Part shown: positions 1 to 64,000 of the stretch, one piece after another | How the letters are laid out: each line of letters starts with the position of its first letter | Position numbering within the stretch: the stretch's first letter is position 1 | Assembly: GCF_037201915.1 (NCBI RefSeq) | Contig: NZ_CP147505.1 | Location: forward strand, 248,001-312,000 | Length of the DNA: 64,000 nt | Source: Haloplanus sp. CK5-1 | GTDB taxonomy: Archaea; Halobacteriota; Halobacteria; Halobacteriales; Haloferacaceae | Direction of reading: 5' to 3' | The notes under the pieces: model-generated | Database searches by the model: none | Told to the model about the DNA's origin: nothing | What the model saw: only the letters and a program-made list of their open reading frames with translations | Program-made: the position numbers and the translations under genes

Positions 1-717
1 GCGCCCCGCGTGTTGGAGGCCGGTGCCGGCACCGGCGTGACGGTCCCGCGCCTGCTCGACTGGGGCGTGACCGCCGGCCACTACCGCGGCGTCGACCGCG
101 ACGCGGGCGTCCTCGACGTCGCGCGCGAGCGTCGGTGCGCCGAACTCGACGGGGATCGGACCGAGAGCGGGTTCCGGGTCGACGACCTGACCGTCCGCTT
201 CGACCGGGGGGACGCACTCGACGCCCTCTCGACCGACCGCGGCGACGTGGTCGTCGCACAGTCGTTTCTCGACCTCGTTCCGATCGACGAGGCCCTCGAC
301 GCCTTCGAGGCGGCGCTCGACCCCGGCGGACTGGTGTACGCGCCGCTCACCTTCGACGGCGAGACGGTCTTCCAGCCCGACCACCCGGCCGACGACCGCG
401 TCGTCGCGGCGTACCACGACGACATCGACGCCCGGCCGGGGCGGGACACCCACGCCGGTCGACAGTTGCTCGACCGCTGTCGCGGGCGCGAGGGCGACGT
501 GCTCGCGGTCGGGGCGTCGGACTGGATCGTTCGCCCCCGAGGGGGTGAGTACCCCGCCGACGAGCGGTACTTCCTCGCGACGATCCTGGCGTTCGTCGAG
601 TCGGCCGTCGACGTACCGGGGATCGACGCGTGGCTCCGAACGCGCCGCCGTCAACTGGACGAGGGGACGCTGATCTACGTCGCCCACGGGTACGACGTGT
701 GTTATCGTGCTCCGTGA
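1..717 (+). CDS. Class I SAM-dependent methyltransferase (5' truncated by window)
   Basis: The reading frame is open from base 1, so the start lies upstream. The GTG at 10 is only the first possible start inside the window. The first residues visible contain EAGAGTG, the glycine-rich motif I that binds S-adenosylmethionine in Rossmann-fold methyltransferases. An acidic segment (GVDRD) follows at the end of strand 2, where the SAM ribose is normally bound, and a GDALDAL segment resembles motif II/III. The substrate is not evident. The gene ends 1 bp before the convergent membrane-protein gene at 718. Family assignment is firm and function open. Confidence 0.8.
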   Translation, partial: APRVLEAGAGTGVTVPRLLDWGVTAGHYRGVDRDAGVLDVARERRCAELDGDRTESGFRVDDLTVRFDRGDALDALSTDRGDVVVAQSFLDLVPIDEALDAFEAALDPGGLVYAPLTFDGETVFQPDHPADDRVVAAYHDDIDARPGRDTHAGRQLLDRCRGREGDVLAVGASDWIVRPRGGEYPADERYFLATILAFVESAVDVPGIDAWLRTRRRQLDEGTLIYVAHGYDVCYRAP

Positions 718-1077
718 CTACGACGCCCGCCGGTAGAGGACGATCAGGACGGCGACCAGTGCCACTTGTACCGCCTTGTCGCCGAGGCCGACGGGACTGA
801 CCACGTCCGGCCAGTTCAAGGGGAAATAGAGAACGACCTGAATCGCGGTGAAGGGGATCCCGACCAGATACAGCAGTCGCCGGCGGTAGTCGACTAGGAG
901 GAGGAGGACGGCGACGAGGAAGGCGACGCCCGCGAGGAGGAAACTAATTCCGAGCGGGGAGTCGAGAAATCGGACGCCGAGGACGAGGTGGATCACCCCC
1001 GTGACGACGGCGAGGGCGGTGCCGACCCAGTCGAGGGTCGTGAGCGACGCCGTCTCGAAGGTGGAGTTGGACGACAT
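718..1077 (-). CDS. Small four-TM membrane protein (DUF7475-like)
   Basis: This 119-aa hydrophobic protein has four predicted membrane segments at about residues 16-38, 41-62, 66-86 and 98-115, joined by very short loops. It resembles small haloarchaeal proteins that I recall as DUF7475, although the family name is from memory. There is no catalytic motif. A weak TATA-like CTTTAGGA lies about 28 bp upstream of the ATG on the minus strand, consistent with a leaderless transcript. The gene converges on the methyltransferase with no spacing. Confidence 0.75.
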   Translation of the reverse strand: MSSNSTFETASLTTLDWVGTALAVVTGVIHLVLGVRFLDSPLGISFLLAGVAFLVAVLLLLVDYRRRLLYLVGIPFTAIQVVLYFPLNWPDVVSPVGLGDKAVQVALVAVLIVLYRRAS

Positions 1078-1149
1078 TGTGTCACACGTTGTCGGACCAG
1101 CGTCCTAAAGTCATCGGGACCGGGTCAGACGGGCGGTCGGTACGACGGG

Positions 1150-1395
1150 TTACGGCTGGCCCGGTTCGAAGACGGTGTAGGGCGTGATGGAGGTTCGGAG
1201 GACGGCGACGACCAGTAAGGGAATCATCGCAGTCAGGAGTTTGCCGGCGAGTTCCGGCGTGAGGTACCGTATCGCGACGACGGGAATCAGCGCCGTGACG
1301 AACATGACGACGCCGAGGGTTACCCGAGGTTCCGGGGGCGTACCGTCCGGCGTCGAGTCGACGGAGACGTCACCGGGGTCGTACGAGGTAGCCAT
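1150..1395 (-). CDS. Small two-TM membrane protein, unknown function
   Basis: This 81-aa protein starts at MATSYDPG. A start four codons further upstream is possible, but the internal ATG fits better because the residues between look like leader sequence. A hydrophilic, proline-rich N-terminus of about 25 residues is followed by two hydrophobic helices (VTLGVVMFVTALIPVVAI and a second helix ending AVLRTS). I recognise no family. It sits in a run of three small minus-strand membrane-protein genes separated by gaps of 72 and 129 bp, so they probably have separate promoters. Confidence 0.6.
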   Translation of the reverse strand: MATSYDPGDVSVDSTPDGTPPEPRVTLGVVMFVTALIPVVAIRYLTPELAGKLLTAMIPLLVVAVLRTSITPYTVFEPGQP

Positions 1396-1524
1396 TGTTA
1401 TCGGCAAACGTACGACCTCCGAGAAGTTATGTTTGTCGCAATATTTTCCTCATCCTAAATGATAATTCCGGATAGAATAGCGTCGCGACTCGGCGGGGTA
1501 GCGATCCGGGGGAGGGTGTGGCGG

Positions 1525-1731
1525 TCAGCCGAGGTCGGCCATGTAGGACTTGTGGAGACGGTAGAACAGCCACATCCCCACGAGCCAACTGAGGACGCCG
1601 TAGCCGGCGTACGCGACGGTCGGCAGGTCCATGTAGAAGTACATGTACGACCCGATCAGGAGATACACGAGGACGAACGCTCCCAAGACGCGGATGCCAC
1701 GCCCGGAGACTTGCTGTTTCGGATTGACCAT
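1525..1731 (-). CDS. Small two-TM membrane protein, unknown function
   Basis: This 68-aa protein opens MVNPKQQVSGRG and carries two hydrophobic helices (about residues 14-34 and 40-58), with a basic, aromatic C-terminus (YRLHKSYMADLG). The acidic residues usual for soluble haloarchaeal proteins are missing, which fits a membrane protein. I do not recognise the family. It is divergent from the GAPDH gene at 1860 with about 128 bp between the two start codons. Confidence 0.6.
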   Translation of the reverse strand: MVNPKQQVSGRGIRVLGAFVLVYLLIGSYMYFYMDLPTVAYAGYGVLSWLVGMWLFYRLHKSYMADLG

Positions 1732-1830
1732 GGATGGGGAACTACGGCTGACGGCGAGTCCGATATCGTCCCTCGGTCGCGACGGAGGTTAAGGACGAAA
1801 GTTAATGCAAAACCTGCGAAACCCGCTGGG

Positions 1831-1838
1831 ATTATATG
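1831..1838 (+). promoter_or_regulatory. TATA element of the GAPDH gene
   Basis: ATTATATG is centred about 25 bp upstream of the ATG at 1860. That spacing is typical of leaderless haloarchaeal transcripts. It fixes the GAPDH start at 1860, because the in-frame ATG at 1836 lies inside this element. Confidence 0.6.
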
Positions 1839-1859
1839 AAGGAGCGGTCAATTGGCTGT

Positions 1860-2852
1860 ATGATACGTGTAGGCGTCAACGGCTACGGTACCATCGGCAA
1901 GCGGGTTGCCGACGCAGTGAACTCGATGCCCGACATGGAACTGGTCGGCATCGGCAAGGCGAGTCCGAACCACACGGCCGACGCGGCGGCCGAGCGAGGC
2001 TACGACATCTACGTCCCCGAGGAGCGACACGGCCGCTTCGACGACGTGGGAATGGCGGTCGCAGGCGACATCCACGACCTCATCGACGCGAGCGACATCG
2101 TCGCGGACGCGACGCCCGCGGGAATGGGCGCGGAGTACCGCCCCATCTACGAGGAGTACGACACGCCAGCCCTGTTCCAGGGTGGCGAGGGCGCGGACGT
2201 GGCCGAGGAGAGTTTCACGGCACGGGCCAACTACTCCGAGGCGATGGGCAAGGACTACGTCCGGATCGTCTCCTGCAACACCACGGGACTAAACCGGATG
2301 TTCGCGCCGCTGGTCGAGGAGTACGGCGTCGAGCGTTCGAGCATCACGCTGGTCCGCTGTCGCGGCGAACACGCCGTCATCTCGGCGGACCCGGTCACGA
2401 TGCCCTCCCACCACGGTCCGGACGCCCTCGAAGTGATCCCCGAAATCGGACAGATCACCACGATGGGCATGAAGGTGCCGACGGTGCGACACCACTTCCA
2501 CGGAATCAACGTCGAACTCGGCGCGGAACCGAGCGCCGAGGAAGTCGCGGACCTCTTCGCCTCCCAGTCGCGCATCCACGTCGTCGACGGCGACCTCGAC
2601 ATCTCCTCGGGGTGGGACCTCCAGGAGTTCGCCCTCGACCGCGGGCGCGACCGGATGAACCTCTACGAGAACCAGCTCTTCGAGGACTCCATCACGATGG
2701 AGGGCAGCCAGCTACACCTGTTCCAGTCCATCCACCGCGAGAGCGACGTGGTGCCGGAGAACGTCGACGCCATCCGCGCGATGATGGAGACGGCCGACGC
2801 CGAGGAGAGCATCGAGAAGACGAACGAAGTGATGGGGATCGGTGACGTCTAG
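1860..2852 (+). CDS. gap: Type II glyceraldehyde-3-phosphate dehydrogenase
   Basis: This 330-aa protein starts MIRVGVNGYGTIGKRVADAV, the Rossmann nucleotide-binding motif of the archaeal type II GAPDH family. The catalytic cysteine is in SCNTTGLNR, and conserved segments such as PSHHGPDA and MPSHH follow. Type II GAPDH interconverts glyceraldehyde-3-phosphate and 1,3-bisphosphoglycerate with NAD(P). In haloarchaea with two GAPDHs this type is the gluconeogenic one. The start is chosen from the TATA element 25 bp upstream. The stop abuts the ATG of the PEP-synthase-like gene with no gap, so the two are probably cotranslated, which fits a gluconeogenic pairing. Confidence 0.95.
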   Translation: MIRVGVNGYGTIGKRVADAVNSMPDMELVGIGKASPNHTADAAAERGYDIYVPEERHGRFDDVGMAVAGDIHDLIDASDIVADATPAGMGAEYRPIYEEYDTPALFQGGEGADVAEESFTARANYSEAMGKDYVRIVSCNTTGLNRMFAPLVEEYGVERSSITLVRCRGEHAVISADPVTMPSHHGPDALEVIPEIGQITTMGMKVPTVRHHFHGINVELGAEPSAEEVADLFASQSRIHVVDGDLDISSGWDLQEFALDRGRDRMNLYENQLFEDSITMEGSQLHLFQSIHRESDVVPENVDAIRAMMETADAEESIEKTNEVMGIGDV

Positions 2853-4226
2853 ATGACGACCACAGGTGACGTGACGAGCGAGGCGGACGACGACGAGGCG
2901 CCCGAGGCGGGCACGGAACTGGTCGACGGCTACGGGTCGAGCCCCGGCGTGGCGACCGGCCCGGTGAAGATCATCGAGGACATCGACGAGGCCGACCGGA
3001 TCGACGAGGGCGACGTGATCGTCACCGAGATGACCGCACCGGACATGGTGCCGGCGATGAAGCGGTCGGCGGGGATCATCACGGACGAGGGCGGGATGAC
3101 CTCCCACGCGGCCATCGTCTCCCGGGAGCTCGGCGTACCGGCCATCGTCGGCACCGGCGATGCGACGGACGTCCTCCACGACGGTCAACGGATCACCCTC
3201 GACGGTCAGAAAGGGACGGTCGTCGTCGCGGACGCCGAGTCCGAAACGGGCACCGAGGCCGAGGACGCCGACCCGGAGGGCACCGGAGCGGTCGACGTGG
3301 GCGGCGCCCCCACGACGGCGACGGAAGTGAAGGTGAACGTCTCGATCCCCGATGCGGCACAGCGGGCCGCCGACACCGGCGCGGACGGGGTCGGCCTGCT
3401 CCGCCTGGAGCACATCCTGCTCTCGACGAGCAAGACGCCGGAGAAGTACGTCGCCGATCACGGCGAGGAGGCGTTCGTCGAGGAGATCTCCGAGGAGATC
3501 CGGAAGGTCGCTGACGCGTTCTACCCGCGGCCCGTCCGCGCACGGACCCTCGACGCGCCGACCGACGAACTCGCGGAGTTGGAGGGCGGGGAGAACGAAC
3601 CCCACGAGCACAACCCGATGCTCGGCTACCGCGGCATCCGCCGCAGCCTCAAGGAGCCCGAGATGGTCAAACTCGAACTCCGCGCGTTCAAGCGCCTCCA
3701 CGACATGGGCTACGACAACGTCGAGGTCATGTTCCCGCTCCCCAACGACGCGGAGGACGTCCGCCGGGCGCGGGAGTTGATGGACGAGGTCGGCATCGAC
3801 CGCAAGAAGCACGACTGGGGTGCGATGATCGAGACGCCGGCCAGCATCCGGAGCATCGACGAGATCATCGACGAGGGGATCGACTTCGTCGCGCTGGGGA
3901 CGAACGACATCGTCCAGTTCATGCTGGCTGTCGACCGCAACAACGCGATGGTCGCCGACCGCTTCGACGACTTCCACCCCACCATCCTCGAGGCGATGGC
4001 GGAGGTCATCGAGGCGTGTAACGAGAACGACGTGGACACCACAATCACGGGACAGTCGGGCTCCCACCCCGACATGGCGAAGTTCCTCGTCGAGAAGGGC
4101 ATCTCCTCGCTGTCGTCGAACATCGACGCCGTGCCCGAGGTGCGCCGGGTCGTCGCCCGCGCCGAGCGGAAACTCCTGCTCGACAAGGCCCGCGAGAACA
4201 TAGACGCCGACCCGCAGATCGACTGA
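2853..4226 (+). CDS. PEP-synthase-like protein lacking ATP-grasp domain and catalytic Cys
   Basis: This 457-aa protein matches only the C-terminal two thirds of phosphoenolpyruvate synthase. It has a swivelling phosphohistidine domain (GGMTSHAAIVSRELG, His85) followed by a PEP/pyruvate-binding barrel (NPMLGYRGIRR at about 250, GTNDIVQF at about 350). Full-length archaeal PpsA is about 750 aa and begins with an ATP-grasp domain, which is absent here because the preceding gene is GAPDH. In PpsA and PPDK the barrel ends with a catalytic Cys in ICGQ. Here the sequence reads I-T-G-Q with Thr399 at that site. Ordinary pyruvate-to-PEP catalysis is therefore unlikely, and a regulatory or phosphocarrier role is possible. 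The gene is coupled to GAPDH. Confidence 0.85.
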   Translation: MTTTGDVTSEADDDEAPEAGTELVDGYGSSPGVATGPVKIIEDIDEADRIDEGDVIVTEMTAPDMVPAMKRSAGIITDEGGMTSHAAIVSRELGVPAIVGTGDATDVLHDGQRITLDGQKGTVVVADAESETGTEAEDADPEGTGAVDVGGAPTTATEVKVNVSIPDAAQRAADTGADGVGLLRLEHILLSTSKTPEKYVADHGEEAFVEEISEEIRKVADAFYPRPVRARTLDAPTDELAELEGGENEPHEHNPMLGYRGIRRSLKEPEMVKLELRAFKRLHDMGYDNVEVMFPLPNDAEDVRRARELMDEVGIDRKKHDWGAMIETPASIRSIDEIIDEGIDFVALGTNDIVQFMLAVDRNNAMVADRFDDFHPTILEAMAEVIEACNENDVDTTITGQSGSHPDMAKFLVEKGISSLSSNIDAVPEVRRVVARAERKLLLDKARENIDADPQID

Positions 4227-4633
4227 TCGACCGGTCCATTCTTTCCTTTCTTTCGCGTCGTCCGCCGGTGAGCGACGCCGCTAGCCTGCCGGGGACGACC
4301 CGTCACGCCGCCGCGGTGATGCGTGGGGCGAGAGCACACGTCTCGGAGGCGCCGGCCCGAACCGCCGTGGCGGGAGCGTCCCGGCCGGCGTGCCGTCCGG
4401 CGGGGCCGTCGGCGGCGACGGGCGTGGGTCGGAGCCGACGGGACGACGTCGACGGCCGGCGGCGACGAGAACGCGGAGACGAACGACCGTGACTGGAAGC
4501 GGGGTGGGACGTGCGGCCGAAGTCGGGTCGTGCGTTGCTGGGAGTCGTTCGGACGGTGAGAGCGAAAAAACAGGAACGGGAACGGGAACGGGAGCGAGAC
4601 CACACGTGACGGTCGACGACCGTCGGATCGAGC
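4227..4633. other. Intergenic region without a convincing gene
   Basis: These 407 bp lie between convergent genes (PEP-synthase-like on plus, NRAMP on minus). The overlapping high-GC reading frames have arginine/proline-rich composition and no haloarchaeal acidic bias. An imperfect hexanucleotide run of GGAACG units lies at about 4570-4600. A T-rich stretch at 4239-4256, just after the PEP gene stop, could serve as its transcription terminator. Confidence 0.5.
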
Positions 4634-6052
4634 CTACCCGATGAGGTTCAGGATCGTCGGGTAGATCTGGTAGGCCGCAGTGCCGATGAGCGCCACGGCG
4701 GCGAAGAGTGCGAGCGCGACCGCCCACGGCCGCAACGGTGCCAGGCCGGGCTGATCGATGTCCGTGTAGGACATGTACAGCGCGGCGAGGTACATCAGGC
4801 CGACGGCGGGGGCGAAGATGATGCCCGAGAGGGCAAAGAGGAAGAGCGGCGCCTCGATGACGAGGTTCAGCGCGAGCGGAATGATCGCGAACAGGACGAC
4901 GACGAGGCGGAACACCGTGTCGCGCGTGATGTCGTATTTGTCGAACAGGCCGTGGACGGCGAAGGCGTCCTCCCAGAGGCGGGACATGCCGTACAGCGGG
5001 CCGATCAGCGTCGAGAACAGCGCGGCCATCACCGACAGCAGGAAGATGCTGGCCGACCACTCGCCGTAGACGCTCGTGAAGATGGTCGCCATCTGCGGAA
5101 CGACCTCGAAGCCGCCGAGTTCGCCCGACTCGACGATTTCGGTGCCGTGCAGGGTCGCGGCCGCGGCCGTCCACATGAAGAAGGAGAAGACGGCCAGGAT
5201 GACCGACGAGAGGACGTTCTGCCAGAGGACGATGTCGCCCCAGCCCTTGAGGCGCTTGACCTCCTCGTCCGTGAGGTCCTGCTTGCTGATCTCGACGCCG
5301 TTAGCCTTGGGTTCGAACATGCCCATGACCTTGTCCTTCGCGAACCAGACGTAGGAGACGGTCGGGCCGAAGCCCGCACCGATCCAGCCGAACATCGTCG
5401 CGACGAAGGCGAGGCCGCCGACGCCGAGGCCGTCGACGTAGCCGGGGACGGTCGGGATCAGGCCGCTCGCCAGTCCGCTGGCCCACTGGTCGGCGGTGAG
5501 GATGGAGACGAAGGCGATCATGATCAGGAACACCCACAGTAGCACCGTCGAGAGCTTCTCGATGAGGTCGTACGAGCGCAGGAGGACGATGCCGAGGCCG
5601 AGAAGCACCGTGGCGATCATCCAGAACCCGGTGCCGTTGAGCGCGCCGACGGAACCGATGGGGACCATGGTCTGTGCGGCCCCGGCGGTCTCCCCGAGGT
5701 GGCCGGAGAGGCCGATGGCGTACACCAGTCCACCGAGGAACACGTAGTAGAACACCCACTTCAGCCACTTTGGCTGTCTGTACAGCGCGTCGAGGAACGT
5801 CTCGCCGCTCATCACGCCGTAGCGGACGAGGTAGTACTGACCGAAGATCTTGGTGAAGGTGATCAGCGGGATGAGCCAGATGGCGTTCATTCCCAGATAC
5901 GCACCGCCGACGGGGACGCTGAGCGCCTCCCCGCCACCGATCTGCGAGGCGGTGAACACCCACGCCGGCCCCATGTAACTGAAGAACTCTTTCAGGGTCG
6001 ACGGCGGTTCGGAGATTCGGGCCTCGGTGGCCTCGACCGCCTCCGTACTCAC
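4634..6052 (-). CDS. Divergent NRAMP-family transporter
   Basis: This 472-aa protein has about 11 membrane helices arranged as in the NRAMP/SLC11 family. The first helix (GPAWVFTASQIGGGEAL) aligns with the canonical metal-binding helix, but the diagnostic DPGN is replaced by GGGE. Helix 6 (GWIGAGFGPTVSYVWF) lacks the MPH metal ligand motif. The substrate may therefore not be Mn2+ or Fe2+. Related NRAMP branches without these ligands transport Mg2+ or other cations, and some are uncharacterised. The N-terminus is cytoplasmic and acidic. A long leader and a palindrome at the predicted transcription start suggest regulated expression. Confidence 0.85.
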   Translation of the reverse strand: MSTEAVEATEARISEPPSTLKEFFSYMGPAWVFTASQIGGGEALSVPVGGAYLGMNAIWLIPLITFTKIFGQYYLVRYGVMSGETFLDALYRQPKWLKWVFYYVFLGGLVYAIGLSGHLGETAGAAQTMVPIGSVGALNGTGFWMIATVLLGLGIVLLRSYDLIEKLSTVLLWVFLIMIAFVSILTADQWASGLASGLIPTVPGYVDGLGVGGLAFVATMFGWIGAGFGPTVSYVWFAKDKVMGMFEPKANGVEISKQDLTDEEVKRLKGWGDIVLWQNVLSSVILAVFSFFMWTAAAATLHGTEIVESGELGGFEVVPQMATIFTSVYGEWSASIFLLSVMAALFSTLIGPLYGMSRLWEDAFAVHGLFDKYDITRDTVFRLVVVLFAIIPLALNLVIEAPLFLFALSGIIFAPAVGLMYLAALYMSYTDIDQPGLAPLRPWAVALALFAAVALIGTAAYQIYPTILNLIG

Positions 6053-6232
6053 GCCGATTCACCCCCCGGGCGAACGCCCGCAGGCGGACGATCGAAACAG
6101 TGGTGATCTTCGGTGCGTCCCGTCGCGCCGAGGACCCTCGGCGCGGAAGTGAGTCGACGTGATTGCTGCCGCATATTCGATCGGATGAAAGATAGTGAGG
6201 GATGTATAAAGGGGGGATAGGCACACTTTTTG

Positions 6233-6246
6233 CATGATTTATCATG
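6233..6246. promoter_or_regulatory. Palindromic candidate operator at the NRAMP promoter
   Basis: CATGAT-TT-ATCATG is a perfect inverted repeat. It is centred about 25 bp downstream of a minus-strand TATA (TGTATATAAGG, 6258-6270), placing it over the predicted transcription start of the NRAMP gene. That is a classic position for a repressor such as a DtxR/MntR-type metal regulator. The regulator's identity is inference. Confidence 0.4.
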
Positions 6247-6352
6247 TATGCCATGTTCCTTATATACATTTAGGTTGTTGGAGGGTGGCTCGAATCGGGA
6301 GACAGCGCGGGTATCGAGGGGGGCGCAGTAACGAATGACGCGGTCGGTACTG

Positions 6353-6363
6353 TTTTAATTATT
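6353..6363 (+). promoter_or_regulatory. TATA element of the UspA gene
   Basis: TTTTAATTATT is centred about 25 bp before the ATG at 6383. It supports that start over the in-frame TTG at 6362 and implies a leaderless mRNA. Confidence 0.55.
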
Positions 6364-6382
6364 GTTAGGAATTACCCATAAC

Positions 6383-6796
6383 ATGGTGATACTGACAGCC
6401 ATTGACAGAGATCCCGGTTGCAAGGGCGTCGTCGAGACGGCGTACGACCTCTCCACGAGCATGGACATGCAGTTGGTGATCCTGCACGTCGTGCCCGAAG
6501 ACAGCGACGAGGACGCGGCACGCGAGGAGATCAGCGAGATCGTCACGTCGGTCACCGGGGATCTGGAGGATATCGACCTGCGGATCATGCCCGAACAGAC
6601 CCGCCGCGACCTACCGACGGGGCGGACCGCGAACCACATCCTGCAGGTGGCCGAGGAGATCGATCCCGACTACATCGTCATCGGCTCGCGCAAGAAGACC
6701 AAACTGGGGAAGATCCTGCTCGGGAGCGTCTCGAAACTGATCCTGGCCAACGCGGAGGTGCCCGTGGTGACGGTCGAACAGACGCGGGAGAACTAA
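6383..6796 (+). CDS. Universal stress protein (UspA family)
   Basis: This 137-aa single-domain Usp starts MVILTAIDRD. The C-terminal half has the ATP-binding-type signature (IGSRKKTKLGKILLGSVS, followed by EVPVVTV). Usp proteins of this type are small cytoplasmic nucleotide-binding proteins linked to stress or transporter regulation. The gene is divergent from the NRAMP carrier and its last 4 bp overlap the convergent MFS gene. The start is set by the TATA spacing. Confidence 0.9.
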   Translation: MVILTAIDRDPGCKGVVETAYDLSTSMDMQLVILHVVPEDSDEDAAREEISEIVTSVTGDLEDIDLRIMPEQTRRDLPTGRTANHILQVAEEIDPDYIVIGSRKKTKLGKILLGSVSKLILANAEVPVVTVEQTREN

Positions 6797-7998
6797 CGCC
6801 GCAAGAGGAGGTAACAGCCGACGCCACCGAGGGTCGCCACGACGCCGGCGACGACGAGTAGCGCGCGGTAGCCCCCGACGGTCGTCGGGAAGGCGAGGTC
6901 GGCGGTGACGGTGAAGCCGACGGGACCGAGCGTCTGCCCGAGGCGGAGCATGCTGGTTCGCATCCCCATCACGCCGGCGCGGAGGTCGTCGTCGACGAGG
7001 GTGACGACGGCGGTGTCGATCGACGGCATCACGACGCCGAAGCCGACGCCGAAGACCAGAAGCGACGCGGCGACGGCGGCCGGTGACGGGGCGAGACGCA
7101 CCGCGAGGAGGCCCACGCCGTAGGCGACGAAGCCGAGCGCGACGAGTTCCGGTGCCGTCCGCCACTCCGAGATGCGACCGTACTGCGAGGAGACGGCCGC
7201 GCTCGCGACGGCGACGGCCGACAGCGTCGCACCGATCCGCCCCGAGCCGAGGCCGAACGCGTCGCTCAGGAGGAGTGGCATCGCCGTGAGGACGGCCCCG
7301 TAGAAGAGGAAGAAGGCAACGAACAGCGCGACGAATATCGCCACCGCCTCGGGCAGGACGGCGACGGCGCGGAGGCGGCCGAGGTACGTCCGGACGTCGG
7401 TCGAGCGGTCGGCGTCGGGGTCCGCCAGTGCCACGAGGGCGAAGACGCCGACGACGGCCCCCAGCCCGAAGAAGAGGAACGGCGCGTTCCACCGGATGCC
7501 CGCGAGCGCGCCGCCGAGCAGCGGGTAAAAGGCCGCCCCGGTGCCGATCGTACTGCCGTTCAACCCCATCACCGCGTCGCGGCGAGACCCCTCGTAGACG
7601 TCGCCGATCAGTGTCACGGCGAGGGTGATGAGTGCGCTCGCGCCGACGCCTTGGAGGAAGCGGAGCGCGACCACCTCGGCGAACGTCCGGGCGACGGCGA
7701 CCCCTGCCCCGGCGACAGCGAACAGGAAGAGCAGGGGGACGATCACCCGGCGTCGCCCGAACCGGTCGGCGACCAGACCGACGAAGGGCGTGACGAACAC
7801 GCCGGGGAGGGTGTAGGCCGTGATCACCAAGCCGACCTGCGCGTCGCTCACACCGAAGACGGGGCGCAGGTCGGGGAGGACGGGGCTGACCAGCGAGACT
7901 CCCATCACCCCCATGAGCGAACACGCGAGGACGACGTAGAGGGTGCTCGACCGCCACGGGACGAGCGAGAGCCCGGCCTCTGTGTCGGAGTCGGCCAC
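6793..7998 (-). CDS. MFS transporter (12 TM)
   Basis: This 401-aa major facilitator has about 12 hydrophobic helices. The cytoplasmic loop between helices 2 and 3 carries motif A (GLVADRFGRRRVI), and RFLQGVGASALI in helix 4 is typical of drug:H+ antiporter-like members. The acidic N-terminus (MADSDTEAG) is cytoplasmic. Substrate cannot be inferred. The gene converges on UspA with a 4-bp overlap, and the 167 bp to the FetA-like gene contain no other ORF. Confidence 0.88.
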   Translation of the reverse strand: MADSDTEAGLSLVPWRSSTLYVVLACSLMGVMGVSLVSPVLPDLRPVFGVSDAQVGLVITAYTLPGVFVTPFVGLVADRFGRRRVIVPLLFLFAVAGAGVAVARTFAEVVALRFLQGVGASALITLAVTLIGDVYEGSRRDAVMGLNGSTIGTGAAFYPLLGGALAGIRWNAPFLFFGLGAVVGVFALVALADPDADRSTDVRTYLGRLRAVAVLPEAVAIFVALFVAFFLFYGAVLTAMPLLLSDAFGLGSGRIGATLSAVAVASAAVSSQYGRISEWRTAPELVALGFVAYGVGLLAVRLAPSPAAVAASLLVFGVGFGVVMPSIDTAVVTLVDDDLRAGVMGMRTSMLRLGQTLGPVGFTVTADLAFPTTVGGYRALLVVAGVVATLGGVGCYLLLRR

Positions 7999-8165
7999 GA
8001 CGACACGTCACGCGTCGGGCTTGTTACCGTTTCCGTCGCGGAAATCGAGACTGGCAGAACCGTGTCCCATGCCCACGTCCACCACGACGCCGACCTCGCC
8101 GGGGTCCGAACGTTGATGCGGGCCGGGATGTTACGGCCGGTACGGACACGCCCGGAGGCCACCCA

Positions 8166-8834
8166 ATGACGAAACTTCGTGCGGCCGAGCTGGAGTACAA
8201 ACTCGACGACGAGCGAATCGTCGACGGGGCGTCCCTCGCCGTCGAGAACGGGGAAACCGTCGCCATCGTCGGCCCCTCGGGGGCGGGGAAGTCGTCGTTT
8301 CTCCGGTTGCTCAACCGCCTCGACGAACCGACGGGGGGGACGGTGTACCTCGACGGGACCGACTACCGGACGATTCCGCCGGAGCGACTCCGCAAGCGGG
8401 TGGGGATGGTGCCACAGGCTCCCGCGCTGCGGGAGGGGACCGTCCGCGAGAACGTCACGCTCGGCCCCCGGCTTCGGGGTGAGGCGATCGACGAGGGGCG
8501 CGTCGAACACCTCCTCGACGACGTGGGGCTGTCGGGCTACGCCGACCGCAGGGCGAGCGATCTGTCGGGCGGCGAGGCCCAGCGCGTCGCCATCGCGCGG
8601 ACGGTGATCAACGACCCCAAGGTACTCCTGCTGGACGAACCGACCGCGAGCCTGGACGGCGAGTCCGAGACGGCTATCGAGCGCCTGCTGGCCGACCTGC
8701 TCGCGACCGGGGAGCGGACGGTCGTTCTCGTCACGCACGACGAGCGACAGGCCGAGCGGTTGGCCGACCGCGCGGCCCGCTTCGTCGACGGCAGGATTAC
8801 CGACGTGGGGTCGCCACGGGAGGTGATGACGTGA
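8166..8834 (+). CDS. fetA: ABC transporter ATP-binding protein, FetA-like
   Basis: This 222-aa ATPase contains all core motifs: Walker A GPSGAGKSS at about 35-43, the ABC signature LSGGEAQRVAIART, Walker B VLLLDEPTASLD and the H-loop VTHDE. Its partner overlaps it by 4 bp (8831-8834, GTGA) and is a UPF0014 permease. That pairing matches the bacterial FetAB iron exporter, in which FetA energises efflux of ferrous iron and protects against peroxide stress. The adjacent peroxiredoxin gene supports a redox/iron role. The exact substrate in archaea is inference. Confidence 0.85.
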   Translation: MTKLRAAELEYKLDDERIVDGASLAVENGETVAIVGPSGAGKSSFLRLLNRLDEPTGGTVYLDGTDYRTIPPERLRKRVGMVPQAPALREGTVRENVTLGPRLRGEAIDEGRVEHLLDDVGLSGYADRRASDLSGGEAQRVAIARTVINDPKVLLLDEPTASLDGESETAIERLLADLLATGERTVVLVTHDERQAERLADRAARFVDGRITDVGSPREVMT

Positions 8835-9670
8835 TCGCACTCCCGGATCGACTCTCCGATCCCGTCGTCGTCGAGGGACTGGTGCAGGTCGCCGCCGCGT
8901 CGGCGCTCGCGGCCGTCGTGATCGGGCTCTCCTCGATCCGCGATCTGGACCTGGAGCGCGAACTCGGCGGATCGTTCGTCCGGGGCTTCGTGCAGGTAGT
9001 GGCGATGGGGGCGCTGATCGGCGTCCTCTTCACCATCCCACTGTCGTACTCCGGACTTCTGCTCGCGGCGATGGTCGGCTACGCGGCCTGGGAGTCGCGC
9101 AAGCGGGGCGACCGCGTCCCCGACGCCTTCCGCATCTCCGTCGTCTCGCTGGGTGTCGGCTCCGCCGTCGTCATCGTGACGATGGTCGCGGCGGGTGCCA
9201 TCGAACGGACCGTCCGCAACCTCGTGCCGGTCGGCGGGATGATCATCGCGAACGCGATGAAGACCAACTCGCTGACGCTGGATCGGTTTCAGGGGGAGAT
9301 CGAGTCCAACAAGGACGAGATCGAGGCGGCACTCGCACTCGGCGTCCCCCCCGAACGGGCCGTCTCGGAGTTCGTCACCGAGTCGGTCCGGGCGTCGCTC
9401 ATCCCCGTCGTCGACGCGATGCGGACGCTCGGCCTGGTGTACATCCCGGGGATGATGTCGGGGATGATCCTGGGCGGGGCGAACCCAATCTACGCCGCGG
9501 AGTACCAGTTCGTCATCATGGGCATGATCTTCGCTGCGGGCGGGCTGACCAGCATGACGGCGAGCCACCTCCTCGGGCGGGCAGCCTTCACCGACGCGGC
9601 ACAACTCCGGCGGTTCGAGCCGACCGAGGGGACGGTTCTGGCGACCCTGCGGTCGGCGATCCAACGGTGA
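8831..9670 (+). CDS. fetB: FetB/YbbM-type (UPF0014) ABC permease
   Basis: This 279-aa protein starts at GTG (8831), overlapping the stop of the ATPase gene. It has about seven membrane helices with the highly conserved UPF0014 segments MIIANAMKTNSLTLDRF and IPGMMSGMILGGANP. The amphipathic segment with ALALGVPPERAV probably contacts the ATPase. With FetA it forms a predicted inner-membrane iron exporter. It ends 11 bp from the convergent peroxiredoxin gene. Confidence 0.88.
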   Translation: MIALPDRLSDPVVVEGLVQVAAASALAAVVIGLSSIRDLDLERELGGSFVRGFVQVVAMGALIGVLFTIPLSYSGLLLAAMVGYAAWESRKRGDRVPDAFRISVVSLGVGSAVVIVTMVAAGAIERTVRNLVPVGGMIIANAMKTNSLTLDRFQGEIESNKDEIEAALALGVPPERAVSEFVTESVRASLIPVVDAMRTLGLVYIPGMMSGMILGGANPIYAAEYQFVIMGMIFAAGGLTSMTASHLLGRAAFTDAAQLRRFEPTEGTVLATLRSAIQR

Positions 9671-9681
9671 TCAGCGGTGTG

Positions 9682-10155
9682 TCAGGCCGACTCGACCGCG
9701 TCGAGGATGGCGTCGTAGTCGGGTTCGTTCGTCGGGTCGTCGGCGATCCACTGGTACGTGACGACGCCGTCCGAATCGACGACGAAGACGGCGCGGTTGG
9801 CGATCCCGTGGAGGCCGAGGTCCGGAATGTCGATCTCCACGTCGTAGGCCCCGATGGCCTCGCCGCCCATGTCGCTCACGAGGTCGAACTCGATGCCGTT
9901 CTCCTCGCGGAACGCACCCTGCGAGAACGGCGAGTCGGCGCTGATCCCGAGAACGGTCGCGCCGGCGTCCTCGAACTCGCTCAAGCGCTCCTGAAACGTG
10001 ACCAGTTCGCTGCGGCAGGGTGGAGTGAACGAGCCGGGGAAGAAGGCGAGGACGACCGGGCCGTCGCCGAGGTGGTCAGCGAGGTCGAACTGTTCGTGGT
10101 CGGCCGTACCGCGCGTCGCCGTGAACGTGGGTGCAGTGTCTCCGGTGGAAACCAT
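9682..10155 (-). CDS. Peroxiredoxin (AhpC/TSA redoxin)
   Basis: This 157-aa protein starts MVSTGDTAPTF. The longer reading frame upstream adds an unlikely 13 residues and would place the start beyond the TATA-like GCTTTTATGC at 10180-10189. The peroxidatic site is FFPGSFTPPCRSEL, matching the PxxxTxxC peroxiredoxin signature. No second conserved resolving Cys is obvious, so it is probably a 1-Cys enzyme or uses an external thiol. It reduces peroxides in the cytoplasm. The neighbouring iron exporter suggests joint protection against iron-driven oxidative damage. Confidence 0.9.
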   Translation of the reverse strand: MVSTGDTAPTFTATRGTADHEQFDLADHLGDGPVVLAFFPGSFTPPCRSELVTFQERLSEFEDAGATVLGISADSPFSQGAFREENGIEFDLVSDMGGEAIGAYDVEIDIPDLGLHGIANRAVFVVDSDGVVTYQWIADDPTNEPDYDAILDAVESA

Positions 10156-10252
10156 ACACGAAGGAAGGTAAGCTGACAGCATAAAAGCATCCACGAACTC
10201 GGGGCGGGCCGAGTCGGGAACTACTAACTACCGACGGGGGGAAACGGTCGGC

Positions 10253-11839
10253 ATGGCGGAGTTCGGTGCACTGTCGCTCGTCCCCCCGTTGCTCGCCATC
10301 GGGTTGGCCATCGTGACACGGAAGGCAGTGCTGTCGCTGTTTCTCGGCGTGTGGTCCGGCGGTGTCGTCTTCACTGGCGGGATCGGACTGAGACAGACGT
10401 TCGAGTGGATCGCCGCCGCCATCGGCGACAGCACGTTCCACGCCCAGATCATCATCTTCACGCTGTTGCTCGGTTCGGCAGTCGCGATGATCTGGCGACT
10501 CGGCGGCTCGCATGCGGTCCGGGACTGGGCCATCGAGCGCCTCGACACACGCCGGAAGGTCGGCGTCGCGACGTGGCTGCTCGGCCTCCTCCTCTTTTTC
10601 GACGACTACGCCAACACGGCCGTCGTCGGGAGTACGATGCGCGACGTCTCCGATCACCTCCGGATCTCGCGGGAGAAACTGTCGTATCTCGTCGACTCGA
10701 CGGCCGCTCCGGTGTCGACGCTCGCCATCTCCTCGTGGGTCGCGTTCCAGCTGTCGATGATCGAGTCGGGGTACGAGGCGACCGCCATCGCCGCGAGCGA
10801 GGTGCCCAACGCCTTCGAGGTGTTCCTCCGGTCGATCCCGTACAACACGTACGCGATCCTCGCGCTCGCGATGGTCGCCATCGTCGTGGTGAGCGGGCGG
10901 GACTACGGCGAGATGCTCACCGCCGAGCGGCGCGCGGCGGAGACGGGGCGGGTGACCCGCGAGGACGCGCGGCCGATGCAGGACGTGGCGGCCGAACTCG
11001 GCGAACCGAACGTCGAGAACCCGCGTCTCTACGCCTTCTTCGTCCCCATCGGCGTGCTGATCGCCGCGACGGTGGGGACGGCGCTCTGGACCGGCTACAC
11101 GCCGGGGGCGTCGGCGTACGACACGATCACCGAGGCCGACTACGCGATGGCGCTCATCTTCGGCTCCTTCGCCATGGTCGTCTCGACGTACGTCATCGGC
11201 ATCGCCACCGACCGGCTGACGCTCGGCGAGAGCGTCGACACGACGATCGACGGCTTCGGGATCATGCTGACAGCGGTGACGATCCTCGTGCTCGCGTGGT
11301 CCATCGGCAACGTCGTCGAGGCCCTCGGTACCGGCAAGTACGTCGGGGAGGTCGCCGGGCAGGTGCTCGATCCGGCGCTGTTGCCCGTCGTCGTGCTCTT
11401 TACCGCCGCGTTCGTCGCCTTCTCGACCGGCAGTTCGTGGGGGACGATGGCCATCGTGACGCCCATCGCCGTCCCGGTCGCGTGGGAGTTGACCGGCGAC
11501 CACACGATGGTGGCTGCGCTCGTCGGGAGCGTCTTCTCCGGCGCCATCTTCGGCGATCACGCCTCGCCCATCTCGGATACGACCGTCCTCTCTGCGACGT
11601 TCGCCGGCGCGGACCTGATCGACCACGTCCGCACGCAACTGTACTACGCGGTCACCGTCGCCGTCGTCGCGGCCGCCCTGCTCGTCGTCTGGGGGTACAC
11701 CCGCGTCACTCCGTGGCTCTTGCTTCCGGTCGGGGTCGCCGCGCTCGTCGGGGTGGTGTACGGTCTCTCGGCGCTCGACGCCAAGCGACGCGGGGTCGAA
11801 CCCGGTCTCCCCGACGCCCGGTCCGCCGACGACGACTGA
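10253..11839 (+). CDS. NhaC-family Na+/H+ antiporter
   Basis: This 528-aa, about 12-helix membrane protein carries NhaC-family landmarks: FFDDYANTAVVG in the first half, and STGSSWGTMAIVTPIAVP with GDHASPISDTTVLSATFAGADLIDHVRTQ in the second. These include charged residues within helices that are expected for Na+/H+ exchange. NhaC-type exchangers expel Na+ and support pH homeostasis, which is central for a salt-in halophile. The gene is divergent from the peroxiredoxin and convergent with the DUF5995 gene, whose stop abuts its own. Confidence 0.9.
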   Translation: MAEFGALSLVPPLLAIGLAIVTRKAVLSLFLGVWSGGVVFTGGIGLRQTFEWIAAAIGDSTFHAQIIIFTLLLGSAVAMIWRLGGSHAVRDWAIERLDTRRKVGVATWLLGLLLFFDDYANTAVVGSTMRDVSDHLRISREKLSYLVDSTAAPVSTLAISSWVAFQLSMIESGYEATAIAASEVPNAFEVFLRSIPYNTYAILALAMVAIVVVSGRDYGEMLTAERRAAETGRVTREDARPMQDVAAELGEPNVENPRLYAFFVPIGVLIAATVGTALWTGYTPGASAYDTITEADYAMALIFGSFAMVVSTYVIGIATDRLTLGESVDTTIDGFGIMLTAVTILVLAWSIGNVVEALGTGKYVGEVAGQVLDPALLPVVVLFTAAFVAFSTGSSWGTMAIVTPIAVPVAWELTGDHTMVAALVGSVFSGAIFGDHASPISDTTVLSATFAGADLIDHVRTQLYYAVTVAVVAAALLVVWGYTRVTPWLLLPVGVAALVGVVYGLSALDAKRRGVEPGLPDARSADDD

Positions 11840-12754
11840 CTACCCGACCGCGTCGAGTCGCTCCGCAAAGTCGGTCAGCACCCCGGCGAGCGGCCCGCGG
11901 TCGCGCTCGACCCGCCCCAGGGCCGAGAGCACCGCGGGATCGACCGGCGGAGAGCGGACGAAGGCCGCACCGCCGACCGCGGTGGCATGGAGGAGCCACC
12001 GTGTGGCCGCCCGGAGCGGCGGGAGCCGGACGTCGGCCAGAACGACGGCGACGCGCCACGCCTGCGCCCGACCCTCGGTGATCGAGAACAGCGAGAGCGC
12101 CTCGTCGAACCGCCCCAGCGTGGCGTCGACCGTCGACAGCCCCGGTGCGTAGAGGTCGGCCAGCGCCTCCTGTTGGGCGTCGAGGAGGCCGGCGAGGACG
12201 GCGTCGATCCGCAGGTGATCCTCGTGCTTGCGGTCCCGGTTCGGCGACAGGCCCACGTCCCGAAGCGCAAGCGCGAGGTCGTAGTTGATGTGGGCGTTGA
12301 TGCCGAGGAAGGCGTCCTGCGCGACGAGCGCCGAGCCGTCGAGGGCGGTCGAGAAGGCGACGCGCCAGGGGGCGGGGACGGCGTCGTACGCACCCCGCTC
12401 GAAGGCGAGGAAGGCCCGGCGGTAGTAGTCCGCGAAGGTGACGGTGTAGCGGCGCATCCAGTCGGGGTCGGCGAAGCGGCCGTTCGCGATGGCGTCGCGG
12501 ACTGCCGCGGTCATCCGGGTGTAGATCGTCAGGAACACGGCGCGGCGGTCGTCGCGGTCGCGGAGGCGGCGTTCGAGGTCACGCAGGCGGCGAAAGACGT
12601 CGTCGACCGAGTCGAACGGCCGTTCGACCCGGTCGACCAGCGACGGATCCGTCTCGCGGGGGCGCGGCGTCGGGGGGTCGCGCCGGAGGGCGAGCGCGAC
12701 GGCCCGGAGCCGCCCGGTGTCGAGCGACCGGAGGAGCGCAAAAGCGCCGGCCAT
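11840..12754 (-). CDS. DUF5995 family protein
   Basis: This 304-aa alpha-helical protein starts MAGAFALLRSLD. The in-frame ATG further upstream (12892) is rejected because it would run through the duplicated promoter. The body contains NAHINYDLALAL and DRKHEDHLRIDAVL, segments I associate with DUF5995. The conserved His and Asp residues suggest a metal-binding or hydrolase-like site, but no activity is known to me. The start is 26 bp from a TATA element, giving a leaderless transcript, and that element is duplicated in tandem. Confidence 0.8.
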   Translation of the reverse strand: MAGAFALLRSLDTGRLRAVALALRRDPPTPRPRETDPSLVDRVERPFDSVDDVFRRLRDLERRLRDRDDRRAVFLTIYTRMTAAVRDAIANGRFADPDWMRRYTVTFADYYRRAFLAFERGAYDAVPAPWRVAFSTALDGSALVAQDAFLGINAHINYDLALALRDVGLSPNRDRKHEDHLRIDAVLAGLLDAQQEALADLYAPGLSTVDATLGRFDEALSLFSITEGRAQAWRVAVVLADVRLPPLRAATRWLLHATAVGGAAFVRSPPVDPAVLSALGRVERDRGPLAGVLTDFAERLDAVG

Positions 12755-12770
12755 GGGGCGGGAACGCGGG

Positions 12771-12852
12771 GGGCGAGCATATAACTGGCGACGAGCGACC
12801 GACGGACGGGCGAGCATATAGCTGGCGACGAGCGACCGACGGACGGGCGAGC
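12771..12852. repeat. 37-bp tandem repeat containing a TATA box (2.2 copies)
   Basis: Copies begin at 12771 and 12808, and a partial third begins at 12845. The copies are nearly identical, differing for example in ATAACTGG versus ATAGCTGG. Read on the minus strand each full copy carries a TTATATGC or CTATATGC TATA-like element. The proximal one lies 26 bp from the DUF5995 start, so the promoter itself has been duplicated. Confidence 0.85.
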
Positions 12853-12869
12853 GAGACGACACCCGGCGG

Positions 12870-14018
12870 TCACGCGCGCTCGACGGTCGCAAGCACCCGC
12901 TCGATCCGGTCGATGGCCTCCTCGATGGCCGCGGCGTCGGTCGCGTAGGAGAGGCGGAGGTAGTCGGCCGCGCGTTCGCCGAAGTCGAGGCCGGGTGTGA
13001 CCGCGACGCCCGCCTCCTCGAGGAGGAGGTCGGCGACCGCCAGCGAGTCGCCGGGGAGGTCGCTCACGTCCGCGAGCAGGTAGTAGGCCCCCTGTGGGGT
13101 GTAGTCGAGGCCGAGTCCCCAGTCGGCCACGGCGTCGACGAGGAGGTCGCGGCGCTCGCGGTACGTCGCCCTGATATCGGCGAGGTGCTCCGGCGGCGTC
13201 TCCAGTGCGGCGACGCCCGCGTCCTGGACGAAGTTCGGCGCGCAGATGAGGACGTTCTGGGCGAGGCGGTTGACCGCGTCGACGTACCCCGGCGGGACGA
13301 CGACCCAGCCGAGTCGCCAGCCCGTCATCGCGAACCGCTTCGAGAAGCCGTCGAGGACGAACGCGTCGTCGGTGTACTCGAGGACGCTGTGGTCGGTCGC
13401 GTCGTACGACAGTCCGTGGTAGATCTCGTCGACGACGGGCGTCGCGTCGACGGCGTCCGCGACGTCGACGATGGCGTCGAGCGTCCCGCCGGAGAGCACC
13501 GCGCCGGTCGGGTTCGCGGGCGAGTTGAGCAGGACGGCGCGGGTGTCGTCGCCGACGGCGGCCTCGAACGCCGACGGGCGCGGGCGGAAGCCGTCGCTCG
13601 CGTGCAACGGCACCGTCTCGACCCGGCCGCCGACCGTCCGGACGAAGTTGGGGTAGCAGGCGTAGTGGGGGTCGGTGAGGACCACCTCGTCGCCGGGGTC
13701 GACCAGCGTCGCCATCGCGAGGAGGAGGCCGGGCGAGGAACCCGGAGTGACGACGATCCGGTCGGGGTCGACGTCGACGCCGTACACGTGGTCGTAGCGG
13801 TCGGCGATGGCGCGCCGGAGCGCCGGCTTCCCCCGCGCGGCGGTGTAGTTCGTGTGCCCCGCCCGCAGCGACTCCACGGCTGTCTCGACCACCCGGTCCG
13901 GCGGCGAGAAGTCGGGTTCGCCCACCTCCAGATGGATCACGTCGTCGGTGTCGTTCGCCCGCTCGAGCACGTCCATCGCCATGAACGGGGTCACGTCGGC
14001 GGCTCGCTGAGAGACCAT
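12870..14018 (-). CDS. PLP-dependent aminotransferase, class I/II
   Basis: This 382-aa fold-type I aminotransferase has a substrate-loop segment GEPDFSPP, the NSPANPTG motif at about 165-172, and the PLP-binding lysine K227 in DGFSKRFAMTGWR. A conserved Arg near the C-terminus (YLRLSYAT) binds the substrate alpha-carboxylate. Length and motifs fit the archaeal aspartate/aromatic aminotransferase group, and the preferred amino acid cannot be assigned. Its 3' end lies next to the duplicated DUF5995 promoter. Confidence 0.9.
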   Translation of the reverse strand: MVSQRAADVTPFMAMDVLERANDTDDVIHLEVGEPDFSPPDRVVETAVESLRAGHTNYTAARGKPALRRAIADRYDHVYGVDVDPDRIVVTPGSSPGLLLAMATLVDPGDEVVLTDPHYACYPNFVRTVGGRVETVPLHASDGFRPRPSAFEAAVGDDTRAVLLNSPANPTGAVLSGGTLDAIVDVADAVDATPVVDEIYHGLSYDATDHSVLEYTDDAFVLDGFSKRFAMTGWRLGWVVVPPGYVDAVNRLAQNVLICAPNFVQDAGVAALETPPEHLADIRATYRERRDLLVDAVADWGLGLDYTPQGAYYLLADVSDLPGDSLAVADLLLEEAGVAVTPGLDFGERAADYLRLSYATDAAAIEEAIDRIERVLATVERA

Positions 14019-14072
14019 CTCGCGGGGCGATACGGAACCCCGGCAGGAATACGCTCCGGTCGGGAGTGGCCG

Positions 14073-15182
14073 TCACTCGGTATCGGCGTCGTCGGCCTCG
14101 GTCGGGACGCCACAGAGGTTACCCTCGTCGTCGAACAGTTTGGCACGGAGGTATCGCGTGCGGTAGCGGTTCGCGCCGTCGGACGTGTCGGCCTCGCGAA
14201 TCTCGTCGGTCCGGCCGTCCGCGACGGCGTCGACGAGTTCCTCGAGTTGTGCTTTCTCGCTCGGCGTGAGGTCGAACTCGTAGGTTCGGGACGCCTCGGC
14301 CTCCATCCGGGTCCACCGGCGCGCGGCGGCGATCACCAGCGAACAGGGCTCGCGACACGGGAAGACGCCGTCGCCGCCGGGGACGTCGAGGGGCGTCTCG
14401 TCGTCGTACGCCCACTCCCGGCGCTTGAGACACTCCGAGTCGGCACAGCAGGCCTCGGCGACCCAGTTGACGTGCTCGTGACCCTCGCCCCGGTCCCACG
14501 TCTCGACGACGCCGTAGATGCCGGTCTGTCGGGCGACGGCCTCCGTCCAGTGAGTCACGTCGAGACGGCCCTCCCGTTCGCGGTGCCAGTTCCCGATCGT
14601 CGCGGGGTAGAACCCCTCGACGGCCCGAACGAGGGCCGCCGGGCCGAGGTCCGCGAACGCCCAGCCGTGGGGCAGCGTGGGAGCCGTCGACAGCGGTCGG
14701 TACCGGCCGTCGTCGTCGGTCTTGCGGATTCGTCGGGCATCGTGGGGGTCGGTGTGGACCGACAGGGCGTCGTCGTCCGTGTCGGCGTCGTCGACGTGCC
14801 GGAGGTCGTAGCGCCGGCGGCCACGTTCTCCCGTCCGGGTCTCGATCAGGAGTTGGCCCCACTCGCGGGCCGTCCCGTCGGCGAGGCGGGTGCGACGTTC
14901 GGGGAGGGGATCGTCGGCCCGCTCGACCCACCGGAGAAAGGCCCACGAGGCGTCGTCCTGCGGGGCGTGCTGGTGCCAGAAGAACCAGTCCTCGACGTAC
15001 GCTTCGTGGCCCCGCGCGGCGTCGAGGAAGGCCGACGCCGAGAGGCCGTCGTAGCGGGCCTCGGGGACGGCGAGGTGGAAGCCGTCGTCGTCGCGGGTCG
15101 CCTCGAGGCCGTCGAAGTCGACGCCGTCGGCGGCGGCCGTCCGCAGGGCTTCGGCCGGATCGGTCGCCGTCGGCCCGGACAT
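14073..15182 (-). CDS. DR2241 family protein (Fe-S / CbiX-associated)
   Basis: This 369-aa protein starts MSGPTATD, 1 bp after the stop of cbiX, which indicates an operon. It contains a cysteine-rich segment (ACCADSECLKRREW followed by FPCREPCSL) that matches the 4Fe-4S-binding region of DR2241-type proteins. These are commonly encoded beside sirohydrochlorin cobaltochelatase in haloarchaea, which suggests a role in cobalamin or sirohaem handling, perhaps cobalt reduction or chelatase assistance. The catalytic role is unproven. Confidence 0.8.
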   Translation of the reverse strand: MSGPTATDPAEALRTAAADGVDFDGLEATRDDDGFHLAVPEARYDGLSASAFLDAARGHEAYVEDWFFWHQHAPQDDASWAFLRWVERADDPLPERRTRLADGTAREWGQLLIETRTGERGRRRYDLRHVDDADTDDDALSVHTDPHDARRIRKTDDDGRYRPLSTAPTLPHGWAFADLGPAALVRAVEGFYPATIGNWHREREGRLDVTHWTEAVARQTGIYGVVETWDRGEGHEHVNWVAEACCADSECLKRREWAYDDETPLDVPGGDGVFPCREPCSLVIAAARRWTRMEAEASRTYEFDLTPSEKAQLEELVDAVADGRTDEIREADTSDGANRYRTRYLRAKLFDDEGNLCGVPTEADDADTE

Positions 15183-15183
15183 C

Positions 15184-16056
15184 TCAGTCACCGTCGGCCC
15201 GGGCGGCATCGGTCGTCCCGTCGCGGGGGTCGTGGGCGTCGACGTCGGCCCCCGCGTCGGCCGCGCGTTCGAGCACCACGTCTGCCATCAGCGGTTCGGT
15301 GCCGATGGCCCCGGCGTACCAGACGTCGTGGCCGTCGATCCGGGTCGGCACCGCGTAGCCACCGCGCCCGTCGTCGGTGAGGCCCACGTCCTCGGGGATG
15401 TCCTCCTGAGTGTGGTAGCCGTCGGCGACGAAGAGGGGGACGAGGACGATGTCGTCGCTCTCGAAGTGGTCGGTGACGTCGTCGACCTCGGGCTCTTCGT
15501 CCATGAACAGCGCCCGGACCTCGCCGAACCGGTCGCGGTCGCGGATCCGGTCCGCGTGGTACTGGATCGCCTTCGCGGAGTTCTCGTTGCGGTTGGTGCC
15601 GTGGCCGACCACCGCCAAGCCGACGCCCGCGCCGACGTCGTCGTCGCCCGTCACCGTCTCGGCCCGCCGGACGATGACGTCGGTCATCGCGTCGTGGGTT
15701 CCGACCGGGCCACAGTAGTGGACCGTCTTGTCGACGTCGGTCGGCGTGAACGTCGCGTGGTCGGCGCTCGTCCCGTCGGAGTCCCAGTCCGCGGCCTCGA
15801 AGTCGAGGCGGAGTTCCCGTGGGATGACCTGCTCGGTGAAGTAGCCCTCGCTGACGAACAGCGGGACGACGTACACCTCGTCGGCGGTCACCGTCCGAAG
15901 CGCGTTCCGGAACGACGGTTCTTCCTTCCAGTACGCCTCCCGGACTTCGTCGACGCGGCCCGAGGCGCGGATCGTGTCGGCGTGGTCCTGGGCCGGGGTG
16001 CTCGACCGCGGGTTGAGGTGGGAGCCGTGGGCGACGATCAGCAGTGCCTCGCTCAT
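15184..16056 (-). CDS. cbiX: Sirohydrochlorin cobaltochelatase CbiX (two-domain)
   Basis: This 290-aa protein starts MSEALLIVAHGSH. The longer frame upstream is Arg-rich and atypical. Two tandem chelatase domains are visible: the first with VAHGSHLNPRSS, whose His is a metal ligand, the second with VVGHGTNRNENSAKA. CbiX inserts Co2+ into sirohydrochlorin in the anaerobic-type cobalamin pathway. The single-domain archaeal form is CbiXS and this is the long form. It forms an operon with the DR2241 gene. Confidence 0.9.
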   Translation of the reverse strand: MSEALLIVAHGSHLNPRSSTPAQDHADTIRASGRVDEVREAYWKEEPSFRNALRTVTADEVYVVPLFVSEGYFTEQVIPRELRLDFEAADWDSDGTSADHATFTPTDVDKTVHYCGPVGTHDAMTDVIVRRAETVTGDDDVGAGVGLAVVGHGTNRNENSAKAIQYHADRIRDRDRFGEVRALFMDEEPEVDDVTDHFESDDIVLVPLFVADGYHTQEDIPEDVGLTDDGRGGYAVPTRIDGHDVWYAGAIGTEPLMADVVLERAADAGADVDAHDPRDGTTDAARADGD

Positions 16057-16161
16057 CGGCGACGCGTAGGCGCGACGGACTCTTAGGCCCTCCGTCCGAG
16101 CGGCGCGCGGGTGCGATTGCACGATGGGCGCGTCGCCACGGCGCGGCGACACTACGACCGG

Positions 16162-17415
16162 TCACCGATCGGCGGCTGCGACCTTGTACACCCCACCCGT
16201 CGGTCCGTCCTCATCCGAGAGGTGGGTGGCGGACGCACGATCGGCGAAGTAGACCGCGCCGTCGACGACCGCGGGGGAACTCGTCACGTGGCCGACGCCG
16301 TCGACCGCCCAGACCGCCTCGCCCGTCCGTGTCTCGACGGCGTAGCAGGAGCGGTCGTAGGATCCGACGAGGAGGAGGTCGCCGGCGACGGTCGGACAGC
16401 CGGTGATCCGGCCACCCGTGTCGAACGTCCAGCGCCGTGTCCCGGTCTCGGCGTCGAGGGCGTAGAGCCGCGAGTCGTGGCTTCCGACGTAGACGGTCCC
16501 CGTCTCGGGGTCGACCGCCGGCCCGGACATCACCATGTCCTCGGTGTCGACGGCCCACTCGACGGTGCCGTCATCGAGATCGACCCGGTAGATCGACCCG
16601 TCCCACGACCCGAAGAAGGCGCTCCCGCCGAACGTCGCGATCGGTCCCTTGATCGCGCCGCCCGTCTCGACCGACCACTCGAACGCCGGTTCGGGGTACG
16701 TCCACGCGTAGAGGACGCCGTCGTTCGCGCCGACGACGAGCCGCCCGGCGTCGCGGTCGATCGCACACGTCGAGTGGGGGTGGTCGGTCGGCCGCCGGTC
16801 CTCCCAGACCACGTCGCCGGTGACCGCGTCGACGCCGAACATCGCGCCGCTGGGATCGTCGTACTCGACGGCGATGTAGACGACCCCGTCGCGGTAGCCC
16901 GGACTGGAGCCGATGGCGTCGCCGAGGCGCCGCCGCCAGAACTGCTCGCCCGTCGCGAGGTCGACGGCGTAGAGCGCGCCGTCGTACGCGCCGACGTACA
17001 CCGTCCCGTTGGCGATGGCCGGCGTCCCGTGGATGCCCCGCGCCGCCTCCGCGACGGCCGCGGTCCAGACGCGGTCGCCCTCGGGGGTGAGTCGCCACAG
17101 TTCGCCGGCGTCGCCGGGGACGACGATATCGCCGTCCGGGGTGGGGACGGGACTCGCCTTCGCCGCCGTGTGCTCCCCCGTGTTCAGGTCGCGACGGACC
17201 CACTCGACGACCGGATCCATCGGAACCGTCGCGTCGGGGGCGACGCCCAGCCGTTGGAGGCCGCCGCGGAACTGGGTCGCCGCGGCCGTCGACGCCGGGC
17301 GACCGTCGTCGATGGGGTCGGGATCGGAACGGGGGGCAGCGAGACAGCCGGCGACGCCGGCGGTCGCGGCGAGACCGAGCGTTCGGAGAACGGCGCGTCG
17401 GGTGCACCGAGGCAT
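16162..17415 (-). CDS. Tat-exported PQQ-like beta-propeller lipoprotein
   Basis: This 417-aa protein has an N-terminal twin-arginine signal (TRRAVLRTLGL) with a lipobox ending AGVAGC, so it is probably a Tat-exported lipoprotein anchored outside the membrane. The body is made of repeated propeller blades containing patterns such as GTVYVGAYDGALYAVDLATG and GDLLLVGSYDRSCYAVE, typical of PQQ-enzyme/BamB-like repeats. No dehydrogenase active-site residues are evident. Haloarchaea have many such proteins of unknown role. Confidence 0.85.
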   Translation of the reverse strand: MPRCTRRAVLRTLGLAATAGVAGCLAAPRSDPDPIDDGRPASTAAATQFRGGLQRLGVAPDATVPMDPVVEWVRRDLNTGEHTAAKASPVPTPDGDIVVPGDAGELWRLTPEGDRVWTAAVAEAARGIHGTPAIANGTVYVGAYDGALYAVDLATGEQFWRRRLGDAIGSSPGYRDGVVYIAVEYDDPSGAMFGVDAVTGDVVWEDRRPTDHPHSTCAIDRDAGRLVVGANDGVLYAWTYPEPAFEWSVETGGAIKGPIATFGGSAFFGSWDGSIYRVDLDDGTVEWAVDTEDMVMSGPAVDPETGTVYVGSHDSRLYALDAETGTRRWTFDTGGRITGCPTVAGDLLLVGSYDRSCYAVETRTGEAVWAVDGVGHVTSSPAVVDGAVYFADRASATHLSDEDGPTGGVYKVAAADR

Positions 17416-17620
17416 GTGTGGGGTGTCTACAGCGGAGGACCATACGCTTTCGTGCCGCGGCGGGGGACGTACGCCCGATCCGGGTGGGGTGGGGGTGTCG
17501 TCGCCCGCGCTACCGAGTGGACGACGCCGGATCTCCGGATCACCGCCGATGACGGCGAGGGTCGAGCCACCGCGACTTCGAAATCGGGAAATAGGCCGCG
17601 AGTAAAGCGAGCACCGACAG

Positions 17621-17902
17621 ATGCGCGAGCGTCCGCCCGGCCCGGCCGCGGCCGACGGCTTCTTCGATCGGTTCGTCCACCCGTGGCTGGCGCGGGCGGC
17701 GGCGCTCGGGATCGGCCTCTGGGCGGTCGCGTTCGTTCTGGCGACGGGCGGCCTCGCCGCCAGGCGCCTCCTCGCCGGTCGGATCGCGGTGCAACTGTTC
17801 TTCTACTCCGGCGTGCTCGGGACGCTCGGGATCCTGATTCTGGGCGTCTGCACTGTCGTCCTCGCCGGGTTCTTCCTCCGTCGAGAACTCGGAGGCGGGT
17901 AG
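17621..17902 (+). CDS. Small two-TM membrane protein of the cytochrome bc region
   Basis: This 93-aa protein starts MRERPPGPAAADGFF. Two long hydrophobic helices lie at about 22-48 and 58-85, with an Arg-rich connecting loop. It converges on the 58-aa gene following cytochrome b. Comparable small DUF membrane proteins are common beside haloarchaeal bc complexes, but I cannot name this family with confidence. Confidence 0.65.
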   Translation: MRERPPGPAAADGFFDRFVHPWLARAAALGIGLWAVAFVLATGGLAARRLLAGRIAVQLFFYSGVLGTLGILILGVCTVVLAGFFLRRELGGG

Positions 17903-17911
17903 TCGACGGCG

Positions 17912-18088
17912 TCAGTCGGCGGGGTCGAGAAAGATCGTGCTGGCGCCGATCGCGAGGGCGGCGACGCCGGCGAGCAGCGACCACTCGCCGAGGGAGCCCT
18001 CTAGCGCGACCGCGAGCAGGACGAGTCCGAAAACCTTGCTCAGACGGTCGAGCCAGCGGAAGCGCCGCGGCGAGAGCGGGATCCGCAT
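17912..18088 (-). CDS. 58-aa membrane protein at the end of the cytochrome bc operon
   Basis: Translation gives 58 residues beginning MRIPLSPRRFRWLDRLSK and ending IFLDPAD, followed by TGA. A basic N-terminus precedes two hydrophobic stretches (about 20-30 and 36-53). The ATG is directly adjacent to the cytochrome b stop codon at 18089, so it is translationally coupled as the last gene of the operon. It could be a small subunit or assembly factor of the bc complex, which is inference from position. Confidence 0.65.
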   Translation of the reverse strand: MRIPLSPRRFRWLDRLSKVFGLVLLAVALEGSLGEWSLLAGVAALAIGASTIFLDPAD

Positions 18089-19555
18089 CTAGCCGGCGAG
18101 CCGGCGCTTGCGTCGCTTGAGCAGGGCGTACACGATCAGCGTATAGAGGACCGGAACGCCGACCGTCATCGCGACCAAGTAGGGGTACAGCACGCTCGAG
18201 GGGATTCCGAGGACCTCCGAGACAGTGCTTCGCATCCCGTCGATGGAGAGGACGATGGTGAGCATGATCGCGCCGACACCGAGTGCGGTCTGGGCCGGGC
18301 GGTCGAGGGGATCGGCGGTGAAGTGCTGTGGTTCGTCGGTGTTGTCGATCAGCGGCCAGAGGATCATGACCCCGATGATAACCATCGGGACGAGGATGCC
18401 GCCGATGAACTCCCCCCACCCGCCGAGGGAGACGGTCGTGCCACCCAGCGACAGTTGCGACGGAACCATGCGCAGCGAGCCGAACACCCACATGAAGAAC
18501 CAGTCGGGGCTGGGATCGGAGGGGGCTTCGAGGCCGATGGCGGCGATGCGCTGGACGGGGAAGAAGGCGGCGAGGAAGGAGATCGTCGAGGCCGTCAACA
18601 AGAGGACGATCGTCGAGAGCAGGAACTGCTGGGGGAAGAGGGGCGATCCGACGACGAAGGAGTCGTCGGCGGCGTCGGGCGTGCGCTCGCCGTCCCGGGA
18701 ACTGGGCGCGTGTTCGGTGTGTTTCTGGCGCATCAGGATCATCATGTGGAGGCCGATGATCCCCGCCAGCAGCGCCGGAAAGAGGAAGACGTGCAGGAAG
18801 TACATCTGGGGGATCACTTGTGCGGCCTGCCCCGGGAAGGCCCCGCCGAACGCGAGCGACTGGAGCCACTCGCCGACGAAGGGCACCTCGCCGGTCATGT
18901 TGAACCCGATGGTCGTCGCCGCCTTACTGAACCCGTCGAGCGGGAGCGCGTAGCCGAAAAAGCCCTCCGAGAGCGCGATGAGGAGGAGGGTGCTCCCGAC
19001 GAACCAGTTGGGCTCGTGGGGGTTGCGGTAGGCACCGCTGAAGAACACGCGGAACATGTGCAGCGCGATGGCAGCGATGAAGATGTACGCCGCCCAGTGG
19101 TGTGCCATCCGCATGAACATGCCAAAGGGCGTGTCGTAGGTGATCGACAGGACGCTCGCGAACGCCCCCGGCACCTCCTGACCCGACCACTCCGCGGCGT
19201 TACCCTCGTAGGTCACGTCCGCGGCCATCGGTTCGTACATCAGCCCGAGGAAGGAACCGGTCAACACCAGGAAGATAAAGGAGAAGAGGGCGATCTCGCC
19301 GAGGAGAAAGGAGCCGTACTTGTCTTCGGGAAACGCCTTCCCGAGGACGTCGTGGTTCAGTTCGAGACGGTCGTCGAGCCAGGTGAACAGGCGGTTGTTC
19401 GGGTACTTCCGGCGGGTCTCGATCTCCCTCCCGTGAACCGGTTCGCCGCCGGTCGCCCTGTCGTAGCCGGCACCGTCCGAACGGGGTGACGGCGTGGACT
19501 CGTTCGCCTCGTCGTCGGTCGTCGTGTCGTCCGCGTTGTCGCCTGTCATTGTCAT
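18089..19555 (-). CDS. Cytochrome b (b6/IV fused) of the bc-type complex
   Basis: This 488-aa protein has a hydrophilic acidic N-terminal extension of about 45 residues followed by about eight helices. Haem b ligands are visible as paired histidines in two helices (AHHWAAYIF with ALHMFRVFF, and YFLHVFL with GLHMMI). The quinol-oxidation loop reads PDWFF, the counterpart of PEWY. It oxidises quinol in the membrane and passes electrons to the Rieske protein. The ATG overlaps the Rieske stop (ATGA at 19552-19555). Confidence 0.92.
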   Translation of the reverse strand: MTMTGDNADDTTTDDEANESTPSPRSDGAGYDRATGGEPVHGREIETRRKYPNNRLFTWLDDRLELNHDVLGKAFPEDKYGSFLLGEIALFSFIFLVLTGSFLGLMYEPMAADVTYEGNAAEWSGQEVPGAFASVLSITYDTPFGMFMRMAHHWAAYIFIAAIALHMFRVFFSGAYRNPHEPNWFVGSTLLLIALSEGFFGYALPLDGFSKAATTIGFNMTGEVPFVGEWLQSLAFGGAFPGQAAQVIPQMYFLHVFLFPALLAGIIGLHMMILMRQKHTEHAPSSRDGERTPDAADDSFVVGSPLFPQQFLLSTIVLLLTASTISFLAAFFPVQRIAAIGLEAPSDPSPDWFFMWVFGSLRMVPSQLSLGGTTVSLGGWGEFIGGILVPMVIIGVMILWPLIDNTDEPQHFTADPLDRPAQTALGVGAIMLTIVLSIDGMRSTVSEVLGIPSSVLYPYLVAMTVGVPVLYTLIVYALLKRRKRRLAG

Positions 19556-20172
19556 TCGGGACCGACCGGGCCCTCGAACGGGCCGGTCGCCAGGAGCAGT
19601 TGTCCGTCCTCGTCGTCAGTGACGCCGATGGGAAGCTGTGGGAGTGGGCTCGATGCCGGTCCGCCGGTCACTTCCGCGCCCTGCAGCGGGTCGAACGCCG
19701 AGCCGTGACACTGACAGTAGAGCTGAGTCCCCTCGGTCCCGTTGACGGCACACCCCAGGTGGGTGCACACCTTCGAGTAGGCGGCGTAGCCGTCGACGGT
19801 GCCGTCGAGGTTCGTCGGCTCCCGATAGCTATCCTGGGGGAACCGGACGAGCAGGACCGCCGCGCGGTCCTCGGTGATCGCACCGCCGCCCTCCTCCTCG
19901 GGGTAGACGGTCAGCGGCTCCAGTTCCTCGTTTTGTGGGATGGCGTCCGAGGCCGTGAGGGGGTTGCCGTCGGCGTCGACCAGTCGGATCCCCTCGACGA
20001 ACAGCGGGTCCGGTTCCTCGATCTTTCCCGACTCGCTCAGGCCGGCGAGCGCGGAGACGCTGAAGGCGCTGACGGCACCGACGCCGCCGACCGCGGCGAG
20101 CACCTTCGCGACTCGGCGGCGCTCGATCTCTATCTCGTCGTGTGGGTCGTCGGGTGTCGTGTCGGTCGGCAT
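19552..20172 (-). CDS. Rieske 2Fe-2S protein of the bc-type complex
   Basis: This 206-aa protein has an N-terminal ERRRVAKVL twin-arginine-like sequence and one hydrophobic helix (about 22-46) that anchors it to the membrane. The 2Fe-2S cluster motifs are CTHLGC and CQCHGS, complete with the two Cys and two His ligands. It transfers electrons from quinol at cytochrome b to a periplasm-side acceptor. With no cytochrome c1/f gene nearby, the halocyanin at 21 kb is the likely acceptor. It is cotranscribed with cytochrome b. Confidence 0.93.
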   Translation of the reverse strand: MPTDTTPDDPHDEIEIERRRVAKVLAAVGGVGAVSAFSVSALAGLSESGKIEEPDPLFVEGIRLVDADGNPLTASDAIPQNEELEPLTVYPEEEGGGAITEDRAAVLLVRFPQDSYREPTNLDGTVDGYAAYSKVCTHLGCAVNGTEGTQLYCQCHGSAFDPLQGAEVTGGPASSPLPQLPIGVTDDEDGQLLLATGPFEGPVGPE

Positions 20173-20787
20173 TCAGTGGTCCCTCCGTTCGGCGACGGTG
20201 ATCGAGGGGACGAAGAAGGCGGCGTACACCAGGACGGTGGCGGCCAGCGAGAGGAACAGCATGCCGACGTAGAAGCCGATGAACTGGTTGCGCGCCTGTC
20301 CCACCGTCTCGAGGCCCACCAGCACGGCGAAGACGACGGTGCTCCAAGAGAGCCCGGCGAGCGCGAGCAGGCCCGTCCGGTTTGCGGGGGCTGGCCAGTA
20401 GTCGACGATCCAGCGCGTGTCCGTCTGCAGGTACGGAGGAACGGTCACGACCGGCGTTCCGCCGTCGGCCTCGACGTCGGACTCGGCGACGGAGTCGCGG
20501 ACGTGACTGAGTCGGTCGAGAAACCGCGTCGCGCCGACCATGGCGGCCACGGTGCCGAGCAGCGCGACCCACGTGATCACGCCGGACTGGTTCGGACCCA
20601 CCTCCACGGGCGTCGGCAGGAACTTCCCGGTCGGGTCGATCTCCGCTCCCGGATCGACGGGGACGGGGTCCGCGCCGACGCCGAGGCCGATCCCACTGCC
20701 CGGGGTGCCGCTCGTGAGCGCGACGTACCACATCGGGAGGAGTACCGAGGCGATCAACAGGACGATGAGCGCCGTCTCTCGTCTCAT
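20173..20787 (-). CDS. Membrane protein heading the cytochrome bc operon
   Basis: This 204-aa protein has four hydrophobic helices, at about residues 4-24, 68-90, 139-161 and 168-192. The stretch between the first two is Pro/Gly/Asp-rich. Its stop abuts the Rieske ATG with no spacing, which indicates tight coupling. Haloarchaeal bc loci often carry such unnamed membrane proteins as probable accessory subunits. No haem or Cys motif is present. Confidence 0.75.
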   Translation of the reverse strand: MRRETALIVLLIASVLLPMWYVALTSGTPGSGIGLGVGADPVPVDPGAEIDPTGKFLPTPVEVGPNQSGVITWVALLGTVAAMVGATRFLDRLSHVRDSVAESDVEADGGTPVVTVPPYLQTDTRWIVDYWPAPANRTGLLALAGLSWSTVVFAVLVGLETVGQARNQFIGFYVGMLFLSLAATVLVYAAFFVPSITVAERRDH

Positions 20788-20942
20788 CCACGATCACCGG
20801 CGACGAGCCGATGAACGACCTGGAACGTGCTGTGTACTCTGTGACTCATGTGTAGCGAGGGATTAGCGTGCTCCGACCGACACGGGGACGCGGGAGGCCG
20901 GGCGGAGTCGCCTCCGTCGGTGTGGGCCGGAACATTACCTAT

Positions 20943-21065
20943 CCCGAGATATTCGGGGTTGGGTTTATGCGTCTTCCGTTCGCGTCCAACCAGGCCGGGA
21001 CCACCAACCGATTCCGACAGACCTACTACCGGGACCCCGAAAGGTTCGGGCGAATTCGGCCCGAA
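20943..21065. promoter_or_regulatory. Halocyanin leader with three CCGA/TCGG inverted repeats
   Basis: Inverted repeats CCCGA-GATAT-TCGGG (20943-20957), CCCGAA-AGG-TTCGGG (21036-21050) and TTCGG-C-CCGAA (21055-21065) occur in the short space before the halocyanin ATG at 21066. The last touches the start codon. A TATA-like TTTATG lies at about 20964-20969. The recurring core suggests operators or an RNA structure controlling halocyanin translation. Confidence 0.45.
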
Positions 21066-21782
21066 ATGAACCGACGAACCTACCTCCGACGGCTCGGGGC
21101 CGGTGGTCTCACGGCGACCGCCCTCTCGGCTCCGGTGGCCGCCACGACTCACGAGAACGGGACCAGCACCGGCAACGGGGGCGCGGCGAACGAGACCGTC
21201 TCGAGCTCCGGCGGGAGCGGCGACGGCGAGACCCACGAGGTCGATATGGTGACCGAGGGCGGGGGCTTCTACTTCGACCCCGTCGGGCTGCACGTCCAGC
21301 CCGGCGACACCGTCAGGTTCGTCAACGCCAGCGGGTCCCACAGCGCGACCAGCTACTCGACGGACAACGACGCGGCGGAGACCCAACGCATCCCCGATGG
21401 CGCGTCGGGGTTCGACAGCGGCACCCTCGAAGCGGAGGGTGCGACCTACAGTTACACCTTCGAGGTCGAGGGGACCTACGACTACTACTGCGCGCCCCAC
21501 AAGACCGTCGGCATGGTCGGCCGCATCGTCTGTGGCGAACCGGGCGGCCCGGCGACCGAGGGATCGATCCCCGACGCGCCCGGTAGCGGCGTGATGCCCT
21601 CGAGTGGGGACATCGTCGACGAATCGAGTATCGGCTACCCCTACGTCCCCGGCTCCGGACTACAGCCGCTCCCCTGGCAGTTCTGGGCCGGCGCCAGCGT
21701 GTTCGGCCTCGTCCACGTCTACCTCTTCTCGAAGTACGACCGCGAGTCCGGGCGCTACAGCGCCGAGAACGCCGACGAGTAG
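21066..21782 (+). CDS. Halocyanin (blue copper electron carrier) with C-terminal membrane anchor
   Basis: This 238-aa protein starts MNRRTYLRRLGAGG, a Tat signal. The cupredoxin domain (about 60-155) provides the type 1 copper ligands: His in ASGSHSATS, then Cys, His and Met in YYCAPHKTVGM. A linker follows, then a C-terminal hydrophobic helix (WQFWAGASVFGLVHVYLF) ending in charged residues, so it is anchored at its C-terminus. It probably accepts electrons from the divergently encoded Rieske/cytochrome b complex and passes them to a terminal oxidase. Confidence 0.92.
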   Translation: MNRRTYLRRLGAGGLTATALSAPVAATTHENGTSTGNGGAANETVSSSGGSGDGETHEVDMVTEGGGFYFDPVGLHVQPGDTVRFVNASGSHSATSYSTDNDAAETQRIPDGASGFDSGTLEAEGATYSYTFEVEGTYDYYCAPHKTVGMVGRIVCGEPGGPATEGSIPDAPGSGVMPSSGDIVDESSIGYPYVPGSGLQPLPWQFWAGASVFGLVHVYLFSKYDRESGRYSAENADE

Positions 21783-21972
21783 GTGAGTGGGAGAGTCCCC
21801 CCGTGCCGCCAGCGCCAACCACGGGAGTTCGGGGACGACGACGTCGAACGAACCGGAGGGCCAGCACAGACCTGTCGGCTGTCAAACCGGTTCGCCAGTC
21901 CCGAACCGGAATCCGCGACCGAGTGGCTCCGGCCGGTCGCCTTTGCGTAGAAACACGACCGAGCCGGGCACC

Positions 21973-21996
21973 GTAGTGTTACCATTCGTACACTAC
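21973..21996. promoter_or_regulatory. Inverted repeat upstream of the tubL1 promoter
   Basis: GTAGTGT and ACACTAC form perfect 7-bp arms separated by 10 bp, about 14 bp upstream of the AT-rich TATA element of the tubulin-like gene. Position suits an activator or repressor site. Nothing identical is visible upstream of tubL2. Confidence 0.4.
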
Positions 21997-22009
21997 TAAT
22001 GTCACCTCC

Positions 22010-22019
22010 ATAAATTTAA
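22010..22019 (+). promoter_or_regulatory. TATA element of tubL1
   Basis: ATAAATTTAA lies about 33 bp upstream of the ATG at 22048. The predicted leader is about 7 nt, too short for a normal Shine-Dalgarno sequence. It supports the start at 22048 rather than the in-frame GTG at 22024. Confidence 0.5.
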
Positions 22020-22047
22020 TTGCGTGGGTCCATCCTGTGTTGGTACA

Positions 22048-25000
22048 ATGTCACGGTATCGGACGCCGGATCATCTGGTCTGTTTGGGGGAGGGAGGAAC
22101 CGAGGTGGGGAAGACGTTCATGCGACAGCGGTGGATCCTGGAGGAGGTCCTCCGGGACGACCCGCGGGACGAGGCACCCGACGAGGACGCCCGTCCGCTC
22201 TACGCGTACTTCATCGACTCCGACAAGTCGACGCTCTCGACCGACATCGAGGACGAAATCGAGGAGACCGTCGACTCCATCGAGGAGGAGTACGGCCTCC
22301 AGAATGCTCCCGACGTCGAGGGGAGCGTCATCAACGTCGTCGAGGGGCCGCACAAAAAACACCTCCAGTCGGAACGGGTGACCGCACGGACGGACATCAG
22401 CGAGCTGGCACTCGACCAGAACATCAAGGCCTGGTGGTTACAACAGGGAGGGGACAGCGACGTGCTCGACCCCCTCTCCGGGCTCGAACGCGGCGGCGTC
22501 GACAGGATGCGGGGACTCACGAAGGCGATCTACCGGATCAGCCAGTGGAAGGGCGACCCGCTCAGTGAGGTCGAACAGAGCGTCAGGAACGACACCCACG
22601 ACGAACCCCACGTCGCCATCGTCGTCGGTCTCGGCGGTGGCACGGGGTCGGGGCTGTTTCTCGACCTCGCACACCGGATCAAGCAGGCCGGGGCGACCGT
22701 CACGCTGTTCGGCGTCCTCCCGAACCCGAGCGGTGGCGACGACAACAGCGTCCGTGCCAACGCCTACGCCGCGCTCTCCGAACTCGAATACCTCGCCCTC
22801 TCGGGGCTCAACCTCTTCGAGGCGCGCGTCCTCCTCCCATACGACCCCGCAATCAGAGACGACACCTTCGACAAGGCCGCCGTCTACACCATCAACGCCT
22901 TCTACAACGTGTCCGGCGACCAGACGAACACGTACAGCCAAGTCGACGAGACGGACGATACCGACGGACCGCCGGATTACGCCCCGTTCACCATCGGCAC
23001 CACCAGATACCTCCACTACCTGAAAGAGGACATCGAGCAGACCAAGGACAACTTCGAGGGCTTCACCGACGACAAGAAGGCCGCCCTCGACGCCGAGGAG
23101 TCGCTCTACGACGAACTGAGGTCGTACCTCGAGGAGAACCACGGCGACGAGGTGGTCAAGCAACTGCGCACGACCGACGATAGCTCGACGATGCGGCTAC
23201 CGAGCGGGGAGGCCCTCGACCTGTGGAACCGGCTGGACGAACTCAAGGACCTCCTCGACGAGTCCCTGATGAAGGAACTCGAGTTCAAGTCGGCGTCGGA
23301 GCTATCGGAGGCGTTCGAGGACATCAAATCGGTCTCGGAGGACGAGGCCGAGTGGGAGGACGACAGCGACAGGGAGGCGGCGGTCGCGCGGGACTTCGTC
23401 GGCCGACTGGCGGACAACATCGGCACCCCCGCCGAGTACCAACAGGACGGGGAGTGGGCGGCCGACGAGCGGGACTTCGTCGAACTGGTCGTCAGGGAGG
23501 TGGAACTGGTGGCCCGCCGGGCGGGCATCATCAAGGCGAGGGAAGCCATCGACGACGAGGACGACATCGACGACGTCAGCGTCGCCGCCACCGACAGCGA
23601 CCCGGTCGACGACGTCACCACCGACATCGACACCGCCATCGCCGAGGATAACCAAGGCTACGCCGTCAACGTCGACGGCTTGATCGACGATCTAGACGAT
23701 GAAAAAAGCGATCTGACGACCGAAATCGACGCCCTCGAAGCCATCACCGAGGCGGGGCGTGACGCGGTCGGCGAACTCGCCGAGGAGTGGGAGACGGAGG
23801 CGGAGGATGCGGTCGAGCAGTACTACTCGCTGTTCAGCACGAAATCCGAGATAGAGGACCTCCTCAGCGAGTTGGAAACCAAAATAGACCGGGAGACCAA
23901 CCTCGAGGACGCAAACAACCCCGAAAACATCATCATCAACGGGACGGGGTTCGACGACTACGGGACGCTCACCAACTTGCTGGACGACGCCGACTGTGAC
24001 GACGTCGACGAGGAGATGATCGAAGGTGCGGTCAAGGACGTCAAGCGGGCGAAGCAGAAACGGCTCAAAGCAGAGGAATACCGCGGTAGCATCAAGGAGG
24101 CGGTGCTGTCGTTCGCGGGATACGGGAGGATCGGTGGCCTACAAAGCGACTACGAGGGGCTGCGCACCACGGAACTCCCGGGCGAACTCATCCGCCTGTC
24201 GAAGTGGAACGAGGAGTTCGAGGCGAGCGTTCAGGGGCAGTACTTCCAGGAGCGGACCAACAGTCTCGACGACCGGGAGGACGACCAGTTCGACGACATC
24301 AAGGACGCAGCCGAGTCGGTACTCGCCGACGCGAAGGCGAAGGGCGCAACCCCCTCGGAGTTCTTGGACGACGACCTGGACGACGACGTCCGTGACCGGG
24401 CGACCTCCATCCTCGACGACTTCGACTTCGACGACGTCGGCGCGGACCCGAGTTCGGTCAGCGGCAATTTGGACTCGGAGGCCGAGAACGCGGACACCGG
24501 CGAGGCGCTGGTCGGTGCGCTACGGGACGGCGCGGTCAGTGACCTCCTGCGGTCCGTTCTGGTGACGACGTTCCAGCGGCGCAAAGAGGAGAGGGAAGGG
24601 GAGCTAGAGACGCTCGAATCGACGATCGACGCCTACGAGACGCTCTCGAATATCGTCTCGGATCTGGGAGGGACGTTCCACTCGAACGCGACCGACGTCG
24701 ACAGCGTCGACTCGATCGTGACCTTCGAGGAGGGCGGCACCGAAGGACCGTTCAAGGTCGATACAGAGCCGTACTCGCGGGGGCAACTCTCGGGGACGGA
24801 CGACCTGAGCGACGCCCCCCTCTGGACGGGCGACGAGCGAGCGGCGATCGTGGAGTCCCTGACCGACATCCTCCCACAGGTCGAGAGCGAGCACCTCCCC
24901 ATCAACAAGGCGGACATCCGCGACGGCGACACCGAACGGGTGGAGTACGAGGGCCACCGCATCGGCTCGGCGTTCATGAGCCCGCTGTTCGACGGGTACG

Positions 25001-25506
25001 TCGACGGTCAGGAAGCCGCGATCCCGGAGGTCAAAGAGGAGATCGTCGACAACCGTCGGTTCACCGAGGAGGGCTACCACAACATCGTGGGTCGGGGCGC
25101 GTTCGCGGATTCGTTCGACTTCGCGATGTCGACGTTCCTGCGTGGCGTGTTCCTCGACAACCTCCGCATCTTCACGACCGAGTGTCGCGACGCGTACACC
25201 TCGACGACGGACGTCGAGGGCGGCGACGACCGCCACAACCCCCAAGACGAGGTGCCGGGCATCGTCAAGCGCCACTCCTACGGGCTGGATGGCCTCACCT
25301 ACCTCGACGACGACTTCCTCCCCGACGAGTCCGACGGCGGGTTCTGTTACCGGCGGGACGTCCTGAACTTCAACCGCAACGGCACGGAGGTCCTACTCAA
25401 CCAGACCCACGAGGAGGTGGTGGCGACGCTCCTCGAGGACTACCACGAGGTCGTCGGCTACCCATCGACCATCGAGTTCCTCGACGAAGAGGACCTGCCA
25501 CGGTAA
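22048..25506 (+). CDS. Large tubulin-superfamily protein TubL1 (Tubulin_2-like)
   Basis: This 1152-aa protein starts MSRYRTPDHLVCLGEGGTE. The tubulin/FtsZ signature GGGTGSG is at residues 196-202, preceded by a strand (HVAIVVGL) and followed by a strand with FGVLPNPSG, as expected for the nucleotide-binding T4/T5 region. The T1-like loop LGEGGTEVGKTF also fits a Walker A pattern. Beyond about 450 residues come long Asp/Glu-rich helical segments with probable coiled coils, then a conserved C-terminal block (about 960-1130). It probably binds GTP and polymerises or scaffolds in the cytoplasm. The stop is immediately followed by the next ATG, so it is coupled to a membrane GTPase-like protein. 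A paralogue is at 45720-49058. Confidence 0.85.
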   Translation: MSRYRTPDHLVCLGEGGTEVGKTFMRQRWILEEVLRDDPRDEAPDEDARPLYAYFIDSDKSTLSTDIEDEIEETVDSIEEEYGLQNAPDVEGSVINVVEGPHKKHLQSERVTARTDISELALDQNIKAWWLQQGGDSDVLDPLSGLERGGVDRMRGLTKAIYRISQWKGDPLSEVEQSVRNDTHDEPHVAIVVGLGGGTGSGLFLDLAHRIKQAGATVTLFGVLPNPSGGDDNSVRANAYAALSELEYLALSGLNLFEARVLLPYDPAIRDDTFDKAAVYTINAFYNVSGDQTNTYSQVDETDDTDGPPDYAPFTIGTTRYLHYLKEDIEQTKDNFEGFTDDKKAALDAEESLYDELRSYLEENHGDEVVKQLRTTDDSSTMRLPSGEALDLWNRLDELKDLLDESLMKELEFKSASELSEAFEDIKSVSEDEAEWEDDSDREAAVARDFVGRLADNIGTPAEYQQDGEWAADERDFVELVVREVELVARRAGIIKAREAIDDEDDIDDVSVAATDSDPVDDVTTDIDTAIAEDNQGYAVNVDGLIDDLDDEKSDLTTEIDALEAITEAGRDAVGELAEEWETEAEDAVEQYYSLFSTKSEIEDLLSELETKIDRETNLEDANNPENIIINGTGFDDYGTLTNLLDDADCDDVDEEMIEGAVKDVKRAKQKRLKAEEYRGSIKEAVLSFAGYGRIGGLQSDYEGLRTTELPGELIRLSKWNEEFEASVQGQYFQERTNSLDDREDDQFDDIKDAAESVLADAKAKGATPSEFLDDDLDDDVRDRATSILDDFDFDDVGADPSSVSGNLDSEAENADTGEALVGALRDGAVSDLLRSVLVTTFQRRKEEREGELETLESTIDAYETLSNIVSDLGGTFHSNATDVDSVDSIVTFEEGGTEGPFKVDTEPYSRGQLSGTDDLSDAPLWTGDERAAIVESLTDILPQVESEHLPINKADIRDGDTERVEYEGHRIGSAFMSPLFDGYVDGQEAAIPEVKEEIVDNRRFTEEGYHNIVGRGAFADSFDFAMSTFLRGVFLDNLRIFTTECRDAYTSTTDVEGGDDRHNPQDEVPGIVKRHSYGLDGLTYLDDDFLPDESDGGFCYRRDVLNFNRNGTEVLLNQTHEEVVATLLEDYHEVVGYPSTIEFLDEEDLPR

Positions 25507-26970
25507 ATGAGCGAGCGCGAACCGGTCCGACCCGACGGCGGTGCCCCCGAACCCGGCGGGCCGCTCACCGACCGACAACGGACGCGTCTGAAACTGTTCG
25601 TGGCGCTGGTCGTCGTCGGTCTCCTCACCGTCCGCGTCGGCGCGCTCCTGGATCGGGCGTGGGACGCCCGCGGCATCGGCCACGCGGTCGCCTTCGCCCT
25701 GACTGCCCCCCGGTTCGACATCGACTTCGCGGTGCTGTTTCCCTTCGGACTCGTCACGGGGTGGCTGGGGCTGTTCGTCGTCGACCGGACGAAGACCCAC
25801 CAGCGGTGGCCCGCGATACTGGCGTACAGCCTCCTGATCGCGTGGCTCGTGTTCGTCGAAAACCGGTGGCGGGAAGAAGTGAAGTGGGTGGCGTTCTGGT
25901 ACGTCGCCGCAGTCGGCGGCGTCGCGGGGCTGACGACCGGCCTCGCTCCGAAACTGTTCGGGAATAGACGGCGCGAGTTTCCCGCCGCGGCGGTCGGGCT
26001 GTTTCTCGCGGCGACGACCCTGTGTACCGTGGCGTTTCTCGACGTCTACCTGGTGGCGGCCGATCGGGTTCCCGCCGTGGGCGGCCCGGTCGGGCCGGCC
26101 ATCGACGCAGTCTCAGTCGCGGGATTCGTGGTGTTGTTCGGCTGGTTCGTCCTCTACAGTGACTACCGCTCCGTCGCGGTGTTGGGCACGTCCCGCCTCC
26201 GCTGCATCGGGGTGATGGCGGGGCTTCTCAACCACGTCCAGGACGACGAGTACGACGGCGAATCGAAGGTAGGCGGGCCGGCGCTCCTCGACATGAAGCA
26301 GTCGCTCCGCGAACACAACAACGTCGACGGCTTCGGAGCCGACCACGGGCCGCAGTACTTCGAGTTCGTCTACCTGCCCTCCACCCACCCGTCCCGTCTG
26401 ACGTACGTGTCGGCGGTCCCCATCGACATCGGCGACGTCGGCGAAGCGACCATCAAACGCATCGTCGGTCGCGCCGCCGACGCGGACGTCAACCGCGCCA
26501 CCGACGCGCTCCGCCGCGGGCTCCGCCGCGGGCTGTCGTTCGTGGCCGACAACGTCCTCCCCGGGAGTCTCAAACGCCGACTCTCGACGGAGACCGGTCT
26601 GCTGGTCGACAACATCGCCGGCGCGGGCACGCTGGTGTTCGTCACGAGCATCGAGGACTTCGAGGGCTACGGGCCCGACGCCACGCTCGCCGACCTCTCC
26701 CCGCCGGCCGAACTGGAGAAGTTCACCAAACTGTGTACCAAGCTCGGCGGGTCACGTGATCGGGTCATCGTCGTGACCGACGCCCACGAGGTGCTCGACC
26801 TCGACGGCAGGAGCGCGGTGACCGACGACGGGTTCGCCGGCTTCGTCCGTGGCCAGTTACTCGACGTCGGCCGCGAGTACACCGTCGTTCCGGTGACCTG
26901 GGACGGGGACCACGCCGGCGACGGACTGGTCGCGGGCGTGTCGGCGCTTCGGCGCGCGCTCGACGCCTGA
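25507..26970 (+). CDS. Six-TM protein with degenerate P-loop GTPase-like C-terminus
   Basis: This 487-aa protein starts directly after the TubL1 stop. About six helices occupy residues 27-215. A charged link (YSDYRSVAVLGTSRLR) then aligns with the start of the GTPase domain in the gene at 27150 (MDKDVLLLGPDRAGKT), but the GKT of the P-loop is missing. Later strands include VIVVTDAHEV, in the place where GTPases have NKxD. It is probably an inactive GTPase-fold partner anchored in the membrane. I know no named family for it. The fold claim is from motif alignment by eye. Confidence 0.65.
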   Translation: MSEREPVRPDGGAPEPGGPLTDRQRTRLKLFVALVVVGLLTVRVGALLDRAWDARGIGHAVAFALTAPRFDIDFAVLFPFGLVTGWLGLFVVDRTKTHQRWPAILAYSLLIAWLVFVENRWREEVKWVAFWYVAAVGGVAGLTTGLAPKLFGNRRREFPAAAVGLFLAATTLCTVAFLDVYLVAADRVPAVGGPVGPAIDAVSVAGFVVLFGWFVLYSDYRSVAVLGTSRLRCIGVMAGLLNHVQDDEYDGESKVGGPALLDMKQSLREHNNVDGFGADHGPQYFEFVYLPSTHPSRLTYVSAVPIDIGDVGEATIKRIVGRAADADVNRATDALRRGLRRGLSFVADNVLPGSLKRRLSTETGLLVDNIAGAGTLVFVTSIEDFEGYGPDATLADLSPPAELEKFTKLCTKLGGSRDRVIVVTDAHEVLDLDGRSAVTDDGFAGFVRGQLLDVGREYTVVPVTWDGDHAGDGLVAGVSALRRALDA

Positions 26971-27149
26971 GCACCGACGCCGCCGGATCCGCGTACGAGT
27001 CGGCCCCACACCCGACGCCCGTCGAGGCCCCGAAGCCAGCCATCCTGACACGTCAATGAAATTTTATCACGTCGGTAACACGTGTCCTACTCGCCGGACC
27101 AAACAGTGTAAGGTTTTATTACGTCATCGCAGGGACACAGTACTGTCAG

Positions 27150-28937
27150 ATGTCTGCGAACGAACCGGAGTTCTGGAAATTAATCAGACAGCGGCTGCGA
27201 CAGTTCGTCTTCTACAATCAGGACGACCTCTCCACACTGTTGGTGAGGCTGTTCGCCGTCGTGACGACGACGGTCATCCTGACGTACGCGTGGTCGCTCG
27301 GCTGGCCGAGGGGGTTGACCTGGCACGTGATGTACGGAATCGAGGCGGCGATTCCCGGTCCGCCGGGCCCAGTGTTCGTGGCACCGCTCGGGTTCCTGGT
27401 CGGTCTCGCCTCGCTCTTCGGGCTCGACGCCTACAAGCGCATCCAGGGACTCCTGTTGCTCCCTCCCGCGCTGATCGCGATGTTCGTCGTCATCCGCGGA
27501 CTCGACCGCCTCGATATCGTCTGGAGTCCTACGACCATCGGCGTCGGCTTCCTCTTTTTCCTCGTGGGACTCGGGTTCGGCAGTTTCGACATCCTCCGCT
27601 CGGGCGAACGCGAGTTGAAGCGGGGCTTTCACCGACTCATCGCCGTGGTCGGTCTCGTCTCGTTTTGGGGTATCATCGAGGCGACGGTCGACTACCCGCC
27701 GCCGATCGTCCGCCCGACCAACCCGGGGGGCGAAGGGGCACCGCCGCTCATCGTCGCCGAGAACCCGATCGTCAGCCTCGTCACCGAGACCAGTTTCGGA
27801 AGCACACTCCCCACGTCGGCGCCAGCGGGGGTGTTCTACCTGATCATGCTGGGGGGCCTCGTCTGGGCGCTCTGGGACTTCACCGAGTACGAGATGGACA
27901 AGGACGTCCTCCTCCTCGGCCCCGACCGCGCCGGCAAGACGTGGTTCATGGGCGGTGCGGGACACTGCCTCGTGGAGCAGGCACGGATGGACAGCACCTT
28001 CCAAGACCCGGACTGCAACGGCCCACTGCACACCTACAGGAGGCCGTTCGCCCGTGACGAGTTCGACGACCCGCTGCTGGAGGCAAACAACCACGGGGAG
28101 TTCAACTTCTTCAGTTTCAAGTACGAACACGGCGTGCTCCCGAAGCGACGCCTCCGCGTCCAGACCGTCGACTACGCGGGGGAGTTCATCTCCGAGGTCA
28201 ACCTGAACAACCCGTGGGTGGCGTTCGACCAGTCCTGGGCGAACAAGGACGACATCGAACCCGGCGAATTCCCCGACTTCGGGACGCTCACCCAACTTAA
28301 AAAGTCGACACAATTGAATATCTCGCCAGACGACAAGGACGCCGACACCATCTATCCCGAGGACATCCCGCCGCTCCTCTCGGCGATGATCGCCGAGTAC
28401 GACGCCATCGCGTTCATCGTCCCGGCAGACGAACTCGTGGGCGACCTGGACGACGACGACCTCCCGGACCATCTGGAGAAGAGTGCGTTGGAAAGCAGAC
28501 TAAGCAGTCGTGAAACCTACGCGAATCCGGAGGACGTCCCATTCAACGAGAACACGTACGCGTTCTTCGAGGTGTACAAGGAAGTGATCCAGCAGTACGG
28601 GGACGAGAAGGATCTGTTTTTCACCGTGACGATGGCGGACGCCTTCCTCAAGACGTTCCGCGACGAAACCACCCACCAGGATCCGAAGGGCAACCCGAAC
28701 TGGGACCAGTTCCGTCGGCACGTCTACGACAAAATCGAGGACCAGCGGTCGGACATCGACTTTATGTCCGAACCCATGGCCGAGAACTACGAGAACTACT
28801 ATCCGGTGTACTTCGAGCCCAAGGACCCGCCGGGCTATACGACCCCCGGGGGAGAGTTCAGGCCCTACATGGACTGGGACGACGACTACCTGTCGCTTCG
28901 GGGACTGCAGTTCCTGTTCAAGCGGATGGGGAGGTAA
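27150..28937 (+). CDS. Membrane-anchored P-loop GTPase-like protein
   Basis: This 595-aa protein has about five or six hydrophobic helices within residues 30-250. The cytoplasmic domain begins VLLLGPDRAGKTWFMGG, a complete Walker A (about 257-264). A second motif, TVDYAGEF (about 340), fits the DxxG switch II of GTPases. IAFIVPADEL and FFTVTMADAF lie where guanine-specificity strands are expected. The arrangement resembles transmembrane or double-GTPase-type proteins of bacterial and archaeal signalling systems. It has its own promoter (TTTTATTA about 30 bp upstream) and ends 3 bp before the next gene. Confidence 0.75.
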   Translation: MSANEPEFWKLIRQRLRQFVFYNQDDLSTLLVRLFAVVTTTVILTYAWSLGWPRGLTWHVMYGIEAAIPGPPGPVFVAPLGFLVGLASLFGLDAYKRIQGLLLLPPALIAMFVVIRGLDRLDIVWSPTTIGVGFLFFLVGLGFGSFDILRSGERELKRGFHRLIAVVGLVSFWGIIEATVDYPPPIVRPTNPGGEGAPPLIVAENPIVSLVTETSFGSTLPTSAPAGVFYLIMLGGLVWALWDFTEYEMDKDVLLLGPDRAGKTWFMGGAGHCLVEQARMDSTFQDPDCNGPLHTYRRPFARDEFDDPLLEANNHGEFNFFSFKYEHGVLPKRRLRVQTVDYAGEFISEVNLNNPWVAFDQSWANKDDIEPGEFPDFGTLTQLKKSTQLNISPDDKDADTIYPEDIPPLLSAMIAEYDAIAFIVPADELVGDLDDDDLPDHLEKSALESRLSSRETYANPEDVPFNENTYAFFEVYKEVIQQYGDEKDLFFTVTMADAFLKTFRDETTHQDPKGNPNWDQFRRHVYDKIEDQRSDIDFMSEPMAENYENYYPVYFEPKDPPGYTTPGGEFRPYMDWDDDYLSLRGLQFLFKRMGR

Positions 28938-28940
28938 CAG

Positions 28941-31847
28941 ATGTTCTACGTGTTCGACAACGGCGGCGAGATGCGGTACCCCCCGGGTGGGTTGCGGGAG
29001 GCAGAACCCGACGGGTACAGCCAGCGCAGTCGGGAACTGTGGGACGCCGGCTTCTACTTCCACTACGACGGGGGCCGAAACCACGTCGCCTGCTACTTCA
29101 AGGGCGCGATCGGTTCCGGTCAGCAGTTGGTGAACAACCAGTTCTACGGCGTCTACTACGGCGACGGGACGGACCACGACCTGCTGGCAGCCTTCGAGGA
29201 CGAACTCGAATCGGCGTTCGACAGCCAGGGGTGGCGGACGTCGGACTCGGACATGGGGACCGCCGCCATCTACGCGAATCTCACGAGCGTCCAACCCGTC
29301 GATCTGGCCGTCGACCAGGAGTTGCTGCGGGCCGCCACGTCCGACGAGTCGGAGACTGCGGACGGGCCGATCCAACTCGGCGCCCCCGACTTCACGAGTT
29401 CGCTCCGGGTCTGTAAGCGACTGATCGCCGACCTCGAAGACGCCCGGGTGACGATCTGCTCGGCCGGCGCGAGCGAGACGCTCCCCGACACGGACGTCGT
29501 GGTCATCCCCGAGGCCACGGACGAGCCGGGGGCGCCGGCCCGCGGAACGAAAGTGGAGATGCAAAAAAAGGAGTTGAGACGGCGTATCACGGAGACGAAG
29601 GCGGATCTCGAAGACTTCGTCGAGGGGGAGCAGGCCCGAGCGCGGGCGCTCGTCGAGTCGATCGAATCGGGGTTCCTCGATCCGACCGTCCCGGACGTCG
29701 AGAGCCTCGGATACCGGCTCGACACCCCGGCCCGAAAGGCCGAGAAGGAGTCGAGGGACACGACCTTCTACACGGGCCTCGGCGGGATCCTCGGCACCGT
29801 CCTCACGGTCGTCGCCCTCTGGTACGTCGGCGTCGTGGGGAGGCTCGTCGAGTCCCTGAGTTCGGAGGTCACCTTCCAGTTGGGCCTCGTCCCGGGAGTC
29901 GAACCGCCGGCGTTTGCCACCACCCCTATCGGGAGCTGGCAGATCGTCGGCGTGTGTCTGGTCGTCATCGGCCTGATGGCCGGCTGGGGACACACCGACA
30001 GGATCGTCGCCGAACTCCGGACGTGGATCTCGGGCGGAGACGGGACCGACGCGGGGTCGGTCGACGGCGCGAACGAAGCCGCGAAGTCGCTGGTGGCTGA
30101 CTTGGAGGAGATACTGAACCACCCGGCTACCGAGCGAAGCGAGTTCTCCGACGTCCCCGACGGGATATTCGAAGGGGAGGTACACCTGAACGTGTACGAC
30201 GACGCCGACTACCGCTCGAGTACCCGGAATACCCTCGTACTCTCGATGCTCAAAGGCATCGGCGCCGTCGGCGTTGTCGGCGTCCTGTTCGCCGGCGTAG
30301 CGTGGGTCGCGAGCCAGTACTGGCAGCCCTCCCTCAGCGTCCTCGTCGGGCTCGCTATCGGGTCCGTCCTCCTCCGCCTGCCGCGCGCCGCCACGACGGT
30401 GGCCCCGCTGCTGTTCAAGGCCGCCCGGTCGGGCTCGCTCCCCGACCGGCGCGCGAGTGCGGTCGGTGGAGCGCTACTGCTCGGTGGGTGGTCCGTCAGC
30501 CAGGCCGGCGCGGTGGCGTGGCAGCGAGGATCCGGCCTCCCGTATCACCTCGTCAGCGGCATCGGCGGAGAGCTCCCGGGCCGGGTCGTGGGGCCGGCAG
30601 CCGGCGTCGAAGTGCTCTTTTTCGGCGTCGTCGGGGGCGCCCTCGCCGCGCTCGGCGTCGCGGCGTGGCGGTCGCCGGAACCGCTGGTCCAGCGCGCGCT
30701 CCTCGCGGCGACGGTCGTCGGACTCGTCAACCTCTGGTTGAGCGTCGACTTCGTCTCGGCGTGGGGCTGGTTGGCCGGGGTCGCGAGTGGTATCGGCGTC
30801 GCGGCCGCGGCCACGTGGCGAGGGGTGTCCCCCGACCGACTGACGCGCGGCGTCGGAGGGTTGTACGGCGTGGTCGTCGTGGTCGTCGGCCTCGAAAGCC
30901 AGCTGCAATACCAGTCGCCGCTGGTGTACGACGCGTCGGCCGGCGGCTTCGTAGGCGGGACCCCGTCTTTTGCGGGGTACGCGTACTCGCTGAGCGCCTC
31001 CCGGGTCGCCCTGACGCTCGTCCACATCGCCATCGCCGCCGCCGTCCTGTACGTGCTCTGGACGGAAGTCTTCGGCAGCGACCGCACCGAGGTCATGGTG
31101 GTCGGTCCCGATGGAGACGCCCAGATTCGCCACATGTCGCTGCTGTTCGGGCACTTCCTCACCGACGTAGACGGCGACGAGCCGGAACCGAACGACGCGA
31201 TGAAACGGATTCGGAAGCGGGACGACGGCGGCGGGACGACGCCCATGGAGGAAATCCTCGATACTGACGGCGTACTGCCGGCGTCGTTCACCGTCGACTC
31301 GTCCAACCTGCTCGTGTGGACGCCGCTGACCTCGGGGACGGTCCTCAGCGACGAGGTGTTCACGCGGCTCGACCGGAAGCTCAACAGCCGGACCAACCTC
31401 ACCGAGGATACAGTCAGGGGTGCGCCACAGTACGTCGAACTGGCGATTTCGTTACAGGAGACGGACGTACTCGTCTTGCTGTTCCCGGCCGACGACGACG
31501 ACGACGAGCGACGGCAGAAGTACCTGAACGACTGCTATAAGTTGCTGGAGCAGTTCCGCGACGAAGAACTGACGACCATCGGCGTCATCACGGGAGCCGA
31601 CCACCTGATCGATGGCGTCGCAACCGAGCAGTGGGAGAATTTCCGCGAGGTGGCGACCGAGGAGGCATTCGAAGGCTACTCCCAAGAACGGCGGGAGATA
31701 CTGCTCTCGTACCTGGACAACGCGGACCGCGGCGTCCTGCTTCCGGTGGTCGAGACGATGGACGGGGAGATCGAGGGTCTGGACCGGGCGGTCGGATACT
31801 TCGACGGTTCGGGCGGAGGATCGACCGACGTGATGGATCGGCTGTGA
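28941..31847 (+). CDS. Large multi-TM protein with degenerate GTPase-like C-terminus
   Basis: This 968-aa protein begins with a soluble domain of about 150 residues (FYVFDNGGEMRYPPGG..., aromatic and Gly-rich), then an acidic helical linker (about 200-260). Two helices follow near 275-360 and a cluster of about nine helices covers 430-710. The C-terminal domain starts RTEVMVVGPDGDAQI, aligned with the P-loop start of the preceding gene but without GK[ST]. It ends with TIGVITGADHLIDG, like a G4 strand. It is probably the third, catalytically inactive partner of the membrane trio. It converges on the CAP gene with 16 bp between stops. Confidence 0.65.
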   Translation: MFYVFDNGGEMRYPPGGLREAEPDGYSQRSRELWDAGFYFHYDGGRNHVACYFKGAIGSGQQLVNNQFYGVYYGDGTDHDLLAAFEDELESAFDSQGWRTSDSDMGTAAIYANLTSVQPVDLAVDQELLRAATSDESETADGPIQLGAPDFTSSLRVCKRLIADLEDARVTICSAGASETLPDTDVVVIPEATDEPGAPARGTKVEMQKKELRRRITETKADLEDFVEGEQARARALVESIESGFLDPTVPDVESLGYRLDTPARKAEKESRDTTFYTGLGGILGTVLTVVALWYVGVVGRLVESLSSEVTFQLGLVPGVEPPAFATTPIGSWQIVGVCLVVIGLMAGWGHTDRIVAELRTWISGGDGTDAGSVDGANEAAKSLVADLEEILNHPATERSEFSDVPDGIFEGEVHLNVYDDADYRSSTRNTLVLSMLKGIGAVGVVGVLFAGVAWVASQYWQPSLSVLVGLAIGSVLLRLPRAATTVAPLLFKAARSGSLPDRRASAVGGALLLGGWSVSQAGAVAWQRGSGLPYHLVSGIGGELPGRVVGPAAGVEVLFFGVVGGALAALGVAAWRSPEPLVQRALLAATVVGLVNLWLSVDFVSAWGWLAGVASGIGVAAAATWRGVSPDRLTRGVGGLYGVVVVVVGLESQLQYQSPLVYDASAGGFVGGTPSFAGYAYSLSASRVALTLVHIAIAAAVLYVLWTEVFGSDRTEVMVVGPDGDAQIRHMSLLFGHFLTDVDGDEPEPNDAMKRIRKRDDGGGTTPMEEILDTDGVLPASFTVDSSNLLVWTPLTSGTVLSDEVFTRLDRKLNSRTNLTEDTVRGAPQYVELAISLQETDVLVLLFPADDDDDERRQKYLNDCYKLLEQFRDEELTTIGVITGADHLIDGVATEQWENFREVATEEAFEGYSQERREILLSYLDNADRGVLLPVVETMDGEIEGLDRAVGYFDGSGGGSTDVMDRL

Positions 31848-31863
31848 GCCGGGCGTCCCGGCG

Positions 31864-32736
31864 TCAGTAGAAGTTCTGTGTCGTGTACATCGCTCCTTCG
31901 GGCGTGATGTAGACGCCGATGCCCTCCTTCGCGAATCGGTCCCGGAGGATGTTCTCCCGGTGGCCCTTCGAGTTCATCCACCCCTCGACCACCGACCGGG
32001 CGGCCTCACGAACCGATGCGCCGTGGTCGGGGTGTGTGAGGGCGATGTTCTCGCCGCTGCTCCGGTCGTCGTGCTCGAACCTACGGTATCGGTCGCCGGC
32101 GTCGTCGCCGTCGGGGGAGGTGTGGGAGAAGAAGTCACGCTCGGCCATGTCCCGGCTGTGCTGGAGGGCGATGGCGCTCAGGTGGTGACTGTATTCGAGC
32201 GTCCCGAGGCCGTGATCGGTCCGTCGTCGGTTCGTCGCCTCGTGGACCGTGCGCTCGACGGCCGTCCGGTCCGCCGAGAGGCTCAGGTCTACCGGGATGT
32301 CGACCCGATCGCGGTCGACCGCTGCTCCGCAGTCGAGACAGGAATCCGGTGGGGCGACGCGACTGCCACACTCGCCACACGTCCACTGCCCGCCGAGGTG
32401 GATGATGGGTGCCTCACAGCCCGGGTGGTGGCCGCGAACCGTCGATGTCCCGCAGTTCTTGCACTCGGTCCGACCGACGGTGACCGTCAATCCAGCCCGC
32501 TGGCCGCTCGTCGACTCGCCGGGGTCGTGACCCGGGTCGTCGGTCCGCTCCTCCTGTCCGGTCAGGTCGTCGACCCAGTCGGAGCCGCCGCCGCCCGAGC
32601 CACCCGAGCCACCCGAACCGCCCGAGCCGTCGTCCCCCTGGTCGTCCTCCGCCTCCTCGGCCCAGTCCGGCAGGTCGTCGCTCAACACCCGACGGAACAG
32701 CGCCGTTCGCTCGACGTCGTCGCCACGTTCTGCCAT
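31864..32736 (-). CDS. CAP (SCP/PR-1) domain protein with zinc ribbons, no signal peptide
   Basis: This 290-aa protein has an acidic N-terminus, a Gly/Ser linker (about 38-51) and two zinc-ribbon-like modules (CKNCG...HHPGC and CGECG...CLDCG, about 92-137). A CAP domain follows with HSRDMAERDFFSHTSPDG, GENIA and GWMNSKGHRENIL. CAP proteins are normally secreted. This one has no Sec or Tat signal and cytoplasmic-type zinc ribbons. It is the distal gene of the kinase/phosphatase/vWA operon, so an intracellular role in that system is likely. Confidence 0.85.
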   Translation of the reverse strand: MAERGDDVERTALFRRVLSDDLPDWAEEAEDDQGDDGSGGSGGSGGSGGGGSDWVDDLTGQEERTDDPGHDPGESTSGQRAGLTVTVGRTECKNCGTSTVRGHHPGCEAPIIHLGGQWTCGECGSRVAPPDSCLDCGAAVDRDRVDIPVDLSLSADRTAVERTVHEATNRRRTDHGLGTLEYSHHLSAIALQHSRDMAERDFFSHTSPDGDDAGDRYRRFEHDDRSSGENIALTHPDHGASVREAARSVVEGWMNSKGHRENILRDRFAKEGIGVYITPEGAMYTTQNFY

Positions 32737-32866
32737 CGTCCGTGTCCCTGTCCCGCCGGCCCCTTACGCTTGTCCCCCTCGGCCCGAGCCGCCACGCCGT
32801 CAGCGAAGTGTGTCGGCGACGGCCGAACCGACGTCGCCGGTCCACCTCGTCGGGTAACTGGTGGCG

Positions 32867-33814
32867 TCAGTACGGCGGCAAATCGTCAGACCCATCGTCC
32901 GGTTCCAGGAGGCCGGCCGCCCGACGGAGAGCCACGATCCAGTCGTCCGGCGACGGTCGTATCCACCCGCACGCCTTTCCGTCGAAGCAGTCGGCGAACA
33001 GGTCTCGGACGTTCTCCGGGAGTCGGTCGTAGTCGGGTGCGTCGTCGTGTGGTTCCACCTCGTCCGGTTCGGGGTCCTCGTAGGGGAACGGGTTGTTCTC
33101 TATCATGTCGGCGAAGCCGCCACTTTGGGCCCATCTACCCTGCGCCTGAAACGGGTGAAAGCCCTCCATCAGCAACTGGAAGATGTGGACGCCGAGGCCG
33201 AATCGGTCAGCCTCGCGGGCCGCGTCGAGCGAGTCACCGCGCCCCTCCAGGGGCGCGTACCGCGGGAGGTAGGTGTCGCCGCCGTACGCGCCGTCCTCAC
33301 CGCTGATGTGGAAGGCGTCGCAGTCGATGAGCGTGACGTAGCGGTCGTCGACGAGGATGTCACCGTGGTTCAGGTCGCCGATCGCGTGGTCTTGCTCGTG
33401 GATAGCGTCGACCACGATAGCCAAGTTGTGCGCCGTCGCGTATCGTCTCTCGGGGTCGCTGTCCGCCCATCTCAGATCTTCGCGAGCGTACCGATGGGCG
33501 TCCTTGTATTGGTCGAGGTCCACGCGGGGCATGGTGTAGCCCAGGAACGACCCGGACCGATCCTCGACGACTCCGGTCGGCCAGACGATCGACCGGACAT
33601 CGCTCTGGAGGTGGGTCGTATCGGTCGGCGGGTTCGCGATCATCGCCCGCACTTTGTCGGCCTTCTCGGACCGCCGCTCTTCCTCGAACACCTTCACGAC
33701 CTCGTCCGAACCGGGGAGCGCGTAGACCGATCCCTCCACCCCAATCCCCAGCCGTTCACCCAGTGTCGCCTCCTCGGAGCCGACGACGACGTGGTCCCCC
33801 TCGAAGTCAGTCAT
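32867..33814 (-). CDS. TerY-P-type Ser/Thr kinase paralogue A (short, N-to-D in catalytic loop)
   Basis: This 315-aa protein is a kinase domain only. It begins DFEGDHVV, like its paralogues, with a Gly-rich loop GIGVEGSVY and Lys41 (VVKVF) as the VAIK lysine. The catalytic loop reads GDLNHGDIL: Asp147 is kept but the Mg-binding Asn is Asp152. The DFG position is Asp164 in LIDCDAF. The C-terminus stops soon after the kinase lobe, with no tail or TM helix. It is a member of the family of kinases linked to TerY-like vWA proteins and PP2C phosphatases. Activity is uncertain. Confidence 0.8.
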   Translation of the reverse strand: MTDFEGDHVVVGSEEATLGERLGIGVEGSVYALPGSDEVVKVFEEERRSEKADKVRAMIANPPTDTTHLQSDVRSIVWPTGVVEDRSGSFLGYTMPRVDLDQYKDAHRYAREDLRWADSDPERRYATAHNLAIVVDAIHEQDHAIGDLNHGDILVDDRYVTLIDCDAFHISGEDGAYGGDTYLPRYAPLEGRGDSLDAAREADRFGLGVHIFQLLMEGFHPFQAQGRWAQSGGFADMIENNPFPYEDPEPDEVEPHDDAPDYDRLPENVRDLFADCFDGKACGWIRPSPDDWIVALRRAAGLLEPDDGSDDLPPY

Positions 33815-33869
33815 CGCGGTCCGATTCGTCGGCGTCCGACATATATCCCTCGCCCGCAGCGGGGCGACG

Positions 33870-35162
33870 TCACACCGCTGCGAAGAGCACGTACCCCGCT
33901 AGCAACGCGACGAGTAGGCCGCCGAAGTAGAGCAGCGTTCGTTTCAGTTCCGAGACGACGGTTCCCGCAACCTCGGACCGTCGGCTCCGTCGTGACGTCG
34001 TCACCGGTGGATCGCTCGTCTTCGATCCACCGCCGCCACCGCCACCACCGCCGGCAGGGGGTCGGGGACGCGTGTCTCGGCCCGACCCGCTGCCACCGCC
34101 ACCACCGCCGGCACTGCCACCGCCACCACCGCCGGCACTGCCACCGCCGCCACCGCCGGCTGGGGGTCGGGGTCGCGTGTCTCGGTCCGATCCGCCGGAC
34201 TGCGTCTCGGTTTCCGCCGTCGTGGTCGAGTCGTCGTCGGTGAGCCCGGTCACCGTTTTGAGCGTGCGGGTCCACTCGCTGGCCTTGGGGCGGGCTATCG
34301 GATGCTCCTTTCCGGCGTGGAAGCACTTGTCGAACAGTTCCCGGATGTCCGCCGGGAGTTCGTCGTAGTCGGGTGAGTGGTCGTGTGGCTCCAACCCCTC
34401 GGGCCGAGGATCCGTGTACAGGAACCGGTTCCCCTCTATCATGTCGCCGAAGTCACCGGTCGTTGCTGCGGGACCCTGTGCCTGAAACGGATGGAATCCC
34501 TCCATCAACAGCTGGAAAATGTGGATACCGAGGCCGAACCGGTCACCCTCGCGGACCGCACTCAGCGTCCTCGCCCGTCCCTCGGGGGGCGCGTACCGCG
34601 GGAAGTAGGTGTCGTCGCCGTACGTGTCGTTCGCGCCGCTGATGTGGAAGGCGTCGCAGTCGATGAGCGCGACGTAGCCGCCGTCGACGAGGATGTTCTG
34701 GTGGTTCAGGTCACCGATGGCGTGACCCTGCTTGTGGATGGCCTCGAAGACGAGCGCCACGTTGAGCGCTGTCTTGTACCGCGTTTCCGGTTCGCTGTCC
34801 GACCACTGCATGTCCTCGCGGGCGTACCGCTGGACGTTCTTGTATGCGTCGAGGTCCACGCGGGGCATGGTGTAGCCCAGAAACGCGTCGGTTGAGGGAT
34901 CCTCGACGACCGCCGTCGGCCAGACGATCGACCGAACGTCGCGCTCCCGGTGGGTCGGATCTGTCGGCGGGTTCGCCACCATCGCCTGCACCTTGTCGGC
35001 CTTCTCGACCCGCTTCGTCTCCTCGAATATCTTCACGACCTCGGACTCGATTCCCTGCACTCGGTACACGGCGCCCTCCGCGCCCGTACCGAGTTGTGCG
35101 CCGAGCTGGAGCGTCCCGGCGGGGCCGCGTACCGTCTCCCCCTCGAAGTCATCGGCATTCAT
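33870..35162 (-). CDS. TerY-P-type Ser/Thr kinase paralogue B with Gly-rich stalk and TM anchor
   Basis: This 430-aa protein has a kinase domain (about 1-320) with all key residues: Lys44, catalytic Asp151 and Asn156 in GDLNHQNIL, and Asp168 in LIDCDAF. It is followed by low-complexity stalks of Gly runs punctuated by SAG and RDTRPRPP (about 345-390), then a basic patch and a C-terminal helix (LLYFGGLLVALLAGYVLF). It is therefore a tail-anchored kinase facing the cytoplasm and the most likely fully active member. The Gly stalk is encoded by GCC/ACC-rich repeats in the DNA at about 34030-34165. Confidence 0.85.
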   Translation of the reverse strand: MNADDFEGETVRGPAGTLQLGAQLGTGAEGAVYRVQGIESEVVKIFEETKRVEKADKVQAMVANPPTDPTHRERDVRSIVWPTAVVEDPSTDAFLGYTMPRVDLDAYKNVQRYAREDMQWSDSEPETRYKTALNVALVFEAIHKQGHAIGDLNHQNILVDGGYVALIDCDAFHISGANDTYGDDTYFPRYAPPEGRARTLSAVREGDRFGLGIHIFQLLMEGFHPFQAQGPAATTGDFGDMIEGNRFLYTDPRPEGLEPHDHSPDYDELPADIRELFDKCFHAGKEHPIARPKASEWTRTLKTVTGLTDDDSTTTAETETQSGGSDRDTRPRPPAGGGGGGSAGGGGGGSAGGGGGGSGSGRDTRPRPPAGGGGGGGGGSKTSDPPVTTSRRSRRSEVAGTVVSELKRTLLYFGGLLVALLAGYVLFAAV

Positions 35163-35313
35163 CGGCGAGTACCCCTGCTTCGTCGGTCTCGGACGCCAGA
35201 CGGTCGCCGGAGGTTGGAGACCGGACGACTGGAGGCGTCTCGGCGGACGTGTGGTGTCGCTCCGAACCCACGCGGTCGGGGGCTACACATCACGGCGGCC
35301 ATCGCTCCGGCAT

Positions 35314-37119
35314 CTACGTCTCCGAGGTCGCGTCCGGTAGCGCCTCCACCCACGCGCTCGCGGACGGTCGCAGCCGTGGATGCGTCTTTCCCTCGACGAA
35401 ACACCGCTCGAACCGCCGTCGCAAGTCGGTAGGGAGCGCCGAGTACGGGGCCGCATCACTCGGTGGCTCGAGCAGTTCCGGCTGGGGGTCGCGGTACGGA
35501 AAGGGGTTCTTCCGAATCAACTCCCCGAATCCTCCGTCGGCCGCCTCGGACCCGCGGGCCTCGAACGGGTGGTGACCACCGGTAAGGAGTTGAAACACGT
35601 GAACGCCGAGACCGAATCGATCCGCACGCTGGACCGCCTCCAGTCCCTCGCATCCCTCCGGTTGCGCGTATCGTGACAGGGCGTCGTCGCCATCGTACGT
35701 GCCGTCGGACCCCTCGATGTGAAACTCGTCACACCCGGTCAGAAACAGGTCGCCGTCGTCGACGAGTATCCGATCGTGAGTCAGGTTTCCGACTGCGTGA
35801 CCCTGCTGGTGGAGGCTGTCGACGGCGGTGACCAGTTCGGCCGCCGGGCCGCCTCGGACGGCCCCGTCGCGGTCGTCGAGGAGGCCGACGGCGTCAAGTA
35901 GCCGCCCGACGACGGTCGACGGGCGGGCCGCCCGCCGGATCCCGCCCCTCGACGCCGCCCACTCCAGGACGTTCGATGGATCGTCGACATCCGGATACGA
36001 CAGACGGTAACCCAGAAACTCCCCTCCATCGGGGGTCGTGACCACCGCCGTCGGCCACGCGAACGACTGCCGCTCGGTCGGGGGTCGTTCGATCATCGCC
36101 CGGATCTTCGCCTCCGCCTGTCCCCCCGACCGCCGCTCCGGCGGGAGGATCTTCACCGCGTCGGTCTCGGCTTCGACGACGCGGTAGACGTGGCCACCCG
36201 GCCCCGTAGCCAGCGTCGCGTCGAGCGGCAGGTGCTCTCCGTCGTCCGATTCGACCGTCTCGCCCTCGAAGTCGTCGGCGGACCGCTCGCCGGACCCCAT
36301 GACGTCCCGTACCGTCTCCGTCCCCGTTCCATCCTCGGTCACATCCGAGGACAGCGCACCGATGGCCAGCGTCTTGTCGTCGCCCGAGTAGGTCCGGTGG
36401 TGCTCGTTGTCCAGATACTCGCACAGTTCCTGCTGTACGTCGGTCATGTCGTCCGTCGACCGAACGAGGTCGAAGATCTGGTCGAAGAAGGCGTCTTTGA
36501 CGTCGTCCCGTCCGTCCCAGACGAACTCGTCGATACCGTCGGAGAACACGGCGACGGCGTCGAACTCGTCTTGGTAGCCAAACCGGTACGACTCCTCCCA
36601 CGAGTCGTGCATGAGCGGAACTGTCACGTTCGCGAACTCGGTGTCCACGACGGTCATCTCCCTGGGGATCGGGAGGTCGTTCGTGCCCTGGTGGTGGCTG
36701 ACGATGCCGCCGTCACCGACCACCGCCGCGCCCATCCCCGAGGGACCCGCCGCGACGGTCAACAGCGTGGTGTTCAGTTCCGACGCCGACTGGTCGAGTT
36801 TCACCGCCTCCTCCTCGACGGCGGCTCTCGCCTCCGCCATCGCGTTTTTCATCGCCTCGCCGCACGCCTCGCGCTCGATGGTCTCGGCGTCCGACAGGTA
36901 GCGACGGAGCGCGTCGGCGGCCTCGCGCGTGGCCAGTTCGGACCCCTCGTGGGAGTGGCTCGCGCTTCCGAGTCCGTCGCCCACGGCAATGACGAATCGG
37001 CCACCGGAGAGCCGGTAGCCACACCAGGCGTCCTGACACGGCTCGTCGGTCTCCTCGTGTTTGGGCCCCCTGACCGAGCATCCGACGACCTTCGATCTTC
37101 GGGGAGCGTCGTCGCTCAT
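35314..37119 (-). CDS. PP2C phosphatase fused to a pseudokinase
   Basis: Residues 1-265 of this 601-aa protein form a PP2C domain with metal-binding motifs VGDGLGS (Asp48), FSDGIDEF (Asp194) and SGDDKTLAIG. A second module starts at about 282 with DFEGETV, the same opening as the separate kinases, and spans 285-595. It keeps Lys323 (AVKIL), but the catalytic Asp is Asn445, the catalytic-loop Asn is Arg450 and the DFG Asp is Gly462, so it is a pseudokinase. PP2C removes Ser/Thr phosphates, and the pseudokinase could target it to kinase substrates. The stop lies 150 bp from kinase B, and the start abuts the vWA stop. Confidence 0.88.
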   Translation of the reverse strand: MSDDAPRRSKVVGCSVRGPKHEETDEPCQDAWCGYRLSGGRFVIAVGDGLGSASHSHEGSELATREAADALRRYLSDAETIEREACGEAMKNAMAEARAAVEEEAVKLDQSASELNTTLLTVAAGPSGMGAAVVGDGGIVSHHQGTNDLPIPREMTVVDTEFANVTVPLMHDSWEESYRFGYQDEFDAVAVFSDGIDEFVWDGRDDVKDAFFDQIFDLVRSTDDMTDVQQELCEYLDNEHHRTYSGDDKTLAIGALSSDVTEDGTGTETVRDVMGSGERSADDFEGETVESDDGEHLPLDATLATGPGGHVYRVVEAETDAVKILPPERRSGGQAEAKIRAMIERPPTERQSFAWPTAVVTTPDGGEFLGYRLSYPDVDDPSNVLEWAASRGGIRRAARPSTVVGRLLDAVGLLDDRDGAVRGGPAAELVTAVDSLHQQGHAVGNLTHDRILVDDGDLFLTGCDEFHIEGSDGTYDGDDALSRYAQPEGCEGLEAVQRADRFGLGVHVFQLLTGGHHPFEARGSEAADGGFGELIRKNPFPYRDPQPELLEPPSDAAPYSALPTDLRRRFERCFVEGKTHPRLRPSASAWVEALPDATSET

Positions 37120-37851
37120 CTACTGGTCGTCGCTGTCCGTATCGACCTGTGCTCCGGGATCGACGTCGCCACCGTCGCCCGGCTGTGACTCCTTTTCGAG
37201 GCTGTTCGAGACGATTTCGAACAGTTCCTGGAACATCCCCTCGTCGAGCGCGACGGGATCCTTGTCGGTCACCGAAACCAGCTCGTCGAGCGTGTCCATA
37301 TCCGCTTCCTCCCCGATTCCGAACGCGAAAAACAGGAAGTGGTCCTCGTCGGTCCCACGCTCGAGCAGGTTCTGTGCCGTCTGCCACTGCTGGTCCCCGG
37401 GATTCATGTCCGTCGGTTGGCCGTCCGTGAGGAGCCAGATGATCGGTCGGTTGTACGCGTACCCGTTGTCCCTGTACTGCTGTTTTCGGTCCTCGTCGAG
37501 GTTCACCGCCTTCTCGATCGCCTCCCCCATCGGGGTGTTGCCACTGGGGCTCAGCGTCGGCGGGTCCCAGTTCTGAATCGGGGAGAAGTCCTGCTCCACC
37601 GTAACCTCCCCGCCGAACGAGACGACGGCGACGTCGACGCGTGTCTCGGCGTGCTCCTCCTCCTCGATTTCACTCTTGAAGTACTGTAACCCCTCGTTCA
37701 ACTGGTCGATCCGCGACTCCGTCCCACCCTGACCGTCCGGCGTCTCCGTGGTCATCGAGTACGACGTGTCCAGAATCAGCACCGTCGGCGTCCGCTCAAC
37801 CGTCGGTGGTACGTCCTCGAGTCCGCCGTCGGAACCCTCTTCCTGACTCAT
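37120..37851 (-). CDS. vWA domain protein, TerY-like
   Basis: This 243-aa protein is a single vWA domain with an intact MIDAS: DTSYSM (Asp28, Ser30, Ser32), the Thr in SGNTPMGEA and the Asp in LLTDGQPTD. The tail is acidic. TerY-like vWA proteins bind divalent metal and partner with a PP2C phosphatase and a kinase in the TerY-P triad described for tellurium-resistance-associated systems. That exact set is present here. GGAG 7 bp before the ATG may be a ribosome binding site, and an ATTAAAGT TATA-like element lies about 40 bp upstream. It is coupled to the PP2C gene. Confidence 0.88.
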   Translation of the reverse strand: MSQEEGSDGGLEDVPPTVERTPTVLILDTSYSMTTETPDGQGGTESRIDQLNEGLQYFKSEIEEEEHAETRVDVAVVSFGGEVTVEQDFSPIQNWDPPTLSPSGNTPMGEAIEKAVNLDEDRKQQYRDNGYAYNRPIIWLLTDGQPTDMNPGDQQWQTAQNLLERGTDEDHFLFFAFGIGEEADMDTLDELVSVTDKDPVALDEGMFQELFEIVSNSLEKESQPGDGGDVDPGAQVDTDSDDQ

Positions 37852-38075
37852 CGTTTTGCTCCATTGGTATCAATGTGTGATATGTAACTTTAATCCTCTG
37901 GTACTATTACTGACACGATCTGGTCGAAACAGGGAGGGGGTCGCCCAAGGGTTCGGGTCGTTCCCCGCCGTGACCGGTCCCGTCGTCGGATGCGCCGGAA
38001 TTATATCGCGTCTTATATGACTGTATGCCGACAGTTCTCGGCGAGCGACGGTCGGCCACGGCCGTTCCCGGGGAG

Positions 38076-39335
38076 TTACCACGTACTCGGGACGGGGTCA
38101 TCGTCGTCGTCGTCGTCCGTCGCTGACTCGGGTTCGTCGTCGTCGGAATCGGTCGGTGGTGAGGTCCGGAACGGGTCGTCGTCGTCGTCGTCCGTCGCTG
38201 ACTCGGATTCGTCGTCGTCGGAATCGGTCGGTGGTGAGGTCCGGAACGGGTCGTCGTCGTCGTCGTCCGTCGCTGACTCGGATTCGTCGTCGTCGGAATC
38301 GGTCGGTGGTGAGGTCCGGAACGGGTCGTCGTCGTCGTCGTCGTCCCCATCGTCGCCGTCCGATCCCGTTCCGCCGCCGCCCGTTCCCGTCCCTGTCCCA
38401 CCACCGCCCGTTTCCGAGAGACCACTCACCTGCTTGAGGGTGTCGACCCAGTCGTCCGGCGACGGCCGTCCCCATCCCTGGTTCTTCGCGGTTTCGCTGA
38501 AGCAGTCGGCGAACAGGTCTCGGACGTCCGCCGGGAGTCGGTCGTAGTCGGGTGCGTGGTCGTGTGGCTCCAACTCGTCCGGTTCGGGGTTCTCGTAGGG
38601 AAACTGGTTGCCCTCGATCATGTCGCCGAAGCCGCCGCTCGTGGCCTCGGAGCCCTGTGCCTGAAACGGGTGAAAGCCCTCCATCAGCAACTGGAAGATG
38701 TGGACGCCGAGTCCGAAGGGATCGGCTTTCCGGACCGCACCGAGCGAGTCGCCGCGCCCCTCCGGTGGGATGTACCGCGGGAAGTAGGTGTCGTCGCCGT
38801 ACGTGTCGTTCTCCCCGCTGATGTGGAAGGCGTCGCAGTCGATGAGCACGACGTAGCCGTCGTCGACGAGGATGTTCTGGTGGTTCAGGTCGCCGATGGC
38901 GTGGCCCTGCTTGTGGATGGCGTCGACCATGATCGCCAGGTTGTACGCCGTCTTGTACCGCTTCTCGGGGGTGCTGGACGACCACTGCAGGTCCTCGCGA
39001 GCGTACCGCTGGGCGTCCTTGTACTCGTCGAGGTTCACGCGGGGCATAGTGTAGCCCAGGAACGACCCGGACCGATCCTCGACGACTCTGGTCGGCCAGA
39101 TGATCGTCCGCCGACCCCCATCGTCGTAGGTCGGATCGGTCGGCGGGTTGGAGATCATCGCCCGCACCTTGTCAGCCTTCTCGGCCCGCCGCTCCGTCTC
39201 GAACACCTTCGCAACCTCGTCGGAACGGGGGAGTTCGTAGACCGAACCCTCGGCCCCCGCCCCCAGTTGCTCCCCCAACGTCACCTCGTCGGTGCCGATA
39301 CTGACACGCTCTCGCTCGAAGTTCGTACTGCTCAT
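38076..39335 (-). CDS. TerY-P-type Ser/Thr kinase paralogue C with acidic repeat tail
   Basis: This 419-aa protein has an intact kinase domain (Lys43, Asp149 and Asn154 in GDLNHQNIL, Asp166 in LIDCDAF). After a Gly/Thr linker (about 315-330) comes a tail of 25-residue repeats with the pattern DDDDDDPFRTSPPTDSDDDESESAT, three copies plus a partial one. The tail is extremely acidic and Ser/Thr-rich, so it could be an autophosphorylation or docking segment. The gene is the first of the operon by position, 224 bp upstream of the vWA start and divergent from cetZ. Confidence 0.87.
   Translation of the reverse strand: MSSTNFERERVSIGTDEVTLGEQLGAGAEGSVYELPRSDEVAKVFETERRAEKADKVRAMISNPPTDPTYDDGGRRTIIWPTRVVEDRSGSFLGYTMPRVNLDEYKDAQRYAREDLQWSSSTPEKRYKTAYNLAIMVDAIHKQGHAIGDLNHQNILVDDGYVVLIDCDAFHISGENDTYGDDTYFPRYIPPEGRGDSLGAVRKADPFGLGVHIFQLLMEGFHPFQAQGSEATSGGFGDMIEGNQFPYENPEPDELEPHDHAPDYDRLPADVRDLFADCFSETAKNQGWGRPSPDDWVDTLKQVSGLSETGGGGTGTGTGGGGTGSDGDDGDDDDDDDPFRTSPPTDSDDDESESATDDDDDDPFRTSPPTDSDDDESESATDDDDDDPFRTSPPTDSDDDEPESATDDDDDDDPVPSTW
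38095..38345. repeat. 75-bp in-frame tandem repeat in kinase C
   Basis: Units starting GAGGTCCGGAACGGGTCG begin at 38161, 38236 and 38311 with exact 75-bp spacing, and a partial, more diverged unit occupies 38098-38160. Each encodes 25 residues of the acidic tail. The internal copies are almost identical in DNA, which indicates recent expansion. Confidence 0.9.
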
Positions 39336-39537
39336 TGGTGATCTCTCATCTCCGTCGACAACTGACCAGTGTGTCGATATGACGGATACTGGAAGCCACC
39401 GATTTAAGAGTTTGGAGGGTCGGAGACAGCGTCTATGTGAGCCACTCGATCCGTTGACCGCCTCGTTCCGTATCCAACACCACCTCAGTGAACCAAATTA
39501 ACTATACCCTTCCACACAGTCAACACGACTGACGGTC

Positions 39538-40719
39538 ATGAAACTCGCAACAATCGGTGTCGGTAACGCCGGAAGTAAGGTTGTAGACCGGATGGTCGAG
39601 TTCGAATCCGAAACCAACCGGAACCTGTGCCGACACGTCCACGCGATCAACACCGCCCGAACGGACCTCGCCAAGCCCGAGTACATCCCCGAAGAACAGC
39701 GCGTCCTCGTCGGCGACACGAACCAGAAGTCGAAGGGTCACGGCGTCGGTGGTGACGTCGAGATCGGCGCGGAGGTCATGTCCGCGGACATCGACGAGAT
39801 CCGCCGCGCGTTCGACGACATCGAGATCCACAACGTCGACGCCATCCTCGTCGCCGCCGGTCTGGGCGGCGGCACCGGGAGCGGTGGCGGCCCCGTCGTC
39901 ATCGACGCCCTCCAAGACATGTACGACGAACCGGTGTACGCGCTCGGTGTCCTCCCCGGCGAGTACGAAGGCGGACGCCCCGCACTGAACGCCGCCCGCT
40001 CCCTCCAGTCGTTCGTCAACAAGGTCGACAACTTCATCGGCTTCGACAACGACGCCTGGCGCGCCCGCGACCAGACGATCGAAGAGGGGTACGAGGAGAT
40101 GAACCGCGAACTGGCGGCCCGTATCGTGACGTTGCTGGCGGCCGGTGAAACCGACGACTCGGACGTCGCGGAGAACGCGATGGACTCCAGCGACATCATC
40201 CGGACGCTCGCCACCGACGGGGTGTCCTCCATCGGCTACGCCGCCACGGCGGTCGACGCCCAGCCCGAAGGCCTGCTGGACCGGTGGGGTGGCGGCGGAG
40301 CCGAGGAGGATCCCCTGGACGACGCCAGTCAGGCGACGAAGATCAAGTCCCTCGTCCGCCGGGCGACCAACTCGCGCCTGACGCTGCCGTGCGAGGTGTC
40401 GAGCGCCGAACGGGTGCTCGTCGTGCTGTCCGGGCCGCCGAGCGAGTTCTCCCGAAAGGGGATCGAGAGCGCCCGCCAGTGGCTCGAACAGGAGGCCGGA
40501 ACGGTCGAAGTTCTCGTCGGCGACGACCCGCGAGAGAACTCCTCTCGGCTCGCGGCGGCCGTCCTTCTGTCGAACGTCTCGGGAGCCACGCGGATCGAGA
40601 CGCTCCAGAACCAGGCCGTCGACGCACAGGAACAGATCGCCGAGCAGCAAGCCGCTCGGGAGGAGAAGATCAACGACCTGATCACCGACGAAAACGACGA
40701 CCTCGACCCCGTCGTCTGA
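39538..40719 (+). CDS. cetZ: CetZ tubulin-like protein 1
   Basis: This 393-aa protein starts MKLATIGVGNAGSKVVDRM. It has the GGGTGSG nucleotide-binding signature at 110-116, the FDNDAWR segment and a T7-loop-like MDSSDIIRTL with the acidic residues needed for GTP hydrolysis between subunits. RLTLPCEVSSAERVLVVLSGP is typical of CetZ C-terminal domains. CetZ proteins form cytoskeletal polymers that control cell shape and motility in haloarchaea. A TATA-like TTAACTATA lies about 35 bp upstream. The C-terminus is acidic. It is followed 47 bp later by a second cetZ. Confidence 0.94.
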   Translation: MKLATIGVGNAGSKVVDRMVEFESETNRNLCRHVHAINTARTDLAKPEYIPEEQRVLVGDTNQKSKGHGVGGDVEIGAEVMSADIDEIRRAFDDIEIHNVDAILVAAGLGGGTGSGGGPVVIDALQDMYDEPVYALGVLPGEYEGGRPALNAARSLQSFVNKVDNFIGFDNDAWRARDQTIEEGYEEMNRELAARIVTLLAAGETDDSDVAENAMDSSDIIRTLATDGVSSIGYAATAVDAQPEGLLDRWGGGGAEEDPLDDASQATKIKSLVRRATNSRLTLPCEVSSAERVLVVLSGPPSEFSRKGIESARQWLEQEAGTVEVLVGDDPRENSSRLAAAVLLSNVSGATRIETLQNQAVDAQEQIAEQQAAREEKINDLITDENDDLDPVV

Positions 40720-40766
40720 ACCGTGTCTCGAACTGACCGCGCTACAGCCCGGCAACGGGGGCAGCG

Positions 40767-41930
40767 ATGAAACTGGCGCTGATCGGCGTCGGTGGGGCCG
40801 GGAGCCGTCTCACCGACGCGATCCGGAGCGTCGAGGCCGAAGGAGACCGACAGCTGTGCTACGGGAACGTGCTGACGGTCGACATCTCGCGGACGGTCGC
40901 CGACGAATTCGACCACGTCCCGAAGGACCGACACGTGACGATCGGCGACACGCACCCCGACGTCGACGACGGCGTCGCCGGCGATCAGGATCTGGCGGTC
41001 GAGATCGCCCGCACCGACGCCCCCGAGATACACCGCGCCCTCGACTCGATAACCATGCGGAAACTGGACGGCGTCCTCGTCGTGACGAGTCTCGGCGGCG
41101 GCACCGGGAGCGGTGTCAGCGCCGTCCTCGTCGAGCGGTTACAGGAGATGTACGACAAACCGGTGTACGTCCTCGGGATCCTCCCGGCCACCGATGACGG
41201 CGGACGGGCGGCGCGGAACGCTGCCCGGTCGCTCAGGTCGGTCGTCCCGGCCGCCGACAGCACCCTCCTGTTCGACAACGATCGGTGGGTCGACACCGAC
41301 GAGAGTGACGAGAGCGACGACGCCGACGGCACCGGTGGGCGGTACGACCGTCCGAACCGGGAACTGGCGTCCCGGATCGTGACGCTGTTCGCCAGAGGCG
41401 ACACGGATCCCGAATCCATCGGCGCCAACACGCTCGATTCGAGCGACACCATCCGGACGCTCTCCCCGGGTGGGGTCGCGTCGGTCGGCTACGCCGAGAT
41501 CGAACTCGAAGACGGCGGTGGGTTGCTGTCGTGGCTCCTGTCGCTACTCCCCGGGGATCGGAGCGACGGCGAGGCCGACGAGCGGACCGACGCCGGAAAG
41601 ATTCAGAGCCTCGTCCAACAGTCGCTCAACTCGCGGCTGACGCTCCCGTGTGAGGTGTCGAGCGCGGAACGGGTGCTCGTCGTGCTGTCCGGGCCCCCGG
41701 AGGAACTCTCCCGACGGGGCTTCGAGAGCGCCCGGCAACGGCTCGAAGAGGAGACGGAGACGGTCGAGGTCCTCGCCGGCGACGACCCGCGGGCAGGGTC
41801 GTCGACCGTCGCGGCCGTCGTGTTGCTCTCGAACGTCACCGGCGTGCCGCGCATCGACGCGATGCAGCGACGGGCCGTCGACTACGAACACGACGGCGAG
41901 GCGGTGCAGTCGCTCGAGGAGACCGACTGA
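40767..41930 (+). CDS. cetZ: CetZ tubulin-like protein 2
   Basis: This 387-aa protein is similar in layout to its neighbour: MKLALIGVGGAGSRL, GGGTGSG at 110-116, FDNDRW, and LDSSDTIRTL as the T7-like loop. It contains an Asp/Ser-rich insertion (TDESDESDDADGTGG, about 172-188) absent from CetZ1, and a hydrophobic segment GGGLLSWLLSLLPG that could touch the membrane. It is likely cotranscribed with cetZ1 and is convergent with the membrane-protein gene, whose end abuts its own. Confidence 0.92.
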   Translation: MKLALIGVGGAGSRLTDAIRSVEAEGDRQLCYGNVLTVDISRTVADEFDHVPKDRHVTIGDTHPDVDDGVAGDQDLAVEIARTDAPEIHRALDSITMRKLDGVLVVTSLGGGTGSGVSAVLVERLQEMYDKPVYVLGILPATDDGGRAARNAARSLRSVVPAADSTLLFDNDRWVDTDESDESDDADGTGGRYDRPNRELASRIVTLFARGDTDPESIGANTLDSSDTIRTLSPGGVASVGYAEIELEDGGGLLSWLLSLLPGDRSDGEADERTDAGKIQSLVQQSLNSRLTLPCEVSSAERVLVVLSGPPEELSRRGFESARQRLEEETETVEVLAGDDPRAGSSTVAAVVLLSNVTGVPRIDAMQRRAVDYEHDGEAVQSLEETD

Positions 41931-42677
41931 CTAGCGCCGCGAGCCACCGTCGTCGCGGGGACGAACCGCGTTGGCGAACACGACGAGGAGGCTCAACCCC
42001 CAGCCGATCGGGACTGCGAGGCCGGACCACATGGCCACGAACGCGACCCCGGAGAGCTCGAACTGTTGGCGGATGACGGTGCTGAGATCCCCGACGAACA
42101 GGACGTTGTCGAGGATCCACTCGGCCAGCGACGTGCTCGTCGGGAGGATGACTTCACCCAGCGTGGGCGAGAAGAGGGCGGCCGTCACGGGCGGCAGGAA
42201 GACGGCCGCGACGACCAACGGCGACGTCGCGACGAGGGTCAGTCGCCGACCGCCGGTACGGGCGGTGATCCACGCGAGCCCCGCCGAGACGGTCGCGACC
42301 ACGCTCGCCGTGAGGACGGCTTTGAACCCCGCGGCCGGGAAGCCCCCCCACGCCAACGCCGTCAGCGCGCCCCACGCCACGGCGACGACGGCGACGATGG
42401 CGATGAATCCCAGGCCCGTCGCGATTTGGTTGAGCCGTCGAGTCACGTATCGGACCCAGAAGCCGGCGACTGCGAAGGGGTATGTGACGGCGATCAGGAC
42501 GGCACCGAGGGCGCTCCACAGCCAGAATGCGAGGCGGTCCGTGGTCGACTGGGGCCGCCGGCGGTTCCGAACCGGATGACTGTCCGAGGTCGTCGAGAAC
42601 AGAAGCTCGCGCCAGGCAGTCAGCAGCCAAACGAGGTCGGCTTTGACGGCGGCGACGAGCTCGGAGTCAGTCGGCAT
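41931..42677 (-). CDS. Multi-TM membrane protein, unknown function
   Basis: This 248-aa protein starts MPTDSELVAAVKADLVWLL. It has an amphipathic N-terminus, a basic loop (RNRRRPQ) and about five hydrophobic helices between residues 50 and 240. I do not recognise a family or motif. It has no gap to cetZ2 (stops abut). Whether it belongs functionally to the tubulin locus is unknown. Confidence 0.65.
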   Translation of the reverse strand: MPTDSELVAAVKADLVWLLTAWRELLFSTTSDSHPVRNRRRPQSTTDRLAFWLWSALGAVLIAVTYPFAVAGFWVRYVTRRLNQIATGLGFIAIVAVVAVAWGALTALAWGGFPAAGFKAVLTASVVATVSAGLAWITARTGGRRLTLVATSPLVVAAVFLPPVTAALFSPTLGEVILPTSTSLAEWILDNVLFVGDLSTVIRQQFELSGVAFVAMWSGLAVPIGWGLSLLVVFANAVRPRDDGGSRR

Positions 42678-42804
42678 CGGTCCACGGTTCTCGGGAGAGT
42701 GGTTAACAGTTTTCGCTCGACTCCGGGCGGGGCGACGCTAGGGCGTCGCCTCGGAGCAGCGGAGGGCTGACGCTCGCCGGTTCGGATTACGCGAGAAGGT
42801 TAGT

Positions 42805-42876
42805 AGTCCATCCTGGATTCGAACCAGGGTCGAAGCCCCCAGAAGGCTTCAGGATTGGCCACTACCCCAATGGACT
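42805..42876 (-). tRNA. tRNA-Gln (anticodon CTG)
   Basis: Minus-strand reading gives a 72-nt cloverleaf. The acceptor is AGTCCAT/ATGGACT (7 bp). The anticodon stem AAGCC/GGCTT encloses the loop TTCTGGG with anticodon CTG. The T-arm is CCTGG-TTCGAAT-CCAGG. CCA is not encoded and no intron is present. It lies between a membrane-protein gene and purO. Confidence 0.93.
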
Positions 42877-42971
42877 GACTGCACGGGTTCGTACCCGCGG
42901 TGGCCTTGTAAGCGTTGCGAGTCGGACTCGTCACCGGCACCTACTTGTGCTCGAGGAGTCCACCGCCGTCC

Positions 42972-43550
42972 ATGTACGTCGGACGCTTCGTCGTCGTCGG
43001 CCCTGGAATCGGTGCGTATCGCGTCTCCTCGCGTTCCTTCCCGAACCGCCACGTCGTCGACCGTGGAGACAGCCTGACCGTCGCACCGACGCCGGACGCA
43101 CCGGAGACCGACAATCCGTACATCGCCTACAACTGCGTGCGGGAGAGTCGGGGACGAGCCGTCCTCGGTAACGGCTCCCACGTCGATCCGGTGACCGAGA
43201 AACTGGACATGGGGTATCCGGCCCGCGACGCACTGGCGACCGCGCTCCTCTCGCTCGACTACGAGAAAGACGACTACGACACGCCCCGGATCGCGGGTGT
43301 CGTCGAGGCCGACGCCGCCACCGTGGGAATCGTCCGCCGGGACGCGCTGCTGGTCGAACGGGTCGAGGAGCCGACGCTGGTCGCCACCTACGAGGAAGAC
43401 GACCCGCGGCCGTTCGACTTCGCGGCGTCGGACGCGGCGGGTGCGGCCCGCGAGGTCTACGACCTCGACTTCGAACACGCCGTCTGTGCGGCGGGGGTCT
43501 CCGTCGACGGCGGCGGCGTGGAGACGGCGGTCGTGAACGGCGAGGAGTGA
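42972..43550 (+). CDS. purO: IMP cyclohydrolase PurO
   Basis: This 192-aa protein starts [20 protein letters not shown], the characteristic opening of archaeal PurO. Other family segments are [16 protein letters not shown] and NGSHVDPV. PurO closes the inosine ring (FAICAR to IMP), the last step of de novo purine synthesis in many archaea, in place of PurH. The longer frame starting at 42915 would run into the space after the tRNA gene and is rejected. Confidence 0.92.
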
Positions 43551-43593
43551 GGCGACGACAACGCCTAACCGCCCGGGACCGCAAGCGACGGGC

Positions 43594-44271
43594 ATGCGAC
43601 TTGGCGTCGTCTCCGACATCCACGGGAACCGGATCGCGTTCGAAGCCGTCCTCGACGACATGCCTAGCGTCGATCGACTGGTGTGTGCGGGCGACGTGGT
43701 CGGCTACAACCCGTGGCCGGCCGACTGCGTCGCCGCCGTCCGGGAGCGATCGATCCCGACGGTAATGGGGAACCACGACCGGGCGGTCGCCCGCGACTCG
43801 GCGTTCCGGTTCAACGCGATGGCGAAGGCGGGCGTCGATCACGCCCGGGAACATCTCGACGACGACGCACTGTCGTGGTTGGACGAACTGCCGGACGAAC
43901 GGACGGTCGCGGACGGGCGGGTGAAACTCGTCCACGGCCACCCCGCGGACCCGGACCGTTACACCTACCCCGAGGAGTTCTCGCCGCGGATGCTCGACGG
44001 GGAGGACCTCCTCGTCACGGGCCACACGCACGTCCAGGGCCACCGCATCTTCAGCGAGGGGGTGGTGATGAATCCGGGGAGCGTCGGCCAACCGCGGGAC
44101 GGCGACCCGAGGGCGGGCTACGCGGTGGTCGAGGTGGGGGACGGATCGGGAGGCGAGGCGGTGACGGTCGAGGAGCGGCGCGTCGAGTACGACGTCGATG
44201 CCGTCATCGAGGCGGTGGAAACGGCAGGACTGCCCGAGCGGATCGGGACACGGCTGTTGGCTGGACAGTAG
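43594..44271 (+). CDS. Metallophosphoesterase, YfcE/MJ0936-like
   Basis: This 225-aa protein carries all calcineurin-like phosphoesterase motifs: DIHGN (residues 8-12), GDVVGYN, GNHD and VTGHTHVQGH, followed by NPGSVGQPRDG. These ligand a two-metal centre that hydrolyses phosphodiesters or phosphoprotein/nucleotide esters. Substrate is unknown. The gene ends 9 bp from the convergent aspartate kinase gene. Confidence 0.9.
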   Translation: MRLGVVSDIHGNRIAFEAVLDDMPSVDRLVCAGDVVGYNPWPADCVAAVRERSIPTVMGNHDRAVARDSAFRFNAMAKAGVDHAREHLDDDALSWLDELPDERTVADGRVKLVHGHPADPDRYTYPEEFSPRMLDGEDLLVTGHTHVQGHRIFSEGVVMNPGSVGQPRDGDPRAGYAVVEVGDGSGGEAVTVEERRVEYDVDAVIEAVETAGLPERIGTRLLAGQ

Positions 44272-44280
44272 CCCGTCGGC

Positions 44281-45462
44281 TCAGATCGTCTGTTCCTGAA
44301 CGATTTCGAGGGTCTTCTCGCGGTCCTCCCAGTTGACGAAGATGGCGACGGAGGTGGCGGAGGTGATGAGGTCGTGGATGTTGATGCCGGCCTCGGACAC
44401 CGGTTGAACGATGTCGAGGATGATGCCCGGCCGGTTGGGGAGTTCACCGCCCGTGACGCGGATGACGGCGAACTGGTTCTCGACGGTGACCGACGAGAGC
44501 GTATCGTCGTCGACGACCTGTTCGTGGAGGACGTACTCCGCGTCCTCCGAGAGGTCGTCGTTGACGTAGAAGGTGACCGAGTCCATCCCGCTGGCGACGG
44601 CGTCGATGTTGGTGTCCTCGTTCCGGAGCGACTGTGAGAGGTCGGCGAGGATACCGGGGCGATTGCGGAGCGCGCGGCCGGCGACGGTGATGCAGGCGAG
44701 GGGTTCGTCCTGCATGTCGATGAGGTTCTGGAACTGGCCCTCGATGCGGGTGCCGCCGGTCAGCAGGTCGCCGTGCTGGTAGTGGACGACGCGGACGGTG
44801 AGGTCCTCGTCCTTGTACGAGAGGGCGCTGGGGGCGACGACCTCCGCGCCCCGAAAGGAGAGGTTCCGGAGTTCGTCGACGGTGATATGACCGACGTTGC
44901 GGGCACCCTCGACGACCCGCGGGTCACCGGTCATGACACCCTCGACGTCGGTGACGATGACCACCTCGTCGGCGTCCATGAACTTCCCGAGCATCACGGC
45001 GGTCGTGTCGGAGCCACCGCGGCCGAGCGTGGTCACCTCGCCGTCGATGGTCTGGGCGAGAAAGCCCGTGATGACGGGGACGACGTGGTCGAGGTCAGCG
45101 GCGAGGGCCTCGGCGCGTTTCAGCGTCTCCTCGGCGTCGACCTCGCCGAACTCGTCGGTGATGATCGGCCACGCCTCGGTGCCGGGTTCGACGAACGTGG
45201 CGTCGACGCCGCGGGCGGCCAGTGCCGCCTTCAGCATCCGGACGCTCGTCCGTTCGCCCATGCTGACGATTTCGGCGCGGTCGGCGTCCTCGGCCTCGAA
45301 CGTGATCTCCTCCAAGAGTTCGTCGGTCGTCGACCCCATGGCGCTGGCGACGATGGCGATCTCGTGGCCTTCCTCCACCGCTTTCGCGACGGTGTCGGCC
45401 GCGCGTTCGATGCGGTCGCCGCTCCCGAGCGACGTGCCACCGAACTTCGCCACTACGCGCAT
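44281..45462 (-). CDS. lysC: Aspartate kinase
   Basis: This 393-aa protein starts MRVVAKFGGTSLGSGDRIE, with the kinase nucleotide/aspartate-binding motif KFGGTS. Later kinase motifs include TLGRGGSDTTA and DVEGVMTGDPR. Two ACT domains follow (about 265-393). The enzyme phosphorylates aspartate at the entry to threonine/methionine/lysine synthesis and is usually feedback-regulated through the ACT domains. GGAGG 8 bp before the ATG is a good ribosome binding site, and TTATAA at about 45522-45530 is a possible TATA. Confidence 0.95.
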   Translation of the reverse strand: MRVVAKFGGTSLGSGDRIERAADTVAKAVEEGHEIAIVASAMGSTTDELLEEITFEAEDADRAEIVSMGERTSVRMLKAALAARGVDATFVEPGTEAWPIITDEFGEVDAEETLKRAEALAADLDHVVPVITGFLAQTIDGEVTTLGRGGSDTTAVMLGKFMDADEVVIVTDVEGVMTGDPRVVEGARNVGHITVDELRNLSFRGAEVVAPSALSYKDEDLTVRVVHYQHGDLLTGGTRIEGQFQNLIDMQDEPLACITVAGRALRNRPGILADLSQSLRNEDTNIDAVASGMDSVTFYVNDDLSEDAEYVLHEQVVDDDTLSSVTVENQFAVIRVTGGELPNRPGIILDIVQPVSEAGINIHDLITSATSVAIFVNWEDREKTLEIVQEQTI

Positions 45463-45719
45463 CGTGGTCCCTCCACGGTGTCCGACGGGTGCCCAAGCAT
45501 GCCATGGGGTAGCGGGGTGGACGGTTATAACTGTGTTCACTTGCCCACGCAGCGGCGTGCTCACGCCGCCGGTGCGACCGAGCACCCAAAGCTGTCAAAT
45601 TACTGTTTTTATGTCGTCGGCCGGGCAGCACAACCGAGGGTGTTCGGCCCGTCGGTCGCCGATACGACGATGTAATACCTCGGAAACATTTAACCTCGGC
45701 GAGTGGATCTGTCGGCGCG

Positions 45720-48700
45720 ATGGCACGCTACCGCGTACCGGACCATCTGGTCTGTCTGGGCGGAGGCGGGATCGAGGTGGGGAAGACGTTCATGCGACAG
45801 CGGTGGATCCTGGAGGAGGTCCTCCGGGACGACCCGCGGGACGAGGCACCCGACGAGGACGCCCGTCCGCTCCACGCGTACTTCGTCGACTCCGACGAGT
45901 CGACGCTCTCGACCGACATCGAAGACGAGATCCAAGAGACCGTCGAGTCGATCAAAGCGGAGTACGGCATCCGGCGACATCCGGACGTCGACGGCACCGT
46001 CATCAACGTCGTCGACGGGCCGCACAAAAAATGCCTCCGGCCGGAACGGATGACCGCACGGACGGACATCAGCAAACTGGCACTCGACCAGAACCTCCAG
46101 GCCTGGTGGTTGCAACAGGGCGGAGACAGCGACGTTCTCGCCCCCCTCTCCGGCCTCGAACGCGGCGGCGTCGACAGGATTCGGGGACTCACGAAGGCGA
46201 TCTACCGGATCAGCCAGTGGCAGGGTGATCCCCTCGGTGCGATCGAACGGAGCGTCAGGAACGACGCCCACGACGAACCCCACGTCGCCATCGTCGTCGG
46301 CCTCGGTGGCGGGACTGGGTCGGGGCTCCTCCTCGACCTCGCACACCGCATCAAGCAGGCCGGGGCGACCGTCACGCTGTTCGGTATCCTCCCGAAGCCA
46401 AGCGGGCGCGACACCACCACCGTCCTCGCGAACGCGTACGCCACCCTCTCCGAACTCGAGTATCTCGCCCTCTCGGGGCTCAATCTCTTCGATGCGCGAA
46501 TCCTCCTCCCCTACGACCCCGCAGTCGACGACGACACCTTCGACAAGGCCGCCGTCTACACCATCACCGCCTTCTACAACCTGTCCGGGGCTCAGGTGGA
46601 TGCGTACCGACAGTTCGACGAGACGGACGACGCCGTCGGACCGCCGGAGTACGCCCCGTTCACGCTCGCGAGCACGCGGTATCTCCACTACCCAGGCGGG
46701 CAACTCGACCGGATCCGGAACGAGTTCCATGCGTACGTCGAGGACAAGTCGGCCGCGCTCGACGTCGAGGCGGGACTCTACGACGACCTGCGGGCGTACC
46801 TCACCGAACGCCACCCGGACGCGGCGAGGGAACTACACACGACCGTGGGTCACGGCGAGTATCGGCTCCCGTCCGCCGACGCCCTCGACCTCAAGCGCCG
46901 TCTCGACGACATCAGGGAGTTGCTCGAGCGACCGCTCCTGAAGCAACTGGAGTTCCGCTCCGCGCCGAAACTCCTGGAGGTGTTCGACGAGGTCCACGCC
47001 ATCGCCGAGAACCAAGCCACGTGGGACGACGACCGGTCGAAAGACGCCGCGGTCGCCCGTGACTTCGTCCCCCGACTGGCGGACGGCGTCGGCGACGTCG
47101 ACGACTACGAACCCGAGGGCGGGTGGGAACCCGGCGAGGAGGAGTTCGTTCGGGCCGTCCTCCGGGAAATCGAACTCCTCGCCCGACGCGCCGGGATCAT
47201 CGAAGCCACCGAGGCCCTCCGGGGCGAGGCCGACGAGGTCGCGACCGAGATCCGGAACGCCATCAGCGAGGAAAACAACGGGTACGCCACCGAGATCAGG
47301 GACGAGATCGGTGCACTCGAAGGGGAGCGCGTCACGGTGGAAGACGAGATCGAACGGCTCGAGGCGGAAATCGAGGAGGGGACTCACCGCGTCGAGGAGT
47401 ACAAAGACGAGTGGGACCGCTTGGTCGTCGACGTCGTCGACGAGTACCACGCCCTCGCCGAGCGGAGGCCGGAGATCGACCGCCTCCTCGACGAGTTACG
47501 ACTAGCGATCGAGGAGGCGGTCGACTTCGACGGGATCCGCCACCCCGACGAGATCGAACTCACCGGCACGGGGTTCGACCAGTACCGCAGGCTGAACGAG
47601 TTGCTCGACGATGTGGGCCACGACCCGATCGACGAGGCGATGATCGAGGAGACGATCCAGGACGTCAAGCGCGCGAAACAGCTTCGCCTCGAGGCGGCGA
47701 GGCGTCAGGGGACGCTCCGCGAACGGATCCTGAGCCTCTTCGGGATGGGAGCGATCGCCGGACTGCGAGAGGACTACCGCATGCTCGAAACGAGGATTGA
47801 CGGCCACCCCGCGGTCGAAGGGGGAAGCGAACTCGTCCACATCCCGTCGTGGACGGATCTATTCGAGGCGGAGATTCGGAGGAACTACTTCGAGGAACGG
47901 TCGGCGGCGCTCGACGACCACGCCGCCGACGTACTGGACGAACTCGAGGTGGAGACGAAGCGAGTCGTCGACGACGCGATGGAGGCGACGACTGTGTCCG
48001 TCTCGACCGCTCCGGACGTCGCCATCCGTGAGCACCTGGATCCCGAGGGTGGCGACGCGACCCAGGACGCGGATAGCGCGCGGAAGTTACTCGCGGAACT
48101 CCGCGGCGGCCCGGTCGAGGAGTACCTGTCCGCCGTCCTCGTCGCGCCGTTCGAGGAGCGACTGCGGGAACGGAAGGACGAACGGGACGATCTGTTGGCG
48201 GAACTGGAGGCGTACGAAGGGTTAGAATCGATCGTCACGGGGGTCGGGCGCGAGTACACGAAGGCCGTCGAAGGGGTGGAGCGTGTCGACGGGATCGAGA
48301 CACGCGATCCCGGTTACGAGGAAGGGTTTAGGATCGAGACGATGCCGTACTCGCGGGGGAAACTCTTGGGGACGGACGACCTGGGCGACGCCGACCTCTG
48401 GACGGACAAGGAGCGGACGGAAATCGTGAGTACCCTGACCGACATCCTCCCGCAGGTCGGCGACGAGTACCTCCCGATCGACCACGCGGACATCAGCGAT
48501 CCCGGCACGGAACGGGTGAAGTACGATGGCCACCGCATCGGCTCGGCGTTCATGAGCCCGCTGTTCGAGGGGTACGTCGACGGTCAGGAAGCCGCGATCC
48601 CAGAGGTCAAAGAGGAGATCGTCGATAACCGTCGGTTCACCGAGGATGGCTACCACAACGTGGGCCGGGGCGCGTTCGCGGACTCGTACGACTTCGCGAT

Positions 48701-49058
48701 GGCCACGTTCCTGCGTGGCGTGTTCCTCGACAACCTCAGTATCTTCACCACCGAGTGTCGCGACGCGTACACCTCGACGACGGACGTCGAGGGGGGCGAC
48801 GACCGCCACAATCCCCAAGACGAGGTGCCGGACGTCGTCAAGCGCCACTCCTACGGGCTGGACGGCGTGACCTACCTCGACGACGACTTCCTCCCCGACG
48901 AGTCCGACGGCGGGTTCTGCTACCGGCGGGACGTCCTGAACCTCGACCGCAACGGCACGGAAGTCCTGCTCGACCGGACCGACGAGGAGGTGGCGGAGAC
49001 GCTCCTCGAGGATTACCACGAAGTCGTCGGCTACCCGTCCACGGTCGAGATGGACTGA
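45720..49058 (+). CDS. Large tubulin-superfamily protein TubL2 (paralogue of TubL1)
   Basis: This 1112-aa protein starts MARYRVPDHLVCLGGGG and carries GGGTGSG at 196-202, exactly as in TubL1. The T1-like loop GGIEVGKTF again fits Walker A. The N-terminal 300 residues and C-terminal 170 or so are close to TubL1. The middle (about 400-930), rich in Glu/Arg helical segments with probable coiled coils, is strongly diverged. TATA-like CATTTAACC lies about 30 bp upstream. No membrane-GTPase genes follow it, so it is either an orphan or served by the proteins at 25-32 kb. Confidence 0.85.
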   Translation: MARYRVPDHLVCLGGGGIEVGKTFMRQRWILEEVLRDDPRDEAPDEDARPLHAYFVDSDESTLSTDIEDEIQETVESIKAEYGIRRHPDVDGTVINVVDGPHKKCLRPERMTARTDISKLALDQNLQAWWLQQGGDSDVLAPLSGLERGGVDRIRGLTKAIYRISQWQGDPLGAIERSVRNDAHDEPHVAIVVGLGGGTGSGLLLDLAHRIKQAGATVTLFGILPKPSGRDTTTVLANAYATLSELEYLALSGLNLFDARILLPYDPAVDDDTFDKAAVYTITAFYNLSGAQVDAYRQFDETDDAVGPPEYAPFTLASTRYLHYPGGQLDRIRNEFHAYVEDKSAALDVEAGLYDDLRAYLTERHPDAARELHTTVGHGEYRLPSADALDLKRRLDDIRELLERPLLKQLEFRSAPKLLEVFDEVHAIAENQATWDDDRSKDAAVARDFVPRLADGVGDVDDYEPEGGWEPGEEEFVRAVLREIELLARRAGIIEATEALRGEADEVATEIRNAISEENNGYATEIRDEIGALEGERVTVEDEIERLEAEIEEGTHRVEEYKDEWDRLVVDVVDEYHALAERRPEIDRLLDELRLAIEEAVDFDGIRHPDEIELTGTGFDQYRRLNELLDDVGHDPIDEAMIEETIQDVKRAKQLRLEAARRQGTLRERILSLFGMGAIAGLREDYRMLETRIDGHPAVEGGSELVHIPSWTDLFEAEIRRNYFEERSAALDDHAADVLDELEVETKRVVDDAMEATTVSVSTAPDVAIREHLDPEGGDATQDADSARKLLAELRGGPVEEYLSAVLVAPFEERLRERKDERDDLLAELEAYEGLESIVTGVGREYTKAVEGVERVDGIETRDPGYEEGFRIETMPYSRGKLLGTDDLGDADLWTDKERTEIVSTLTDILPQVGDEYLPIDHADISDPGTERVKYDGHRIGSAFMSPLFEGYVDGQEAAIPEVKEEIVDNRRFTEDGYHNVGRGAFADSYDFAMATFLRGVFLDNLSIFTTECRDAYTSTTDVEGGDDRHNPQDEVPDVVKRHSYGLDGVTYLDDDFLPDESDGGFCYRRDVLNLDRNGTEVLLDRTDEEVAETLLEDYHEVVGYPSTVEMD

Positions 49059-49242
49059 CGGGCGGGGTCGGTCGTCTACCACGGGATTGCCGCGGTGCGG
49101 TCGCGGCGCGGGTCGCGGCGCGGCGAGACGGACGTCACAGCACGGGTGACCGACGGCCGAACGTCGGTGCCGGCGATCGGCGACTCGGAGAACGAGGGGC
49201 CGACGGCGAGCGTTTAAGCGCCTCCCGCGAGAATGGGTAGGT

Positions 49243-49680
49243 ATGGACGTGCGAGACGCGGTCGAGGCCGACGCCGACGCCCTCTCGGCGATCGCGGACG
49301 TGCCCTCGGACGTAATTCGGAACCTGATCCACGACAGGACCGTTCGGGTCGCGGAGCGGGAGGAGACGACCGCGGGACCGAACGCCGACACGGACGACGA
49401 TGGCCCGGACGTGGCCGGATTCGTCAGTTTCGACGTGCGGGACCGGACGGTCCACGTGACACAACTGGGCGGGACCGAACGGGCCTGTGAGCGCCTGCTG
49501 ACCGAACCCGTCCGCTTCGCCACCGGCGAGGGGATGACGGTCGAACTGCTGACGGTCGACGACGACGAGGTGACCCGCGCGGCCGCCGAGGCTGCCGGGT
49601 TCGAACGCGACGGGACGGGACCGGCGTTCGACGGGAAAGAGACCATCCGGTACCGACTCGATCCGTCCGATCCGACGTAG
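49243..49680 (+). CDS. GNAT-like N-acetyltransferase
   Basis: This 145-aa protein starts MDVRDAVEADADALSAIA, the usual first strand and helix of GNAT proteins. A central strand (VAGFVSFDVRDRTVHVTQL) and a late AAAEAAGFERDG segment match the acetyl-CoA-binding and C-terminal part of the fold, although the P-loop-like RxxGxG motif is degraded. TTTAAG at 49213-49218 sits 27 bp upstream of the ATG, so it is leaderless. Substrate is unknown. Confidence 0.8.
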   Translation: MDVRDAVEADADALSAIADVPSDVIRNLIHDRTVRVAEREETTAGPNADTDDDGPDVAGFVSFDVRDRTVHVTQLGGTERACERLLTEPVRFATGEGMTVELLTVDDDEVTRAAAEAAGFERDGTGPAFDGKETIRYRLDPSDPT

Positions 49681-49701
49681 CGCGGGAAAGGACCGGGAGT
49701 C

Positions 49702-51372
49702 TCACGCGAACTTGCGGACGGTCAGGTCCAGCGTGTCGAGGTCGACGATGGGAGCGAAGCCGGCGTCGGGGTCGATGTTGACGCTCTTCTGGAAGGCGGT
49801 CTGGGCCTGCCAGCATCCGCTGTTGACCGCGAGGACGTCGTGGTACTTGCCGTACCCGAGTTTGTGGACGTGGCCGGTGTGGAAGACGTCGGGCACCTCG
49901 TCGACGACGAGGTAATCCTCCTCCTCGGGGGCCAGACGGTTCCGACCGCCGTACGTCGGGGCGACGTGGCGCTTTTTCAACAACTGGTACATCGCCCGGT
50001 GGGGTTCGTCGTAACTCGCCTTCTCCTCGGGCAGTTCGGCGATCACCTCGTCGAGCGAGACGCCGTGGTACATCAACACCGAGACGCCCTCGACGGTCAC
50101 GGTGGAGGGGTTGCCGACGACCCGGGCGTCGTGGGCCGACATCATGTCCCGGAGTTCCTGGTCGAAGGCCGGTTGGGGTTCGGCCAGCCTGACCGCGTCG
50201 TGGTTGCCCGGAATCATCACGATTTCCAGGTCCCCGGGGACGGCCTTGAGGTGCTCCGAGAAGCGCTCGTACTGGTCGTAGATGTCGACGATGTCGAGTT
50301 CCTCGTCCTGGTCGGGGTAGACGCCGACGCCCTCCACCATGTCGCCCGCGAGGAGGAGGTACTCGACGGCCTCGGCCTCCTCGGTGTGGAGCCAGTCGGC
50401 GAACCGATTCCAGGCGTCGGCCATGAACTCCTGACTGCCGACGTGGACGTCCGAGACGAGCGCCGCCTGGACGTGCCGGTCGGCGGTGTTGGGCCGGTGG
50501 GTCCGGGGGACGTCGGGGAAGTGGAGGGTGTCGACGAAGACGAGGCCCGCGTCGTCCGAGAGCGTTCCCTCGACGGCGAGACACTCGTCGAGAAGTATCT
50601 CGTCGACCACGCCGGCGAGGTCGCGACCTTTCGTGATCATACAGGAGACGGTTCCGGTCGTGTCTTCGAGTTCGACGATCCAGTGGCCGTTCGCCGAGGA
50701 CCGGACGTCGTCCACCAGCCCGATCATCGCCACGTCGTTCCCGCCGGTCATGTCCTCGATGGCCGACGCAGGGCGGTGGTTTACGCGGCCGCGAAGCTTC
50801 GCCGAGAGCGTCTCGTAGCGGTCGCGAAAGACCGAGACGAAGTCGGCGTACTCCCCGGTTCCGGTGCTTCGCCCGGTGATGTCGCCAGTGACCGTTACCG
50901 GCGGCGGCGAGCCGGGGTCCTCGGACGGGTCTGGGGTCGGCTCGGTCGTCGTCCTCGTCGCAGTCTCACACCCCTCCGTTTCGACTGGAGAAGTCGCATC
51001 CGAGTCTGTATGTGTCGGGTCGTGTCCTGCAGTTGAAACGGAGGAGTTGGGTTCGTCGGTGGTGGTCGACGGATCGTCCGTGGTGGCGATCGCCGAACCG
51101 TCCGTGGTGGAAGCAGCCGGGTCAGTCGGAGTGGTAGTCGCCGGCTCATCCGGCGAGCCGGCGTCGGTATCGGCGTCGGTGGTAGCATCGAGCGTCGAGC
51201 GGACGTGCGCGGCGGTGAGGCGGAGGGCGTCGTCGTCGGCCGTCTCGACGGCGGCGTCGAGGGCGGCAGCAGGATCGGATGCGTTCGCGAGGAGGGTCAC
51301 TGCCTCACGCTCGGCGTTGTAACCGCGGCGGGCGAGTTCTCTGGCGACCCGAACTGGCGTCTCCAGTGGCAC
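49702..51372 (-). CDS. polB: DNA polymerase D small subunit (DP1)
   Basis: This 556-aa protein starts at a GTG (51372) giving MPLETPVRVARELARRGYN, the conserved beginning in haloarchaea. The longer frame from 51426 is not supported. An OB-fold region is followed by a calcineurin-like phosphoesterase domain with DVHVGS, GDMVEG, IPGNHDAVR and FHTGHVH, which in PolD provides the 3'-5' proofreading exonuclease. A Thr/Ser/Asp-rich linker (about 65-160) separates the N-terminal helical part. It pairs with the large subunit DP2, encoded elsewhere. It lies in the conserved origin neighbourhood. Confidence 0.95.
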   Translation of the reverse strand: MPLETPVRVARELARRGYNAEREAVTLLANASDPAAALDAAVETADDDALRLTAAHVRSTLDATTDADTDAGSPDEPATTTPTDPAASTTDGSAIATTDDPSTTTDEPNSSVSTAGHDPTHTDSDATSPVETEGCETATRTTTEPTPDPSEDPGSPPPVTVTGDITGRSTGTGEYADFVSVFRDRYETLSAKLRGRVNHRPASAIEDMTGGNDVAMIGLVDDVRSSANGHWIVELEDTTGTVSCMITKGRDLAGVVDEILLDECLAVEGTLSDDAGLVFVDTLHFPDVPRTHRPNTADRHVQAALVSDVHVGSQEFMADAWNRFADWLHTEEAEAVEYLLLAGDMVEGVGVYPDQDEELDIVDIYDQYERFSEHLKAVPGDLEIVMIPGNHDAVRLAEPQPAFDQELRDMMSAHDARVVGNPSTVTVEGVSVLMYHGVSLDEVIAELPEEKASYDEPHRAMYQLLKKRHVAPTYGGRNRLAPEEEDYLVVDEVPDVFHTGHVHKLGYGKYHDVLAVNSGCWQAQTAFQKSVNIDPDAGFAPIVDLDTLDLTVRKFA

Positions 51373-51451
51373 AGGAGAGCCACGACTGGCGCGGGCAAAA
51401 GGATGCCGGAAGTCCAGAAACTTCAACTCCGCCGGCGGTGAACGGGAACCG

Positions 51452-52420
51452 ATGAGCGAGGACGACGGCCCCCGGTCCCCCGGCGGGTCCGACCCAGTCG
51501 ACGCCGATCGGTTCGACGACGACTCCCCTCCAGTCGACGACGATCAGTCGCCCGACGGATCCGAGCCAGTCGACGAGGGTCGACCCGCGGACGACCCACG
51601 CCGGATCGACGCCGACCGATCCGACGACGACCGGAGGGGACGCGACGGGCCGCTGCGTCGGGTGCTGGCGGCCGAGAGTGGGGCGCTCCTAGTCCTCCGG
51701 GAGACGGCGGTGAGCGTCGGAGCCGTCGTCGCCGTCGGCCTCCTGTTGTTCGCGATCAGCGGCGTGTGGCCGCCGATGGTGGCCGTCGAGAGCGGGAGCA
51801 TGGAACCACACATGCAGAAGGGTGATCTGGTGTTCATGACAGAGCCCGGGCGGTTCGCCGGGGACGCGGCCCACGAGGGGACGGGGGTAGTGACCCGCGA
51901 AACCGCACGGCAGGGCGACCACTGGAAGTTCGGCGCACCCGGATCGGTGATCGTCTACGACGATCCGGGGAGCGCCGGGCCGCCCGTGATCCACCGCGCA
52001 CAGTTCTGGGTCGAGGAGGGCGAGAACTGGTACGACCGGGCGAATCCGGACTACGTCGCGGCGAGCGACTGCGAGGAGATGCGCAACTGTCCGGCCCCGA
52101 ACGACGGGTTCGTGACGAAAGGGGACGCCAACGGACGGTACGACCAGGTGAACGGTATCAGCGAACCGGTCGAGCCCGGGTGGATCGTCGGTATCGCGCG
52201 CGTCAGGATCCCCTATCTCGGCTGGGTCCGGCTGAGTGTCTCGAGTCTCGCCCTCGATTCGCCGAGTGTGGCGTCGACGACGCTCGAGGGGGAGACGGGA
52301 ACGGGACTCGGTGACGCCGGATCGGGACCGGTCGGGGAGCGCGAGTCGTGGAACGCGTCGATCGGTAGTGGACGGATGGGAGTGATCCCGAGGATCACGA
52401 CGACGCCACCGACCGCGTAG
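51452..52420 (+). CDS. sec11: Signal peptidase I (archaeal Sec11 type)
   Basis: This 322-aa protein has an N-terminal acidic, repetitive region (about 1-65, rich in DD, PVD and RR), then one transmembrane helix (VSVGAVVAVGLLLFAISGV). The catalytic Ser is in VESGSMEPHM. His in VIHRAQ takes the place of the bacterial Lys, as in archaeal and ER signal peptidases, and conserved Asp residues lie in TKGDANGRYD. It cleaves Sec signal peptides at the outer membrane face. It is divergent from polB, as is usual near haloarchaeal oriC1. Confidence 0.93.
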   Translation: MSEDDGPRSPGGSDPVDADRFDDDSPPVDDDQSPDGSEPVDEGRPADDPRRIDADRSDDDRRGRDGPLRRVLAAESGALLVLRETAVSVGAVVAVGLLLFAISGVWPPMVAVESGSMEPHMQKGDLVFMTEPGRFAGDAAHEGTGVVTRETARQGDHWKFGAPGSVIVYDDPGSAGPPVIHRAQFWVEEGENWYDRANPDYVAASDCEEMRNCPAPNDGFVTKGDANGRYDQVNGISEPVEPGWIVGIARVRIPYLGWVRLSVSSLALDSPSVASTTLEGETGTGLGDAGSGPVGERESWNASIGSGRMGVIPRITTTPPTA

Positions 52421-52429
52421 CACGGCCGG

Positions 52430-53962
52430 TCAGTTGTCGAACCGGGCCTGCACGAACGGCTGGGCGTTCTCGATGTCGCCGAGTCGGGAGTCCGAGAGGA
52501 GGACCGCTTCGGTCTCGTCGACGGGGACCGAGAGGCTGATCTCCTTGGTGCGACCGTACCGCCCCTTGCTCACGACGACGGCGTTGACGATGCCGAGCAT
52601 GTCGAGTTCGGAGATGAGGTCGGTGACCCGGCGCTGGGTCAACACATCGGCGTCTATCTCCTCACAGAGGCGCTTGTAGATGTTGAACACCTCGCCGGTG
52701 TTGATGTTGTGAACGCCGTTCTTCTCGAGGAGGATGATCGCGAAGAGAACGATCTTCGACTGCGTCGGGAGGGTGCGGACCACCTCGACGACGCGGTCGA
52801 GTTCGATCTTGTCTTGGGCCTGCCGGACGTGGTTCTCCTCGACAGTGTCGGCCTGTCCGCGTTCGGCGAGTTCACCCGCGGTCCGGAGGAGGTCGAGGGC
52901 GCGGCGGGCGTCACCGTGTTCTTGGGCCGCGAAAGCGGCACAGAGCGGGATGACGTCCTCGGTGAGTGCGCCGCCCTCGAACGCCACGTCCGCCCGGTGT
53001 TGGAGGATGTCGCGGAGTTGGTTGGCGTCGTAGGGCGGGAAGACGATCTCTTCCTCGCCCAGACTCGACTTGACACGGGGGTCGAGGAAGTCGGTGAACT
53101 TCAGGTCGTTCGAGATACCCATGATGGAGATACGGGAGTTCTCGAGTTCGGAGTTCATCCGGGAGAGGTTGTACAGCGTGTCGTCACCGGACTTCTCGAC
53201 GAGTTTGTCGATCTCGTCGAGCATGATGACGACGACGCGTTCGTGATAGTCGACGGCCTCGAAGAAGGAACTGTAGACCCGATCGGTCGGCCACCCGGTC
53301 ATCGGGACGGAGTCCATCCCCTCGCGGTCCGCTTCGAGGGATTCGATCCGGTCGTCGATAGCCGCCGTGGAGTCGAACGGGGAGTCGGCGGGGGTGGCGT
53401 CGCCGTCCGCGATGGCCGCCCGGCGGTCGGCTAGGTCGTCGATCCGGTCCTCGATGACCGTGCGGTTTTTCTCGATGAACTTGTTGGCGAGTTGGGCCAG
53501 CACCCGGTACTGGGTGTCGGTCACCTCACAGTTGATGTACTCCACCTCACAGGGGACGTCGTACTTCTCGGAGGTAGACTCCAGTTCCTTGCTGACGAAC
53601 TTCGCACTGGCAGTTTTGCCCGTCCCCGTCTTCCCGTAGATGAGGATGTTGGAGGGGGTGTCGCCCCGGAGCGCCGAGACCAAGATGGTCGCCATCCGGT
53701 TGATCTGTTCGTTTCGGTGGGGGAGTTCGTGTGGCGTATAGGAGGGCCGAAGCACCTCCTTGTTCTCGAAGATTGGCTCCCCGGAGAGTAAGTCGTCGAA
53801 CAGGCCCTGGTTGTCCTCGGCATCGTCGTCGTCGAGGACGTCGTCGATGTCGACGTCGTGAGAGATATCGGACGTCCGGTCCCGGGCGGGGGCGTCGCGG
53901 AGGTCGTCCTCTTCGGGGTCGGAGGCGGACCGGTCGTCAGGGGGTGAGTCGTCGGAGTCCAT
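52430..53962 (-). CDS. orc1: Orc1/Cdc6 replication initiator
   Basis: This 510-aa AAA+ ATPase has an acidic N-terminal extension (about 1-55), Walker A GKTGTGKT at about 108-115, Walker B VVVIMLDEIDKL, sensor 1 ISNDLKF and an Arg finger region DPRVKSS. A winged-helix domain follows at the C-terminus (ALTQRR-like segment DVLTQRRVTDLISELD). A 45-residue insertion between Walker A and B is Asp-rich, common in haloarchaeal Orc1. It binds origin ORB boxes and recruits MCM. The origin lies directly upstream, so this is the oriC1-type paralogue. Confidence 0.95.
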   Translation of the reverse strand: MDSDDSPPDDRSASDPEEDDLRDAPARDRTSDISHDVDIDDVLDDDDAEDNQGLFDDLLSGEPIFENKEVLRPSYTPHELPHRNEQINRMATILVSALRGDTPSNILIYGKTGTGKTASAKFVSKELESTSEKYDVPCEVEYINCEVTDTQYRVLAQLANKFIEKNRTVIEDRIDDLADRRAAIADGDATPADSPFDSTAAIDDRIESLEADREGMDSVPMTGWPTDRVYSSFFEAVDYHERVVVIMLDEIDKLVEKSGDDTLYNLSRMNSELENSRISIMGISNDLKFTDFLDPRVKSSLGEEEIVFPPYDANQLRDILQHRADVAFEGGALTEDVIPLCAAFAAQEHGDARRALDLLRTAGELAERGQADTVEENHVRQAQDKIELDRVVEVVRTLPTQSKIVLFAIILLEKNGVHNINTGEVFNIYKRLCEEIDADVLTQRRVTDLISELDMLGIVNAVVVSKGRYGRTKEISLSVPVDETEAVLLSDSRLGDIENAQPFVQARFDN

Positions 53963-53970
53963 CTAGTTAT

Positions 53971-53992
53971 ACCCCATCGTTTCGGGTGGAAG
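53971..53992 (-). promoter_or_regulatory. Origin recognition box (ORB) nearest orc1
   Basis: The minus-strand sequence TCTTCCACCCGAAACGATGGGG matches the other two ORBs except for one base in AAGGGG. It begins only about 9 bp from the orc1 ATG, so it may also allow Orc1 to autoregulate its own promoter. Confidence 0.75.
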
Positions 53993-54227
53993 ACGCGCCG
54001 ATATCGGGGTGACTCGACTGGAATCGACCCGGCGTCCGTCCGAGCGCGTCCAAATGATCCAGACGAAACAGACGAACAGACGGTAGAAAAAGTTTCCCCC
54101 TTGAGGCGCTGACCTGGTGTCTGGAAGCCAAAAACGTCACGAGAGGGGGTGTATCGGCCTGAGAAGCGATTTTCTCGATCGATCGACGAGACGGAGTTCC
54201 CGAACTCGGAACGTGTTGGGCGATCCA

Positions 54228-54262
54228 CACCCACCCCCCCACCCCTTCGTTTCGGGTGGAAC
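54228..54262 (-). promoter_or_regulatory. Origin recognition box (ORB) with G-string, left of the unwinding element
   Basis: The minus-strand sequence GTTCCACCCGAAACGAAGGGG is followed by a long run of G residues interrupted by T. It points the opposite way from the box at 54442 across the AT-rich core. Confidence 0.8.
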
Positions 54263-54298
54263 GGATTGAAGGGGTGGGGAGGGGGAGGGAACTCTAGC

Positions 54299-54380
54299 AA
54301 GGACAATCTATAAGTAGTATTCAAAGAAACAGTATCCGTACTCCATTCTAATATATTATTTCGTAGGGTGAAGTATGCGT
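54299..54380. other. AT-rich DNA-unwinding element
   Basis: This is the most AT-rich stretch of the window, flanked by inverted ORBs. It is expected to be the melting site for Orc1/MCM loading. Confidence 0.7.
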
Positions 54381-54441
54381 ACACTACGACGTTTCTAGGT
54401 GGATCGAGTCGGTACGCTCGATGGATCGTGGAGTTGTGGCC

Positions 54442-54469
54442 GTTCCACCTGAAACGAAGGGGTGGGGGG
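54442..54469 (+). promoter_or_regulatory. Origin recognition box (ORB) with G-string, right of the unwinding element
   Basis: GTTCCACCTGAAACGAAGGGG is followed by TGGGGGG on the plus strand. It is the mirror partner of the box at 54228-54262 and completes the inverted-repeat layout expected of an Orc1-controlled origin. Confidence 0.8.
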
Positions 54470-54628
54470 CGTCCGGCTGTCCCGGGCTACGGCCGTCGGG
54501 ACGGAGCTGACATTCGGTACCTACTGACAGGCCAATTATAGTTGTCTGACGCACACTTAAGTGAACGGCGTGACCTTCATCCCGCATACGCCCTCTCGCG
54601 GTCGAAACGGGAGGTGCGGGAGGACAGG

Positions 54629-55270
54629 ATGGGACTGCTCACAGGACTCAGAGACAGCATCACACGCGTGACGGATCGACTGTTCTCGGCCAGCGATCCC
54701 AAGCGGATCGGGATCTACGGACCGCCCAACGCCGGGAAGACAACGCTCGCGAACCGAATCGCACGCGACTGGACGGGGGACGCCGTCGGCCCGGAGAGCC
54801 ACGTCCCCCACGAGACCCGCCGCGCCCGCCGGAAGGAGAACGTTGAGATAGAGCGCAACGGGAGTACCGTCACCATCGACATCGTCGACACGCCCGGCGT
54901 GACGACGAAGGTCGACTACAAGGAGTTCCTCGAACACGACATCGACGAGGAGGACGCAGTCCGGCGGTCCCGGGAGGCCACCGAGGGCGTCGCCGAGGCG
55001 ATGCACTGGCTTCGCGAGGACGTCGACGGCGTGATCTACGTCCTCGACAGCACCGAGGATCCGTTCACCCAAGTCAATACGATGCTCATCGGGATCATCG
55101 AGAGCCAGGATCTCCCGGTGCTCATCTTCGCGAACAAGACCGATCTGGACGACTCGAACGTCAAGCGGATCGGGGACGCCTTCCCACAACACGAGACGGT
55201 GCCGCTGTCGGCGCTCGAAGGCGACAACATGGACGAAGTGTACGACAAGATCGCGGAGTACTTCGGGTGA
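54629..55270 (+). CDS. oapA: Origin-associated GTP-binding protein OapA
   Basis: This 213-aa Era/Obg-like small GTPase starts MGLLTGLRDSITRV. It has G1 GPPNAGKTT, G3 DTPG (in DIVDTPGVTTK), G4 NKTD and the G5-like SAL. The upstream reading frame (from 54542) lacks a suitable start, whereas GGAGG-like sequences lie at 54610-54624. It sits next to orc1 and is the first of the conserved oap trio. Its role in origin function or replication is known only by genetics and association. It is coupled to oapB through an overlapping stop/start. Confidence 0.92.
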   Translation: MGLLTGLRDSITRVTDRLFSASDPKRIGIYGPPNAGKTTLANRIARDWTGDAVGPESHVPHETRRARRKENVEIERNGSTVTIDIVDTPGVTTKVDYKEFLEHDIDEEDAVRRSREATEGVAEAMHWLREDVDGVIYVLDSTEDPFTQVNTMLIGIIESQDLPVLIFANKTDLDDSNVKRIGDAFPQHETVPLSALEGDNMDEVYDKIAEYFG

Positions 55271-55665
55271 TGGAGATGCCGGAAGCCACTCCCACCGACG
55301 GCGACGACGGCGTGCAGATCGATCTCATCAGCGGGGCGCGGATGGAGGATCTCACGGGCATGGAGAAGATCCGACTCATCCTCGACGGCGTCCGCGAGGG
55401 TAACATCGTCATCCTCGAAGAGGGCCTTTCCCCCGACGAGGAGTCGAAACTCATCGAAGTGACGATGACCGAGATCAGCCCCGACGAGTTCAACGGGATC
55501 GAGATCGAGACCTACCCCCGATCGGAGACGGCGGATCGAAGCTTCCTCGACCGATTGATGGGTCGAGAATCCACGAAGAAACTCACCGTTATCGGGCCAG
55601 CCAACCAGATCCAGACGCTCCACAAGGACGAGAACCTCATCAGCGCGCTCGTCTCCCGGAAGTAG
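55270..55665 (+). CDS. oapB: Origin-associated protein OapB (DUF2073)
   Basis: This 131-aa protein has a start that could be ATG 55270, GTG 55267 or ATG 55276. 55270 overlaps the oapA stop by one base and is chosen. Segments LTGMEKIRLILDGV and ESKLIEVTMTEI are typical of DUF2073, named OapB in haloarchaea. No enzymatic motif is visible. It is always next to oapA and oapC. Its stop is followed 4 bp later by oapC. Confidence 0.9.
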   Translation: MEMPEATPTDGDDGVQIDLISGARMEDLTGMEKIRLILDGVREGNIVILEEGLSPDEESKLIEVTMTEISPDEFNGIEIETYPRSETADRSFLDRLMGRESTKKLTVIGPANQIQTLHKDENLISALVSRK

Positions 55666-55669
55666 ACCG

Positions 55670-56290
55670 ATGCCCCACCAGTGCACGAACTGCGAACGCG
55701 TCTTCGCCGACGGCTCCAAGGAGATGCTCTCGGGGTGTCCCGACTGCGGCGGGAACAAGTTCCAGTTCAAACCGGATTCCGCGGCCGACCCGCCGACGCT
55801 GGACGACGGACCGTCCGTGACTCCGTCCGACACCGGATCGACCGATTCGTCCCCCGCCTCGTCGCCGTCGCCCCCATCGTCCGGTCCCGCTACCTCGGAA
55901 TCCGTGGGTTCGGAGTCGGTGCCCGACACGGACGGTGAGTTCATCGAGGCCGAATCCGATCCGTCCGCCCTCGACCGAACGGAGGACACGGCTCAGGCGG
56001 ACGCTCGACGGGACGTCGTCAGCCGGGACGAACTCGACGACGTGGCCGAATCACCCCCAAAATCCGGCGACGCCGCTCGAACCATCTCCCCCGACGACGC
56101 CGAGTCTCCGGGGATCGACGACCTCCGGGAGGAACTGAACGACCAGTTCGAGAGCATCAAGATCCTCGAACCGGGGCAGTACGAACTCAACTTGATGGAA
56201 CTGTACGACCGCCAGGAGTGCATCATCTCGCTCCAGGAGGACGGTCACTACGTCATCGAAGTCGCCGACGCGTGGCGCGACGATGCGTGA
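55670..56290 (+). CDS. oapC: Origin-associated zinc-ribbon protein OapC
   Basis: This 206-aa protein has an N-terminal zinc ribbon, CTNCERVF...CPDCGG (about 5-27), a long Ser/Pro/Asp-rich disordered linker (about 38-145) and a conserved C-terminal domain containing SIKILEPGQYELNLMELYD and DGHYVIEV. OapC is the third member of the haloarchaeal origin-associated set. It is the last gene of the presumed oapABC operon. Biochemical function is not known to me. Confidence 0.92.
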   Translation: MPHQCTNCERVFADGSKEMLSGCPDCGGNKFQFKPDSAADPPTLDDGPSVTPSDTGSTDSSPASSPSPPSSGPATSESVGSESVPDTDGEFIEAESDPSALDRTEDTAQADARRDVVSRDELDDVAESPPKSGDAARTISPDDAESPGIDDLREELNDQFESIKILEPGQYELNLMELYDRQECIISLQEDGHYVIEVADAWRDDA

Positions 56291-56876
56291 CCGTCCGCTC
56301 CTCCGCCGACTCGCCACCCGTCCGCTCCTCCGCTGATCCGTCGACCCGCTTTCCCCGCTGATCTCGCTTTCCGCGACACCCGTGGTTCCTCGCTCGTCGT
56401 TTCCTTCGACCACCGTCTCATCCTCCGATCCCGTCTCTTCTCGTCACGCTTTTGTACTCCCTTCCACGATCACCGGCGTCACTTCCGCTCGGGTCCCCGA
56501 ACGTTCGTTTGCCTCCGTCGACGTCCTCCAAGCCGCCCATCCCCGTGCCGATCACCATCGTCTGTACCCCTTCATTTCTCTTCCAATTCTTCAACGTACT
56601 TGATACAGAAGCGACGAAAGACGGATATTCGTTCGAATTGAAATTATGGATATGTCGCTCGCTCCGACTCCCGCAAGCGAGTGGTGTGACGGGGGACGCG
56701 GACGCGCCGGGAGTGCCGTGAGCAGGGCGGGACCGACGGTCCCGCTGGCAGCCGGCGCGAAGCGCCGGCGACGGACGCAGTGAGCGAACGGCACGTCGGC
56801 AACGGGACGAACGAAGCGCGTCGAATGGACTCGCCGGGAGTGAAACCCTTATGAAACGGCGCGCCGAGGGTCGACC
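56291..56876. other. Intergenic region of 586 bp without a convincing gene
   Basis: The first 300 bp are pyrimidine-rich on the plus strand with a direct repeat of CCGTCCGCTCCTCCGC (start and about 35 bp later). A more AT-rich patch lies at 56590-56660. The perfect hairpin GCCGGCGC-GAA-GCGCCGGC occupies 56751-56769, and GGGACCGACGGTCCC lies just before it. Nothing here reads as a haloarchaeal protein. It may hold the oapC terminator and an upstream promoter. Confidence 0.5.
56751..56769. terminator. GC-rich hairpin in the oapC-DUF7089 intergenic region
   Basis: Eight-bp perfect arms GCCGGCGC and GCGCCGGC are separated by GAA. The stem is strong but there is no following T-run, so a terminator role is uncertain. 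Confidence 0.3.
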
Positions 56877-56966
56877 ATGAGCCAGGCGACGAAAATCGTA
56901 CTCGGAACGGTCGGCGTGTCGGCGATTCTCGCGGCCGCCCTCGTCTTGGGGATCCTTCTGGGGTGA
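56877..56966 (+). CDS. 29-residue single-TM peptide coupled to the next gene
   Basis: ATG at 56877 gives MSQATKIVLGTVGVSAIL and then an Ala/Leu/Gly-rich helix to a TGA at 56964-56966. After a short basic head it is almost wholly a membrane helix. The TGA overlaps the ATG of the following gene (TGATG), which supports translation. I recognise no family. Confidence 0.6.
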   Translation: MSQATKIVLGTVGVSAILAAALVLGILLG

Positions 56967-57754
56967 TGTTCGACCGACGGTCGCTCTCCGAGGATCTGAA
57001 CGCCGTCCGTGACCGTCACGTCCCGGGTGTCATCGTCCTCGATACGGACGCCGACTTCGAGACGCTCCCCCCGGCGACCGCCGAGGACCTCGGCCTCCTG
57101 GTCGACGCACTCGATCCGACCACCTATCCCGACGAGTGGGTCCCCGACGACGCACCGACTCCGCTCCACCGGTACGCGGGGTCCGACTTCACCGTCGGGC
57201 TCCCGGGCGACGGGACGGTCATGTGGACCCGGCAGACCGATCCCCCGACGGTTCTGGTCAAGGCACGGGCGGAGGGGACGCCCGACGACTTCCTCGAGTT
57301 CCTGATCGCCGAGGCCCTCGTCGAACTCGGCCTCGACGTCCCGGAGTCGTTTCTCGGCTTCTTCGGCGCTCGATATCCCGACCTCGACGCGGCGGTCCCG
57401 CTCGATCCGGCGTCGGTCTACCAGATCGGAGCCGCGCTCTACGTCGGATGGCTCGGCTGTCAGACTCGGCCGATATTCGTCGACTGGGCCGCGGACCGTT
57501 CTCGTCTCCACGAGGCGTGGGTCGACGCCGGCGACCGCCTCCGGGACCGAGTCGATAATCTTCCCGGTGCGGTCGCTCGTGGCGAGACCGACTTCGCGGA
57601 CGCGACCGAACTCGCCTGTGCCGCCATCAAGCACGGTCTCGACCTCCCGGCCCCGTTCGCTGCACTCGATACGACGGCCTACGTGGACCACGGCCCCGAG
57701 TACGCCGTCCGTTGGGCGGCGACGACGTTCGACCGACTCGACCGCGAGGACTGA
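56966..57754 (+). CDS. Haloarchaeal conserved protein (DUF7089-like)
   Basis: This 262-aa soluble protein starts MFDRRSLSEDLNAV. It has no named catalytic motif. Conserved-looking blocks are RYAGSDFTVGLPGDG, LGFFGARYPDLDAA and ALYVGWLGCQTRP. I associate this with the haloarchaeal DUF7089 family located beside uvrC and DUF7090/7091 genes, recalled rather than checked. It is coupled to the 29-aa membrane peptide gene. Composition is typical of a cytoplasmic haloarchaeal protein. Confidence 0.8.
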   Translation: MFDRRSLSEDLNAVRDRHVPGVIVLDTDADFETLPPATAEDLGLLVDALDPTTYPDEWVPDDAPTPLHRYAGSDFTVGLPGDGTVMWTRQTDPPTVLVKARAEGTPDDFLEFLIAEALVELGLDVPESFLGFFGARYPDLDAAVPLDPASVYQIGAALYVGWLGCQTRPIFVDWAADRSRLHEAWVDAGDRLRDRVDNLPGAVARGETDFADATELACAAIKHGLDLPAPFAALDTTAYVDHGPEYAVRWAATTFDRLDRED

Positions 57755-57780
57755 AGACCGTGGGCTGACCCGCCGTCGAC

Positions 57781-58368
57781 TCACTCCTCGTCGAACTCGA
57801 CAGTCAGGTTCCCGTCAACGTTCAAATCGAGGACGACGTCGAAGAGGTCCCGGAATCGCGCCAACACTGCCTCGTCGTGAACTTCCTTCGAGAGATGGAA
57901 CAGGCCCACGGCGTCGAACTCCACCAGCAGATCGAGGATCCGATCGGTCGCCTCGAACACCCCTTCGTCGTCGGCGTAGTACGCCATCTCGGTGAGCGAG
58001 TCGACGCTCACCCGTCGTTTCCCCTCGTGGCTCTCGAGGAACGTCCGCGTCTTGCTCACGACTCCCTCCAAATCGTCGGGCGAGGCGACGTAGTGTACTC
58101 GATCGGACGGTCGCCGGGAGTAGCCCCGTTCCACGGAGAGCGTGTCTAGAATTTCCGCCTTCGACTCGTCGACGTCGTAGTGTTCGAGTTTCTGCTCGAC
58201 CTCGCGGGCGGTGGTTCGCGTCGAGACGACGAAGAAGTTGTCCGTATCGGTCTTGAGAAAGTCGGTGTCGATTCGGTCGGTCTCGCCGATGCTCGGGTGG
58301 AGCAACAGGATGCCCGTCCCGCCGGGGATCGTCTCCGGCGCGTTGTCGATGGCGAGCGTGTAATCCAT
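57781..58368 (-). CDS. RecA/RAD55-like haloarchaeal protein (DUF7090-like), degenerate P-loop
   Basis: This 195-aa protein starts MDYTLAIDNAPETIPGGTGILLLHPSIG. The N-terminus has the layout of a KaiC/RAD55 ATPase, but the Walker A GKT is absent. Later strands (FDAVGLFHLSKEVHDE, VLDLNVDGNLTVEF) resemble the C-terminal part of KaiC-like proteins. TCTTAAGT about 28 bp upstream and GGAGGG just before the ATG support the start. It is probably a regulatory, non-hydrolysing relative. DUF name recalled from memory. Confidence 0.75.
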   Translation of the reverse strand: MDYTLAIDNAPETIPGGTGILLLHPSIGETDRIDTDFLKTDTDNFFVVSTRTTAREVEQKLEHYDVDESKAEILDTLSVERGYSRRPSDRVHYVASPDDLEGVVSKTRTFLESHEGKRRVSVDSLTEMAYYADDEGVFEATDRILDLLVEFDAVGLFHLSKEVHDEAVLARFRDLFDVVLDLNVDGNLTVEFDEE

Positions 58369-58569
58369 ATCCGTCCCTCCGAGCGGACGGACTTAAGACT
58401 GCGGATGGGCGTCACTCGCTCCCACGCGCTCGATCCGACCGTTCGTCGACGTCTCGTTCCATCCTGGGATCGAGTCCCCTCCCGATTCATACGGATTATT
58501 GTAAGTCATTACCGGTGAGTCGCCGGACCACCTTGGCGACTCACCGGTAAACAGTTACAACAAACCGTA

Positions 58570-58842
58570 TCAGACGTTCTCGTCGGGGTCGTGCCGGTCG
58601 GCCATCCGCGCCGCCTCCGACGCGTATCGCTCCCGTCGGTCGTCGTCCTCGACCGACTCGAGTGTCCCCGGGTCGGCGTCGACGGCGGCTGTGACGCCTC
58701 CCATCCGTTCGACTGCGATCGGTGCTCGCTCGATCCGCCGGACCGCCGACCCGTCGAGCGTCGCGTACGCGAGGACGATCAGGCCCTTGTCGTCGTAGTT
58801 CCGGTCGACGAGCCACAGTCGCTCCGTTCCGTCGTCGCTCAT
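58570..58842 (-). CDS. Small haloarchaeal protein (DUF7091-like)
   Basis: This 90-aa protein starts [21 protein letters not shown] compact beta-rich N-terminal half ([14 protein letters not shown]) is followed by an acidic/basic helix. GGTATAAC about 28 bp upstream gives a leaderless transcript. It is divergent from uvrC. No function is known to me. Family name recalled from its usual position. Confidence 0.75.
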
Positions 58843-59008
58843 GTCTCGGGCATCGACGCCAGTGGTGTTATACCCTCGCTCTCGACCATCGTCCCCTCGC
58901 TTTATCTCCGTCCCTTCCCTCGCCCTCGCTCCATCGCTCGCTCGCAGGTTCTCGTCCGCCGCCCCGACGCGTCAGCCTCATGACCGTCTGGACGCTATGG
59001 GTTCAGTG

Positions 59009-60742
59009 ATGGACGCGACTGCGGTCACAGCGCGCGCCGCCGACCTCCCTCGTGATCCGGGTGTCTATTTCTTCTACGAGGGTGACGGCGTGCGCTACGT
59101 CGGTAAGGCGGTCGACCTTCGCGAACGGGTTCGATCCTACGCCGACCCACGGAGCGACCGCATCCGTCGGATGGTCGACCGCGCCGATCGGATCGACGTG
59201 GCGGTCACCGACACCGAGACGCAGGCGTTACTGCTGGAGGCGAACCTGATCAAGCGCCACCAGCCCCGATACAACGTCCGTCTGAAGGACGACAAGTCCT
59301 ACCCGCTGGTCCAACTCACCGACCACCCAGTGCCGCGAATCGAGGTGACCCGCGATCCCGACGAGGGAGCGACCGTGTTCGGCCCCTTCACCCGGAAGGG
59401 GCGAGTCGAGACGGCCGTCAAGGCGATCCGAGAGACCTACGGACTCCGTGGCTGTTCGGACCACGAGTACCGTAATCGTGACCGTCCCTGTCTCGACTAC
59501 GAGATGGGCCTGTGTACCGCCCCCTGTACCGGAGAGATCGGTGAGGCCGCGTACGCCGAGGACGTCGACGCGGCCGTCCATTTCTTCGAGGGAGAGACGG
59601 GAGTACTCGCCGACCCGATCCGTCGTGAGATGGAGGCAGCCGCCCAAGAGCGGTCGTTCGAACGCGCCGCCAACCTCCGGGACCGCCTCGACGCGGTCGA
59701 GTCGTTCCACGGATCGGGCGGTGACGCAGTAGCGTCGCCGGCCGACGAGCGAACCGTCGACGTGCTCGGCGCGGCCGTCGAGGGTGACCGCGCGACGGTC
59801 GCCCGCCTCCACAGCGAGCGCGGCCAACTCGTCGACCGCTCCCGGCACCGCCTCGACGCGCCCGAGGGCGAGGATCGGGTCGGGGCCCTCCTCGCCGCCT
59901 TCGTCCCGCAGTACTACACGGATCGTGACCTCCCCGACGCCGTGTTGTGTTCGGAGCAGCCCGCCGACCCCGAAGTCGTCTCGTGGCTGGAGAGTGAGGG
60001 CGTCGCCGTCCGCGTGCCCGGTGCGGGCCGCGAGGCGAAACTGGTCGATCTCGCGTTGAAGAACGCACGGCGGCACACCGGCGGTGATGACGAACTCGGG
60101 GCGCTGGCGGACGCCTTGGGGCTCGACGCCGTCGAGCGCGTCGAAGGGTTCGACGTGAGTCACTCCGGGGGTACGGCGGTCGTCGGCAGTGACGTCTGCT
60201 TCGTCGATGGGAGCGCCGAGAAGGCGGCGTATCGCCGGAAGAAACTCCCGGACCGAAACGACGACTACGCCAACATGCGCGCGCTCGTCCGCTGGCGCGC
60301 CGAACGGGCGGTCGAGGGCCGCGACGACCGTCCCGACCCGGACCTCCTGCTGATCGACGGCGGCGAGGGCCAACTCGCGGCGGCCCGCGACGCCCTCGCC
60401 GAGACCGGCTTGGACGTCCCCGCGGTGGCACTGGCGAAGGCCGAAGAACTGGTCGTCACACCGGACGGCGTCCACGACTGGGACACCGACGCCCCCCACC
60501 TACACGTCCTCCAGCGAGTCCGTGACGAGGCCCACCGCTTCGCTTCCCAGTACCACGAGAGTCTCCGAGACGACGTGTCGACGGCGCTCGACGACGTACC
60601 CGGTGTGGGTCCCGAGACGCGAAAGCGCCTCCTCCGACGGTTCGGCAGTGTCGAGAACGTCCGCTCGGCGTCGACCGCCGACCTACAGGACGTCGACGGC
60701 GTCGGCGAGAAGACGGCGGGGGCGCTCGACCGACTGTTGTGA
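59009..60742 (+). CDS. uvrC: Excinuclease ABC subunit C (UvrC)
   Basis: This 577-aa protein starts [27 protein letters not shown]. An alternative ATG lies four codons earlier. Domains in order: GIY-YIG nuclease (VYFF...[17 protein letters not shown], about 20-95), a Cys-rich region ([26 protein letters not shown]), UVR motif (about 220-245), RNase H-like 5' endonuclease ([18 protein letters not shown]) and tandem helix-hairpin-helix ([28 protein letters not shown]). UvrC makes both incisions in nucleotide excision repair with UvrAB, encoded elsewhere. Confidence 0.95.
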
Positions 60743-60854
60743 GCGTGCAGGTGGCGCGAGGCCTCACCGCGGGACGTGTGCCACGCTCTCGCGAGCGCCC
60801 CGCGGCCGGACGTCAGGTCACGGGGTGGCTGGCCGCGGTATCGAATAAAAAACC

Positions 60855-61769
60855 TCAGTCGATCTTCCCGTACTGCTCCGAGAGTTTCGCCGTGGCTTCG
60901 TCCATCAAGTCCGCCTCGTAGTCGTCGAGGTCCCACTCGACGACCTCCTCGACGCCGTCTGCTCCGAGTTTAATCGGGACGCCGACGGCGGTGTCGTCGT
61001 GGCCGTACTCGCCGTCGAGGACGACGCTGCCGGGGAGCACCTCGCCCGTATCGCGGAGCACCGCCTCGACCATGTGTCCGACGCCGGTCGCCGGCCCCCA
61101 CTGGGTCGCGCCCTTGCGCTCGATGACGTCCATCGCGGACTCCTGCAGCGTGTCGAGGATCTCCTCGCGCTCGTCGGCCGAGAAGTCGAGGTCGCGGCCG
61201 TCCACCCGGACCTTCGAGAAGACGGGCACCTGCGCGTCGCCGTGTTCGCCGAGGATCGTCGCCTCGACGTTCCGGACGGGAACGTCGAACCGTTCGGCGA
61301 GCACGTACCGGAAGCGCGCGGAGTCGAGGCGGCCGCCGAAGCCGATCACCGAGTGGCGGTCTCGGTCGCCGCTCTCGTAGAGGTGGCGGTTCAGCAGGTC
61401 GACAGGGTTCGAGGTCGTGATCGAGACGAAGTCGTCGTTGTACTCGGCGAGCGACGAGCCGATGTCCTCCATGATCGGCGCGTTGTCGCCTGCGAGGTCA
61501 ATCCGGGTCTGTCCCGGTTGCCGCGGGATGCCGGCAGTGATGACGACCACGTCCGACCCGGCCGTTGCCTCGTACCCGCCCTGTCGGACCACCGTGTTCG
61601 AGTCGTAGGCGATCCCATGGTTCGTGTCCGCGGCCTGCCCGACCGTCTCGCTTTCCTTGTCCGGGATGTCGACGAAGACGAGTTCGTCCGCGACCTCCCG
61701 AAGCGCGATGTTGTACCCCGCTGCGGCTCCGACGGTCCCTGCCGCGCCGATGACGCTCACTTTCGTCAT
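60855..61769 (-). CDS. mdh: Malate dehydrogenase (LDH-like)
   Basis: This 304-aa protein starts [20 protein letters not shown], the NAD-binding Rossmann motif. Catalytic residues are visible in [14 protein letters not shown] (substrate Arg), TTSNPVDLL and GEHGDAQVP (catalytic His). Gln in the substrate-specificity loop is replaced by Arg, as in malate dehydrogenases, so malate is preferred to lactate. Length equals the classical halophilic tetrameric enzyme. GTTTAATC lies about 30 bp upstream. It is convergent with uvrC. Confidence 0.95.
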
Positions 61770-61932
61770 ATCGCGTACAGATGACGCGGGACTCCGATTA
61801 AACGCTTCGGATAGCCGGACGTTCACCGTGCCCACACCACGGTGGCCTCGTTCTCGACGTTCGCGGCCCCAGTTGGTTTCGTCGGCGTGCCGTCCCGTGG
61901 GGTTTTTCGACTTCGGTCGCCTTCCTCGATCC

Positions 61933-62622
61933 ATGAGTGGATTCGACAAGGAGGCCGAACGCGAGCGTCTCCGGGAGAAGTACGAACGGGACCAGGAGAA
62001 GCGCGCCGCCACCCAGCGGATGAGTGAACTCCTGTTGAAGGGTGCGACGATGACGAACAGCCACTGTGATACCTGTGGCGACCCAATCTTCCGCCACGAC
62101 GGACGGGCGTTCTGTCCGACGTGTCGGGGCGAGGGCGACGCCGCTGGAGATGCGGGGACGGGAGCCACCGAGCCGGACGACACGGCCGAGGCCGACGCGC
62201 AGGCCGATACCGATTCGTCCCCGGGCCAGTCCGCCGAGTCGACCGACGGACCCACTCCGGACGAGTCGGCCACACCTGTCGAGTCCAGTACTCCCGACGC
62301 CCGCGCCACCGACGCCGACGTCGCCACCAGCGGATCCCGCAGGGCACCGTCGAGTACCGATACAGAGCGGTCACCCACACCAGCAACCGGTACCCGTGGC
62401 CGTGGTTACGACTCCGACGGTGCGACCGCAGACGTGCCGGCGCAGCGATCGTCCGATCCGGACGCAGATCCCGTCGGGACGGCCCGTGCGTCGCTCTCCC
62501 GGACCCTCGTCCGATACGCGCGGGCGGCCGAGGACGCGGACGACCCCCGTCGTGCCGCGGAACTACTCGGGGCCGCCCACGAGGCGGCCGAGACGCTCGC
62601 TGCGCTCGATCCCGTTCGCTGA
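61933..62622 (+). CDS. SSSCA1-type zinc-ribbon protein
   Basis: This 229-aa protein starts [20 protein letters not shown], a charged helix typical of the Sjogren's/scleroderma autoantigen 1 family. The zinc ribbon is [20 protein letters not shown] (about 45-64). A long Thr/Pro/Asp-rich linker (about 70-180) leads to a short helical C-terminus rich in Ala (about 185-228). Function is unknown and metal-binding is likely. The gene converges on the Hef gene. Confidence 0.88.
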
Positions 62623-62650
62623 CGGCACTACGCGCACCCACCGCCGTCAC

Positions 62651-64000
62651 TCACCGGTAGTCGCTGCCCACCACGCGCCGAATCCGCTCGGCCGTCACCT
62701 CGCCGACTCCGTCGACCTCCATCAGATCCTCTTCGCGCGCGGTCATCACGGCCTCGACGCTCCCGAAGCCCTCCAGCAAGGAGCGTGCGGTCACCGGGCC
62801 GATGTCGGCGATGGCGCCGACGACGTACTCCTGTTGTTCGGCCAGCGTCTTCGAACTCTTCTCGCCGTGGACGCTGACCTCGCGGTCCTTCGCCGTCTGC
62901 TCCCGCCCGGCGACGACCGCCAGGAGATCAGCGGTGTCGCTCTCGTCCTCGGTCCGGAGGACACTCACCCCGAAGTCGACCGAGAGCGACGCCAGCGCCC
63001 CTCGGATGGCGTCGGGATGGACGTTGCGCTCCTCGTAGAGGCCGTCGCCTTCGAGTACGACGACCGGGCGGGCGTAGTGGCGCGAGAGGTCACCCACTTG
63101 CTCGAACAACGAGCGGTCGCCGCCGGTGAGTGTGTCGAGGAAGTCGGCCACGGATTTGCGCTCGATCGCCACCCGGTCGGAGACGACGTAGTCGCCGACG
63201 GCGAGCGTCTCCAGTCGCGTCTCTATCCCCTCGCGGGTCGAGAGGTCGCGCGCGATGGCCGAGTCGAGTTCACGCTGGTCGACGACGATTTCGACCGCCT
63301 CGTCGTCGTCGTCGCCGGCGGTGGCGACGACCCCGTCCGCCTCGTCGCCGACCGTCTCGGCTTCGTCGCCGACCGTCTCGTCGAACGCCGCGAGTCCCGG
63401 CTGGGCCGCCGTTCCCCCGTCGGCCTCCGTCGCTTCGGTCCCGGTTTCAGTCGAACCATCCCCGTCGAACGCATCCAGCGCCGTCTGGGAGTCGTCGAGG
63501 TCGGCCGCCACCTCGTCGGCGACCCCCTTCAACTGCTTCAGTTCGTCCTCCATCTCCCGCTCGCGCCGCCGGGAGATCCAGAAGAAGGCCTCGTCGCGGG
63601 TGTCCTCGGCCATGAGGACGACCACTCGTCCCTCGTCCTGTCTCCCGGTTCGACCCTTGCGCTGGATCGACCGAATCGCCGTCGGCACGGGCTCGTAGAA
63701 GAGCACGAGGTCGACCTCGGGTACGTCCAGCCCCTCCTCGGCGACGGACGTCGAGACCAGCACTTCGAACTCGCCGGCTCGGAAGGCGTCCAAGGTTTCG
63801 CCCTGTTCTTTCTGGGTCATGCCGTCCGATCCCTCCTTGTCGCCCTGGCCGACGAAGCGACGCACGTCGAAACTCTCGCGCAGGAAGCCGGTGAGCGCCT
63901 CCGCCGTGTCCCGTGACTCGGTGAAGACGATGACCCGCTCCCCGCCGCCGATACCGAGCGTCTGAGCGAGCAACACCCGCGTCTGTCGGAACTTGGGGTG
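62651..64000 (-). CDS. hef: Hef-like helicase/ERCC4 nuclease (N-terminus outside window)
   Basis: The frame is open to the end of the window, so only the C-terminal 449 residues are seen. They include helicase domain 2 (VIVFTESRDTAE, STSVAEEGLDVPEVDLVLFYEPVP, QRKGRTGR), an Asp/Glu-rich linker, the ERCC4/XPF nuclease with VDQRE and AIERKSVADFLDTL, and tandem HhH (IGPVTARSLLEGFGS, VDGVGEVTAERI). Hef processes stalled replication forks and, in archaea, substitutes for XPF/FANCM functions. All nuclease catalytic residues are intact. Confidence 0.95.
   Translation of the reverse strand, partial: HPKFRQTRVLLAQTLGIGGGERVIVFTESRDTAEALTGFLRESFDVRRFVGQGDKEGSDGMTQKEQGETLDAFRAGEFEVLVSTSVAEEGLDVPEVDLVLFYEPVPTAIRSIQRKGRTGRQDEGRVVVLMAEDTRDEAFFWISRRREREMEDELKQLKGVADEVAADLDDSQTALDAFDGDGSTETGTEATEADGGTAAQPGLAAFDETVGDEAETVGDEADGVVATAGDDDDEAVEIVVDQRELDSAIARDLSTREGIETRLETLAVGDYVVSDRVAIERKSVADFLDTLTGGDRSLFEQVGDLSRHYARPVVVLEGDGLYEERNVHPDAIRGALASLSVDFGVSVLRTEDESDTADLLAVVAGREQTAKDREVSVHGEKSSKTLAEQQEYVVGAIADIGPVTARSLLEGFGSVEAVMTAREEDLMEVDGVGEVTAERIRRVVGSDYR

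Follow-up and report, generated by a model that had tools for sequence, protein, structure and literature searches.

Active and apparently dead membrane GTPase paralogs beside a tubulin-like gene of the FtsZl1 family in haloarchaea

The FtsZl1 family of tubulin-like proteins, together with its kinase, vWA and GTPase neighbours, was described by Makarova and Koonin (2010; PMC2875224; Pfam PF13809), and in the part of that account drawn on here the GTPases of the archaeal systems are membrane-associated, and a locus of this kind, with kinases present, is given for Halorhabdus utahensis. For these systems, known from sequence since 2010, we found no published mechanism, and none of the literature found shows filament formation by FtsZl1. 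A second precedent is provided by the DO-GTPases (Kaur et al. 2020; PMC7159879; PF19975/PF19993), TRAFAC proteins that are paired in 38% of their systems, some of them with N-terminal TM segments, and that have a conserved Glu in Walker B; a partner gene lies downstream of them and is sometimes fused, and tubulin-family genes occur in the GAP1-N2 systems. Dead copies within an assembly are familiar from the septins, whose pseudo-GTPase subunits occur in hetero-oligomers (PMC10731463). In haloarchaea themselves, the small vesicle GTPase ArvA, with its DUF2073/DUF2072 partners, is reported in the part of its description used here (PMC10927574).

The locus of interest lies in the 3.24 Mb single-contig genome of a haloarchaeon, within a stretch of 64,000 nucleotides that was analysed as a whole and is called the window below (G000:C1:248001-312000). 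On its plus strand, four genes follow one another, encoding a tubulin-like protein (TUB) and the proteins A, B and C (Table 1). The TAA stop codon of TUB abuts the ATG of A, and B and C are separated by 3 bp. The start of TUB was taken at MSRYRTPDHLV, a GTG at 22024 being likewise open. The open reading frames were where an earlier reading of the sequence, made from the letters alone (the sequence-only reading), had placed them, and the motifs that it quoted were present. Converging on this operon from the minus strand (window 31864-39335) are genes for a CAP-domain/zinc-ribbon protein, a kinase, a PP2C-kinase, a vWA protein and a further kinase. Profiles derived from the window found no kinase, PP2C-kinase, vWA or CAP genes next to the other loci, and the association therefore looks specific to this lineage.

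The window is also rich in other tubulin relatives. A second FtsZl1-family gene (45720-49058, plus strand), 59% identical to TUB over its whole length, stands alone, with no A, B or C beside it, and between the two FtsZl1 genes lies a tandem CetZ pair (39592-40719 and 40767-41930, plus strand), i.e., 27 kb of the window holds four genes of the tubulin superfamily (two FtsZl1 and two CetZ). A scan for sigma-70 promoters and terminators was set aside as uninformative, since its model is bacterial and the organism an archaeon.

Table 1. Positions within the window of the genes, domains and motifs discussed in the text.
Feature	Position	Strand	Basis or remark
TUB, FtsZl1-family tubulin-like protein	22048..25506	+	Pfam Tubulin_2, E 3e-14, 53.5 bits against a cut-off of 27
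Protein A, predicted pseudo-GTPase, 487 aa, ~6 membrane helices and a degenerate G domain	25507..26970	+	fold model, fold neighbours, paralogy to B, motif census
A, D93xxK96xxQ99 motif between membrane helices 2 and 3	25783..25803	+	18/18 A homologs; common with B
A, degenerate G1, VAVLGTSRLR, aa 223-232	26173..26202	+	alignment
A, degenerate G4 strand RVIVVTDAHEV, specificity Asp lost	26761..26793	+	alignment
Protein B, membrane GTPase, 595 aa, G1 and G3 intact	27150..28937	+	ORF, motif census
B, D93xxK96xxQ99 motif DAYKRIQ, position as in A	27426..27446	+	alignment
B, Walker A GPDRAGKT, aa 257-264	27918..27941	+	alignment
B, Walker B/switch II DYAGE, aa 341-345; Glu after DxxG as in DO-GTPases	28170..28184	+	alignment
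B, G4 TMAD, Met for Lys of TKxD	28629..28640	+	alignment
Protein C, 968 aa	28941-31847	+	ORF
C, N-terminal domain, aa ~4-234, ~230 aa	28941..29640	+	found in proteins downstream of B in the loci examined
C, aa 481-968, third membrane and G-domain module, degenerate, 488 residues	30381..31844	+	hhalign probability 99.1 against A+B; AF2 model; mostly TRAFAC folds
C, degenerate G1 VMVVGPDGDAQI, aa 718-729	31092..31127	+	alignment
C, G4-like strand TIGVITGADHL	31575..31607	+	alignment
VWA gene	37120-37851	-	domain scan of the window

The sequence-only reading, that the three membrane proteins are homologous and have domains of P-loop GTPase type, was borne out by profile-profile homology and by the predicted folds of A and C. 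Its notion that the likeness resides in the tails proved real but too narrow, as what A, B and C (aa 481-968) have in common is a whole module with about six membrane helices. A and B are full-length paralogs: profiles of the A-only and B-only families align end to end (probability 100%, E 1.5e-43), and an A profile run against 392 genomes recovered B proteins at E 1e-20 to 1e-40. The module of C aligns with the A+B profile over its full length, including the membrane helices (hhalign probability 99.1%), with a score of 140 against control maxima of 27 in 30 shuffles and 26 for reversed sequence, and its G-like part by itself scores 62.7 against a control maximum of 20.2. Forty-one other proteins that have the N-terminal domain of C but different tails scored no more than 27.6 (probability at most 5.7%) against the same profile, the sole exception among proteins with this N-terminus being a relative of C in another genome (L034, G054), whose tail scores 80, chiefly through its membrane part. 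Judged by these comparisons, fusion of a third module to a C-type N-terminus appears confined to this genome and, weakly, that one relative.

These values were obtained with a single C sequence, since a profile built by aligning the C-terminal part of C with the L034 relative in MAFFT proved to be misaligned and performed poorly. Likewise, an iterated profile of the B C-terminus drifted via the P-loop into the ABC ATPases, and for that reason the two families were profiled separately, as A-only and B-only, with explicit controls. Neither B nor the B-family profile found a significant match in a sequence search of the PDB, and nothing was found by a plasmid tblastn search with C or by a scan of the genome contigs with B.

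Folds were predicted for A and for the C module. The AF2 model of full-length A, built with 17 family members in the alignment (pLDDT 80.5, pTM 0.76), has helices at residues 22-53, 72-92, 94-117, 131-150, 159-183 and 193-216, followed by the strand and helix order of a G domain, beta1-alpha1-beta2-beta3-...-beta6-alpha5. Among its best 50 PDB matches, TRAFAC GTPases dominate (EF-Tu, YcjX, MglA with a TM of 0.58 on target, YsxC, Rho and septin), the best Foldseek E being 2.3e-3; for neither model did a Foldseek E fall below 0.001. The order of elements in the C module (pLDDT 72.5, pTM 0.65) is that of A, and its matches are almost all G-alpha, Obg/Nog1, EF-Tu, Rap2A and Gtr1-Gtr2, joined by two GPCRs that enter via the membrane helices. 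As its alignment contained rows of A and B, the fold of the C module counts as support and is no independent test. On these models, both A and the C module are predicted to have the Ras-like alpha/beta topology of a TRAFAC-type G domain, C at lower confidence. Structure prediction of these two tails had been set beforehand as the test able to refute the sequence-only reading, and it returned P-loop NTPase-like folds with mostly TRAFAC neighbours.

The question of which copies are dead was approached through a motif census of aligned modules (18 from A, 41 from B and 2 from C). The Walker A motif GK[S/T] is found in none of the 18 A proteins versus 40 of the 41 B homologs, and DxxG in 0/18 and 41/41, respectively; both G1 (GxxxxGK[S/T]) and G3 (DxxG) are absent from A and from the C module. 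The claim that only the second protein keeps GKT and DYAG is thereby confirmed, A and the C module being degenerate. The G1 region of B (aa 253-264) reads VLLLGPDRAGKT, and D-x-x-G-E is present in the window's B and in most of its homologs. The 18 aligned A sequences show no conserved replacement for Walker A at its position.

The late strands that had been likened to the strand conferring guanine specificity (VVTDAHEV in A, TVTMADAF in B and VITGADHL in C) were found, although the likeness itself is weaker than proposed: A has no Asp (TDAH), and B and C keep the Asp (TMAD, TGAD) without the Lys. Across the homologs, the Asp of this strand is kept in B, as TKxD or TMxD, and mostly lost in A, in which the Thr is kept (T424). 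Since the window's B does not have the Lys of T/NKxD, even B is not a textbook GTPase, and its guanine specificity is uncertain owing to TMAD. The replacement of this Lys by Met or Phe is seen in 11/14 B proteins where the locus has A and in 0/26 where it does not, a link that is a lead only, and not claimed to be significant, as it comes down to two independent contrasts on the tree. A further motif, DxxKxxQ, is present without exception in A (18/18), is almost as constant in B (D in 40/40, K in 39/40), and is absent from the C module. Given six helices and a cytoplasmic G domain, the loop that carries it would lie on the cytoplasmic face, and its retention in A, despite the loss of the catalytic motifs there, speaks for selection that acts on A in the role of a structural partner.

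Two atypical relatives of B were met along the way. The only B homolog of the census without GK[S/T] is a soluble copy in the same genome, the fourth (G000:C1:403440-404459; L031 8510-9469, plus strand), which has AGLT for AGKT, is the nearest relative of B, does not have the membrane bundle, and has neighbours that resemble ordinary metabolic and repair genes. In genome G022, a B ortholog outside the census alignment (L128 3019-4842, minus strand) reads GPHSSGRRS, i.e., it has lost the Lys of the P-loop, and adjoins an A gene. Going by its sequence, this locus is apparently a GTPase-free version, and hence the use of GTP by B would not be universal.

A forms one clade (SH-aLRT 100), and in the window's family a full A is present in 15 of 171 genomes, with B in 15/15 of these; A without B was never found. 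More than half of the loci examined have no A. Where it occurs in these loci, A always lies directly behind TUB and co-oriented with it, and B always directly before a gene of C type, and the pairs TUB-A and B-Cnt (Cnt for the C-type N-terminal domain) are kept even where they are on opposite strands (L035, L042, L050, L052, L122 and L125). Where A is missing, the genes stand in a compact TUB-B-Cnt order, and A thus occupies the slot that B holds in these simpler genomes. The distance matrices of A and B are correlated (Mantel r 0.69, p 1e-4; with near copies removed, r 0.56, p 4e-4), although inheritance together in one locus also gives a high value in proteins that make no contact. Co-inheritance of A and B is supported by these patterns. 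On the tree, a very long branch connects the C module to the side of B, so that the origin of the module is unsure. The series therefore runs from one GTPase, to a GTPase with one dead copy, to, in this genome, a GTPase with two dead ones; the first copy, A, is conserved and the third rare.

The N-terminal domain of C has no Pfam match, is unrelated to the GTPase module, and constitutes a widespread family of its own. Its tails vary by genome (L035, L043, L037, L048, L049 and the window), and consist of beta-propeller-like repeats, of carboxypeptidase-regulatory/prealbumin-like domains or, in the window, of the third GTPase-like module, and in L035 and L043 the tail is a second copy of the N-terminal domain itself. 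Two loci (L052 in G014 and L123 in G387) have two B-Cnt pairs each, the second Cnt having a very long tail, in an open frame of at least 969 aa that reaches the end of the stretch.

Our preferred interpretation, to which we give a probability of roughly 45%, is that the locus represents a variant FtsZl1 (Tubulin_2) membrane system, its single membrane GTPase having been duplicated into an active and dead set that operates as follows. A would be the membrane anchor or adaptor of the tubulin-like protein, and its dead G domain would pair with that of B as a fixed half-site. Binding and hydrolysis of GTP by B alone would make and break the A-B pair, and the pairing would thereby switch whether the tubulin-like protein is recruited to, or assembles at, the membrane. 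The N-terminal domain of C may be the dedicated partner or regulator of B, and in this genome the third dead module would weld that regulator into the membrane assembly, with A, B and C, we infer, making up one complex.

Several other explanations of the same observations were weighed. It is hardly credible that the likeness of the three tails is coincidental patterning of hydrophobic strands, for although no family in Pfam, NCBIfam or PADLOC scans gave a significant match to A, B or the C module, coincidence is rejected by profile scores far above those of shuffles, reversed sequences and the 41 unrelated tails, and by the predicted folds. A more serious contender, which we nevertheless rate as somewhat unlikely, is that the locus encodes a DO-GTPase-like pair, i.e., a GTPase dimer of a conflict or defence system. 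On this view the dead copies have no particular function and reflect decay in individual lineages, and the system serves defence, not membrane remodelling. The features listed by Kaur et al. (pairing, TM segments, Walker B Glu, downstream partner gene and tubulin genes) do parallel the locus, and the DYAGE of B matches the Walker B Glu. In addition, one B homolog reaches 24.2 bits against DO-GTPase2 (cut-off 27), over the G4 region, a three-sequence DO-GTPase2 profile aligns with the B family at a probability of 93.3 and E 2.7e-7 (the controls EngB, Obg and ABC giving 42-79%), and the B profile retrieves a member of PF19993 at E 2e-7. However, no family member passes the PF19993 cut-off and the window's B is unmatched; single DO-GTPase sequences have a probability of at most 23% against B; no GAP1 model is among the 25 Pfam families listed for 18 members of the C N-terminal family; and no HSP70 or effectors of DO-GTPase systems were recognised. 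A search of the genome contigs for DO-GTPases found only one Rhodococcus locus. The loss of motifs in A, moreover, is conserved (18/18, one clade) and is not sporadic decay.

The separate gene pairs, TUB-A and B with its C-type gene, mean that A and B need not share a complex, and A and the C module could be membrane scaffolds only, with G domains that no longer meet that of B and with clients of their own, in keeping with which the C module is without DxxKxxQ as well. This we consider unlikely, as A never occurs without B, the distances of the two agree, and A is predicted to have retained the G-domain fold. The same retention of the fold, the kept Thr of G4 (T424) and the precedent of septin pseudo-GTPases that bind nucleotide without hydrolysis (PMC10731463) could be read to mean that A, and C, still bind nucleotide at an unusual site, but the Walker A Lys and Ser/Thr and DxxG are missing from 18/18 A proteins, with no conserved replacement, and the chance of this seems very small.

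The resemblance to the FtsZl1 system lies in an FtsZl1-family gene with an adjoining, diverged membrane P-loop GTPase, and in vWA and kinase genes nearby, as in this window (VWA, kinases and one PP2C-kinase). Of the features by which the GTPases of that system are recognised, Walker A/B and TxKD, B has GPDRAGKT and DYAG, along with TM helices, and TxKD is only partly kept (TMAD). The main text of the FtsZl1 paper, as far as it is drawn on here, describes GTPases with intact motifs and makes no mention of a second or third degenerate copy (PMC2875224), and A or C may belong to the families A1-A2 that the paper associates with the system. With the DO-GTPase systems the locus shares DxxGE, frequent pairs of paralogs, a downstream or fused partner, and tubulins in one subtype; it differs in that B is below the family cut-off, there is no recognisable GAP1 and no HSP70, and one paralog is consistently dead. 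By its sequence, the locus may work like a DO-GTPase pair, and a distant kinship is possible, but it is not filed as a DO-GTPase. ArvA is likewise an archaeal GTPase at the membrane with operon partners, but the part of its description used here mentions neither a tubulin-like gene nor a dead paralog (PMC10927574).

The sequence-only reading had compared its complex to septins and to the signal recognition particle receptor. The septin comparison is good as logic, since active and dead G domains occur in one assembly, the fold is of TRAFAC type, and a septin is among the fold matches of A, but it does not extend to membership, which was rejected as A, B and C have no septin match in Pfam, and the modules here, unlike septins, are embedded in the membrane by a helical bundle. 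With the signal recognition particle receptor (SR), the likeness is heteromeric GTPase pairing at the membrane. SR and SRP54 are SIMIBI GTPases, whereas the fold matches here are TRAFAC, which makes that comparison the weaker one. Membership was rejected here too, there being no SRP profile match above the cut-off and the fold matches of A being TRAFAC; one homolog touches SRP54 in the P-loop only (E 0.24, below the cut-off). By analogy, the closest logic among known systems would be that of the septin pseudo-GTPases (PMC10731463).

The FtsZl1 setting and membrane-bound archaeal GTPases were known already, a context that had escaped the sequence-only reading; the conserved dead partner and the triple version are new. 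A conserved dead GTPase beside a tubulin-like gene and an active partner turns a vague prediction of 'membrane remodelling' into a concrete and testable architecture, in which it can be asked which G domains face each other and whether a single GTP site controls the tubulin-like protein at the membrane. As a general proposal for haloarchaea, offered tentatively and with the odds against it, a tubulin-like protein at the membrane would be run by an obligate hetero-oligomer in which one membrane GTPase is active and one (in this genome two) dead, the dead subunits setting order and stoichiometry and the single active site being the switch, a counterpart in logic to septins or to Rag/Gtr pairs. 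If true, archaeal pseudo-GTPases would be added as structural partners to a theme that has so far been mainly eukaryotic.
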